Assembly (NCBI GenBank): GCA_017430835.1
Contig: JAFRMD010000088.1
Span: 1-44,569 of the forward strand
Reading direction: 5' to 3'
Origin: Methanosphaera sp.
Lineage (GTDB): Archaea > Methanobacteriota > Methanobacteria > Methanobacteriales > Methanobacteriaceae
Length of the DNA stretch: 44,569 nucleotides
In this document: positions 1-44,569 of the stretch, piece after piece
Layout of the letters: the number at the start of each line of letters is the position of its first letter
How positions within the stretch are numbered: position 1 is the first letter of the stretch
Notes under the pieces: generated by a model
The model's database searches: none
What the model was told of the DNA's origin: nothing
Seen by the model: only the letters and a program-made list of their open reading frames with translations
Position numbers and translations under genes: made by a program

Positions 1-99
1 ACTTCTTAGTATTTCGAGTTCATAATCTGGGTTTAAGTGTTTTCTACGGTTTTCCGCAATTTTACTTTCCCCAGGATAAAATTGTACGTCATATGCCAT
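1..99 (-). CDS. mrtG: Methyl-coenzyme M reductase II gamma subunit, N-terminal part only
   Basis: The gene runs off the left edge, so only about 33 codons are present. The visible protein begins MAYDVQFYPGESKIAENRRK, which matches the start of methyl-CoM reductase gamma chains, in particular the mrt type. The ribosome binding site AGGTGATT overlaps the stop codon of mrtD, so the two are translationally coupled. Gamma is one of three subunits of the nickel-F430 enzyme that releases methane. The direct D-to-G junction, without a C gene between, is the mrt rather than the mcr arrangement. The alpha gene should lie further left, outside the window. Confidence 0.85.
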   Translation of the reverse strand, partial: MAYDVQFYPGESKIAENRRKHLNPDYELEILRS

Positions 100-105
100 T
101 TACAA

Positions 106-618
106 TCACCTGATATATCTAACAGTTTCTGATGATTTTGCATTAGGATCAACTAATCCAATAAGTCTTGAATCAATTTTATCTTCAAAACCCTCTCCAT
201 ATTTCATAAAGTCTGAAACAGAAGTTTTGGTTTTTGTGAATATTCCTACTTTAACATCATAGCCAAAGTTAAGTGTATCATTTAAAATTTCATCAACTTG
301 TTCTACAAAATCTTCAAGATTGTCTAATTGGACTGTTAAAATTATTTCTCCAACAGATACTCGTAGTGGAACATCATTTCCCTTTACATTAATAGTTTTT
401 CTATCCGTATGATTAACTGGTAATCCTTTTGCAGGACCGAAGTTAACAATAGTCGGTAAAGATTCACCATTAATTAAAACTCTTAAAACACCATCTAAAG
501 CTAATATTTGATTTAATATTTTTTCAGTTGTTGTAGGTTTTAATATTCTGTGAGGGAAAATTTTTACATCGCTTGCTTTAATTACATTAATATCCTGTTC
601 ATCTACTTCTGTTGACAT
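106..618 (-). CDS. mrtD: Methyl-coenzyme M reductase operon protein D
   Basis: This 170-residue protein is of the McrD/MrtD family. It contains the family-like stretch around residues 22-60 (FPHRILKPTTTEKILN, then VLINGESLP). McrD is not part of the mature enzyme. It is encoded inside nearly all mcr and mrt operons and is thought to help assembly or F430 handling, so the role is only partly known. It lies 16 bases after mrtB and its stop codon overlaps the ribosome binding site of mrtG, so it belongs to the same transcript. Length is normal for the family. Confidence 0.9.
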   Translation of the reverse strand: MSTEVDEQDINVIKASDVKIFPHRILKPTTTEKILNQILALDGVLRVLINGESLPTIVNFGPAKGLPVNHTDRKTINVKGNDVPLRVSVGEIILTVQLDNLEDFVEQVDEILNDTLNFGYDVKVGIFTKTKTSVSDFMKYGEGFEDKIDSRLIGLVDPNAKSSETVRYIR

Positions 619-634
619 GATTTAACATCCTAAT

Positions 635-1963
635 TTAGAGTGTATCTTTTATTTGACTAGCTCCTTCAGCAACATATTTTACTGGTTCTCTTAAAAAATC
701 TACGCTACCATATACTTCTCCGACTAAAGCGGAAGTTCTTTCTACGGAGAACATTTGTGTACCTGAATCTAAGGACATAGCTGCTGTATCACATGGAATT
801 GCGTATCCTTTACTGTGTCTTGTTACTACGTGGTTACCGTTGAAAACACCAGGTCCTCCTCCACCGTAAATACCATGTGAGAAGAAACTCATACCTACAC
901 CTACACCCATTACTCTACCAAAGTCTACACCAGGTAAACCTGCTTCGTATTCTAAGATATCATTGAAGTAAAGAATGGAAGATGCAATACCTTGTGCTGC
1001 TCTTGCTGCACCAACGTTAACTATTACAGATGCTACTAAACCTGCTGCTGCATATGCGTTCCATAATGCCCAGTCAACTGGTTCGTATAATTTGTATCCG
1101 GATGGTAATGTTTCTTTTACTCTGATTACTCCATCATCTAATGCTCTAGATAATAATGCTACAACTACATCACCAAGAGTACCTTTACCGTTTTCTTTTA
1201 CTAAATCATAAACTAAGTTGTTTGCGTTTAGTCCTTGGAATGCTAAACCTAATAAGTGGCTTCTTTCGAATGCACCTATTGCATCACCCATTTCAAAACA
1301 AGCTGTTTGTTCTAAAATAGATGATAAAGCTACTGCGTTAAGAGTGTTTTTCTTAGTGATAGCTACTACGTGGTTTGCACCAATGTTTCTTAAACTGTAA
1401 CCTAAACCTTCAAGGTGAGTTGTTTGTCCTAATAAGGTTGTTAAAGCTCCACCTAATTGTACATTGTGTGGGTATCCACCCATAGCTGCACTTTTAATTT
1501 CTGATGCTTGATATTTGTTAATGTCAAAAGTATCAAGAATAGCTTGGATTAATGCTGATCCAGTTGATAATGGTGCAACTGAATAGTCACCAGAAACGCT
1601 TAATCTTTGTGATGGTACTTGAACTAATAATTGTTGTCCACCATTTAATAATTCTAAGTTAAAATCATCGTCTTCACTAACTTTTAACATTTTTGTCATT
1701 TTGTCAGCAATTGCATCAGCGTTATCAACAATGGCTAATTCTAATTCTCTACCAGGAATAAAGTTAGCTTTTCCACCGTATGCTGCGTTTGATAATGATT
1801 TTTCTATTCCTGCAAGGTTTACAGCAACAGAACGCTTAATTTCTTGTATAATATTTTTTATTGTAGGGTTTACTACTGGACTGATTGCTTCTAGAGGTAC
1901 TTGTTCTTCTAAAAGTTTTCCATCTACCCCATATAAATCTATTTTGTCTTCATATGTTGGCAT
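635..1963 (-). CDS. mrtB: Methyl-coenzyme M reductase II beta subunit
   Basis: The 442-residue product is a full-length beta chain. It has the highly conserved glycine-rich active-site region near the C-terminus ([21 protein letters not shown]) and the beta-chain N-terminus ([15 protein letters not shown]). Together with alpha and gamma it forms the F430 enzyme that reduces methyl-CoM with coenzyme B to methane and the heterodisulfide. It is the first gene of the operon and has a GAGGTG ribosome binding site. I call it mrt, not mcr, because the following gene order is D then G with no C. The beta sequence alone does not decide this for me. Confidence 0.92.
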
Positions 1964-2574
1964 TTATATGTACACCTCTTAAATATATATTCATTAAGAA
2001 ATGAAATTATCATATTCATTCAGAATTAATATTTCTACTTATTCTTTACAACCACATTACCCAATATGTATTTACACATCAAATATTAAGTTGGTAAAAA
2101 TATCAATGAAACAATTAAGTAATACGTGTTTTTATGCAGTAAAATGCTAGTGGAAGTAAAATTCAGCAATAATACTTAAATAAGAGAAATATATCCCTCC
2201 AACTTTAAAAATACATTTCCATAATTTGTGTTCAAATATTTTATACAAAAAATAACATCAAAAATGACAACAGTGCACTTTAGATGTAATTTAACCGTTT
2301 TAAGTACGTTTAATGGAGTAAACAAAAATAAACATTTTAATTTGAATTTTTTGCATACAATATAATTTGTAATAAATATTCTTACAATTGAAATATTTAA
2401 TAAAATTAGCATATAAATGTTTTCAAATTTTAGTAAAAAAAAATAAAGTATAAATAGAAAAAATTATAGATAAAATAAGAATTCATTAATCTATTTTTTC
2501 TAGTTGTTCATAAATATTTTTTATCATAGTTTAATAAAAAAAATAAAATATTATCTTCCAAATATTTAAAAACC
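1964..2574. other. Intergenic region upstream of mrtB
   Basis: About 610 bases of very AT-rich DNA lie between the divergent mrtB and the BioB-like gene. It must hold the mrt promoter. Several TATA-like stretches are present (for example 1981-1991 and near 2080), but the first is too close to the ribosome binding site of mrtB to be its TATA box, so I cannot place the start point. A 78-codon open frame on the minus strand (2176-2412) is low-complexity and has no ribosome binding site; I do not regard it as a gene. Confidence 0.5.
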
Positions 2575-3513
2575 ATGAGAAATAAAATGATTAGAAAAAT
2601 TATTACAAATTTGAAAAATAAAGGTATTACCTTTGAGGATATAAATTATGTTCTTAATTTAAACAATAAAAAAGAACTTGGGGAATTATATTCAGAATCA
2701 TCAAAAAACAATAGTTTGGACAACAGAATTAAGTTTGAAAGTAACATATATTACCCTACAATTTATCAAATAGAAGATAATTGTCCTACTTGTGGATATA
2801 GAACGATTGAATCCAGACGAAAATATACGGAACCGTATATAAGAAAGATTGTGGAATACAAACTTTCAGACATTAAAAATTATAATATTAAAGGAATCAA
2901 TTGCTATGACAAAGATACGACAGGTATTAAAGAGTTAGAAATTATACTTGACTGCCTAGAAAAATACAACATATCTATTGCAGTTAGATTAGCCGATTAT
3001 AATAATATAAAAATCCTGAAAAATAGGAATATAAATTCAATTATTTACTCTTCCGATAATAATTTTTACAACTCATTTAATCAAAAAACTAATCAAAATT
3101 ATGACACGAAAGAGGAAGAAGTTATTAAATACATCAAAGAAGAAATGAATATGGACATAACATATGAATTAATGATAAATTATGGGGAAAGTAATGAGGA
3201 TATCTTTAAAGAAATCAAAAAACTTTTAAAGTATGATGTTGATTCAATACAAATTAAGGGTTATGATCCTTTTATCGACTGTCCTGAAGAATATAATCCA
3301 CAGTATAATATTGAATACTTATCAAAAATTATCTGCATACTCCGACTTATTTTTCCTGATAAAGAACTGAAAATCCAATATGCTACCAACAATAACAATT
3401 ATTTCAAAGAATTTAAAAAACTAGGAATTAATACGATAACTGGAATATACACTCCCAAGATGAGTAATAAACTCCAAAATACAAAATTATTGAATATTAT
3501 AGAAAATTTATAA
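2575..3513 (+). CDS. BioB/HmdB-like radical SAM family protein with an incomplete cluster motif
   Basis: This 312-residue protein resembles the biotin synthase/HydE/HmdB branch of radical SAM enzymes. The second half follows their pattern: LMINYGESNEDIFKEIKKLL, then DVDSIQIKGYDPF, then a stretch ending in RLIFPDKELKI. At the cluster site only Cys70 and Cys73 remain (EDNCPTCGYR). The expected first cysteine is Tyr64 in a CX5CX2C reading or Ile66 in a CX3CX2C reading. The protein may be inactive, may use another ligand, or may have been repurposed. It is Lys/Asn/Ile-rich and lacks a clear ribosome binding site; Met5 at 2587 is an alternative start. It lies between mvhA and mrtB, both on the other strand. 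No function is assigned. Confidence 0.6.
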   Translation: MRNKMIRKIITNLKNKGITFEDINYVLNLNNKKELGELYSESSKNNSLDNRIKFESNIYYPTIYQIEDNCPTCGYRTIESRRKYTEPYIRKIVEYKLSDIKNYNIKGINCYDKDTTGIKELEIILDCLEKYNISIAVRLADYNNIKILKNRNINSIIYSSDNNFYNSFNQKTNQNYDTKEEEVIKYIKEEMNMDITYELMINYGESNEDIFKEIKKLLKYDVDSIQIKGYDPFIDCPEEYNPQYNIEYLSKIICILRLIFPDKELKIQYATNNNNYFKEFKKLGINTITGIYTPKMSNKLQNTKLLNIIENL

Positions 3514-3550
3514 AAATAGTAAGATTGAAAAGAACAGTATCACATCAAAA

Positions 3551-3610
3551 TAAAAAAAAAAGCATAGTAATCTTTAGTTAAGAACTTGATTCTTATACTA
3601 AGATACTATG
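3551..3610 (-). terminator. Long imperfect hairpin followed by a T run, downstream of mvhA
   Basis: Arms 3563-3584 and 3590-3610 form an imperfect inverted repeat of about 21 pairs with a CTTGA loop (outer ends CATAGTA and TACTATG). Read on the minus strand, the hairpin is followed at once by about ten T residues. That is the form of an intrinsic terminator for mvhDGA, about 150 bases beyond the mvhA stop. It may also stop the converging transcript from the plus-strand gene ending at 3513. Confidence 0.55.
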
Positions 3611-3763
3611 TTCCCTAAGTATTATTTTAGTCAGATTTGTTCAAAAGATGTGACAAACAATATATTTTAATAAATATTAGTTTAACTAATACTTTTAAGA
3701 AAAAAATGAATAGAGTATGAAACTCTAAACATTATTTTAAAGAATGTACTTATTTTAGTTTAC

Positions 3764-5197
3764 TTAGATTTTTTTTACTAAGTTACCCATATGGTCATAT
3801 ACTTCAATTGTGGATAATCTCATTTGAGTATCTAATTGGTGAGTAGCACATGATAAACATGGGTCGTATGCACGAATAACCATTTCCATTAAGTTGAAAA
3901 TTTTATCGTCTACTTCTACACCAGGTTTAATGTATGTGTTTGCTACTTGTTGAATACCCATTTCCATAGCTGGGTTGTTTTGTACTGTAGCTACAATGAT
4001 GTTTGCTTCAGTTACTAAACCGTTTTCATCTGTTTTGTAGTGGTGAGTTAATGTTCCTCTAGATGCTTCAACAATACCTACACCTTCACCGGTGATTTGG
4101 CTTCTGTCAATAGCTCCAGGACGTTTTTCTCCACTTAAATCTCCTTCAAGACCGTCAACTGCTAATTCTGCAGAAGCGATTAATTCGATGAGTCTTGCTG
4201 GGTGGAATAATAATGTTTCTTGTGGACAGTCTCCAAATGTTGCTCTGAAGTCGTTTAATAATTCTTGAGCTTTTGGTGCTGCATCTGGCATTTTCTTACA
4301 TGCGTTTAATCTAGATAATGGTGCTACTCTGTATACACCTTCAGGATATCCGATATCTTTAATGTAAGGGAATTTTAACCATGAGTATGGTTTTACGCCT
4401 TCTGCCATGTAGTCTGTGTAATCTTGTGGTGCAAATTCAGCATATTCTTTACCTTCTTTGTCAACCATTCTTACATTACCGTTGTACATGTCCCAGCTAC
4501 CATCTTTTTTGTCTACTAAACCACAGTGGTAAGTTTCAACATAACCTAATGTTTTGATTAAGTCCATGTTTTCTTCAAAGATAGGTTGAGCTGCTTCCCA
4601 GGTATCCCAGGATAAGTCAAGACATCTTTTTGCTTTTTCTAAGTTTTCAGCTTGTACTTCATCACTTAATTCAGTGGTAATTCCACCAGGTGTGTTGGAT
4701 ACTTGGTGAATAGGTCTTCCACCGATTGTTGTGATGATGTCTTGTGCATGTCTTCTTAATTCTAATGCTTTTTTAGCTAATTCAGGAGCATCTTTAATAA
4801 TTTGGAATACGTTTCTAGTTTTTCTATCTTTTCCACCGATAAAGTCAGGTGCAGATAAGAAGTAGAAACTTAATGTGTGAGAGTGTATAACTGATGCCCA
4901 GTTCATGATTTCTCTCATTTTGTATGCTGTTGGGAGTATTTCATCATCATTGTAACCAAATACTTGGTCACATGCTTTAGTTGCTGCTAAGTGGTGCTGT
5001 ACATCACAAATACCACAGATTCTTGGTACGATTCTTGGAACTTCTTCGATTGGTCTTCCTTGTAAGAATTTTTCAAATCCTCTGAATTCCATTACGTGTA
5101 ATTTTGTATCTTTTACATTTCCTTCTTCATCAAGGTCTACAGTAATTTTTGCGTGACCTTCAATTCTTGTTACAGGTTCTAATGTTAATTCTACCAT
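3764..5197 (-). CDS. mvhA: F420-non-reducing [NiFe] hydrogenase large subunit
   Basis: The 477-residue large subunit carries both nickel-binding motifs: [10 protein letters not shown] (Cys61, Cys64) near the N-terminus and DPCLSC (Cys447, Cys450) near the C-terminus. About 27 residues follow the last cysteine and are probably removed by a maturation protease, as in this family. With MvhG and MvhD it oxidises hydrogen and passes electrons to heterodisulfide reductase HdrABC in the cytoplasm, where electron bifurcation reduces ferredoxin. It follows mvhG after 20 bases with a GGAGG-type ribosome binding site. The polyferredoxin gene mvhB that usually follows is absent here. Confidence 0.95.
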
Positions 5198-5217
5198 TAA
5201 TTTTTCCTCCTATTAAT

Positions 5218-6135
5218 TTAATTTCTTAGTTTTAATGGGATTAATGCTGCTGGTAAAGTGTAAGTGTAGAATGTTCCTACAATGTCTTCTACTTGGTTAG
5301 CAACTTCTTCTGGATCAATTTCTTTATCGTTTTCTACACCGAAGTCAGAACCGATAGCACTGATCATTTTTGCTCCTGCATCTAATACTTTATCAGTAGG
5401 ACCGTAACATCCTCTACATGGAGTATCTACTGATGGACATTGTGCACCACATAATGGTCTGGTTGCTGGACCTAAACAAATTATTCCTTGAGGTACTAAA
5501 CATAAGTCTTTGTCGGTTGGTCCAACTTCCCAAGGTCTTTTGATGGTGTCCATTGCCATACCCGTAGGTGGTTTTTCTCTTTCACATACGTCACAAAGGT
5601 TGTTATCAGGGATTTCAGGAGTTTCTCCTTGTACTAATGCGATAACTACTTGAGCAATTACATCTGATTTAGGTGGACATCCTGGTAAAGCTGCATCCAC
5701 TTTGATTACGTCAGATAATGGTCTTACTCTGCTTTCTAAGTGAGGTACTGATTCGTTAGGAATTATACCGTCTGGGTTTACTGTTGAGCATGAGTTTATA
5801 TATGCTTCTGTAGTTAATTCATCGTTTGTGTGTAAGTTTCCTAATCCAGGAATTCCACCAAATTCTGCACAGGATCCGTATGCTACAACAAAGTCAGCTT
5901 TTTCTCTTAATACTTCAGCTAATTCTCTGTTTTCGTCGTTACGAATTCCACCTTCAATTAATATGATATCCATTTCTGGAATTTCATCATATTTTGTATC
6001 CATAAGTACTGGACTGAATTCGAATTCTGCTACTTCTAATACATCTAATAATAATTCGTGTAAATCTGTTAATGCAATGTGACATCCAGAACATCCGCCG
6101 AGCCACATAGTTCCTATTCTTTTTTTATCTGCCAT
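5218..6135 (-). CDS. mvhG: F420-non-reducing hydrogenase small subunit
   Basis: This 305-residue small subunit begins with the proximal-cluster motif WLGGCSGCHIAL and has further cysteine groups around residues 112-152 and 180-243 (for example CDVCEREKPP and GAQCPSVDTPCRGCYG) that hold iron-sulfur clusters. It relays electrons from the nickel site of MvhA to MvhD. There is no twin-arginine signal, in keeping with the cytoplasmic Mvh enzyme. It starts 4 bases after mvhD ends and is clearly part of one operon. Confidence 0.94.
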   Translation of the reverse strand: MADKKRIGTMWLGGCSGCHIALTDLHELLLDVLEVAEFEFSPVLMDTKYDEIPEMDIILIEGGIRNDENRELAEVLREKADFVVAYGSCAEFGGIPGLGNLHTNDELTTEAYINSCSTVNPDGIIPNESVPHLESRVRPLSDVIKVDAALPGCPPKSDVIAQVVIALVQGETPEIPDNNLCDVCEREKPPTGMAMDTIKRPWEVGPTDKDLCLVPQGIICLGPATRPLCGAQCPSVDTPCRGCYGPTDKVLDAGAKMISAIGSDFGVENDKEIDPEEVANQVEDIVGTFYTYTLPAALIPLKLRN

Positions 6136-6139
6136 GTAC

Positions 6140-6568
6140 TTATTCCTCCTGTGCTAATTGTGCTTTGAGTGGTGAAGGACCTAATTCTTGAATTTCTGCA
6201 GTTACTCTTCTAATAGTACTTGCGAATTTTTCTCCTTCAGAAGCTGAAATCCAGTCATGTTGAACTCTTTGTTTTTCAACACCAAGTTCATCTAACAATC
6301 TGTAGATTAATCTCATTCTTCTATCAAATTTGTAGTTACCTGCATCGTAGTGGCAGTCTCCCATATGACATCCACCAACGAATACTCCGTCTGCTCCTTC
6401 TCTGAGAGCTTTGAGTATAAATTGAGGTTCAATTCTTCCAGAGCACATTACTCTGATCATTCTTATGTTAGGTGGGTATTGCATTCTTGAAGTTCCTGCT
6501 GTGTCTGCTCCACCGTAACAACACCAGTTACAACTGAAAACGATTATTTTAATATCGTCGTTAGCCAT
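6140..6568 (-). CDS. mvhD: Hydrogenase delta subunit linking Mvh to heterodisulfide reductase
   Basis: The 142-residue protein has the MvhD pattern of conserved cysteines: [10 protein letters not shown] near the N-terminus, MCSGRI at about residue 60, and [10 protein letters not shown] near residue 88. MvhD holds a [2Fe-2S] cluster and physically connects the hydrogenase to HdrA. It is the first gene of the operon and has a GGAGGAA ribosome binding site. The roughly 600-base upstream region holds palindromic elements that are candidates for control of this operon. Confidence 0.93.
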
Positions 6569-6594
6569 TATTTTTCCTCCTATTATAAAAAAAC

Positions 6595-6620
6595 ATGATT
6601 ATTTGATTTACAATAATCAT
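6595..6620 (-). promoter_or_regulatory. 9-bp inverted repeat in the mvhD leader
   Basis: ATGATTATT (6595-6603) and AATAATCAT (6612-6620) are perfect 9-bp arms separated by 8 bases. The element sits about 27 bases before the mvhD start codon. It could be a regulator site or a hairpin in the leader RNA close to the ribosome binding site. The regulator is unknown. Confidence 0.4.
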
Positions 6621-6709
6621 TTTAACAATTTTAAATGATTCGACATTTAAATTTAATAATTTAAACACGTGTTATGTACTATTAAACAAATGTCTAAGTA
6701 GTACAAAAG

Positions 6710-6748
6710 ATTGTACAATTAACTAAAATAATGTACAATAATATATCA
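6710..6748 (-). promoter_or_regulatory. Candidate mvh promoter with paired TGTACA operators
   Basis: ATTGTACAAT (6710-6719, a perfect 10-bp palindrome) and AATGTACAAT (6730-6739) agree in 9 of 10 positions and are spaced exactly 20 bp apart. On the minus strand a TATA-like element, GATATATTATT, lies beside the second copy at about 6738-6748, so transcription of mvhD would begin near the first copy. Sites flanking a TATA box and start point are typical for archaeal repressors. The reading as an operator is inference. Confidence 0.45.
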
Positions 6749-6946
6749 CTACAACTATTATTATAAATGTTATTTTATAGATAGAACCGTTAAGTTTAAA
6801 TATGATGAATGAGATTTTTGTCAAAAATGCTTAAAAAATAAGATAATCAAACCATATGAAAAAGCAAATTTAATCATTATTTTAAAAAAAATAGAGCTTT
6901 AAGGTAATTTCTGAAAAAATAATAATAATAAAAAAAATGACATAAC

Positions 6947-6962
6947 TTTAGGTTAACCTAAA
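6947..6962. promoter_or_regulatory. 16-bp perfect palindrome resembling metal-regulator half-sites
   Basis: TTTAGGTTAACCTAAA is a perfect palindrome. Its TTAGG...CCTAA arms look like those of DtxR/IdeR-family iron or manganese regulator sites, although the spacing is shorter than the bacterial consensus. It lies about 210 bases upstream of sufC, whose product builds iron-sulfur clusters, and roughly 180 bases upstream of the likely sufC TATA box. It may therefore serve another transcript. Confidence 0.35.
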
Positions 6963-7128
6963 TAAAATCATAATAAATCATTACAAATAACCAAAAATAT
7001 TTTCAGGCAGTAACAAAAGAAAAAACTAAAAAGGATGAAAAAAATAACGCCGTTATATAACACATGTGAATAAAACATATAAAGAACAAAGAAGAAAATA
7101 TAATATTATAATAAAAAAATAGAATGAT

Positions 7129-7170
7129 TTTATATATCATAATAATTTATCAATTTTTATTTTGGTGATT
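7129..7170 (+). promoter_or_regulatory. sufCB promoter and ribosome binding site
   Basis: A strong TATA element (TTTATATATC, about 7129-7138) is followed about 25 bases later by the expected start point near 7160, then by the ribosome binding site GGTGATT at 7164-7170 just before the ATG at 7173. This gives a short leader. Confidence 0.55.
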
Positions 7171-7172
7171 GA

Positions 7173-7910
7173 ATGCTACTTGAGATATCTGATTTAGAAG
7201 TAGAAGTAGATGGAAAAAAAATATTAAACGGAGTAAATCTTAATATAAATGAAGGTGAAACACACGTTTTATTAGGTCCGAACGGCGCAGGAAAAAGTAC
7301 ATTATTCATGACAATATTAGGATTCCCAAATTATAAAGTAACAAAAGGAAAAATAGTATACAAAGGTCAAGACATAACAAGTTTAGAAACACATGAAAGA
7401 ATAGCATTAGGCTTAGGAGTAACCTTCCAAAACCCACCAGCTATCCGTGGAGTAAAACTTAAAGACTTACTAAAAATTGTAGATTCAAAACATGAATACA
7501 AAACCGATGACGAACTAGATGAAGAAGTTGTCAAACTTGGTGAAAGACTAAAATTAAATGAACACTTCCTAGACCGAGACGTAAATCTAGGTTTTTCAGG
7601 AGGAGAAGTAAAAAGATCAGAATTACTGCAATTACTGGCACAACAACCCGATTTAATCATGTTTGATGAACCTGATTCTGGAGTAGACATAGAAAATGTA
7701 GAATTAATTTCTAAAGAAATCAGCACATTATTAGGACAAAACGATGAAACTAGCAAAAAAGGTGGATTATTAATAACACACCTCGGATACATTTTAAGAT
7801 TTGTAGATGCTACACACGCACACGTATTAATCGATGGAAAAATAGTCAAAACTGGAAATCCAGAAGAAATAATGACTGACATTAGAAAATCAGGATTTGG
7901 GGAGATATAA
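7173..7910 (+). CDS. sufC: Iron-sulfur cluster assembly ATPase SufC
   Basis: The 245-residue ABC ATPase has a Walker A motif GPNGAGKST (residues 35-43), a signature LGFSGGEVKRSE, and a Walker B region LIMFDEPDSGVD. The GFSGGE(V/x)KR signature is characteristic of SufC rather than of transport ATPases. With SufB it forms the scaffold on which iron-sulfur clusters are built in the cytoplasm. It stands directly before sufB. Methanogens have a very large iron-sulfur demand, and this pair is often their only such system. Start supported by the GGTGATT site. Confidence 0.95.
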   Translation: MLLEISDLEVEVDGKKILNGVNLNINEGETHVLLGPNGAGKSTLFMTILGFPNYKVTKGKIVYKGQDITSLETHERIALGLGVTFQNPPAIRGVKLKDLLKIVDSKHEYKTDDELDEEVVKLGERLKLNEHFLDRDVNLGFSGGEVKRSELLQLLAQQPDLIMFDEPDSGVDIENVELISKEISTLLGQNDETSKKGGLLITHLGYILRFVDATHAHVLIDGKIVKTGNPEEIMTDIRKSGFGEI

Positions 7911-7911
7911 C

Positions 7912-9129
7912 ATGGTTTCAATAAAAGATAGGGCAGAAAAAGCGGTCAATAAAAAAGCCATTATTGGTGAAGATATAGATTTAAATGAATACCAAGCAGC
8001 AGATGTGGATGCTCATGAACATATTGATTCATTAGATGATTTAGAAAAAACAGACAAAGAAACATTAACCAGTGTAGGTATGATGACCAATGAAGAAGAT
8101 AGATCTGCATCATTCTTACAAATGGATCAATCAGAAGTCTTTGTAAACAACATGTTCCCTGGAGTAGAAGTTATGGGAACTGCACAAGCTTTTGAAAAAT
8201 ATGACTGGTTAGCAGACTACATGTGGAATGCAGTACAGGTAGATGCAGATAAATATACGGCAACCACAGAGTTAGGTTCATTAAGCGGATATTTCATTAG
8301 AAGTTTACCTGGTACAAAATTAGAATTACCTATCCAAGCATGTATGTATATCGGAGATGATACGGTAAGACAAACAGCACATAATATAATTATTGCAGAA
8401 GAAAATTCTGAAATAAATATTATCACAGGATGTTCCACAGCAGCACACGTAGATAACGCAGCCCACATAGGAGTATCCGAATTTTACCTTAAGGAAAATT
8501 CAAAAGTAACATTTACAATGGTACACAACTGGGCTAAAGAGGTAGATGTTAGACCTAGAACTGGAGTAATTATGGATGATAACAGTACATACATATCAAA
8601 TTACATCTTAACAAAACCTGTAAGAAACTTACAAGCTTATCCTACAGCATATGCAAATGGACAAAACACAAAAGTATTTTTTCAATCAATACTTGCAGGA
8701 AAAGACGATTCTGTTATTGATCAAGGTTCTAGAACCGTATTAAATGGTATCAACTCACAATCCGAAATGATTACCCGTGCAATATCTGAAGACAAATCAA
8801 CCATAATCACCAGAGGAGACCTACACGGAAAAGCTCATGAAGCAAAAGGTCACTTAGAATGTATGGGTTTAATATTATCAGATGACTCAAAGATATATTC
8901 AATCCCCGAATTAAGAGGAGATTGTACTGATATGGAATTATCACACGAAGCCGCAGTAGGAAAAATAGCAGAAGCAGAAATTCAATATTTAATGGCTCGT
9001 GGATTAACAGAAGATGAAGCAGCATCCATGATAGTCAGAGGTTTCTTAGATATTGATATAAAAGGATTACCTGAAGAACTAGCAAAAGAAACCAAAAGTA
9101 TTATGGATTTAAGTATGGAAGGAATGTAA
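7912..9129 (+). CDS. sufB: Iron-sulfur cluster assembly scaffold SufB
   Basis: The product is 405 residues, the short archaeal SufB/SufD type. The central part shows the beta-helix core of the family (EENSEINIITGCST..., LKENSKVTFTMVHNW) and the C-terminus has the conserved SHEAAVGKIAEAEIQYLMARG block. I chose the ATG at 7912, not an upstream TTG, because GGGGAG stands at the right distance and the start then follows the sufC stop by one base. SufB and SufC form the cluster-building complex. A T-rich stop signal (ACTTTTTTT) follows at 9144-9151. Confidence 0.94.
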   Translation: MVSIKDRAEKAVNKKAIIGEDIDLNEYQAADVDAHEHIDSLDDLEKTDKETLTSVGMMTNEEDRSASFLQMDQSEVFVNNMFPGVEVMGTAQAFEKYDWLADYMWNAVQVDADKYTATTELGSLSGYFIRSLPGTKLELPIQACMYIGDDTVRQTAHNIIIAEENSEINIITGCSTAAHVDNAAHIGVSEFYLKENSKVTFTMVHNWAKEVDVRPRTGVIMDDNSTYISNYILTKPVRNLQAYPTAYANGQNTKVFFQSILAGKDDSVIDQGSRTVLNGINSQSEMITRAISEDKSTIITRGDLHGKAHEAKGHLECMGLILSDDSKIYSIPELRGDCTDMELSHEAAVGKIAEAEIQYLMARGLTEDEAASMIVRGFLDIDIKGLPEELAKETKSIMDLSMEGM

Positions 9130-9138
9130 TTCATCTTC

Positions 9139-9153
9139 TATAACTTTTTTTAT
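9139..9153 (+). terminator. T-run terminator after sufB
   Basis: TAACTTTTTTTATA lies about 15 bases after the sufB stop. The same ACTTTTTTT form recurs after several plus-strand genes in this window (near 24712, 33021, 38385 and 39560), which supports a common stop signal. Confidence 0.5.
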
Positions 9154-9262
9154 ATAAAAATAACCTTCAAAAAAATAGATTTTACTAATTTTAAATAAAT
9201 TTTACAAAAAGTAGTATAAAAATAGTATAATAAAATAATAATAAAATTATTTTATTTCCGAA

Positions 9263-9532
9263 TTATCCTGAGATAATTATGAATTCACCGACTTTTTCGA
9301 CTTTACCGAATGGTACTACTAACAAGTCACCATTACGTTTTGCACCTTTAACATTGACACCTCTTTCAGAATCTGTCCTTATAACAATATCGGTGATTTT
9401 TCCTGTTTTTTCATCAATAGTTAATTCTTCTAGATTTCCTAAAATACGTGCATTGTTTGTAGCTACTTGATATCCTCGGATATCAGCCCATAATTTTTCT
9501 TCACCTTTAATTAATTCCCTTTCGTTTGTCAT
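9263..9532 (-). CDS. PRC-barrel domain protein
   Basis: This 89-residue protein is almost entirely one PRC-barrel domain: a short N-terminal lead, then NARILGNLEELTIDEKTGKITDIVIRTD, and the closing LLVVPFGKVEKVGEFIII. Small archaeal PRC-barrel proteins are thought to bind RNA or partner proteins, but their function is mostly unknown. It has its own intergenic spaces on both sides, so it is likely a single-gene unit. The domain call is sound, the role open. Confidence 0.8.
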   Translation of the reverse strand: MTNERELIKGEEKLWADIRGYQVATNNARILGNLEELTIDEKTGKITDIVIRTDSERGVNVKGAKRNGDLLVVPFGKVEKVGEFIIISG

Positions 9533-9616
9533 TCATGCCCACCTAATGATTTTTTACTTAAGTTATTGGTAATAATTATGATATAATTTTTATAATCCAA
9601 ACTATATATAATTTTT

Positions 9617-10222
9617 TTAAAATTGAAAATTATTTTTATTATATTTTTCAGAAATATCCAAATCATTTAAAGTATTCACATTAAATGCTAATTCAACATT
9701 TTCAGAAATATAAATACTTTGATCTTGTTCTTCATTATTTGCTAACAACAAATTAACCCCAGTAGGTACCAATCCATCATATACCAATGTAGGTTTAATA
9801 CCATATTCATCAAACAATTTTTCAGGAACAGAAACACACATAGCAGGTTTTTTCCGTTCATAATAATGAATTAAAACATCATCAATTTGACTAGAAGTAA
9901 CAAATGGTAAATCCGAAACAATAGTCATTATAACTTCATTTTCAACCACAACATCAGGATTTGAAAGAACTTCAGATAAATCTTCTATATAACCCTCACC
10001 ACTAGTATTTATTATAGTAACTGGAAATTTTTCCAAATATTTAGATGTTAATGGAGTGTTAGGACTAACAGCAACCAAAATATTGTCAATATACTCTGAA
10101 TTGATTAATGCTTCTATCACATAACTAATCATTGGCTTTGAATTAACTTCGATTAATGGTTTTTCACAATCTAAGTCCATCCGTGTACCTTTTCCCCCAG
10201 CCATAACTAATGCAGTTGTCAT
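9617..10222 (-). CDS. cobY: Adenosylcobinamide-phosphate guanylyltransferase
   Basis: The 201-residue protein is a nucleotidyltransferase with the N-terminal signature LVMAGGKGTRM and a following EKPLIEVNSKPMISYVIEAL. Size and sequence fit CobY, the archaeal replacement for bacterial CobU, which transfers GMP to adenosylcobinamide phosphate during cobamide synthesis. The mtr operon nearby encodes MtrA, which carries such a cobamide, so the location is fitting. A small molybdenum-cofactor guanylyltransferase of the MobA type is the main alternative, but the methanogen context favours CobY. Confidence 0.85.
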   Translation of the reverse strand: MTTALVMAGGKGTRMDLDCEKPLIEVNSKPMISYVIEALINSEYIDNILVAVSPNTPLTSKYLEKFPVTIINTSGEGYIEDLSEVLSNPDVVVENEVIMTIVSDLPFVTSSQIDDVLIHYYERKKPAMCVSVPEKLFDEYGIKPTLVYDGLVPTGVNLLLANNEEQDQSIYISENVELAFNVNTLNDLDISEKYNKNNFQF

Positions 10223-10362
10223 AATAAATCCTCTAATTACTATAATATTTTTTCAATAAAATATTTAAATATTAAAAATTGAAAAAACTTTATATAACTA
10301 ATCAACATAATTTATTATTTGAATTTTATTTGATTAATCAAAAAAAAATAGTAGGAATAAAT

Positions 10363-11241
10363 ATGTTAGAAAATTTAAAAACGGTTATCTTATTAGGTTT
10401 TCTATCTGCCATATTAGTAATAATATTCGGATTTTTAGGAAGAGTATTTAATTTAGGTAGCTTAGGAATCCTCATAGGTCTATTCTTTGCAATTGTTATG
10501 AACTTTGTTTCATATTTCTATAGTGATAAAATAGCATTAAGATCGTATAATGCTAAAATAGTTAGTGAAGAAGAGGCTCCTAATTTACACAGAATTGTAA
10601 CTGATTTAGCAAATAGGGCCAATATAAAAAAACCTAGAGTTGCTGTAATTCAATCATCAGATCCTAATGCATTTGCAACCGGCAGAAATCAGAACCATGC
10701 AGTAGTAGCTGTGACAACAGGAATTCTTCAATTATTGAATGAAGACGAATTAAGAGGAGTAATTTCACACGAAATGGGACATATCAAAAATAGGGATATT
10801 TTAATCAGTTCTGTAGCTGCTACTGTAGCTGGTATGATTGTTGCTCTAGCAAGTTGGAGTAGATTTGCAGTTATTTTTGCAAGTAGAGATAATGATGGAC
10901 TGATGGATATTGTCTCAACAATATTAATAGCAATTTTAGGTCCTATTGCAGCTTCAATTATTCAACTTGCAATTAGCAGATCCCGTGAATATAAAGCCGA
11001 TGCAACTGGAGCACAAATTTGTGGAAATCCTTTAGCATTAGCAAATGCCTTGAGAAAATTAGAATTTGGTGTTAATCAACATCCAATGAACAATGCTAAA
11101 AGTACTGATGCACATATGTTTATTATTAATCCTTTTGGAAATGCAGGTAGTAAAATTAAAAATTTGTTTTCCACACATCCAGAGACAAGTGAAAGAATTA
11201 GAAGACTAGAAGAAATGGCTTCAACACAGTCTTTTAATTAA
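10363..11241 (+). CDS. htpX: Membrane zinc metalloprotease HtpX
   Basis: The protein is 292 residues from the ATG at 10363. This start has an AGGA site six bases before it and gives the family N-terminus MLENLKTVILLG; a frame-extending ATG at 10279 would add 28 atypical residues. Two N-terminal membrane segments are followed by the zinc motif HEMGH (about residues 136-140), two more hydrophobic segments, and the third zinc ligand in SREYKADATGA. HtpX degrades damaged membrane proteins. Its end overlaps the convergent marker 14 gene by 8 bases. Confidence 0.92.
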   Translation: MLENLKTVILLGFLSAILVIIFGFLGRVFNLGSLGILIGLFFAIVMNFVSYFYSDKIALRSYNAKIVSEEEAPNLHRIVTDLANRANIKKPRVAVIQSSDPNAFATGRNQNHAVVAVTTGILQLLNEDELRGVISHEMGHIKNRDILISSVAATVAGMIVALASWSRFAVIFASRDNDGLMDIVSTILIAILGPIAASIIQLAISRSREYKADATGAQICGNPLALANALRKLEFGVNQHPMNNAKSTDAHMFIINPFGNAGSKIKNLFSTHPETSERIRRLEEMASTQSFN

Positions 11242-12595
11242 CTTTTTTTTGTTTTTTTATTCTTTGTTGCATGATGCAATATCCATTTTTTGAGCCACCA
11301 ATCGGATTTGTTGGAGTGCCTAGAGAATTCATACATCTAGCCATCATTACTGCACCTAATGCTAAAGCATCATGAACAAACAATATTTTATTAAAATCTT
11401 TTTTTAAGTAATTATTTATCAAAACAGGTTTATTACCCGTTATTCCAGCACGTCCTGTAATTCCTAATGCCATCCCTTCAGAAAGCAAACCCAATCTTTT
11501 TGTTTCATCACAAATCCTTTTAATTGCATATGCACAAATATCATCAATTTGCAATAAAATTTCCTCATCCGACATATTGTTTACAATTGAATTAAATGTT
11601 TTAATTATTTTATTTTCATCATTTATTTTAGAACCTATTATATTCATGCCAGTATCTTCAAAATCGCCTATATACACATATCCCCAATCATGAATATTAT
11701 CCAGCACTTCCATAATATCAACATATTCATGAATTTTAAGAGTATTTTTTTGAATATCCTGTATATTTAATCCATCGGATAATCTATTATTTTCTATGTC
11801 AATTGTGGATTCATTTTGATCTATCATTCCACAACCCCTTAATAAAATATCAGGAAGTCCTCCTGCCAATCCTACAAAGTTACATAAAACTTTTGCATAA
11901 GGTTTTGAATTATCTACAACCTGTCCTGCAAGAGTAGTTCCCATATCAATTGATATTAAAGGATTACGATAATCCACATTTGATTGTTTTGAAGCTAATT
12001 TAATCCCTGCAGTAACAAGCTCACTTTCCATTTCATTAGAGACAATCCCCGTTTTTTCAGGAGAGGTTACACTAACAACAGAACCATCAAATTGAATGCT
12101 GTTAAAAAAAGAGTACTGCCTAATATGATTCGGAATATTGTTTATTGAAAATGGTGCAGTCATTTGATTGGGTTTAATTCCTGCATTTAAACAACCATCA
12201 GATAATGCTTTAATAATTAATCCAATTTCATCAGATAATGAATGTAATGCAACTACTCCTGTAGAACGTACAACAAAGTCCAAATCAGATACTTTTAAGT
12301 TGGCTTGATTCAAACATCCACTGATTATTTCAGAGATTGATTCTTCTATTGATTCTTTGGATAATGGTCTTTCCCATATGGTATGTCCAAAAATAATTTC
12401 TGATTCTTTAGGCAATCTAATTTCTCGGGTTAACTTAACAACTTTATTAATTTGATAATTTTGATTAGTTTTAACATTAGTTGTTAAAATAATGGATTTA
12501 ATGGTAGTATTACCTAATTCAACAGATAATACTGTGTAAAATTGCTTTTCTATTTCTGAAGAAGGTAATTTGGGGAGAATTATTTTTTCAAACAT
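11234..12595 (-). CDS. Methanogenesis marker protein 14
   Basis: The 453-residue protein fits the methanogen-only marker 14 family: SVELGNTTIKSI near the N-terminus, LDFVVRSTGV, then NEMESELVTAGIK and SIDMGTTLAGQV. The two GNTT/GTT elements suggest an ASKHA-type (actin/Hsp70/sugar kinase) nucleotide-binding fold. That part is my inference. The family is confined to methanogens and has no proven biochemical role. It starts 4 bases after mtrH, so it is probably co-transcribed with mtr, which suggests a link with methyltransferase assembly or activation. Confidence 0.85.
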   Translation of the reverse strand: MFEKIILPKLPSSEIEKQFYTVLSVELGNTTIKSIILTTNVKTNQNYQINKVVKLTREIRLPKESEIIFGHTIWERPLSKESIEESISEIISGCLNQANLKVSDLDFVVRSTGVVALHSLSDEIGLIIKALSDGCLNAGIKPNQMTAPFSINNIPNHIRQYSFFNSIQFDGSVVSVTSPEKTGIVSNEMESELVTAGIKLASKQSNVDYRNPLISIDMGTTLAGQVVDNSKPYAKVLCNFVGLAGGLPDILLRGCGMIDQNESTIDIENNRLSDGLNIQDIQKNTLKIHEYVDIMEVLDNIHDWGYVYIGDFEDTGMNIIGSKINDENKIIKTFNSIVNNMSDEEILLQIDDICAYAIKRICDETKRLGLLSEGMALGITGRAGITGNKPVLINNYLKKDFNKILFVHDALALGAVMMARCMNSLGTPTNPIGGSKNGYCIMQQRIKKQKKVN

Positions 12596-12599
12596 GTTA

Positions 12600-13532
12600 T
12601 CATAACAATATATTATATGGATGTTGTTCTACTGGAGATACTCCAATTTCTTCATTTGCTTCAGCAAGGAACATATCTGTCATTGCACATGCAGTAAATA
12701 CCATTTTTGTATTTTCTATCGGACCAAACAATACAAAATCTCCGCCGACCATTTGTTGGACTATATTTGCTCCCACATCACATACTGGCCAAACCTCAGG
12801 ATTTTCTTTTTTATATTGCTTTATCCATTCCCACGCAGAAGGTACATTATGAACTCCACTTCCAGCAGGATAACCCCATTTACTTTTCTCTTTCAAGGTT
12901 GTTTTTATGGCTATTCCTCCACCCTGACCTAAAGGAGTCACAGCAACATCCATTAATGGTTTATATATTCCACAATCCTCTGCTATTTCTAAAAGACCTT
13001 TTTCCAGTATTCCTGAACCATCTTCCCAGATACTTATTTTTCCATCAGAACCTGGCTGAGTAGGATTAAAACCTAAAATGATGGAAGAAGTTATGTCAGA
13101 ATTTGTTAATGCATCAATTTCCTGATTATCAATTGACATGTTAATTGAGTTATAAATAGTTCTTTCAGACAAACCTATTTCTGTAACATGTTTTGCTCCA
13201 GCTATACGGGCATCAGCAGCTGTTGAATCAATTAAAAATGGTGCATCAGTTATTTCACTAACATAATCAATATATTTTATTAATGCTTCAGGTGTTGCTC
13301 CAAATATTTGAATAATTGCAGGATTTTCTGTTTTTTCAGACATTTCATCCATAGTATTTAATAATGACTCCGCTTTCTCCTTATCAAAAATCCCCTTATT
13401 TTCATCTTCTATTATGTTGTGACCTGCATAAAAAATTGTACCTGCTAGTGCAGTAGGATATTCCCCTGGTTGACCTCCGATTTTAACACCATAAATGTCA
13501 AATACTTCTTGCTTTTTTTCAAATTTAAACAT
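12600..13532 (-). CDS. mtrH: Tetrahydromethanopterin S-methyltransferase subunit H
   Basis: At 310 residues this is a full-length MtrH. It begins MFKFEKKQEVFDIYGVKIGG and ends with the TDMFLAEANEEIG region typical of the family. MtrH is the peripheral subunit that moves the methyl group between tetrahydromethanopterin and the corrinoid on MtrA; in a methanol-using methanogen it may also run in the reverse direction. The ribosome binding site AGGGGA is well placed. It is the last mtr gene and is followed after 4 bases by marker 14. Confidence 0.95.
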   Translation of the reverse strand: MFKFEKKQEVFDIYGVKIGGQPGEYPTALAGTIFYAGHNIIEDENKGIFDKEKAESLLNTMDEMSEKTENPAIIQIFGATPEALIKYIDYVSEITDAPFLIDSTAADARIAGAKHVTEIGLSERTIYNSINMSIDNQEIDALTNSDITSSIILGFNPTQPGSDGKISIWEDGSGILEKGLLEIAEDCGIYKPLMDVAVTPLGQGGGIAIKTTLKEKSKWGYPAGSGVHNVPSAWEWIKQYKKENPEVWPVCDVGANIVQQMVGGDFVLFGPIENTKMVFTACAMTDMFLAEANEEIGVSPVEQHPYNILL

Positions 13533-13542
13533 AAAACTTCCC

Positions 13543-13737
13543 CTAAATTATTTTAAATTTTAACATTATAATAATAAAAATTAATGCTATAATTATCCCA
13601 TATAATATTCCAATATCCCTTCCAACAATTTTTCCATATTGTTTAGAATATTCACTATGTGATTCCTCTAATCTTTCCTCTAATTTATCCAATCTTTGAT
13701 TAATAATTTCAAGATCTTCTTTTAAATTATCAGACAT
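13543..13737 (-). CDS. mtrG: Tetrahydromethanopterin S-methyltransferase subunit G
   Basis: The 64-residue protein has a charged, coiled-coil-like N-terminal half (INQRLDKLEERLEESHSEYSKQYGKIVGRDIG) followed by one C-terminal membrane helix. This is the MtrG plan, though shorter than the roughly 80 residues known elsewhere. Its ATG shares one base with the mtrF stop codon. MtrG helps anchor the soluble domains of the sodium-pumping complex. Confidence 0.88.
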   Translation of the reverse strand: MSDNLKEDLEIINQRLDKLEERLEESHSEYSKQYGKIVGRDIGILYGIIIALIFIIIMLKFKII

Positions 13738-13925
13738 TAAAATCCTCCCTTAAAGTATATTATAGGCAACCCAATAATTAATATTGTTATTATAAAACCT
13801 ATAAAAAATCCTGATACTTGAGTATCGGTGACACCAGACAATAATCGCTGATTTCTTCCAAGTAATTGTGTCTTATACTCCACAGATTCCGTTAAATTCC
13901 TAATATTATTCAGTATTCTATCCAT
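13737..13925 (-). CDS. mtrF: Tetrahydromethanopterin S-methyltransferase subunit F
   Basis: I chose the ATG at 13925, which gives 62 residues beginning MDRILNNIRNLTESVEYK. It follows the mtrA stop by one base and has a GGAG site at proper distance. The frame also opens at 13949, inside mtrA, which is less likely. A single C-terminal membrane helix (FFIGFIITILIIGLPIIYF) follows a hydrophilic MtrF-type region. Position between A and G confirms the identity. Confidence 0.85.
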   Translation of the reverse strand: MDRILNNIRNLTESVEYKTQLLGRNQRLLSGVTDTQVSGFFIGFIITILIIGLPIIYFKGGF

Positions 13926-13926
13926 T

Positions 13927-14685
13927 TTAAGCCAATCTCCAATATACAATTAATATAAGAATTAAAGCAAATATAAATCCTATAACAATTCCCTCTATTT
14001 TTCCAGCATAATACCCCGAAGAAAATTTTTCAATACTTGCCATTTCCTTAATTTCTGAATTTAATGAACGAATTCTTGTCTCAATCTCCAATAAATATAT
14101 ACTTGATGAATCAACATTTGAATTAGTAGATATGATCCCTTCTGATTCTTCTTCATCATTATTTTCTTCCTCTGAATCGTTTAATTTGACAATCATCGCA
14201 TCTTCTTCATATGCCCCCGGATCATTAGCAATGCATTCATCAATTTTTGAAGATATTTCATAAATATTCTCATTATTTATCATGCTAACAATAGAAATTT
14301 GCTTTTGAAACCTTTCAACGGCCTCAACGGTTAAGTTTTCAACAAATGGTATTGCACCTGGAGAACCAATGATTGATTTAGTATCCTCATCTATACCATT
14401 TTCATATAATGCTTCAACTGTTTTTCCAGTAATATGTCCTTGAACCTCAGATCCACATATTATCAAGAATCTTAGGTTTGGATTTGAAATAATATTAGCC
14501 ACTACCTTTTCTATACCCAAATTTTCTGTATGTAATGGTCCAGCTATTGCCGCCCCTTTTGAAACAAGTTCTTCATTCATTTTTGAACCTAAAGTAACTA
14601 CTGCTACGGCACACTCAACATCCCCGACACTATAATCCCCAGTTTCTAAAGGCCATCCTTCAATAACTTCTTTTTTTTCTACCAA
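13927..14685 (-). CDS. mtrA: Tetrahydromethanopterin S-methyltransferase subunit A (corrinoid protein), TTG start
   Basis: From the TTG at 14685 the product is 252 residues and starts MVEKKEVIEGWPLETGDY, which matches MtrA N-termini. A GTG nine bases earlier lies inside the ribosome binding site AGGTGATT and is not the start. The corrinoid domain has GPLHTENLGIEKVV and EVQGHITG; the histidine in the former is the family's axial cobalt ligand. An acidic linker (EEENNDEEESEG) leads to a C-terminal membrane helix. MtrA carries the methyl group; its demethylation drives sodium export. Confidence 0.93.
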   Translation of the reverse strand: MVEKKEVIEGWPLETGDYSVGDVECAVAVVTLGSKMNEELVSKGAAIAGPLHTENLGIEKVVANIISNPNLRFLIICGSEVQGHITGKTVEALYENGIDEDTKSIIGSPGAIPFVENLTVEAVERFQKQISIVSMINNENIYEISSKIDECIANDPGAYEEDAMIVKLNDSEEENNDEEESEGIISTNSNVDSSSIYLLEIETRIRSLNSEIKEMASIEKFSSGYYAGKIEGIVIGFIFALILILIVYWRLA

Positions 14686-14700
14686 CGGAATCACCTTATT

Positions 14701-15006
14701 TTATACTAATAAAATTATAAAAATTAATGCTATCATTACTCCAATAACAACATTCCTCAACAAACCTGCAGTGTAATATACTCCTTCACGACCAGGAAAA
14801 GATAATCTTGAAATTGAATGAGAATCAAATGATGATTCAAAATCAGTTATTGCATCATCTAATCGGTCAATTTGAGACATGATTTCATCGGTAGGGAATA
14901 CTGGAATATTTTCAGGTTGCATATTAGAAGCAGAACCAACAATACCTGTTTTTACATCCATTACCAAATCATCATCAATAATAATTTTTGACATTTCATT
15001 TTCCAT
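14701..15006 (-). CDS. mtrB: Tetrahydromethanopterin S-methyltransferase subunit B
   Basis: The 101-residue protein has a hydrophilic N-terminal part (DDDLVMDVKTGIVG) and one C-terminal membrane helix (NVVIGVMIALIFIILLV), as expected for MtrB. A GGAGAG site ending 8 bases upstream supports the start at 15006. The gene lies between mtrC and mtrA in the invariant order of the operon. Confidence 0.9.
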   Translation of the reverse strand: MENEMSKIIIDDDLVMDVKTGIVGSASNMQPENIPVFPTDEIMSQIDRLDDAITDFESSFDSHSISRLSFPGREGVYYTAGLLRNVVIGVMIALIFIILLV

Positions 15007-15008
15007 AA

Positions 15009-15794
15009 CTAATTCTCTCCATCATCATTTGGCCATAAACCATATCTTTTAATTGAAGCAGCTTGATGCTTAGAATAAACAATATATTTCCTGAAAAATA
15101 CAAACCAACCTATAATTGAAATCAACAAGTAAACATACCAATAGGGTCCCATTAACAAAGCAATGATTGATAAAACCACCATCATTAGAAATGCATTAGA
15201 TGCTGATAAAGACAATGTTCTGTACTGGTCTTCATTAGGTCCCATACATGAGTTATAAGGATTCTGTACTGCCATTACCGTACAAATCAACAATAACAAG
15301 ATTAAACCATTTTTAACTACCACATCATATATTACTGTTGGATAGTATGTTTGAGCAAGAAATGCGGACATTGACAATATTACAAACATTGACGAAATAG
15401 AAATGGATATGAATGATTTTGACAAAATTTCCACTTGTATTTTAAATATATGTCGACATACTAAAGAAACAACATATGAGATTACTACTGCAAAGATTAA
15501 GCTAATAATTGGGAAATATGCATATTGATTTAAATAAAATGAAGAAGCCATTCCAGTAAAATAACTTACCACACCAATAGCAGCTAACATATAAACAATA
15601 GACGGAACCCCTGTCCCCAGACTATATTTTCCCACGTGTCGTAAATTGTTTGTACCATATACTGTTGCAAGTACTGTTGAAACAATAGCAAAAATTCCTC
15701 CAACAAAAACAATACTGCTTGCATATAAACAGATTAAACATCCAAGAATTGCTATGATAGTAATTAATTGGTTGGGTATTAAATCATCCGACAT
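15009..15794 (-). CDS. mtrC: Tetrahydromethanopterin S-methyltransferase subunit C
   Basis: A polytopic membrane protein of 261 residues with about seven hydrophobic segments and the conserved loop TNNLRHVGKYSLGTGVPS. MtrC, D and E form the membrane core that couples methyl transfer to sodium transport. The start at 15794 has a GGAGG site eight bases before it and overlaps the end of mtrD by 11 bases. Confidence 0.93.
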   Translation of the reverse strand: MSDDLIPNQLITIIAILGCLICLYASSIVFVGGIFAIVSTVLATVYGTNNLRHVGKYSLGTGVPSIVYMLAAIGVVSYFTGMASSFYLNQYAYFPIISLIFAVVISYVVSLVCRHIFKIQVEILSKSFISISISSMFVILSMSAFLAQTYYPTVIYDVVVKNGLILLLLICTVMAVQNPYNSCMGPNEDQYRTLSLSASNAFLMMVVLSIIALLMGPYWYVYLLISIIGWFVFFRKYIVYSKHQAASIKRYGLWPNDDGEN

Positions 15795-16494
15795 AAATTA
15801 ATCCTCCTATTATAAGAATGTAAACTATTGCAAGCACTATTGAAATTAAAAAACATGAAACTGTTCCCGATACTATTTTTTGTTTAAACTTTTCGTCATA
15901 AAACCCTTGTATTGTACCTCCAATATTATATGAAGCAACCACGGCAATGATGAAAAATAATAAAACTGCCAATATTGCAGATAATGATCCTGTAATAATT
16001 AAATTGTAGGATAGTTTGTTATTTAATATTTTGAATATTGAAGTGAATGCTAAACTTCCACCTATTCCACCTAATAAAGCACCGATTATTCCACTGATAA
16101 ATGATACTGTTGGTATTCCATGACCTGTTGTTCCAGGACTCACATATTCTTCCTGAGAATTGCCAGTGATTAAATCATTTTCAAAATTGGAAGATGCTGG
16201 AGAAACACCTACCCCATATACGTGAATAAGATTTGAGAAAAACATTGTTACAGCAATCATAATCATTGAACCAACAGCACCATAAGAAATCATTATTATT
16301 TCCGGTTGTGAAGTGAAAGAAGCTGCTGACAATATTCCAGTAATTCCCATACCAATTGTTATCATTGGTGCTCCAGTGGGAATTCCTGCAGATGTGGATA
16401 ATGCAGCTGGTGCTCCACCCACTGGTATAAAATGAACACCAATACCAATAAAAGTTGCACCTATTATTATACTAATTAATAGTTCCATAATCAT
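15784..16494 (-). CDS. mtrD: Tetrahydromethanopterin S-methyltransferase subunit D
   Basis: This 236-residue polytopic membrane protein has the conserved glycine-rich stretch FIPVGGAPAALSTSAGIPTG and a second one, GALLGGIGGSLAF, typical of MtrD. The GGGG site is best placed for the ATG at 16494; a second ATG at 16488 is too far. MtrD is part of the sodium-translocating core and is encoded 12 bases after mtrE. Confidence 0.93.
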   Translation of the reverse strand: MIMELLISIIIGATFIGIGVHFIPVGGAPAALSTSAGIPTGAPMITIGMGITGILSAASFTSQPEIIMISYGAVGSMIMIAVTMFFSNLIHVYGVGVSPASSNFENDLITGNSQEEYVSPGTTGHGIPTVSFISGIIGALLGGIGGSLAFTSIFKILNNKLSYNLIITGSLSAILAVLLFFIIAVVASYNIGGTIQGFYDEKFKQKIVSGTVSCFLISIVLAIVYILIIGGLIYVG

Positions 16495-16506
16495 TGCAAT
16501 TCCCCA

Positions 16507-17379
16507 TTATTTTTCATACTTCCCAAATTTTGAACGGGAATTACGTTCAAGAAGCATATTCAGTAAAATGAAAATTAACACTATGAATAAACCAGCAATT
16601 ATTCCATAATTTATTCCGAAAACAAAGTAAATCCAGAAATTAAGGAATATTATAATTCCAAAAGTTAAACCAGTTATTGGTCCACCAAACTTTGAACAGA
16701 AATTAACAACATCCAATGAACTTTGAGAACCTAATGCAGATTTTGTAGCAATATTTCCATTATTTGAAACAGCTATCCCCGCTCCAAACTCATAATTTTG
16801 ATATAATTTTTCGGCACCGTAATGTATATCACCCACAGCAGAACCTATTGATCCTAATGTAACACCCATAAACAAGGTTACAACAGGCAATATTAAGGGT
16901 ACTGCAGGATTTAGTATGTTCACCATCAAATATGATAAAGTTGTGATAGATATGATTGTTATGAAAGCATGAGCTGCTATTGTTGGGAGATGTTTCTGTA
17001 AGACATCCAAAAATATGGGTTGATTATACAATGCTTGACTGGTTATACGACCAATATAAGAAGTGACAGAAAATACAACTTGAACTAGAGTTGCTACTAG
17101 TGAGGATAACAATAGCACTAAAAGTACAGGATAATTTTGTAATAACAGTACATATGCTATTGAACCAGATATTGTGGCAATTGTTCCGACAAATAACGGT
17201 TCCCCAGATACAGCCCGATTAAAAAATTTATGTAAATTACCAATTTGTGGAGCTAATTGAACTTGAGAATTTGGATTACTTGTGGATGCAACATCTGATT
17301 CTAAATCTTCAAAAATTCCTGCAATTATTGCAATTAATCCCATTAAGGTTACAATTGCTAAGTTAAAGATTAAATCCAT
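16507..17379 (-). CDS. mtrE: Tetrahydromethanopterin S-methyltransferase subunit E
   Basis: From the ATG at 17379 the protein is 290 residues and begins MDLIFNLAIVTLMGLIAIIAG, followed by the hallmark EDLESDVASTSNPNSQVQLA. The upstream in-frame ATG at 17400 lies within mcrC and would add an atypical leader. The chosen start has an AGGGG site overlapping the mcrC stop codon, so the two genes are translationally coupled. MtrE has about six membrane segments and is the first mtr gene. Confidence 0.94.
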   Translation of the reverse strand: MDLIFNLAIVTLMGLIAIIAGIFEDLESDVASTSNPNSQVQLAPQIGNLHKFFNRAVSGEPLFVGTIATISGSIAYVLLLQNYPVLLVLLLSSLVATLVQVVFSVTSYIGRITSQALYNQPIFLDVLQKHLPTIAAHAFITIISITTLSYLMVNILNPAVPLILPVVTLFMGVTLGSIGSAVGDIHYGAEKLYQNYEFGAGIAVSNNGNIATKSALGSQSSLDVVNFCSKFGGPITGLTFGIIIFLNFWIYFVFGINYGIIAGLFIVLIFILLNMLLERNSRSKFGKYEK

Positions 17380-17389
17380 ATGATTGCCC

Positions 17390-17992
17390 CTAATATCCAT
17401 ATTTTTGTATCGTATTTTCTACTTTGTCAATTATCTCGTCTAATTTACTTTGAGTACAAGTTTCTCCACGAATTACATCCGTTATCAATTCAACTATTGT
17501 ACCTTTGGTTTCTGGTTTATCCGGCATAACTGCGGATGTTTTTACACCAATCTCTGCAAAGTCTTCAAAATCAACAGGATACTGTGCTATAATAATTACA
17601 GGTTTATTTATATTTTTTAGCACGTGCTTTGCTTTGTATATAATATGATTTTTAACTCCTCCAAAGTGAATTAAAACTACCTTATGACGACTCATTTGAG
17701 AAATTTCTTTCGGAGTTACACCAAATAATCCCTGTCCACCACCAGACGGCGTGTCTTTAGGTACTCCGGAACCAGCATCCAATACCAACGTACTTGTTTG
17801 TATGTTTGCTTCACGTAATGCAAATGTTATCTCACATACTGGTTTTGTAATATGTCTACGTCCCGGAGACATTGCCACTGCCAATAAATCATCGCCACAT
17901 TGTGCATACGTTCCTCTTTGTGCTATTCCTCCACCTTCACCAATTCCTCTTGTTTCCCTACAATCTACAATATGAGTACTTTTACCAATCAT
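17390..17992 (-). CDS. mcrC: Methyl-coenzyme M reductase operon protein C, separated from its operon
   Basis: The 200-residue protein is a clear McrC: it starts [20 protein letters not shown], followed by [31 protein letters not shown], and ends with [16 protein letters not shown]. McrC is not an enzyme subunit; published work places it in the ATP-dependent complex that reduces and activates methyl-CoM reductase, together with marker proteins. Here it heads the mtr operon without mcrB, D, G or A next to it. It presumably serves the mrt enzyme at the left edge of the window. Confidence 0.92.
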
Positions 17993-18129
17993 AAATACAC
18001 TACCTATTAAATTAATTATGTCGAATAATTATTATTAGTTATTTATGTAAACATTATCAGTTATATTTTTTTGTCAATGTGGAGATATGATAGGATACTA
18101 TAAAAAACATGATTAAGAAATAATTAGAT
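17993..18129. promoter_or_regulatory. Divergent promoter region between mcrC-mtr and mmp10
   Basis: 137 bases separate the two divergent transcription units, so promoters for both the mtr operon and mmp10 must lie here. The region is AT-rich with several TATA-like stretches (18025-18040 and 18060-18072), none decisive. GTAGTG before the mcrC ATG is a modest ribosome binding site. Confidence 0.45.
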
Positions 18130-19371
18130 ATGCAGATTATGGCAGATGTTGGTGGAATTCCTGGGAAAAATTGTAGAGGTTTTTGTGAATATTGTTACTT
18201 CAAAAATGTAAAAGAAAGTAAAATATTGGGATGTAAGAATTGTCCTCCAGGACAGATAGGTTGTCCTCACTGTACAACAGATACGAACATGACAAGGGAC
18301 TATTTTCCAGCATACCACGTTTTATCCACATTAAATTCAAACATATTCCAGACTGAAATTCCAAAAGACACAATGGTAAATATAACAGGAGATGGGGATG
18401 TAAGTTGTTATCCCCAATTATTAGAATTAACGCAGGGCATAAATGAAATGGGTTTACCTATTCATTTAGGTTACACAAGTGGAAAGGGCATTGATGATGC
18501 CAGTATTGTTGATAAACTAATTAATAATGGTGTTGTTGAAACCACATACACTACATTTTCAACAGATCCTATTTTAAGGAAAAATTGGATGAACGATCCA
18601 ACACCTGATGCATCAATTGAAGCTTTGAAGACTTTTTGTCAAACATGTGATGTTCATGCCGCATCGATTATAATACCTGGTGTTAATGATGGAGAAGAGT
18701 TAGCACGTACCTGTGAAAACTTAGAATCTTGGGGTGCAAAGGCGTTAATATTAATGAGATTTGCCAATAATAGAAACCAAGGATTAATTCTCAATGGTGA
18801 TCCCATAGTTCCCGGTATTGATGAACAACCAATCGACGAATTTGAACAATTAGTTATTGAAACTTCCAAGGAGTATAATCTGAGAGTTACAGGTACTCCC
18901 GTGTGCGACCCATTAACAGATAGTCCTTATGCTCTATCTAAAGATAAAAATAGAGAATATCTGGAAATTTTAACTCCAATTAAATCAGAAGCCACCCTTA
19001 TTACAAGTAAAATTTCAGCAAAATATATTAGAAAAATTTTAGACAACCTGGATGCATCAGAACATGTTAATGTTATTGAAACAAATCAGGACATTGCTTG
19101 TTTAATTACTGCTGAAGATTTAGAAGAAATAGATTTAGATGAAGTTAAGGATACTGTAATTCTTCCCGGAAGATGTTTTGTTCATGATATGGTTGCTGAG
19201 GAAATATTTAGAAAAGATGGAAAATTCAGATTGATTCATAGAGGGCCAGACACATTAACAGTTGATGGTGAAATGAGTGGAACTTTAACAAAAAATGATG
19301 TTTTAAAACAAGAGTTAATGGCTTTTGAAGATTTAATTGAATTAATAAATTATATGGGCGTTAGATTTTAA
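18130..19371 (+). CDS. mmp10: Mmp10, radical SAM arginine methyltransferase for methyl-CoM reductase
   Basis: The 413-residue protein carries a radical SAM motif CRGFCEYC (CX3CX2C) and the second cysteine cluster special to Mmp10: GCKNCPPGQIGCPHC. Mmp10 is the cobalamin-dependent enzyme shown in other methanogens to make 5-C-methylarginine in the alpha subunit of methyl-CoM reductase. A second ATG at 18139 is possible; neither has a strong ribosome binding site. It is divergent from mcrC and followed by taw2. The target here would be the Mrt alpha chain, outside the window. Confidence 0.9.
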   Translation: MQIMADVGGIPGKNCRGFCEYCYFKNVKESKILGCKNCPPGQIGCPHCTTDTNMTRDYFPAYHVLSTLNSNIFQTEIPKDTMVNITGDGDVSCYPQLLELTQGINEMGLPIHLGYTSGKGIDDASIVDKLINNGVVETTYTTFSTDPILRKNWMNDPTPDASIEALKTFCQTCDVHAASIIIPGVNDGEELARTCENLESWGAKALILMRFANNRNQGLILNGDPIVPGIDEQPIDEFEQLVIETSKEYNLRVTGTPVCDPLTDSPYALSKDKNREYLEILTPIKSEATLITSKISAKYIRKILDNLDASEHVNVIETNQDIACLITAEDLEEIDLDEVKDTVILPGRCFVHDMVAEEIFRKDGKFRLIHRGPDTLTVDGEMSGTLTKNDVLKQELMAFEDLIELINYMGVRF

Positions 19372-19386
19372 TTTAAAGTGATTCTA

Positions 19387-20118
19387 ATGAAAGGCAAATT
19401 AATCGGAGACATATTAGTCGTGAAAAAAGAACCTGAAGATTTAGAAGAACTCATAAAATTACCATATATCAATAGGGTTGTTAAATTAGGTCAAATTCAT
19501 GGACAAAAAAGAGAACCCGATGTTGAAATGATTTATGGGGAAGGAACTGAAACAATTCATAAAGAAAATTATTGTAAATTTAAATTTGATGTTTCAAAAA
19601 TTATGTGGTCCAAGGGCAATACTGGTGAACGATTAAGAATGAGCAAATTACCTGACAAAAATGAGGTAATTATTGACATGTTTGCGGGAATTGGATATTT
19701 CACAATTCCAATGGCAGTACATTCAAAACCTAAAAAAATTTATGCCATTGAAATTAATCCAACTTCCTACAATTATTTATGTGAAAATATTAAGCTAAAC
19801 AAGGTTGAAAATATTGTTGAACCAATACTTGGAGATTGTGGCACACAAGAATTTGACCATGTTGCCGACAGGATAATGATGGGATACATTGGAACTACAC
19901 ATCATTACTTGGATAGTGCTATGAAATACTTAAAACAAGGAGGCATTGTTCATTATCATGAATCAACACCAGAACCAATATTATTTAAAAGACCTGTAGA
20001 AAGAGTTCAGGAAGCTGCAGAAAAAGTTGATAGATCAATTGAAGTTCTCAACAAAAGAACTATAAAAAAATATTCCCCCGGCGTATACCATACTGTAGTT
20101 GACATTAAAGTCAATTAA
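19387..20118 (+). CDS. taw2: tRNA wybutosine-synthesis aminocarboxypropyltransferase Taw2
   Basis: The protein is 243 residues from the ATG at 19387, which follows the ribosome binding site GTGATT; an earlier in-frame GTG at 19378 is part of that site. The SAM-binding motif is VIIDMFAGIGYFTIP, and DRIMMGYIGTTHHYLD with GGIVHYHEST fits Taw2 rather than the methyltransferase Trm5. Taw2 moves an aminocarboxypropyl group from SAM to the tricyclic base next to the anticodon of tRNA-Phe. Its last 8 bases overlap the convergent cofG. Confidence 0.85.
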   Translation: MKGKLIGDILVVKKEPEDLEELIKLPYINRVVKLGQIHGQKREPDVEMIYGEGTETIHKENYCKFKFDVSKIMWSKGNTGERLRMSKLPDKNEVIIDMFAGIGYFTIPMAVHSKPKKIYAIEINPTSYNYLCENIKLNKVENIVEPILGDCGTQEFDHVADRIMMGYIGTTHHYLDSAMKYLKQGGIVHYHESTPEPILFKRPVERVQEAAEKVDRSIEVLNKRTIKKYSPGVYHTVVDIKVN

Positions 20119-21196
20119 TTTCTTTTTTTAATTTAATTGTTTTTTCATATAAGTTTTCATTTAAGAAATTTCTATTAATAAATTTTTCATAAACCGGCAA
20201 TCTTTCTTTAAGATTATAATTTATTTTTTCAATTTCAGATGATAATTCTTGGATTTTAGGCCATTCATCATCCGGATTAACATAATCCTTAGTTATTGGA
20301 GAAATTCCTCCAATATCATCCGCTCCAGCAATGATAAAAAAGGGTATTAAATTCTTGTTTAAATTTGGAGGTATTTGAATACTTACGTCTGGAAACATTA
20401 TTGAAGTTAATACCGTTAGTTTTAATAAGTCAATAACTGATGGTTCAGGATAGTTCGCCATAAGAATATCGGGTTTAGGTTTAAAATTTTGTAATATAAT
20501 TTCCTGTATATGTCCATATTCGTCATGTAATCTGCGTATTTCAAATAGTGAATCAATATGGTCATCCATTGTTTCACCGATACCTATGAGCAATCCCGTA
20601 GTAAAGGGTATTTTTTCTTTTCCCGCATTTTTTATAAACTTTAACCTTTTATCCGGATTTTTTCCAGGACTGTCTTCATGAACTACTGTTTTTAATAGTT
20701 TTTTATTAGTTGTCTCTAACATCAATCCCATAGAAGCATTTACTTGTGATAATAATTTTAATTCATCTCTAGAAATAATTCCCATATTAGTATGAGGTAA
20801 TAAAGCATAATCATTCAAGATATTGTTAGACAAGGAATAAACGTAATCCACCATTGATTCATAACCCCATTTATCCAATATGGCCATAACGTGCTGGTTT
20901 TTATCTGCTGATTCACCAAAAGCGAACAATGCTTCCGTGCAACCCAGTTTTTTTGCTTCATTAACAGAATCATATACTTTTTCTTCATTCATTAGCAAAT
21001 ATTCAGTTTCTTCAGGTAATTCTTTAAAAGTACAATATCCACAATTATTATGACAAATATGAGTTAACGGTAAAAAAACATTTTTTGAATATGTTACTGT
21101 ATTCTTCTTTTGAATGTTTATTTCTTTAATTAAATCTAAAATTGTATCAAAATCAGCACATAATATCTCTTTTGCTTCTTGTTTTGAGATTATCAT
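20111..21196 (-). CDS. cofG: F420 biosynthesis radical SAM enzyme CofG
   Basis: The 361-residue protein has the radical SAM motif CHNNCGYC in the context FLPLTHICHNNCGYCTF, and the CofG stretch GLLIGIGETMDDHIDSLFEIRRLHDEYGHIQEIILQNF is cut here only for length. CofG with CofH makes the deazaflavin FO, the core of coenzyme F420. I chose the ATG at 21196 (MIISKQEAKEIL). The frame opens slightly earlier at 21205. It follows the small methanogen protein after about 30 bases. Confidence 0.9.
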   Translation of the reverse strand: MIISKQEAKEILCADFDTILDLIKEINIQKKNTVTYSKNVFLPLTHICHNNCGYCTFKELPEETEYLLMNEEKVYDSVNEAKKLGCTEALFAFGESADKNQHVMAILDKWGYESMVDYVYSLSNNILNDYALLPHTNMGIISRDELKLLSQVNASMGLMLETTNKKLLKTVVHEDSPGKNPDKRLKFIKNAGKEKIPFTTGLLIGIGETMDDHIDSLFEIRRLHDEYGHIQEIILQNFKPKPDILMANYPEPSVIDLLKLTVLTSIMFPDVSIQIPPNLNKNLIPFFIIAGADDIGGISPITKDYVNPDDEWPKIQELSSEIEKINYNLKERLPVYEKFINRNFLNENLYEKTIKLKKEIN

Positions 21197-21228
21197 AACT
21201 ACCACAAAAAATAGTAAAAGTAATTTTT

Positions 21229-21687
21229 TTACTCTTCATCTATAATGTTAACAACCATAGCCTCAACAAACATTGGTCCAAAACCTGATCTATCCATCCA
21301 TACTACAACATAAACTGCAATATTCCCTATTTGACCCATAATATATTCTGCATCAAAACCAGTTATTTCAAAAGTATGCTTAAGTTTTTCTATCCCATCT
21401 ATTCCATTTGACTCATCATATACTTCTTCTGTTCTTCTAAATGTTGAATCAACTTTTTCAGTTAATTTACGAGATTTTTCTGAACCCACTTCTACTTTTT
21501 GAATTCCCAAATATTCAAATAATTCTTTTAGTTTAGGTTGCATATCTTCCTTTTTAAGTTTAGATGCGGATTTATTCCTAATTACCATTGCATCAGGATT
21601 ATGTACAACAGGTTTTGATCCCTGAAAAGCATCCATATATTCCATTATTTTTCTAGAAATTTCTATTACTTCCATGTTATCATCCAT
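21229..21687 (-). CDS. Conserved methanogen protein of unknown function (possibly DUF2120)
   Basis: The 152-residue soluble protein has no catalytic motif that I recognise. It shows the pattern MEYMDAFQGSKPVVH near the N-terminus, a charged middle, and a hydrophobic C-terminal half (IGNIAVYVVVWMDRSGFGPMFVEAMVVNI). From memory it resembles the family DUF2120, but I could not check this. Its start overlaps the end of mptA by 8 bases and cofG follows, so it may be tied to pterin or deazaflavin cofactor synthesis. Confidence 0.6.
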   Translation of the reverse strand: MDDNMEVIEISRKIMEYMDAFQGSKPVVHNPDAMVIRNKSASKLKKEDMQPKLKELFEYLGIQKVEVGSEKSRKLTEKVDSTFRRTEEVYDESNGIDGIEKLKHTFEITGFDAEYIMGQIGNIAVYVVVWMDRSGFGPMFVEAMVVNIIDEE

Positions 21688-22624
21688 TTTTAAATTCTTT
21701 TCTTAATTCACCAAATGATGTATTTTTTTCTGCATACGCATTATGTTGGTGTATACTTTCTTCATTTATTTGTTTAATAGTAACTAAAGAATTATCTGGC
21801 AAATCAGGATATTTCTCAAGCAAACCCAAAACCATATTTCGCACACAGTCCTCAACAAATACTGGGTTTTGATGAGCCTGAGTAACTACTCTGTTTTCAT
21901 CAGGTCTTTTAAGTATTTCACATACTGGAGAGCTCATTGAATTTTGAATAATGTAAATTAAATCATCCACATTAATTTCTTGGTTTTCTGGTACTTCTAA
22001 TAATATTGAACCAATACCTCTCTGATTGTGAGAAGCAAATGTTACTGCATCCAATACCTTATTTGTTGTTTCTTCATCCAAGAATTCCAATAGTTTAACT
22101 TTTGATTCTTTTTCAACAGATTCCTGAGCACATGGACAGACTGTCATTCCAACAACTTCTGCTCCAATCAGTTTTCTTACTGAAATTTTGCCTGTTTGGT
22201 CTTTTAAAGCTATTGCCCTTGATATTATTTGTGTGGTTTCCTGAGTTTTTTTATTTGTTACTGGAGAATATTTATTTATTATGTATTCACTTTTAACTTC
22301 TGTTTCTGCACGTATTGCATATTCATGTTTTTTTAATAATTTTTTTACTAAATTAGCACATATGTCCTCAAGATGTATTTCTTTTTCATTAGCGGATTCA
22401 GCAATTATTTCAGATATTGCTTCCGGATTTCTTGACATGTGCACTCCCTTTTGAGTGCTTGGTAAATCTACAAAAGCATTGAATGTTGGTAATAATATTA
22501 TTGGTCGCTTATTTCCCCGTTCTATTTTTAATAATTTTTTCACGCCGGTTACTCCGACACGTGTTAATGATATTGGAGTTTGGGGTTGTTTGTCTTGAGT
22601 ATCTGGAAATTCCATATTCGGCAT
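21680..22624 (-). CDS. mptA: GTP cyclohydrolase MptA (methanopterin synthesis)
   Basis: The 314-residue protein begins with the family signature FPDTQDKQPQTPISLTRVGV and contains the metal-binding CPCAQ motif in VGMTVCPCAQESVEKES. MptA is the iron-dependent archaeal GTP cyclohydrolase of the FolE2 superfamily. It makes the cyclic phosphate precursor of tetrahydromethanopterin, the carrier that Mtr uses. A good ribosome binding site (AAGGAGA) precedes the ATG. Confidence 0.93.
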   Translation of the reverse strand: MPNMEFPDTQDKQPQTPISLTRVGVTGVKKLLKIERGNKRPIILLPTFNAFVDLPSTQKGVHMSRNPEAISEIIAESANEKEIHLEDICANLVKKLLKKHEYAIRAETEVKSEYIINKYSPVTNKKTQETTQIISRAIALKDQTGKISVRKLIGAEVVGMTVCPCAQESVEKESKVKLLEFLDEETTNKVLDAVTFASHNQRGIGSILLEVPENQEINVDDLIYIIQNSMSSPVCEILKRPDENRVVTQAHQNPVFVEDCVRNMVLGLLEKYPDLPDNSLVTIKQINEESIHQHNAYAEKNTSFGELRKEFKNG

Positions 22625-22655
22625 AATAAAAAGTCTCCTTAAAATTTACTATTAA

Positions 22656-22670
22656 ACAATATATAAAATT
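22656..22670 (-). promoter_or_regulatory. Likely TATA box of the mptA operon
   Basis: On the minus strand the sequence reads TTTTATATATTG, about 35-45 bases upstream of the mptA ATG. It would place the start point near 22635, in front of the AAGGAGA site. Confidence 0.45.
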
Positions 22671-22750
22671 TTAGATAATTATATTATATGATTAAGAATA
22701 TTTAAAATAGCTTTGTTCAAAATAACGATTTATATTTTGAAACATTAACT

Positions 22751-22864
22751 CCTATAAATAAGTTCCCCTATTTCTTTCAAAATGATCCGCTTCACTCAAA
22801 AGTGTAGTAGAAGGATAATAGAGGAGAATTTTCTATGTTTGATAATATTTATAATATTTATTAA
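22751..22864 (+). other. Possible small transcription unit with a nine-codon ORF
   Basis: Within the 419-base gap between two minus-strand genes, the plus strand shows a TATA box (CTATAAATAAG, 22752-22762), a GAGGAGAA ribosome binding site (22821-22828) and an ATG at 22835 opening a nine-codon frame (MFDNIYNIY, stop at 22864). A short CACT/AGTG inverted repeat lies between them. It could be a leader peptide remnant, a small RNA, or chance. The rest of the gap shows nothing I recognise. Confidence 0.25.
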
Positions 22865-23043
22865 AGAATAAAGAAAAATCATTTATTTACAAGGATTGTT
22901 TAATTTTCAGATTGAATATTTATTAGTTTATGTTTAATATAATTGCTTTAATAAAGTGAAGTCTAAAAAGTATCTAAAAATTTAATAAAGATAAATGAGA
23001 ATAATTTTAATAAGAAAAAAAGGTTTAAAATAGGATTTATTAC

Positions 23044-23553
23044 TTATTCATCAAAATTAATCATTGATGAATTTAATTCTTCTTTAACAATGTTTAATAC
23101 TGTTTGAGTATAAGTTCTAGTAACAATTTCTTCGTTTAATAATAATTTAATAAATTTATTTAATTCAAAAGTATTTTTAAATTTAGCAATTATTATACCG
23201 TCAAATTGACCTGTTACATCATATACTGCTAATAAATTGTTTTTAAATGGTTCTTTATCCGTTAAATGTGCTACTGTCCCACCTTTAATTTCAAGACCAA
23301 TAATTGCAGTAAGTGTATATCCTAATTTTTCATGATCTATTACAGGTACGAATTTATTTATAATTCCAGATTTTGTTAATTTATCTACCCTATTATGAAT
23401 AGTACCAACTGAAACACCTAATTCACGTGAAATCTTCCTGTAAGATTTCCTTCCATCAACACTTAATAATTCTAAAATTTTTTTATCTAGTGCATCCATT
23501 GATAATTCTATATTTTCTGATTCTGAGTTATAATTATTGGTTATTTGATTCAT
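23044..23553 (-). CDS. Lrp/AsnC-family transcriptional regulator
   Basis: The 169-residue protein has an N-terminal winged helix-turn-helix (LDKKILELLSVDGRKSYRKISRELGVSVGTIHNRV cut to its key helix: KISRELGVSVGTIHNRV) and a C-terminal ligand-binding RAM domain ending near GQFDGIIIAKFKNTFELNKF. Such archaeal regulators usually sense amino acids or related metabolites and act as activators or repressors. The first 20 residues form an extra, poorly conserved tail. A perfect 23-base palindrome 35 bases upstream suggests that it regulates itself. The target genes are unknown. Confidence 0.88.
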   Translation of the reverse strand: MNQITNNYNSESENIELSMDALDKKILELLSVDGRKSYRKISRELGVSVGTIHNRVDKLTKSGIINKFVPVIDHEKLGYTLTAIIGLEIKGGTVAHLTDKEPFKNNLLAVYDVTGQFDGIIIAKFKNTFELNKFIKLLLNEEIVTRTYTQTVLNIVKEELNSSMINFDE

Positions 23554-23587
23554 AAAATCCCTACTTTTAAAAAATCATTTTTATAAC

Positions 23588-23610
23588 AATATATCAAATT
23601 TTGATATATT
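23588..23610 (-). promoter_or_regulatory. Perfect palindrome upstream of the Lrp-type regulator
   Basis: AATATATCAAA (23588-23598) and its complement TTTGATATATT (23600-23610) flank one central base, giving 11 paired positions. It lies 35 bases before the regulator's start codon and contains TATA-like sequence, so a bound protein would cover the promoter. This is the classic form of an autoregulatory site for Lrp-type proteins. Confidence 0.6.
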
Positions 23611-23999
23611 TCTTTAATTGTAATATAAAATATTTATTATCCTAATAATATATAAACCTTTTCTAAATAGTTAATGAAATAAAAAAAATATTGAAGTTTT
23701 TTAATTTTTCAATAAAAAGTTATGATAATTATTATAATAATAATAATTAATATTCTATAAATTACCATTTCATTAAAATAAAAATAAGTAAATAGTCCAT
23801 TTAGACATTTATCAAATTGGATTTTAAACATCTTTAAAAAAAAAATAAACAAAAATATCATAACAACTTTTTCATATAGCCCTAAACTTAGCCAATATTT
23901 AATACCAAAAAAAGTTAAAAAAATATTATATCTAAACACAAACAAACATAATACTATAATAGAAATATTAAAAAACTCTCAAAACAATGGTGAACATAT
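23611..23999. other. AT-rich intergenic region without a supported gene
   Basis: The stretch between the regulator and the next gene holds many A/T runs (for example an ATT/AAT repeat near 23722-23752). A 78-codon minus-strand frame here (23709-23945) codes for a low-complexity Ile/Phe-rich peptide without a ribosome binding site, so I reject it. The promoter of the gene at 24000 should lie near 23950-23970. Confidence 0.5.
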
Positions 24000-24692
24000 A
24001 TGAAATGGTATGTAATTTTTATAGTTGTTATATTTTTACTAATCGGCTTTCTTTATGTTTCAACATCAGCAACGTCAAATGATGTGGAACCATTAGGTAG
24101 ACTAGCATTTGTAAAAATTGCAAACCCTGATATGTATCCAGGACACGTACATGCTAATTTACTTGCACAATATGCTGAAGAAAGAGGATCAAAATGTGCA
24201 ATAGTAATACACTTTGCAGGAAGTTCAAACTATAGAAACTTCATGAATGGAAATGTGTATATAATTGAAATGGCATTTATGGATACTGCAGGAGCTCAAG
24301 TAGACATTGATTGGAATCAAGTTTTAGACTATGGATTAAATGGAGTTCCAGATAATAAATGGAATTACAAAGTTGATGGTGAAATATATGATAATTTCGA
24401 AGATGCATGGGCTAGAGTATTAGAAATGGCTAAAAGCGCAGGACAAGAAGGTCCAATACCTATGGTATGGCATGGAACAGTACGTGAAGGAAATATTTTC
24501 ATAAATCCTGGATGTGGATTCCCATTATATTACCAAGTATGTTGCAAAGAATTTGGCCATTTAAGCGGAATAATGCATGCTGCATCAGGATCAATATTCC
24601 CTTACTTTAACAATCCATATAGATCATACGAAATACAACATGCATCCGAATTACAATATTATTACACACACAACATGCTAAATTATGAGTAG
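24000..24692 (+). CDS. Exported or membrane-anchored protein of unknown function
   Basis: I do not recognise this 230-residue protein. Residues 3-24 form one hydrophobic helix (WYVIFIVVIFLLIGFLYVST), either a signal peptide or an anchor, followed by an outside domain. The domain holds several histidines and four cysteines, including GCGFPLYYQVCCKEFGHLSG, and an aromatic C-terminus (ELQYYYTHNMLNYE). This could bind metal or form disulfides, but no known catalytic motif is clear. GGTGAAC is a good ribosome binding site. It is a single-gene unit with its own hairpin terminator, between a regulator and trm1. Confidence 0.75.
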   Translation: MKWYVIFIVVIFLLIGFLYVSTSATSNDVEPLGRLAFVKIANPDMYPGHVHANLLAQYAEERGSKCAIVIHFAGSSNYRNFMNGNVYIIEMAFMDTAGAQVDIDWNQVLDYGLNGVPDNKWNYKVDGEIYDNFEDAWARVLEMAKSAGQEGPIPMVWHGTVREGNIFINPGCGFPLYYQVCCKEFGHLSGIMHAASGSIFPYFNNPYRSYEIQHASELQYYYTHNMLNYE

Positions 24693-24718
24693 TTAAACCT
24701 ACTCAAAAAACTTTTTTT
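24687..24718 (+). terminator. Hairpin plus T run after the exported protein gene
   Basis: GAGTAG (24687-24692) and CTACTC (24699-24704) pair around the loop TTAAAC, followed by AAAAAACTTTTTTT. The left arm includes the TAG stop codon of the gene. It may also work on the convergent trm1 transcript. Confidence 0.5.
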
Positions 24719-24729
24719 CAAAAAATAGA

Positions 24730-25902
24730 TTAAATTTCCTTACCCAATTTTTCTTCTTTTATTTGTTTAATTAACTCTTTCAATTCATTCAAAGGCATAT
24801 CAGTTCTTAAACCCGTTAATTTAAAGTGAGTTCGTGAGATAAAATATCCTTTTCTAGCAATTTCATCAATAACATCATTTATTTTTGGAGAGCTAATTTT
24901 AAGATTTTTACAAATTTTATGAATATCATAAAAGGTTATAGGCCCCTCTGACTCTTCATAACATAAATTAAATAATTTTAATACTTCTTCTTTCTTATTA
25001 AGTTTTAATTCTTCAGTTGTTTTAATCAAATTGCCAATAAAATTCTTATCAGAAATATTGCCTAACCACAAAGGTCCGGCAATTACTACCTTGTCACCAC
25101 AATTAGGGCATCTTTCATCAATTATAGGCACATAACCGTGATGAATATCCCTATACAAACAATTTGGACAATGAGAAACAAAACCAATATTGTTTAATGA
25201 TTCATTGGTTTTCTTCCCCCCTCTTTTTACGATTGCATAAATTCTCATATAATGTTCAGTACTGTGAGAAAATAACACGTGCATATACTTTTGATTAACT
25301 GCTAAATTTCTTGCAATGAATGCCAACAAAATTCTTATACCGTTTTCATGACAATATTCCGTCTTTTGAGGTTCCGCACCATATTTTCTTAAACATGGAT
25401 CATGATATGTGCCGCATAATGCAGAAGTATCTGTTGCACTAATACAGATTAAACCCCCCGGTTTTATATTAATTGCAGTTGATTGAGTGAACATTGAAGG
25501 AGTACCGAAAGGATCTATGTCAATAATATCAAAAAGTCCTTTATTTGACTGTAATAACACATTAGCATCATTTTTAATTACTTCAACATTAGTAATTTCA
25601 TTTAATTCCATATTTTTTTTAGCTACCTCAACAGCAACAGGATTAACATCACCTACAACAACACTTTCAACACCCACAACTTCCTTGGAATATCTTGCAC
25701 CCCTTATCCCCGTTCCACCAAAAGCATCAAAAATAGTTATTTCATGATCTAAACTTTTGCTATACTGATTTAAAATAGAAACGGAAATATCCCTATTTAA
25801 TTCCATAACAGGATTATAAAATACAGGTGCTTTTGATGAAACTTTTTCATAATTAGGAACTTCAATTTTTACTAAACCTTCTTCTATATAATGAGTATCC
25901 AT
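24730..25902 (-). CDS. trm1: tRNA (guanine-26 N2) dimethyltransferase Trm1
   Basis: The 390-residue protein has the Trm1 N-terminus (EEGLVKIEVPNYE, then APVFYNPVMELNRDIS), the SAM motif FDAFGGTGIRGARY, and the active-site region DIIDIDPFGTPSMF. Four cysteines in CPNCLYRD and CPNCGDK form a zinc site in the C-terminal part. Trm1 dimethylates G26 of many tRNAs. It stands alone between the exported protein and the divergent aminotransferase, with a GGAGA ribosome binding site. Confidence 0.93.
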   Translation of the reverse strand: MDTHYIEEGLVKIEVPNYEKVSSKAPVFYNPVMELNRDISVSILNQYSKSLDHEITIFDAFGGTGIRGARYSKEVVGVESVVVGDVNPVAVEVAKKNMELNEITNVEVIKNDANVLLQSNKGLFDIIDIDPFGTPSMFTQSTAINIKPGGLICISATDTSALCGTYHDPCLRKYGAEPQKTEYCHENGIRILLAFIARNLAVNQKYMHVLFSHSTEHYMRIYAIVKRGGKKTNESLNNIGFVSHCPNCLYRDIHHGYVPIIDERCPNCGDKVVIAGPLWLGNISDKNFIGNLIKTTEELKLNKKEEVLKLFNLCYEESEGPITFYDIHKICKNLKISSPKINDVIDEIARKGYFISRTHFKLTGLRTDMPLNELKELIKQIKEEKLGKEI

Positions 25903-26121
25903 GAAAAATCTCCTTCAGACTATTATTTTAAGAGTATTTATTTTCTAATATTATTTTTTAAAAAGAATTACTAATATACTTTAATTGCTAATTATTTAAA
26001 CAGTTAACAAAAAATTATTATAATAAAAATTAGATATTAATTATAAGATAAATAATGGAAAAGGCTAAAACCATAATTTTAAAAGAATGAAATTCTTATT
26101 TAAAAACAAGAGGATAATAAA

Positions 26122-27213
26122 ATGATAAATATAGCTAAACCAATAATTACTGATGAAGAAATTGAAGCAGTTACAGAAGTTTTAAAATCAGGAATGTTAG
26201 CACAAGGCCCTAAAGTAGAGGAGTTCCAAAATAAATTTGCTCAATACAGTGATGCAAAATATGGAATAGCAACCAGTTCCGGAACAACAGCATTACATAC
26301 TGCATTAGTAGCAGCAGGCGTTGAACAAGGTGATGAAGTAATTACTACACCATTTACTTTTGCAGCAACATCCAATTCAATATTATATTCCAATGCAACA
26401 CCCGTTTATGCAGATATTGACCCAAAAACGTTTAACTTAAATCCAGAAAAAATAGAAGAAAAAATTACTGATAAAACAAAGGCAATAATGCCCGTCCATT
26501 TGTATGGACAACCTGCAGATATGGATCCAATACTTGAAATTGCAGAAAAACATGATTTGAAAGTTATTGAAGATGCTGCACAAGCTCATGGTTCAACATA
26601 TAAAGGTAAAAAAATTGGAAGTATCGGTGATTTAGGATGCTTCAGTTTTTATCCTACCAAAAACATGACCACTGGCGAAGGTGGAATGGTTACTACCAAT
26701 GATGAAGAATTAGCTGAAAAATCATCCATGGTTCGTGCTCATGGAGAAAGCAAAAGATATGAACAATCCTTATTAGGATACAATTATAGAATGACTGATA
26801 TTGCAGCAAGTATTGGTTTAGTACAGTTAAAAAACATTGACCAAATTAACAAAAAAAGAAATGAAAATGCCGAGTACTTATCCGAAGGATTATCAGATGT
26901 TAAAGGAATAACAACACCTGAAATAGCAGAGAACGTCACACACGTATTCCATCAATATACGATAAGAGTATCTAAAGATAGAGATGCATTTAAAGACTTT
27001 TTAACACAAAAAGAAATTGGTACAGGAGTTCATTATCCTATTGTATTATATAAACAACCATATTACCAAAACATTGGTTTAACAGGCAATTGTCCTGAAG
27101 CAGAATTAGCAGCCAACCAAGTAATATCATTACCAGTACATCCTTCATTAACTCAGGAAGAACTGGACACAATAATTTCTGCCGTTAAAGAATGTTCAGA
27201 CAAATTATTATAA
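26122..27213 (+). CDS. DegT/DnrJ/EryC1/StrS-family sugar aminotransferase
   Basis: The 363-residue PLP enzyme shows [15 protein letters not shown], the aspartate in [10 protein letters not shown], and the PLP lysine Lys180 in [16 protein letters not shown]. The family transfers amino groups to nucleotide-linked keto-sugars for cell-surface glycans or glycoproteins. No other sugar gene is adjacent, so the substrate cannot be told. AGAGGATAA is a good ribosome binding site. The next gene starts 50 bases later and is not evidently related. Confidence 0.88.
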
Positions 27214-27263
27214 CCCCCTTTCTTGCTATTTTTTTAATTAATTTCAACGGAAATTTTGTTAGA

Positions 27264-28118
27264 ATGAAAATTGATAAAAAATCATTTAATGACTATGTTA
27301 AAAGTAATGTTTTCAGTACTTTGCATAATTATCATTTAATCAATGAAAATGAAAAGATAATGATAGGTGTTTCTGGTGGAAAAGACAGTATTCTTACTTT
27401 ACACTTGCTGAAAAAATATCAAATTGAATCAGAATTGAATTTTGAACTTGAAGCATTATGTATTGATGAAGGAATTAAAGGATACCGGGAAGAAGGTATA
27501 AAAACAGCAAAAAAAAACTGTAAAAAATTAGATATTCCATTAACTGTCCAATCCTTCAAAAAGGAATGGGGCTATGATTTGGACGATATAAATGACTTTT
27601 ATAAAAGTACCTGTATGCCCTGCGGAATTTATAGAAGATATTTACTTAATAAAATAACCAATGAACATGAATGTGACAAAGTAGCAACAGGACATAATCT
27701 TGATGATGAAATCCAATCCTTTTTAATGACTTTTGCAAGAAATGATCAAAACAAGTTCCCCAAATTCACACCCATTCTAAATAAAATTCATGAGGATATG
27801 GTTCCCAGAATAAAACCTTTATGGAAATTACCAGAAAAAGACGTTGGCATCTGGTGTGTTCTTAACAATATTCCAATCCATGATGAAGAATGTCCATACT
27901 CAGTTACTTCACTAAGAAGTGATGTTAAATTATTTTTAAATAATCTTGAAGAAAATAGTAAAGGTTCTAAAAAGAACATATTCAAATCTTTTGAAAAAAC
28001 ATTCAAAATAAAACAAGAAGCGGTAATGTTGAATTCATGTAAAATATGTGGCCAACCAACAGCCAACAGTCCGTGTAAAGCATGCGAAATAACAAAAGAA
28101 ATTAAAGAAAAATTATAA
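27264..28118 (+). CDS. TtuA/Ncs6-type tRNA 2-thiolation ATPase without the N-terminal zinc domain
   Basis: From the ATG at 27264 the protein has 284 residues; the frame opens 24 codons earlier, inside the preceding gene. It has the PP-loop GVSGGKDS, the cluster pair in STCMPCGIYRRYLL, TGHNLDDEIQSFLMTF, a third cluster cysteine in DEECPYS, and a C-terminal zinc ribbon (CKICG...CKAC). Such proteins thiolate uridine in tRNA using a [4Fe-4S] cluster. The N-terminal CxxC zinc knuckle usual in the family is missing, and I find no trace of it in other frames just upstream. The 3' end overlaps the convergent small gene by 6 bases. Confidence 0.85.
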   Translation: MKIDKKSFNDYVKSNVFSTLHNYHLINENEKIMIGVSGGKDSILTLHLLKKYQIESELNFELEALCIDEGIKGYREEGIKTAKKNCKKLDIPLTVQSFKKEWGYDLDDINDFYKSTCMPCGIYRRYLLNKITNEHECDKVATGHNLDDEIQSFLMTFARNDQNKFPKFTPILNKIHEDMVPRIKPLWKLPEKDVGIWCVLNNIPIHDEECPYSVTSLRSDVKLFLNNLEENSKGSKKNIFKSFEKTFKIKQEAVMLNSCKICGQPTANSPCKACEITKEIKEKL

Positions 28119-28328
28119 TTCGTCAGCAGTTCTGAAAATTGTACCACCATAAATTTCTTCTTGCATTTGTTGAACTGCTTCTGTAGCTAAACTAGAAGTA
28201 TCAGCTATTTTTAAAATTCTTCTTTTTTGTACATTTAAACTTTTTCCGCAAGTACATCTTTTTGTCTTTGTTGTATCCTTAGAATACAAGACTCTTCCAC
28301 AATCACACCTGAAAATTAAATATGCCAT
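28113..28328 (-). CDS. Small zinc-ribbon protein (DUF1922 family)
   Basis: A 71-residue protein with four cysteines in FRCDCGRVL and KRCTCGKSL, forming a likely zinc ribbon, followed by a basic stretch and a helical tail. It resembles the archaeal DUF1922 family, whose function is unknown; the fold suggests nucleic acid or protein binding. It follows the TraB-family gene after 9 bases in the comB operon. Confidence 0.8.
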   Translation of the reverse strand: MAYLIFRCDCGRVLYSKDTTKTKRCTCGKSLNVQKRRILKIADTSSLATEAVQQMQEEIYGGTIFRTADEL

Positions 28329-28337
28329 TAAACTCCC

Positions 28338-29732
28338 TCACAATCCAAATATTGTATGTAAATATGGTAAGAAAACCTTATTAATAGTTATTAAAACTCC
28401 TATAGTACAACCAAGGTTCGTACCTATTACTACTATTAACACTCTAAATAATTTGTTATGCCATAAGTCACGGAATGATTCAAAATCTGCCAATGAATGT
28501 AAATCATCAAATCCAACATTTCTTAGTTTTGCTTCCACCAAACCAGAAAACCATCCTGCAGCTAACAATGGATGAAGAACTGTTATTGGAGCAACCAACA
28601 TTGCAACAATTGCTGATTGAATCTTAGATCCAGATAGCAATGAACCAATAAATGCACCTCCACCTGCAAATATCAGATAATTTATTAAGCCTCCTTCTAT
28701 ATTAATGCCCTGAAAAAAGGCTACTATGAATATTATGACAAATATTACTGGAATTGAATACAAAAATATCTGAATGAGTGAAAATCTTGATTCCTTTACA
28801 TAAGACAATTCTTCAATTGAGGGTATACTTTCCGGATTTTCCAAGAACTTTAAAATTCCTGTTTTATGTCCTGCCCCTACTACTGCCACAACATTAGAAT
28901 CTTCCAAACTTTTTAGATTATAAGCCATATAAGCATCCCTTTCATGAACTAATGCATTATATCCTCCAGGAGAAGCTTCTTTAAAATAATTCATTACCTC
29001 CATTATCGTATCTTCTTGTTTTAGACGTTCAATTTCTTCTTCAAATGAAGTGTCTTCATCATCATCCCCTGATACATACGATACCAGCAATTCCCATATG
29101 AATTTTATTTTTTCTTTAAAGGACATGCCATTTATTGTTCTTTTTAATGTTGTTTGTATATTACGATCTATTAATGCGATGTCTGCATTTACTTCTTGAG
29201 CAATTTTTGCAGCTTCCAACATTTCGGAACCTGGTTGTACCCCTACATCTGCACCCATCTTTTTTTGGGTATGTGCTAAAAAGGTACTTACTAATGTTAC
29301 TATTAAATTGGATGATTTTAGTAATGATTTCATATCAAGTTTTTCTTCTCTTTTTATACCATTTGATTCATCCAATAATCTTTGATACCTTCCAATATCC
29401 AATTCAATAGCAACTATTTCAGGCCGTTTGTTATATATCGTTTCACGTACTGTGTTAACACTTTTTTCTGAAATGTGTGCAGTTCCCACTATTTCAAGAG
29501 ACGGTTCATGTATTGGTTCGATTATTTCCTCTTCAATTTGTATGTTTTCAATAGTATTCTGTATATTCTGGTTGTTTTCATCTAGAATTTCATTTTCTGT
29601 ATGTTCTTCTTGAGTATTTTCTTCAATAATTTCTTCATCATTAGACTGATTCTGATTATTATTGTTATTCGGATATACTCTGACAATTGGTGGTTTGTTA
29701 AAAATTCTGTTAATATTTTCTTCATCAGTCAT
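28338..29732 (-). CDS. TraB/PrgY-family membrane protein
   Basis: The 464-residue protein has a low-complexity Asn/Glu-rich N-terminus (about residues 18-75), then the TraB domain with the conserved IVGTAHISEKSV and IVAIELDIGRYQRL, a histidine-containing VAVVGAGHKTG, and four or more membrane segments near the C-terminus. TraB-type proteins include bacterial pheromone shutdown proteins and have a putative protease-like core; the archaeal role is unknown. It lies 16 bases after comB and before the zinc-ribbon gene. Confidence 0.85.
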   Translation of the reverse strand: MTDEENINRIFNKPPIVRVYPNNNNNQNQSNDEEIIEENTQEEHTENEILDENNQNIQNTIENIQIEEEIIEPIHEPSLEIVGTAHISEKSVNTVRETIYNKRPEIVAIELDIGRYQRLLDESNGIKREEKLDMKSLLKSSNLIVTLVSTFLAHTQKKMGADVGVQPGSEMLEAAKIAQEVNADIALIDRNIQTTLKRTINGMSFKEKIKFIWELLVSYVSGDDDEDTSFEEEIERLKQEDTIMEVMNYFKEASPGGYNALVHERDAYMAYNLKSLEDSNVVAVVGAGHKTGILKFLENPESIPSIEELSYVKESRFSLIQIFLYSIPVIFVIIFIVAFFQGINIEGGLINYLIFAGGGAFIGSLLSGSKIQSAIVAMLVAPITVLHPLLAAGWFSGLVEAKLRNVGFDDLHSLADFESFRDLWHNKLFRVLIVVIGTNLGCTIGVLITINKVFLPYLHTIFGL

Positions 29733-29748
29733 GTTATCACTAAAAAAA

Positions 29749-30453
29749 TTATAATAATTTTATTTTTCCATTTGAATAAATTGGAACGTTGTCCGATTCG
29801 TTTATTAATAAACATGTATTAATATCTTCGTAAGCATTAATTGATTTAAGCCGTTCAGCACTGTCTGAGGAGTATATTAAGGTTTGAGATATATCCGTAT
29901 CATCAGACATTATTAAGGACATTTGTGCAAATTCAGATAATTCCAGATTAATATTTTTTTCATCACATATTGAAATCATTTCATTAATTATTAAACCGGC
30001 ACCAATAAAATCTTCCATTGTAAATTTATTTCTCCAGCCAGCCATTACTAATGAAATTTCATTTTTTGCTAGTTTTAATGCTTTTTCTGCTACTGCATGT
30101 GCATTTAACGCACAACCAATAAGTATTTTTGTATTTTCATTGTTTCTTAAAATATTACTTAAAACTTCTGTACCGTTTGTTGTTTTAATAACTAATATTT
30201 TTCCACTATAATCCTGAATTGCAAATGGTGAATTTGATACATCAAAATTTTCTATTTTTTGAGCATTTTCTTCTCCAGCTAATATAGCCCCATATTGTTC
30301 TCTTAACATAAACGCTTTATCAGTAGAGTTAACTGGAATAACCTCATCAAAATTATTTAACGCTAAAGTTATTGTAGTGCTAGCCCTTAGCAAGTCAATC
30401 ATTATCGCTAAATCATTTGTTTCCGTTGTGCATAAATCAACATTTACTCTCAT
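29749..30453 (-). CDS. comB: 2-phosphosulfolactate phosphatase (coenzyme M synthesis)
   Basis: The 234-residue protein matches ComB: MIDLLRASTTITLAL near the N-terminus, then LAGEENAQKIENFDVSNSP and VIKTTNGTEVL. ComB removes phosphate from phosphosulfolactate in step two of coenzyme M synthesis, giving sulfolactate for ComC. ComC, ComD and ComE are encoded 7-9 kb to the right on the other strand, so four successive steps are found in this window. It is the first gene of a three-gene unit with traB-like and DUF1922-like genes. Confidence 0.92.
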   Translation of the reverse strand: MRVNVDLCTTETNDLAIMIDLLRASTTITLALNNFDEVIPVNSTDKAFMLREQYGAILAGEENAQKIENFDVSNSPFAIQDYSGKILVIKTTNGTEVLSNILRNNENTKILIGCALNAHAVAEKALKLAKNEISLVMAGWRNKFTMEDFIGAGLIINEMISICDEKNINLELSEFAQMSLIMSDDTDISQTLIYSSDSAERLKSINAYEDINTCLLINESDNVPIYSNGKIKLL

Positions 30454-30589
30454 TTAATCACTGAAATTTATTTATTAAAAACAATTAAATATACTTTATA
30501 ATTTTCAAAGTATTTCAATTTTTTACATTTTTATTCGAAAAAAAGAAGTAAACTAATAAAGATAATAATTAATATTTAAGGATGATAAC

Positions 30590-31108
30590 ATGAAAATTAT
30601 TACTACACCAATGTGTGAAGACATATTGACTATTGCAGGATTATCAAATTATGAAGTAGTTAATCCAAAGGAAATTAAAGATGCAGATATTGCAATTTTA
30701 TTGACTGAAACAAAATCTGAGATTCCCAAATTATCCATAAAATTAAATACGTACACACAAATACTTGAAAGTGTTTTGAAAGTACAAAAAAAGTTTAATA
30801 CCCGTATAAATAATAACCAATTAGATGAAGTTAAAAATTTGATTGATGAAAATAATGAAAAAAAAGATAATAGAAAAAGTACTAAAGTAAAAGTATATAG
30901 TAATTTTTTAAAGGAAACAGTTGAAGATATGGGTTTTAACCTATGTGATGAGGAATATGAATATATAGTAATGCCTGATTATATGGATATTCCGGAAGAG
31001 GATAATGTTATCATCATTCCCTCACATACAAATGTTTCAAAGGACCTTTTGGAACGTGTAAAAGAAAGATATGATTTATTGGAGAGAGAATTATGTACGA
31101 AACAATGA
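30590..31108 (+). CDS. Methanogen protein of unknown function paired with marker 7
   Basis: The 172-residue protein begins [17 protein letters not shown] and has no motif that I can name. The N-terminal part ([18 protein letters not shown]) and the C-terminal part ([27 protein letters not shown]) look like two alpha/beta units joined by a charged, poorly conserved linker. It is preceded by a clear GGATGAT site. The marker 7 gene starts within its last 16 bases, so the proteins are translationally coupled and may form a complex for methyl-CoM reductase activation. It may belong to a DUF2112-type family, from memory only. It does not fit markers 5 or 17. Confidence 0.65.
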
Positions 31109-32001
31109 CTTATACTGGTGGAATACATAAACATTATGAAATTGAGGAGTTAATTGAAGATTTAGGTGGGTTTATTTTACAAAAAAATGAATCACAACTC
31201 GATATTACATTAACTATTGCAATCCCAGCAGAGGATACTGAGAAAATTGAAATTAAGGCTAAAGAATTATTGGGTGATGTTGAAGTATCCTCTTTAGCAA
31301 GTACTGAAATAGCTGTAGTATCTCCTACACTTGCCAGACAACATTTACCTCATGCTGCTTGTGATATTGCAGAATACTTAAGAAGATACGGTACTAAAAC
31401 AAATATGATTGGTTTAGCCAGAGGTGCAGGTAAAGGAATTTCACAAATCAGTAAACCTGAAAAAGATTTAATTGAAGAACATGATTTGGCCATATTCTCA
31501 CTGGGAAGTTTTGAAGATTGTATTCGTAAAAAAACACACTTATTTGAAGACATAGACATTCCCGTAATTGTTGTAGGTAGTCCTGAATTAGAAGCTGAAG
31601 AAATCAATGCCAATGCATATGTATCAGGCTTTGGTAGAATTCCTAGAAGATTAAAACGTGGCGAAAACATAAGAGCATTAAGAAAGCTTGTAGATATTTC
31701 TGAAAATATTATTGCAAAACAAAAAGAAGATTTAAATGATGATCCACTGATTGTTTCACCAATTTTAACAAAGATTGCTATTGAAAGAAGTATTGATGAG
31801 ATTGAACATGTTAATTCACCGATGGCACTGGTTAGTCAATTAGATGGTGTAAGAGTTAAACTTCCATATGATGACTATCATGAAGATATATCCAATGTTG
31901 TTGTTGAAGGTCATAAATTAGGCGATATTGCAGAAATTAAGAAATCTAAAATGTACGATCACATATTGGTTAAAATTTTACCGGAAACTTCTTTATATTA
32001 A
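31093..32001 (+). CDS. Methanogenesis marker protein 7
   Basis: The 302-residue protein starts [20 protein letters not shown] and contains [35 protein letters not shown] cut here to its key block [20 protein letters not shown], with [14 protein letters not shown] and [17 protein letters not shown]. This is the methanogen-only marker 7 family, reported to be part of the complex that activates methyl-CoM reductase together with McrC, markers 3 and 17 and the ATPase A2. The start has a GAGAGAA site inside the previous gene. Confidence 0.82.
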
Positions 32002-32150
32002 ATAATACGATAACTTCTTTTTCCTTAAATAATCCTCTTTTTTTCTATTTATTTTAATTTAAAAAAAAATAATTTTAATAGCTATGTAAAAAATATATTA
32101 AAGTAATTAACTAATATTTAAAAATATTATTATAATATAGGAGTAATTAA

Positions 32151-33008
32151 ATGGCACATCATGGTGATAATTTATCTGATGAAGATAAAAAAGCAATAAT
32201 GGAACAAAACATTAACATTACACGTAATTTAGCAAACATTAAATATAAAGTTGCTGTTATGAGTGGTAAAGGTGGAGTAGGAAAATCAACAGTAGCTGTA
32301 AACTTAGCACAAGCTTTCAATGCAATGGGTTACAAAACAGCTATTTATGATGTAGATATTCATGGACCTAACGTTCCAAAAATGTTAGGAATTGAAGGTG
32401 AAAGCATTGGAGTTAAAGGTAACAAATTGGTTCCTGTTGAAACTGATGACGGATTATTGGTTGCATCAATGGCTTTTTTAATTGAAAATAACGGTTCACC
32501 AATTATTTGGAGAGGACCTCAAAAAACAGGAGCAATAAAACAATTAATTTCAGATGTTGCATGGGGTAACATTGACGTAATGATTTTCGATAACCCCCCA
32601 GGTACGGGAGATGAACCATTAACTGTTCTTCAAATGATTCCAAATTTAGATGCTGCAGTTATGGTAACAACCCCTAGTTCTGTTTCCGAAGAAGATGTTA
32701 TTAAATGTGTTGGAATGACACGAATGTTAAATATTAACAATATTGGTTTAATAGAAAACATGTCATACTTTGAATGTCCACATTGTAACGAAAAAGTTAA
32801 TCTATTTGGTGACAGTAAAGGAAAAGATTTTGCTGAAGCAATGAATGTGGATTATTTAGGAGATTTACCATTCAAAACAGCAGTTTCTGAATCTGCCGAC
32901 AAATATGACACACCTATTGTTAAATCAGAACCAGATTCTCTTGCTTCACAAGGTTTCATAACCATTGCTAAAGAAATTGAATCAAAATATTTCAACAAAG
33001 ATGATTGA
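32151..33008 (+). CDS. Mrp/Nbp35-type iron-sulfur carrier ATPase
   Basis: The 285-residue protein has a deviant Walker A motif GKGGVGKST (residues 39-47), the IYDVDIHGPNVPKMLG block, and a cysteine pair in FECPHCNEKVNLFG that holds a cluster between two monomers. The family (ApbC/Nbp35) carries [4Fe-4S] clusters to target proteins, a task in heavy demand here. It has its own promoter gap and is followed by a T8 stop signal at 33021-33028. Confidence 0.93.
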   Translation: MAHHGDNLSDEDKKAIMEQNINITRNLANIKYKVAVMSGKGGVGKSTVAVNLAQAFNAMGYKTAIYDVDIHGPNVPKMLGIEGESIGVKGNKLVPVETDDGLLVASMAFLIENNGSPIIWRGPQKTGAIKQLISDVAWGNIDVMIFDNPPGTGDEPLTVLQMIPNLDAAVMVTTPSSVSEEDVIKCVGMTRMLNINNIGLIENMSYFECPHCNEKVNLFGDSKGKDFAEAMNVDYLGDLPFKTAVSESADKYDTPIVKSEPDSLASQGFITIAKEIESKYFNKDD

Positions 33009-33016
33009 AATCATCA

Positions 33017-33030
33017 ACACTTTTTTTTAA
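33017..33030 (+). terminator. T-run terminator after the Mrp/Nbp35 gene
   Basis: AACACTTTTTTTTAA, 10-20 bases after the stop codon, repeats the ACTTTTTTT form seen after other plus-strand genes here. Confidence 0.5.
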
Positions 33031-33187
33031 TTTTTATCATTTATTTTCTTTAATAAACTATTTTAATTACCAAAGGTTATATAATAGAAAATTAATATAG
33101 TATAATGTACTTAAAAAATATAAAAAAATAAAACAATTACTTATACTAACTTAAAAAATAAAAAAAAAACAAAAAAGAGGTGCAAAA

Positions 33188-33808
33188 ATGAAACCAATAG
33201 ACAAAGACGTGAAAGGAACAACAACCGTAGGTTTTGTATGTAAAGATGGAGTTGTTTTAGCTACAGAAACAAGAGCAACAATGGGAAGTTTAGTTGCAAA
33301 CAAAGGAGCAGAAAAACTATTCCAACTAGACGACAAAATAGGAGCAACCATAGCCGGAACAGTTTCCCATGCACAATCATTAATGGATGTCATAAAAGCA
33401 GAAATTGCATTATACAAATTAAAAAATGAAAAAGAAATGTCAATTGATGCAGTAGCCGTCCTAACCAGCAATATACTTAAGTCAGGACCATACTACGTTC
33501 AAACAATACTTGCAGGAGTAGACCGAAAAGGAGCAAAACTATTCTCATTAGATCCAAGTGGAAGTTACATGGAAGAAAAATGCACATCCACTGGTTCAGG
33601 TTCACCATATGCTTTTGGAGTTCTTGAAGACCGATACAATGAAGAATTAGATATTGAAGAAGGCAAAAAAGTAGCTGTTAAAGCAATAACCTCTGCAATG
33701 GAACGTGACGTATATTCCGGAAACGGATATAGACTAGCAACAATTTCAAAAGAAGGTATGAAAATATACACCCCTGAAGAGATTGAAGAAATCAAATCCG
33801 AGATATAA
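33188..33808 (+). CDS. psmB: Proteasome beta subunit
   Basis: The 206-residue protein has a ten-residue propeptide (MKPIDKDVKG) followed by TTTVGFVCKDGVVLATETRAT. Thr11 becomes the catalytic N-terminal residue after self-cleavage. Asp and Lys residues of the active site are in place (ATETRATMG and the lysine in NKGAEKLFQ). It forms the inner rings of the archaeal 20S proteasome; the alpha subunit is not in the window. AGAGGTG is a strong ribosome binding site. Confidence 0.95.
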   Translation: MKPIDKDVKGTTTVGFVCKDGVVLATETRATMGSLVANKGAEKLFQLDDKIGATIAGTVSHAQSLMDVIKAEIALYKLKNEKEMSIDAVAVLTSNILKSGPYYVQTILAGVDRKGAKLFSLDPSGSYMEEKCTSTGSGSPYAFGVLEDRYNEELDIEEGKKVAVKAITSAMERDVYSGNGYRLATISKEGMKIYTPEEIEEIKSEI

Positions 33809-34214
33809 TATTTTTCAACACCTTCTCTTTTTATAATAAAACATTATATATAACCTTGAACAAAATACTAATTAGATTATTTTTGAAATATTAATTTATA
33901 TTCATATCAAAATTACTTTAAAAAAATAATTTAAACAATTCATCATTTTACAACATATTAAAACAATACCGTAAAATCCATGATTAAAGTAATTATCAAC
34001 TTATTAAACATATGAATATTCCAACACATAGTATCATACTTTTTAGTAGTAACTTAATAAATAACTAACTGTTTTAATGGAAATTTAAAAGCTGAACTAA
34101 AAAAATAATCACTTATTATTTATTATACTTAAGCAAATTCAAAAACTAAAACATAAAATTACAATAATTAATCATCCAATCAAGAAAATATAAACAAAAA
34201 CGAGAGTGAATAAT
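33809..34214. other. Intergenic region between psmB and the aCPSF1 gene
   Basis: About 400 bases of AT-rich DNA. It begins with a short T-run after psmB (33828-33832) and must hold the promoter of the next gene; TTATTTATTATACTTAAG near 34114-34132 is the best TATA candidate. I see no gene, repeat or structured RNA in it. Confidence 0.4.
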
Positions 34215-36122
34215 ATGAACACTATGATTCAGGACATCAAAGAAAGAATTATTGAACGTTTACCTGAAAAAGTAAAAGTAGCTAAAGTAGAATTCGAAGG
34301 TCCGGAAATAGTTATTTACACAAAAAATCCAGAAATTATTAAGGATAACGGAAACCTAATTCGAGACTTAGCTAAAGACATTAGAAAAAGAATCATCATA
34401 AGATCAGACAAATCAGTACTATCCGAACCAACAGAAACCATAGAAAAAATAGAAGAAATAGTTCCAAAAGAAGCAGAAATAACAGACATTTCATTTGATG
34501 AAGTCACATGCGAAGTAATCATAGAATCTAAAAAACCAGGATTAGTAATAGGAAAATACGGAACAACATCCAGAGAAATTGTAAAACAAACAGGATGGGC
34601 ACCAAAAATCCTAAGAACACCACCAGTTTCTTCAGAAACCGTTCAAAAAATAAGACTAATATTAAAAAGAAGTAGCAAAGAAAGAAAAGAATTCTTACAA
34701 GAATTAGGACAACGAATTCACAGAGAAGCAAGATTTGATAATGATTGGGTGAGATTAACCTCATTAGGTGGATTCAGAGAAGTAGGAAGATCATGTTTAT
34801 TCTTACAAACACCAAACAGTAAAGTTATACTTGATTGTGGAGTAAACGTAGCAGGAGTGGATGAAAAAACTGCATACCCATACTTAAACGTACCAGAATT
34901 CAATTTACAAACACTAGATGCAGTAATTATTACACACGCACACCTTGACCACACAGGATTTGTACCATACTTATACCATTATGGATACGATGGTCCAACA
35001 TACTGTACAACACCAACAAGAGACATGATGACATTACTACAACAAGACCACATAGACATATCACACAGAGAAGACAACCCACTACCCTTCAACATAAAAG
35101 ACGTGAAAGAAAGCATTAAAAAAACCATTACCTTAGACTATGGAGAAGTAACAGACATATCCCCAGACATAAGACTAACACTCCATAATGCAGGCCACAT
35201 CGTAGGTTCCGCAATGGCACACCTCCACATAGGAGACGGAAAACACAACTTCGTCTACACAGGCGACTTCAAAAACGAAAAAAGTCGACTACTCGAACCA
35301 TCCGTAACAAGATTCCCAAGAATAGAATCCATGGTCATGGAAAGTACCTACGGTGGACACGAAGACGTCACACCAACAAGAAACACCGCAGAAAAAGAAC
35401 TAATAAAAAGCATATATGGAACATTAAATCGAGGAGGAAAAGTACTCATACCAGTATTTGCAGTAGGAAGAGCACAAGAAATTATGATTGTATTAGAAGA
35501 ATACATAAACCATGGCATCCTCAAAGACGTTCCAGTATACATCGATGGAATGATTTGGGAAGCAACAGCAATACACACAGCACACCCTGAATTCCTAAGT
35601 AACGATTTAAGAGATCAAATATTCCACATTGGAAAAAACCCATTCACATCAGAAGTATTTAAAAAAGTAACAAATAATGAACAAAGAAGAAAATTGGTCG
35701 AAAGCGATGAACCATGCGTAATTCTTTCAACATCAGGGATGTTAACAGGTGGAAACTCCGTAGAATACTTCAAAGAATTATGTGAAGAAGAAAAAAATAG
35801 CATAATATTTGTAGGATACCAATCAGAAGGATCCCTCGGAAGAAGAATACAAAAAGGACATAAAGAAGCACCATTAGATGATGATGGAATAACAAGATTA
35901 TACCACATCAACTTAGAGGTAACAACAATTGACGGTTTCAGTGGACACAGTGACCGTAAACAATTAATGGAATACGTCAGAAGATTATCCCCAAAACCAG
36001 ACAAAATACTTGTATGTCACGGTGACGCATACAAAGCATTAGATTTAGCAAGTAGTGTTTACAGATCATATAAAATTGAAACAAAAACACCTATGAATCT
36101 TGAAACAACAAGATTACAATAA
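34215..36122 (+). CDS. Archaeal transcription termination ribonuclease aCPSF1/FttA
   Basis: From the ATG at 34215, after a GAGAGTGA site, the protein has 635 residues. The N-terminal third holds two KH-type RNA-binding domains (the second with [16 protein letters not shown]). A metallo-beta-lactamase domain follows with the zinc motif THAHLDHTG, then a beta-CASP domain ([23 protein letters not shown]) and the final SGHSDRKQL. This beta-CASP nuclease is the general termination factor in methanogens and cuts at U-rich sites. That fits the many T-run gene ends in the window. Confidence 0.94.
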
Positions 36123-36281
36123 CCCCCACACTCTTTTTAAAATTTATTAAATACTGAAAAATATTAAAGTTATAAAATAAATACATAATATTAGATTAAA
36201 TAATAGTCTAGTAACATAGACACAGAAAAAAATTATTTTTGAAAAAATATAAAGGGAGACTTTATAGTATAGGTGATAATA

Positions 36282-37304
36282 ATGGTCACATATTCTGAAG
36301 CTGGAGTAGACATAAGTTTAGAGGAAAAGACTGTTAAAGCATTAACAGGCGAACTATCCGAAACATTAGAATATAGAAATATTATAAAAAATAAAGGACA
36401 CTTTGCAGCACTAGTTGACTTTGGTACACAAGCCATAGCAATGAGTACTGACGGTGTTGGAAGTAAAATATTAATCGCAAATCTAATGAACAAATTTGAT
36501 ACCGTCGGAATTGACTGTATCGCAATGGTAGTAAATGACATATTATGTGTAGGTGCAGAACCTATTGCCATGGTTGACTACCTCGCAGTAGAAGAACCAA
36601 ATCCAGAAATAGCAAGCGAAATAGGTAAAGGATTAAAAAAAGGATGCCAACAAGCAAAAATTGCAATGATTGGTGGAGAAACAGCATCCCTACCAAAAAT
36701 AATTAAAGATTTTGATTTAGCTGGAACTGGAATAGGAACTGTAGAAAAAGACAAAATAATAACAGGTTCAGAAATTCAAGATGGTGACATTATCATAGGA
36801 ATTGAAAGTAGTGGAGTACATAGTAACGGATTAAGTCTAGCAAGGAAAGCATTACTCGACCTTGCAGGATATAAAGTTGAAGACCCATTACCAAATAGTG
36901 AAAAAACTGTTGGTGAAGCATTATTAGAACCTACAATAATTTATGTTGACCCAATCATGGAATTATTAAATGCAAACATAGAAATTCACGGATTAGGACA
37001 TATTACTGGCGGAGGATTTAGTAACTTAAAAAGATTAAACCAAAATATGAATTATTTAATCACAGATTTACCAGAAGTACTTCCAATATTTGAAGCAATA
37101 CAAAAAACAGGCATTGAAAGTAAAGAAATGTACCATGTATTCAATATGGGAATAGGATTTACAGTAATATTAAACAAAGAAAACAAAGACAAAGCACTAG
37201 AAATATTAAATAAATATCATAACTCTTATGTGATAGGAGAAGTTGAATCAAGCGAAGAAAACAAAGTTATTATAACCGCAAGAAATGAAAACATAGAATT
37301 ATAA
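36282..37304 (+). CDS. purM: Phosphoribosylformylglycinamidine cyclo-ligase
   Basis: The 340-residue protein starts at the ATG at 36282, which follows a perfect AGGTGATA site; a GTG within that site at 36273 is not the start. Features are [10 protein letters not shown], the ATP-binding [16 protein letters not shown] and GGETASLP, and [15 protein letters not shown]. PurM closes the imidazole ring to form aminoimidazole ribotide in purine synthesis. It is followed by comC after 14 bases. Confidence 0.94.
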
Positions 37305-37318
37305 TTGAGGATGTAAAA

Positions 37319-38350
37319 ATGAAGATTAGTATAGATAATGAGCGAGAATTAATCGAAAAAATATTAAAAGCTTATGATGTTAAAGAAAATGAAGCAAATA
37401 TCGTTGCAGATGTAATAACAGATGGAGATTTGAAAGGATTTTCAACACATGGAATTGGAAGATTTCCACAATACATAAAAAGCATCCAAGCTGGAACTAT
37501 TAAACTAGAAGGTGATTATGAAATAGAAAAAGAAACCCCTTCTTCAGCAATGATAAATGGAAACCATAAATTTGGACATTACATTACAGTTAAAGCAATG
37601 GATTTGGCTGTTAAAAAAGCTAGTGAAAATGGAGTAGGTGTTGTTGGTATACATAACAGTAACCATTACGGTATTGCAGGTTACTATGCAGATTTAGCAT
37701 CAGTTCAAGACATGATTGGAATTGTTATTTCAAACACCGAACCTGCAATGGCACCATTTGGTGGTAAAAAGGCATTATTAGGTACTAATCCAATTACAAT
37801 AAGCATTCCTTCAGATGATATTCATAATTATATCTGTGTAGATATGGCTACTAGTATAACAGCAAGAGGAAAACTTCTTGAGTCAAAAAGAAAAGGAGAA
37901 CCAATACCTGAAGGTTTAGCATTAGACAAAGATGGAAAACCAACAACAGACCCTGAAGCTGGATTGGAAGGTTCAATATTACCATTTGGTGGATTCAAAG
38001 GATATGCATTGGCATTTATGTTTGAACTGTTAGCCGGTCCATTAGTATCCGCAGCTTGCGGTGAAGACGTGCAAGGTACAGCCACACCAGACGTAATGTG
38101 TACCAAAGGAGATTTATTAATAGTAATTAATCCAGAACACTTTGCAGGTTCAATGCAATTCAAATTCTATGTAGACCAATTTGTAAGAGAAATACGCGAA
38201 GAAAATGGTGTAATTCCAGGAGATCGTGAAATCGAAAATATGAATATAAGCATGGAAAATGGAATTACAATAGACGAAACATTATACCAACAATTAACTG
38301 AAATGGCTGAAGAAAAAGGTTTAAACATTGAATCCTACTTCGAAGAATAA
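37319..38350 (+). CDS. comC: L-sulfolactate dehydrogenase (coenzyme M synthesis)
   Basis: The 343-residue protein is of the malate/L-lactate dehydrogenase 2 family: FSTHGIGRFPQYIKSIQAG, HNSNHYGIAGYYADLA with the catalytic histidine, and LLGTNPITISIP. Such proteins in methanogens oxidise sulfolactate to sulfopyruvate, step three of coenzyme M synthesis; some also act on malate. The nearby comD and comE support ComC. GAGGATG stands before the ATG. A T-run (38385-38391) follows, so comDE may have their own promoter. Confidence 0.85.
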   Translation: MKISIDNERELIEKILKAYDVKENEANIVADVITDGDLKGFSTHGIGRFPQYIKSIQAGTIKLEGDYEIEKETPSSAMINGNHKFGHYITVKAMDLAVKKASENGVGVVGIHNSNHYGIAGYYADLASVQDMIGIVISNTEPAMAPFGGKKALLGTNPITISIPSDDIHNYICVDMATSITARGKLLESKRKGEPIPEGLALDKDGKPTTDPEAGLEGSILPFGGFKGYALAFMFELLAGPLVSAACGEDVQGTATPDVMCTKGDLLIVINPEHFAGSMQFKFYVDQFVREIREENGVIPGDREIENMNISMENGITIDETLYQQLTEMAEEKGLNIESYFEE

Positions 38351-38379
38351 ATAATAAACCATTATTCACCTCCACTACA

Positions 38380-38425
38380 AAAACTTTTTTTAATATATTT
38401 CTTTAAATATTACATATAATATAAT
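38380..38425 (+). promoter_or_regulatory. Terminator of comC and TATA region of comDE
   Basis: AAACTTTTTTT (38382-38391) is followed by TTTAAATATTACATATAATATAA (shortened: ACATATAATATAA at 38411-38424), a TATA-rich stretch about 40 bases before comD. This suggests partial separation of comDE from purM-comC. Confidence 0.4.
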
Positions 38426-38466
38426 TATGATTAGTTTAATTATTCAATACATCAAAGGTGATTTTT

Positions 38467-38970
38467 TTGGATAGTACAGATGTTATATATAATGGGATTA
38501 AAGATGCAGGTATAAATTTTATTGTTAGCGTACCTTGTGCAAATTTAAAAAAATTATTAGAATTGATAGATGAAGATGAAGAAATCAAACATGTCCCAGT
38601 AACACGGGAAGAAGAGGGATTTGGCATATGTGCTGGAGCATACATGGGTGGATTAAAACCTGCAATATTAATGCAAAACTCCGGATTAGGCAATAGTGTA
38701 AATGTTTTAACATCCCTTATGAAATTATATAATTTTCCAATATTAATGATAATTAGCCACAGGGGAACATTTGGTGAAGGAGTATATGGACAAATTCCAA
38801 TGAGTAAAGCAACAACTAAGATTTTTGATAGTTTGGACATTACATATTACAAAGTAAATTATCCCCATGAAGCCCAAGACATTGTTAAAAAAGCATGGCA
38901 TTTATCTTCAATTTCTGAAGATCCAATTGCATTACTATTTGACATAAATTATTGGAATAAAGGTGTTTAA
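38467..38970 (+). CDS. comD: Sulfopyruvate decarboxylase alpha subunit, TTG start
   Basis: The 167-residue protein begins at the TTG at 38467 ([18 protein letters not shown]), in agreement with ComD N-termini. The in-frame GTG at 38458 belongs to the ribosome binding site AGGTGATT. It has the alpha-chain pattern of split thiamine diphosphate decarboxylases ([21 protein letters not shown]). With ComE it decarboxylates sulfopyruvate to sulfoacetaldehyde, step four of coenzyme M synthesis. It ends one base before comE. Confidence 0.92.
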
Positions 38971-38971
38971 T

Positions 38972-39547
38972 ATGCAAAGATATGATGTTATTAAACAGAT
39001 AGTTAAGACAATAAATGATGAACTATTAATTTCAAATATTGGTTTTCCTTCAAGAGAACTTTATGGAATTAAAGATAGACCAAACACTTTCTATATGTCT
39101 GGTTCTATGGGAATGGCAACTCCAATAGGTTTGGGATTAGCATTAGCACTAGAAAAGCATGATGATGAAAGAAAAGTAGTGGTTATTGATGGTGATGGAT
39201 CATTACTCATGAATTTTGGAGAACTTGTAACAGTGTATGCTCAAAATCCAAAAAACTTAATTATTGCCTTAATTGATAATGAAGCATATGGTTCAACTGG
39301 CTCTCAAGAAACATATACTTCCATGATAAACTTATATAATATTGTAAAGAGTATTGGTTTTAAAGAAGTATACCACATTAATGCCAAGGAAAATGTTGAA
39401 GGCATCAACATGTCAGACTACATTAATAAAAAAGGGCCAATCTTTTTACACATTAAGACAAATCCTGGAAATAATGATGCTCCAATTATTGATTTAACCC
39501 CTTCTCAAATTAAAAATAGATTTATAAACTCTGTAAAAAATAAATAA
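38972..39547 (+). CDS. comE: Sulfopyruvate decarboxylase beta subunit
   Basis: The 191-residue protein starts at the ATG at 38972 with AAAGGTG before it; the GTG at 38963 is inside that site. It carries the thiamine diphosphate/magnesium motif GDGSLLMNFGELVTV...LIDNEAYGSTGSQ (two separate parts). It pairs with ComD. The gene ends with a T-run terminator at 39560-39566, after which the tRNA cluster on the other strand begins. Confidence 0.92.
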   Translation: MQRYDVIKQIVKTINDELLISNIGFPSRELYGIKDRPNTFYMSGSMGMATPIGLGLALALEKHDDERKVVVIDGDGSLLMNFGELVTVYAQNPKNLIIALIDNEAYGSTGSQETYTSMINLYNIVKSIGFKEVYHINAKENVEGINMSDYINKKGPIFLHIKTNPGNNDAPIIDLTPSQIKNRFINSVKNK

Positions 39548-39555
39548 TCCCTCTA

Positions 39556-39568
39556 CAACTTTTTTTAT
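39556..39568 (+). terminator. T-run terminator after comE
   Basis: ACAACTTTTTTTATA follows the comE stop by about 10 bases and has the same form as the other gene ends here. Confidence 0.5.
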
Positions 39569-39622
39569 AAAAAAATATTAAAATAATAACTAAAAAATTT
39601 CCAGAAAACTAGTAAAAGTAAG

Positions 39623-39697
39623 TGCTCCGACCGGGATTTGAACCCGAGTCTTCGGCTCGAAAGGCCGAAATGATTGGCCGGACTACACTATCGGAGC
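39623..39697 (-). tRNA. tRNA-Glu (anticodon TTC), copy 1
   Basis: The acceptor stem GCTCCGA/TCGGAGC is perfect with A at position 73. The anticodon arm is TCGGC-CTTTCGA-GCCGA, giving TTC. The T-arm is complete. CCA is not encoded. It differs from the second copy at 40014-40088 by one base in the T-loop (TTCAAAT here). It is the last gene of the second tRNA unit. Confidence 0.95.
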
Positions 39698-39715
39698 AAA
39701 ACTATATTTTAAAAA

Positions 39716-39790
39716 TGGGGCCGAGGCCGAGAATCGAACCCGAGTCACGGGATCCACAGTCCCGAAGAATAACCACTATCCTACCTCGGC
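39716..39790 (-). tRNA. tRNA-His (anticodon GTG), CCA encoded, G-1 not encoded
   Basis: The stem GCCGAGG/CCTCGGC is perfect; the anticodon arm CGGGA-CTGTGGA-TCCCG gives GTG. The discriminator is C73 and CCA is encoded (39716-39718). The base before G1 is T, so the extra G-1 that marks tRNA-His would have to be added after transcription, by a Thg1-like enzyme. Confidence 0.95.
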
Positions 39791-39820
39791 ATTTAATAAA
39801 AAGTTACATTCTCTTCTAAG

Positions 39821-39904
<84 letters not shown>

Positions 39905-39925
39905 ATATAAAATATAATTTCCAAT

Positions 39926-39940
39926 ATTTTATATAAAGGA
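39926..39940 (-). promoter_or_regulatory. TATA box of the tRNA Leu-His-Glu unit
   Basis: On the minus strand CTTTATATAAAATATTG lies about 25-35 bases upstream of the 5' end of tRNA-Leu, the right distance for an archaeal promoter. Confidence 0.6.
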
Positions 39941-40013
39941 ATGTATTTGCTTAATAAATGTTCTAGAAACTATAAACATTATAATAATTAATAATAAAAG
40001 AAAGTTCTAGAAA

Positions 40014-40088
40014 TGCTCCGACCGGGATTCGAACCCGAGTCTTCGGCTCGAAAGGCCGAAATGATTGGCCGGACTACACTATCGGAGC
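40014..40088 (-). tRNA. tRNA-Glu (anticodon TTC), copy 2
   Basis: The same structure as copy 1: perfect GCTCCGA/TCGGAGC stem and anticodon TTC. The T-loop reads TTCGAAT, so the copies differ only at position 57 (A or G). CCA is not encoded. It is third in the first tRNA unit. Confidence 0.95.
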
Positions 40089-40101
40089 AAAATTTTTAGT
40101 A

Positions 40102-40178
<77 letters not shown>

Positions 40179-40189
40179 AAAAATTATAG

Positions 40190-40262
40190 CGCCGTCGGCA
40201 GGACTTGAACCTGCGACCAATCGGTAAACAGCCGAACGCTCTACCTACTGAGCCACGACGGC
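40190..40262 (-). tRNA. tRNA-Asn (anticodon GTT)
   Basis: The stem GCCGTCG/CGACGGC is perfect with G73, which suits archaeal Asn. The anticodon loop CTGTTTA gives GTT. The anticodon stem has a T-T mismatch at the outermost pair (27-43). CCA is not encoded. It is first in the unit that starts at the TATA box near 40300. Confidence 0.94.
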
Positions 40263-40295
40263 ACCTTCCATCTTACAATAGTTTATTTATAATTG

Positions 40296-40308
40296 CTTAT
40301 ATATAAAC
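40296..40308 (-). promoter_or_regulatory. TATA box of the tRNA Asn-CAT-Glu unit
   Basis: The minus strand reads GTTTATATATAAG, a near-perfect archaeal TATA box, about 35-45 bases before the 5' end of tRNA-Asn. The rest of the stretch 40263-40555 is A-rich and shows no gene; the promoter of the radical SAM gene must lie at its right end. Confidence 0.65.
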
Positions 40309-40555
40309 CTACCTATGAAAATCTAAAATGAGAATAATAGTTTTCAATACAATATAATGTTTGTTTTCATAGTATTTATACTTAACTAAAAAAATAAAAA
40401 TAAAAAGAATAAAAGCTTAAAAAAGAAATCAAGATTATTGAAATTGAAAAAAAAAATATTAAAGAAAAAAAAGATAAAACAACGAAAATAAGTATTAGAA
40501 AGTTATAAAATAATTATAATTATATAATAATTTTTTTAAGGGAGGAACTTACATT

Positions 40556-41566
40556 ATGGATTTAATTGAAAAGATTAATAATAAAGAAATCTTTGATTTG
40601 TTAATTGAAGCAAATAGAATCACTGAAAAAGTTCATGGAAAAGAAGTAACATTAGAACGTGCAATTTTTCTATCCTGGTGGTGTGAAAAAGGAGATTGTA
40701 AATTTTGTTATATGTCCTCTCAAAAAGAACGTATCCAAGATCCAGATAAAGCAAAAAGACATGTTAAAGGAATATATGCAGAGGCTGAACTAACCAAACG
40801 AATGGGATGGAATATAGAATTTTTATCAGGAGGATACGGAATTTACACGACCGAAGAGATAAAAGAAATATCTGAAACGATTTATGACATTACAGATAAA
40901 CCAGTTTGGCTAAATATTGGCATTACAGAAGAATTAGATAAATATAGTGAGGAAATTATTGGTGTAACTGGTGCAGTAGAAACTGCTAATCCTACATTCC
41001 ATAATGAAGTTTGTCCAAGTAAATCAATAGAAGATATTAAAAAAATGTTAATAAAAGCGGGAGAATTAGGTTATAAAAAAGCAATAACAATTATTATTGG
41101 ATTAGGAGAAGAAATTGAACATTTAAATGATTTATTTGATTTAATTGAAGAATTAGATATTGATCGCATAATTTTCTATTCATTAAATCCACATCCAGAT
41201 ACTGAATACCATTTAACTCCGCAACCAGCTTCATTATATTATGCTAGCATTGTAGCAAGTACAAGAATTCGTTTTCCTAAAATAGAGATAATTACTGGAA
41301 CATGGACAGATAACCTTGCCAACATGGGTGTTTTACTAAAAGCAGGAAGTAACGGTTTAACAAAATTTCCTTTATTTAAAATGTATGGAAATCGTTTTGG
41401 AAGAAGGGTCGAAGAAGAAGTATATTGGGCGGATAGAAAATTAAAAGGTAGCTTTTCTGATATGAGTTTGCTTACCAAAGGAAATAATCTAAGACCTGAA
41501 CTTGAACCCTATATTAAAAGATACATTGATATGTGTTACGATAATTTAAATATTAAAAAAATTTAA
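40556..41566 (+). CDS. BioB-like radical SAM protein with unusual cysteine spacing
   Basis: The 336-residue protein has three cysteines in WWCEKGDCKFCYM (Cys43, Cys48, Cys51), a CX4CX2C pattern rather than the usual CX3CX2C. The rest follows the BioB/HydE-like barrel: LSGGYGIYTTEEI, TGAVETANPTFHNEVCPSKS, and IIIGLGEEIEHLNDLFDLI. It resembles the uncharacterised archaeal radical SAM homologues of biotin synthase (COG1856 type, from memory). Substrate unknown. A GGGAGGA site precedes the ATG. About 100 bases separate it from gatB. Confidence 0.75.
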   Translation: MDLIEKINNKEIFDLLIEANRITEKVHGKEVTLERAIFLSWWCEKGDCKFCYMSSQKERIQDPDKAKRHVKGIYAEAELTKRMGWNIEFLSGGYGIYTTEEIKEISETIYDITDKPVWLNIGITEELDKYSEEIIGVTGAVETANPTFHNEVCPSKSIEDIKKMLIKAGELGYKKAITIIIGLGEEIEHLNDLFDLIEELDIDRIIFYSLNPHPDTEYHLTPQPASLYYASIVASTRIRFPKIEIITGTWTDNLANMGVLLKAGSNGLTKFPLFKMYGNRFGRRVEEEVYWADRKLKGSFSDMSLLTKGNNLRPELEPYIKRYIDMCYDNLNIKKI

Positions 41567-41674
41567 AACACCAAAATTTAAATTAATTGAATATCAAAAT
41601 ATAAATATAGAATATAATATTTTATCAAAAAAAATTAAAAAGATTATTTATTTGGAGGAATACTTATTACAGAT

Positions 41675-43033
41675 ATGATGTGTGGATTGGAAATCCACGT
41701 ACAATTAAATACGAATTCAAAATTATTTTGCAGTTGTCCAACAAATTACCAATCAGCACCAAATAATACCAACATATGCCCAGTATGTTTAAACCAACCC
41801 GGTGCAAAACCATTTCCACCAAACCAATCTGCTTTAGATAATGCAATTAAAGTAGCTTTAATGTTGGGTTGTGAAATTTCTGATGAAATCATATATTTCA
41901 TGAGAAAACATTACGATTACCCTGACTTATCAAGTGGTTACCAAAGAACATCAGTTCCAGTAGGCATCAATGGAGAACTAAACGGTGTTAGAATTCATGA
42001 AATTCACGTTGAAGAAGATCCGGGACAATATAAACCAGATAGAGGAACTGTTGATTTCAATAGATCCGGAATTCCATTAATAGAAATTGTTACAGAACCA
42101 GATATGAAATCTCCTGAAGAAGCTAGGACTTTCTTAAACGAACTTATTCGTGTACTTAATTACAGTGGAAGTGCTCGTGGTGAAGGTACCATGAGAGCAG
42201 ATGTAAACATTTCTATTGAAGGTGGTAAAAGAGCAGAAGTTAAGAACGTTAACTCCATTAGAGGTGCTTACAAAGTTCTTAAATTTGAACTAATCAGACA
42301 AAAAAATATTTTAAGACGAGGAGGAGTAGTTCAACAAGAAACTCGCGCATACCTAGAATCTCAAATGATTACTGTTCCTATGAGATTAAAAGAAGATGCT
42401 GATGATTATAGATACATACCGGACCCAGATCTTCCACCAATGAAAATTGACCCAGCACACGTTGAAGAAATTAGAGAACATATGCCTGAACCAGCTCACT
42501 TAAAAAGTGCAAGGTTTGTTGAAGAATATGGAATTGATGAAGCTGACGCTAAAGTATTAACTTCCGAATTAGAATTAGCTGATGCATTTGAAATTGTGTG
42601 TAAAAAAGTGGATCCTAAAGTTGCTGCCAGATTAATGAGAGATGAACTTAAAAGGGTTTTACATTATAATAAAATCCAATATTCCGAAAGTAAAATTACA
42701 CCTGATGACATTATTGAATTGATTGAATTAATTGATTCAAAACAGGTTACTCCCGAAGCAGCCCACAAATTAATTGAACAAATGCCAGGTAATGATAAAA
42801 CACCTACTCAAATCGGTAAAGAAATGGATATTTTAGGTGTTGTTGAAGATGATGCAGTAGAAAATGCAATTAATCAAGCAATTGAAGAAAACCCTAAAGC
42901 AGTTACTGATTACAAAAATGGTAAAGAAAATTCAGTTAACTTCCTTGTTGGTCAAGTAATGAGATTAACAAAAGGAAAGGCAAATGCTGGTGAAACAAAC
43001 AAAATTATTAGAGATAAATTAGATCAAATGTAA
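41675..43033 (+). CDS. gatB: Asp/Glu-tRNA amidotransferase subunit B
   Basis: The protein is 452 residues from the first ATG and begins MMCGLEIHVQLNT, as GatB does. It has the zinc cysteines (FCSCPTNY...NICPVCL), VEEDPGQYK and IPLIEIVTEPDM, and a C-terminal YqeY-like tail. GatCAB turns Glu-tRNA-Gln and/or Asp-tRNA-Asn into the amide forms. The only ribosome binding site, GGAGGAA (41654-41660), is about 14 bases from this ATG but well placed for an in-frame ATT at 41666, so the true start may be earlier by three codons. Confidence 0.94.
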   Translation: MMCGLEIHVQLNTNSKLFCSCPTNYQSAPNNTNICPVCLNQPGAKPFPPNQSALDNAIKVALMLGCEISDEIIYFMRKHYDYPDLSSGYQRTSVPVGINGELNGVRIHEIHVEEDPGQYKPDRGTVDFNRSGIPLIEIVTEPDMKSPEEARTFLNELIRVLNYSGSARGEGTMRADVNISIEGGKRAEVKNVNSIRGAYKVLKFELIRQKNILRRGGVVQQETRAYLESQMITVPMRLKEDADDYRYIPDPDLPPMKIDPAHVEEIREHMPEPAHLKSARFVEEYGIDEADAKVLTSELELADAFEIVCKKVDPKVAARLMRDELKRVLHYNKIQYSESKITPDDIIELIELIDSKQVTPEAAHKLIEQMPGNDKTPTQIGKEMDILGVVEDDAVENAINQAIEENPKAVTDYKNGKENSVNFLVGQVMRLTKGKANAGETNKIIRDKLDQM

Positions 43034-43076
43034 TCCATTTTGATCTACCTATTAAACAACAATAAGGAGGGATTTG

Positions 43077-43883
43077 ATGAGTGATTATAAAAAAGTTAAA
43101 GATTACATGACAAGAAATGTAATCACAGTAGATCCTGATATGACAATTACAGAAATTAAAGAACTTATTAAAAAAACTGGACACGATGGTTTCCCCGTAG
43201 AAAAAGACAATAAAATTGTAGGCATGATCACTACTTCAGATATCCTTATCCGTGATTCAAAACCAACAGTTCGTGGCATGATGTCTGATGATATTGTTAT
43301 AGCAAATGAAGAATTATCTATTAACGAAGCTGCAAGAGTCATGTTTAGAATGGGAATTTCCAGATTACCTGTAACAAATGAAAAAAAGAAGGTTTTAGGT
43401 ATTATAACCAATACAGACATATTAAGATCACATATTGAACGTTCTACACCTGAAAAAGTAGACCAATATAGGCAAACCGTAGAACAGTTATATGGAATTA
43501 AAACTGAATTAATTAAGGATAACATTAAAGTTAAGGATTTGAAACCTACACAAGACAAGGTTTATGCTGATGAACTTCAAGGTAGAACCTATGAAATTGA
43601 AAGAGGTCTTGCAGAACCAATCATTGCTGTTAAAACTGCTGAAGGCAAATATGTAGTGGTTGATGGTCACCACAGATTAGTTGCTTCTTCAAGGATGGGT
43701 CATGACGAAATTTTAGCATATATTATAATATTAAGCAAGCCAATTAAGTTAGGTATTGAAAAAACTGCTGAAAAGAGTGGCATTTTTTCTATTGCAGATA
43801 TTAATATTATTGCTGATGCTCAGCATCCTTTGAATGCAATTACTGGAAGTTTAAGAGACAATAATACTATTATAAAGAAGTGA
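43077..43883 (+). CDS. CBS-domain protein with a C-terminal ParB-like domain
   Basis: The 268-residue protein has two CBS domains (VKDYMTRNVITVDPDMTI to about residue 60 and VRGMMSDDIVIANEELSI to about 120), then a ParB/sulfiredoxin-like domain with the conserved VVVDGHHRLVAS. CBS pairs sense adenine nucleotides or SAM. The GHHR motif in ParB relatives binds or hydrolyses nucleotides. The whole is known only as a conserved archaeal combination, function unknown. The ATG at 43077 follows AAGGAGG; hisE starts 5 bases after the stop. Confidence 0.85.
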   Translation: MSDYKKVKDYMTRNVITVDPDMTITEIKELIKKTGHDGFPVEKDNKIVGMITTSDILIRDSKPTVRGMMSDDIVIANEELSINEAARVMFRMGISRLPVTNEKKKVLGIITNTDILRSHIERSTPEKVDQYRQTVEQLYGIKTELIKDNIKVKDLKPTQDKVYADELQGRTYEIERGLAEPIIAVKTAEGKYVVVDGHHRLVASSRMGHDEILAYIIILSKPIKLGIEKTAEKSGIFSIADINIIADAQHPLNAITGSLRDNNTIIKK

Positions 43884-43888
43884 AATGA

Positions 43889-44176
43889 ATGAAAGATCAA
43901 ATTATTAGAGAAGTTTATGACACCCTAGTTGACCGAAAAAATAATCCTACAGATTCTTATACTTCCAAGTTAATGCAAGATTCTGAGAAAAAAGCTGAGG
44001 ATAAAATTCTTGAAAAACTTGGTGAAGAAGCTACAGAAGTAATTTTAGCCAGCAAAAATAATGAAGATTTAGTTCATGAATCTGCTGATTTAATATTTTT
44101 TACAATATTAAATTTAGCATATAAAGGAATTGAATTAGATGATTTATTTGATGAATTAATAAATAGACACAAATAA
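43889..44176 (+). CDS. hisE: Phosphoribosyl-ATP pyrophosphatase
   Basis: The 95-residue protein matches His[35 protein letters not shown] is cut here to its core [14 protein letters not shown], followed by HESADLIFF. HisE removes pyrophosphate from phosphoribosyl-ATP in step two of histidine synthesis. It is separate from hisI, as usual in archaea. It follows the CBS-ParB gene closely and ends with a T8 run at 44216-44223. Confidence 0.92.
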
Positions 44177-44282
44177 TTTATTCGTTATTTTCCACCCCCA
44201 CCCCAAATTATAATCTTTTTTTTATAGATAAATTATTTTATAAAAAACAAACTTAATAATTAGAATCGTTATAAATATACTC

Positions 44283-44456
44283 ATGAAATTAACAAAGGAT
44301 TCTCTTATTAAGGAAGCTGAACTTTTTTATGCAAGAGAAAGCATCAAAAAACATCCCGAATTAGTTGGAATAAATGATGGCGAATCCATTGGAACTTTTT
44401 TTGAACATGAATTTAAAAAAATATTTAAAAAAAAATGTAATATTGGAATGAATTGA
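44283..44456 (+). CDS. 57-codon ORF, possible remnant of a restriction endonuclease
   Basis: The frame reads from ATG at 44283 to TGA at 44456. The peptide has LFYARESIKKHPELVGINDG and SIGTFFEHEFKKIF, which I recall from the N-termini of some type II restriction endonucleases (GT-x-x-EH-x-F). A complete enzyme would be several times longer, so this would be a truncated remnant. There is no ribosome binding site. It could also be an intact small protein. The similarity is from memory only. Confidence 0.35.
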   Translation: MKLTKDSLIKEAELFYARESIKKHPELVGINDGESIGTFFEHEFKKIFKKKCNIGMN

Positions 44457-44478
44457 ATAAAGAGGTTATACTCATTTT

Positions 44479-44568
44479 TTAGAAAATTTTTTCTCCATCA
44501 ATCCATATGTGGGTTATTTCTTTAGTGTTATTATTTAATCCAATATTTTCTCCTTGTTTGTATTCTAC
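44479..44568 (-). CDS. C-terminal end of a minus-strand gene, product unknown
   Basis: An open frame enters from the right edge and stops at TAA (44479-44481). The 29 visible residues end EITHIWIDGEKIF. A final IWIDGEKIF-type strand is common at the ends of amidohydrolases, but this is too short to assign. It runs towards hisE. Confidence 0.5.
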   Translation of the reverse strand, partial: VEYKQGENIGLNNNTKEITHIWIDGEKIF

Positions 44569-44569
44569 T

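Follow-up and report, generated by a model that had tools for sequence, protein, structure and literature searches.

A lone mcrC gene in front of the mtr genes of Methanosphaera, probably kept in place after the loss of MCR isoenzyme I

The DNA analysed in this work (hereafter the window, i.e., the whole 44,569-nucleotide stretch of Methanosphaera sp. contig JAFRMD010000088.1) carries an mcrC gene standing alone directly before mtrE. We consider it very probable that MCR isoenzyme I was lost before the Methanosphaera group diversified and that McrC was kept in place, serving the Mrt enzyme in trans and now probably heading the mtr operon. The loss, the position of mcrC and the fact that this state is shared are shown by the comparison across all genomes examined, and service to Mrt appears to be the likeliest reason for the retention. 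The genes and sites around the junction are:

18130..19371, plus strand: mmp10, MCR-arginine methyltransferase (TIGR03278, 642.3 bits, cut-off 350; synteny)
17998..18005, minus strand: Shine-Dalgarno-like sequence AGGTAGTG of mcrC (from the sequence; similar in the upstream/junction alignment of relatives)
17390..17992, minus strand: mcrC, Fe-S subunit of the MCR activation complex, kept alone (TIGR03264; PDB 8s7v_I)
17387..17391, minus strand: Shine-Dalgarno sequence AGGGG of mtrE (from the sequence; overlaps the mcrC stop codon)
16507..17379, minus strand: mtrE (TIGR01113, 337.3 bits; likely start 17379 by junction comparison, 17400 in the ORF list)
15784..16494, minus strand: mtrD (TIGR01112, 239.4 bits)
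15009..15794, minus strand: mtrC (TIGR01148, 189.6 bits)
14701..15006, minus strand: mtrB (TIGR04166, 86.1 bits)
13927..14694, minus strand: mtrA (TIGR01111, 294.4 bits)
13737..13925, minus strand: mtrF, small ORF of 62 aa (PF09472, 68.1 bits)
13543..13737, minus strand: mtrG, small ORF of 64 aa (PF04210, 64.7 bits; TIGR01149, 63.4 bits)
12600..13532, minus strand: mtrH (TIGR01114, 487.9 bits)

The 200-aa product of mcrC scored 336.3 bits in the profile search with the curated equivalog TIGR03264 (cut-off 213.5), and its single PDB match at an E-value of 0.001 or lower was 8s7v_I (E 4.5e-73), the chain formed by McrC in the MCR activation complex from M. maripaludis. The gathering score of Pfam MCR_C (PF04609) was missed (21.5 bits against 25), which we do not hold to be defining for the identity of the protein, since both the TIGR03264 score and the match to a solved McrC are strong. 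The coordinates given for mcrC in an earlier note, made by a model from the letters of the window, are correct, and the overlap with the mtrE ribosome binding site that it described is present as well: the stop codon TAG (17390-17392) forms part of the mtrE Shine-Dalgarno sequence TAGGGG. The start of mtrE is likely better set at 17379, the alternative ATG at 17400 falling within mcrC.

Downstream of mcrC the mtr cluster of the window is complete (mtrEDCBAFGH), with mtrE as its first gene. An MtrF match inside MtrA had suggested an MtrA-MtrF fusion, which was dismissed, mtrF being a separate ORF. Directly after mtrH there is a methanogenesis marker 14 gene (11234-12595), and the same order is found in those Methanosphaera-group loci that reach that far. 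On the other side, mmp10 is divergent from mcrC at a distance of 137 bases. Six tRNA genes are clustered at 39623-40262 on the minus strand.

A scan of species genomes for McrC relatives returned 346 stretches, the best 80 of which were kept; these comprise 12 loci of the Methanosphaera group (L001-L012), 51 of other Methanobacteriaceae (L013-L062 and L080), 5 of Methanococci and 12 of Thermoplasmatota. Among these best 80 of 346, mcrB lies upstream of mcrC in all 51 other Methanobacteriaceae loci and in 5/5 Methanococci loci, mtrE adjoins mcrC in none of the 51, and mcrB and mcrC are not neighbours in any of the 12 loci of Thermoplasmatota. Where the loci of other Methanobacteriaceae and of Methanococci include mtrE, it starts at least about 2.5 kb downstream of mcrC, and in the closely inspected ones (L013, L132-L135) the gap is occupied by mcrG and mcrA. 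This agrees with the view, put forward in the earlier note, that in related methanogens the full mcrBDCGA operon stands before mtrE. An mmp10-like gene is found upstream in 37 of the 51 Methanobacteriaceae loci (divergent in 30) and in all five Methanococci ones. In a locus from a horse-faeces archaeon, two tandem mtrH-like matches end the mtr cluster (L018:13437-15778), and two MAGs, RGIG7892 (L023 and L043) and RGIG4352 (L050 and L055), have two McrC loci each and are probably mixed bins.

In the Methanosphaera group, mcrC is followed directly by mtrE in 12/12 loci and in six more genomes of the genus (L162-L167). The junction is thus the same in 18/18 relatives, and its origin by chance is not at issue, even if L003/L162 and L007/L163 are near-identical pairs and the 18 loci are therefore not all independent. 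The mtrE ORF starts -32 to 19 bases from the mcrC stop in 18 of the 19 cases (the window and the 18 loci) and 116 bases from it in L166. The upstream neighbour is also shared: mmp10 precedes mcrC in the window and in 17/18 group loci (in 16 of them at 119-846 bases, in L166 beyond a 2.2 kb insert), the exception being L009, with other genes and no mmp10 at this place.

No remnants of mcrB, mcrD, mcrG or mcrA were detected around mcrC by tblastn (E up to 1) in the 18 group loci and positions 9001-24000 of the window, and nowhere in the window or these loci is mcrC surrounded by mcrBDGA, i.e., by the operon of isoenzyme I. The search gave McrD hits in L008 and L009 only (E 0.47 and 0.69), some 3 kb away from mcrC, and these two were taken as chance. 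The 2.2 kb interval between mmp10 and mcrC in L166 is approximately of the size of mcrBD; it was ruled out as a remnant, since it contains a gene for a D12-type adenine DNA methyltransferase as well as an ORF for an EcoRV-like endonuclease (L166:9120-10628). The loss of mcrBDGA proposed in the earlier note is borne out by comparison, with the four genes absent, mcrC unmoved and this state shared in all genomes examined. Breakpoints cannot be reconstructed, and this, like the lack of B, D, G and A remnants, would also fit a scenario in which the mcr operon was lost whole and mcrC moved to mtrE afterwards. We regard such a move as highly improbable, as the genes flanking mcrC, mmp10 before it and mtrE after it, also flank the intact cluster of the relatives.

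The search was extended over a genus set of 20 Methanosphaera genomes other than that of the window, mostly drafts that lack completeness values and have some masked stretches. One full McrC over the cut-off was present in 18 of the 20 and two in no genome; the remaining genomes, G013 and G016, have no MtrE either, and for this reason we read their lack of McrC as a region missing from the drafts. McrA was matched in 18/20 genomes (over the cut-off in 13), with no match in G013 and G003 and two full copies in none; two partial matches were listed in each of G005, G009 and G010, and in G005 and G010 they cover different parts of the protein. In four genomes mcrC and mrtA share one contig, of 1.68 Mb (G014), 1.77 Mb (G020), 2.51 Mb (G018) and 2.87 Mb (G017), and neither a second full McrC nor two full McrA were found in these four. 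It is extremely unlikely that the gene at 17390-17992 is a second copy, with a full mcr operon and its own mcrC elsewhere in the genome: the window's own genome is outside the 20 searched, which leaves room for such an arrangement, yet no genome of the set, including the four with contigs of 1.68-2.87 Mb, contains two full McrC or two full McrA proteins.

Across the family, a scan of 138 genomes, many of them poor drafts (38 give no McrA match at all), found full McrC in 94 genomes at 96 places. In the genus, none of the 18 places is linked to mcrA. Elsewhere in the family there are 78, and at 71 of these a same-strand mcrA follows mcrC at a distance of no more than 2 kb. No mcrA adjoins the other seven: five are within 0.7 kb of the start of a contig, on the side expected to hold mcrA, and two (G071 and G078) match L061 and L043 by coordinates, their contigs ending 0.4-0.6 kb past mcrC. 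The junction of mcrC with mtrE was accordingly not encountered in genomes keeping mcr, the only places not upstream of mcrA being these seven near contig ends. Six genomes with a Mrt-like full McrA and no McrC (G021, G051, G054, G096, G101 and G103) were read as draft gaps, five of them also having no MtrE; a real loss of McrC in G101 was dismissed, as MtrE and a short end of mcrA sit at a contig start there.

The enzyme that remains in Methanosphaera is isoenzyme II, i.e., Mrt. Two of its genes are visible at the left edge of the window:

635..1963, minus strand: mrtB, beta subunit of MCR isoenzyme II (TIGR03257, 670.7 bits; PDB 5a8r; tree)
106..618, minus strand: mrtD (TIGR03260, 213.4 bits)

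In the PDB comparison, this beta subunit reached 692.7 bits with the MCR II structure 5a8r versus 584.5 bits with the best MCR I structure. A tree built from 39 beta subunits (quick method, SH-aLRT) placed seven sequences of the group and five from mrt operons of other genomes in one clade (support 100) and 23 McrB sequences from operons of the family in another; four methanococcal ones fell between them under midpoint rooting. The earlier note had described a C-less mrt operon at this edge. The edge location holds for mrtD and mrtB, which are all that the window itself shows, and mrtG and mrtA are expected beyond it; the absence of mcrC is seen in the relatives, the gene order being mrtB-D-G-A without C in L170-L174, among them four relatives with long contigs (L170-L173). 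An mrtBDGA operon (MCR II) without mcrC, like that of the remaining enzyme of the group, is also known from 12 genomes of the family in which both isoenzymes (as told apart by bit score) have a full alpha subunit. There it occurs beside a full isoenzyme I alpha subunit, whereas in Methanosphaera it is alone; a single full McrC was counted in 11 of these 12 genomes and none in the twelfth. The use of MCR II by Methanosphaera is stated in the available part of PMC10658910.

Further evidence comes from McrC itself. In a tree of 49 McrC sequences (quick method, with a warning on long branches among the outgroups), 16 sequences of the group clustered in a single clade (97), to which the family's other 25 sequences are adjacent, and no sign of a horizontal origin of the Methanosphaera gene was seen in this tree. 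This clade and the shared junction, rather than breakpoints, are what suggests a single loss event; the number and order of the deletions are likewise inferred. The accessible portion of PMC12176620 gives C12, C55, H49 and H118 as the McrC ligands of two Fe-S clusters (FeSI and FeSII). The corresponding C11, C53, H47 and H116 (window numbering) are present in 19/19 group sequences and in 66/66 other McrC proteins (85/85 aligned; there were 67 other loci, one of them without a closed ORF). R175, in approximate numbering, corresponds to the arginine which, as far as that partly available account shows, pairs with a glutamate of McrA in the structure, and its glutamate partner is present in 7/7 aligned MrtA sequences of the group.

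The median pN/pS of McrC within the group is 0.104 (91 pairs), against values between 0.157 (MtrH) and 0.413 (MtrC) in seven neighbouring genes (78 or 91 pairs). In 15 operon-keeping relatives the value for McrC is 0.205, again the slowest of these genes; the slow evolution thus shows selection, yet it is not special to the Methanosphaera group. Given this purifying selection along the protein and the full conservation of the ligands, it is exceedingly improbable that McrC is a passive leftover, kept for the mtrE Shine-Dalgarno sequence at its 3' end and for a promoter driving mtr. Such a role would account for the mcrC stop lying inside that Shine-Dalgarno sequence in the window and for a gap too short to leave room for a separate mtr promoter, but it would need only the last few codons to be kept.

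The close spacing of mcrC and mtrE in 17/18 relatives, together with 11 positions which set McrC of the group apart from that of other Methanobacteriaceae, might point instead to a functional link with mtr, McrC having acquired a new role within or next to the Mtr complex and no longer activating MCR. We find this very unlikely. All four cluster ligands are kept in 19/19 sequences, the partners of MCR activation are retained in the genus, McrC evolves far more slowly than MtrE, MtrD, MtrC or MtrA, and G019 and G012 keep an intact McrC while their MtrE is eroded and MtrD was not found; the 11 positions could be explained as drift. The activation partners named in PMC12176620, in so far as its text is available, include Mmp3, A2, Mmp17 and DUF2098. 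Mmp3 is present in 20/20 genomes of the genus, A2 exceeds its cut-off in 18/20, and Mmp17 occurs in 19/20, its sole miss (G020) falling at a masked stretch next to mmp3, from which no conclusion on a real absence was drawn. DUF2098 was found in 19/20 genomes, and for Mmp7 there is a weak match to the McrC model only (19.7-32.3 bits, 20/20).

The erosion of the Mtr membrane arm can be followed in L166:5101-7904 (G019) and L168:7461-8931 (G012), where MtrE is shorter and 27-29% identical to that of the window, and MtrD has no match in either genome. In G019, MtrC is 29% identical and there is no room for mtrF between mtrA and mtrG, with MtrA and MtrH kept; the contig of G012 ends within mtrC.

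Pull-downs in M. maripaludis, as reported in the available part of PMC9584954, indicate that McrC acts in trans. Because the ligands are conserved, the partners are retained, the protein is under strong purifying selection, one McrC stands beside both isoenzymes in other genomes and action in trans is known, service to Mrt would be the likeliest reason for which McrC was retained.

The spacing of the genes and a conserved upstream motif suggest that mcrC is probably the first gene of the mtr operon, with a predicted promoter of its own. In the window the motif is located as follows:

18061..18071, minus strand: candidate BRE/TATA motif AAAAAATATAA of the mcrC-mtr unit (conserved upstream motif)

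The pattern AAA(0-2 bases)ATATAA occurs 71-94 bases before the mcrC start in 14/19 upstream regions and is missing in five; in 500 mononucleotide shuffles, which ignore kinship, the mean count was 3.1 and the maximum 8. The gap between mcrC and mtrE is too short for a separate mtr promoter.

The operon-keeping relatives have a different arrangement at this place: in most loci a conserved and apparently structured leader RNA precedes mcrB. It runs from GTATAC as far as the start codon, a length of about 120-150 bases, and mostly ends with AGGAGG(G/A)AAAAAATG. The pattern was matched in 41 of the 50 loci L013-L062 (eight did not match and one was cut short). Its outer helix is GTATAC/GTATA(C or T), the outer repeat being part of the selection pattern, and in 41/41 leaders the energy of the free fold equals that obtained with this helix imposed. 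Against dinucleotide shuffles, the folding z-score averages -3.4 (weakest -0.7), and many of the folds, not all, contain a three-way junction. An alignment of 14 leaders has four pairs of the third helix changed on both sides, with 2-4 of the 14 cells broken at each; a looser first alignment of 24 leaders of differing length (A1) yielded no consensus pair, and the leader model R1 derived from it was set aside as sequence-only. No Rfam 15 family reached the gathering score in the nine leader loci searched, and no published account of an mcr leader RNA was found in the literature searched. In the window and the searched group loci the pattern does not occur before mcrC or mrtB, though five matches lie elsewhere.

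The course of events that we favour would thus be the following. In the lineage leading to Methanosphaera, mcrB, mcrD, mcrG and mcrA would have been lost from both sides of mcrC, and the upstream mcr leader region along with them, mcrC staying between mmp10 and mtrE. The gene would have been kept because its product carries two Fe-S clusters of the complex that activates MCR and can act in trans; with MCR I gone, this product would serve the sole enzyme left, Mrt, whose operon has no mcrC, and mcrC would have come to head the mtr operon with its own promoter. A deletion of isoenzyme I with selection keeping McrC, as the earlier note proposed, is supported by the junction in 18/18 relatives, the pN/pS of 0.104 and the ligands in 19/19 sequences. 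It is tempting to go further and to suppose that mcrC, freed from the leader-RNA operon and joined to mtr, now makes the activation of MCR II answer a different signal, and that McrC, with its 11 group-specific positions, has specialised to MCR II; this remains a tentative and rather doubtful extension. The mtr genes also seem an odd match as the new partners of mcrC, since Mtr is off the main methane route in Methanosphaera according to the consulted part of PMC9635834.

The closest known counterpart is the mcrBDCGA-mtr cluster of Methanobacteriales (e.g., Methanothermobacter, PMC3087415, in its available part), in which mcrC occupies the same slot and mtr lies directly downstream of the cluster; in many relatives mmp10 lies upstream, as in the window. 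The window differs in having no mcrB, mcrD, mcrG and mcrA and no mcrB leader, so that mcrC abuts mtrE. In ANME-1 and ANME-2d (PMC9081873, available part) and in the Thermoplasmatota methanogens (12 loci), mcrC also lies apart from the structural genes and must therefore act in trans, as here. In these archaea, unlike in Methanosphaera, mcrC does not stand at the head of mtr as what is left of a lost second isoenzyme; Methanomassiliicoccales are without Mtr (PMC4153887).

The loss of isoenzyme I in Methanosphaera has already been published (PMC6120340 and the available part of PMC10658910), as has the trans action of McrC in M. maripaludis, and the fresh part of this work is that mcrC was retained and unmoved. 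The accessible text of PMC6120340 describes three Methanosphaera genomes as having no mcrABCG and only mrtABDG; its "C" is contradicted by the genomes examined here. The part of PMC1852104 at hand names McrC among methanogen proteins with no footnote on its absence in M. stadtmanae, and its presence in that species is therefore implicit in print. No prior account of the mcrC-mtrE junction was found in the literature searched, and the M. stadtmanae genome paper of Fricke et al. (2006) may mention it.

These data exemplify how a gut methanogen, Methanosphaera, lost one of two methane-forming enzymes and kept the helper gene mcrC in its old chromosomal place. A 2022 review (PMC9081873), as far as its available part goes, leaves undecided whether McrC is needed by MCR II or is borrowed from the operon of MCR I. 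Methanosphaera, with MCR II as its only enzyme and McrC as its only copy, is a natural case apt for the question of whether MCR II needs McrC.
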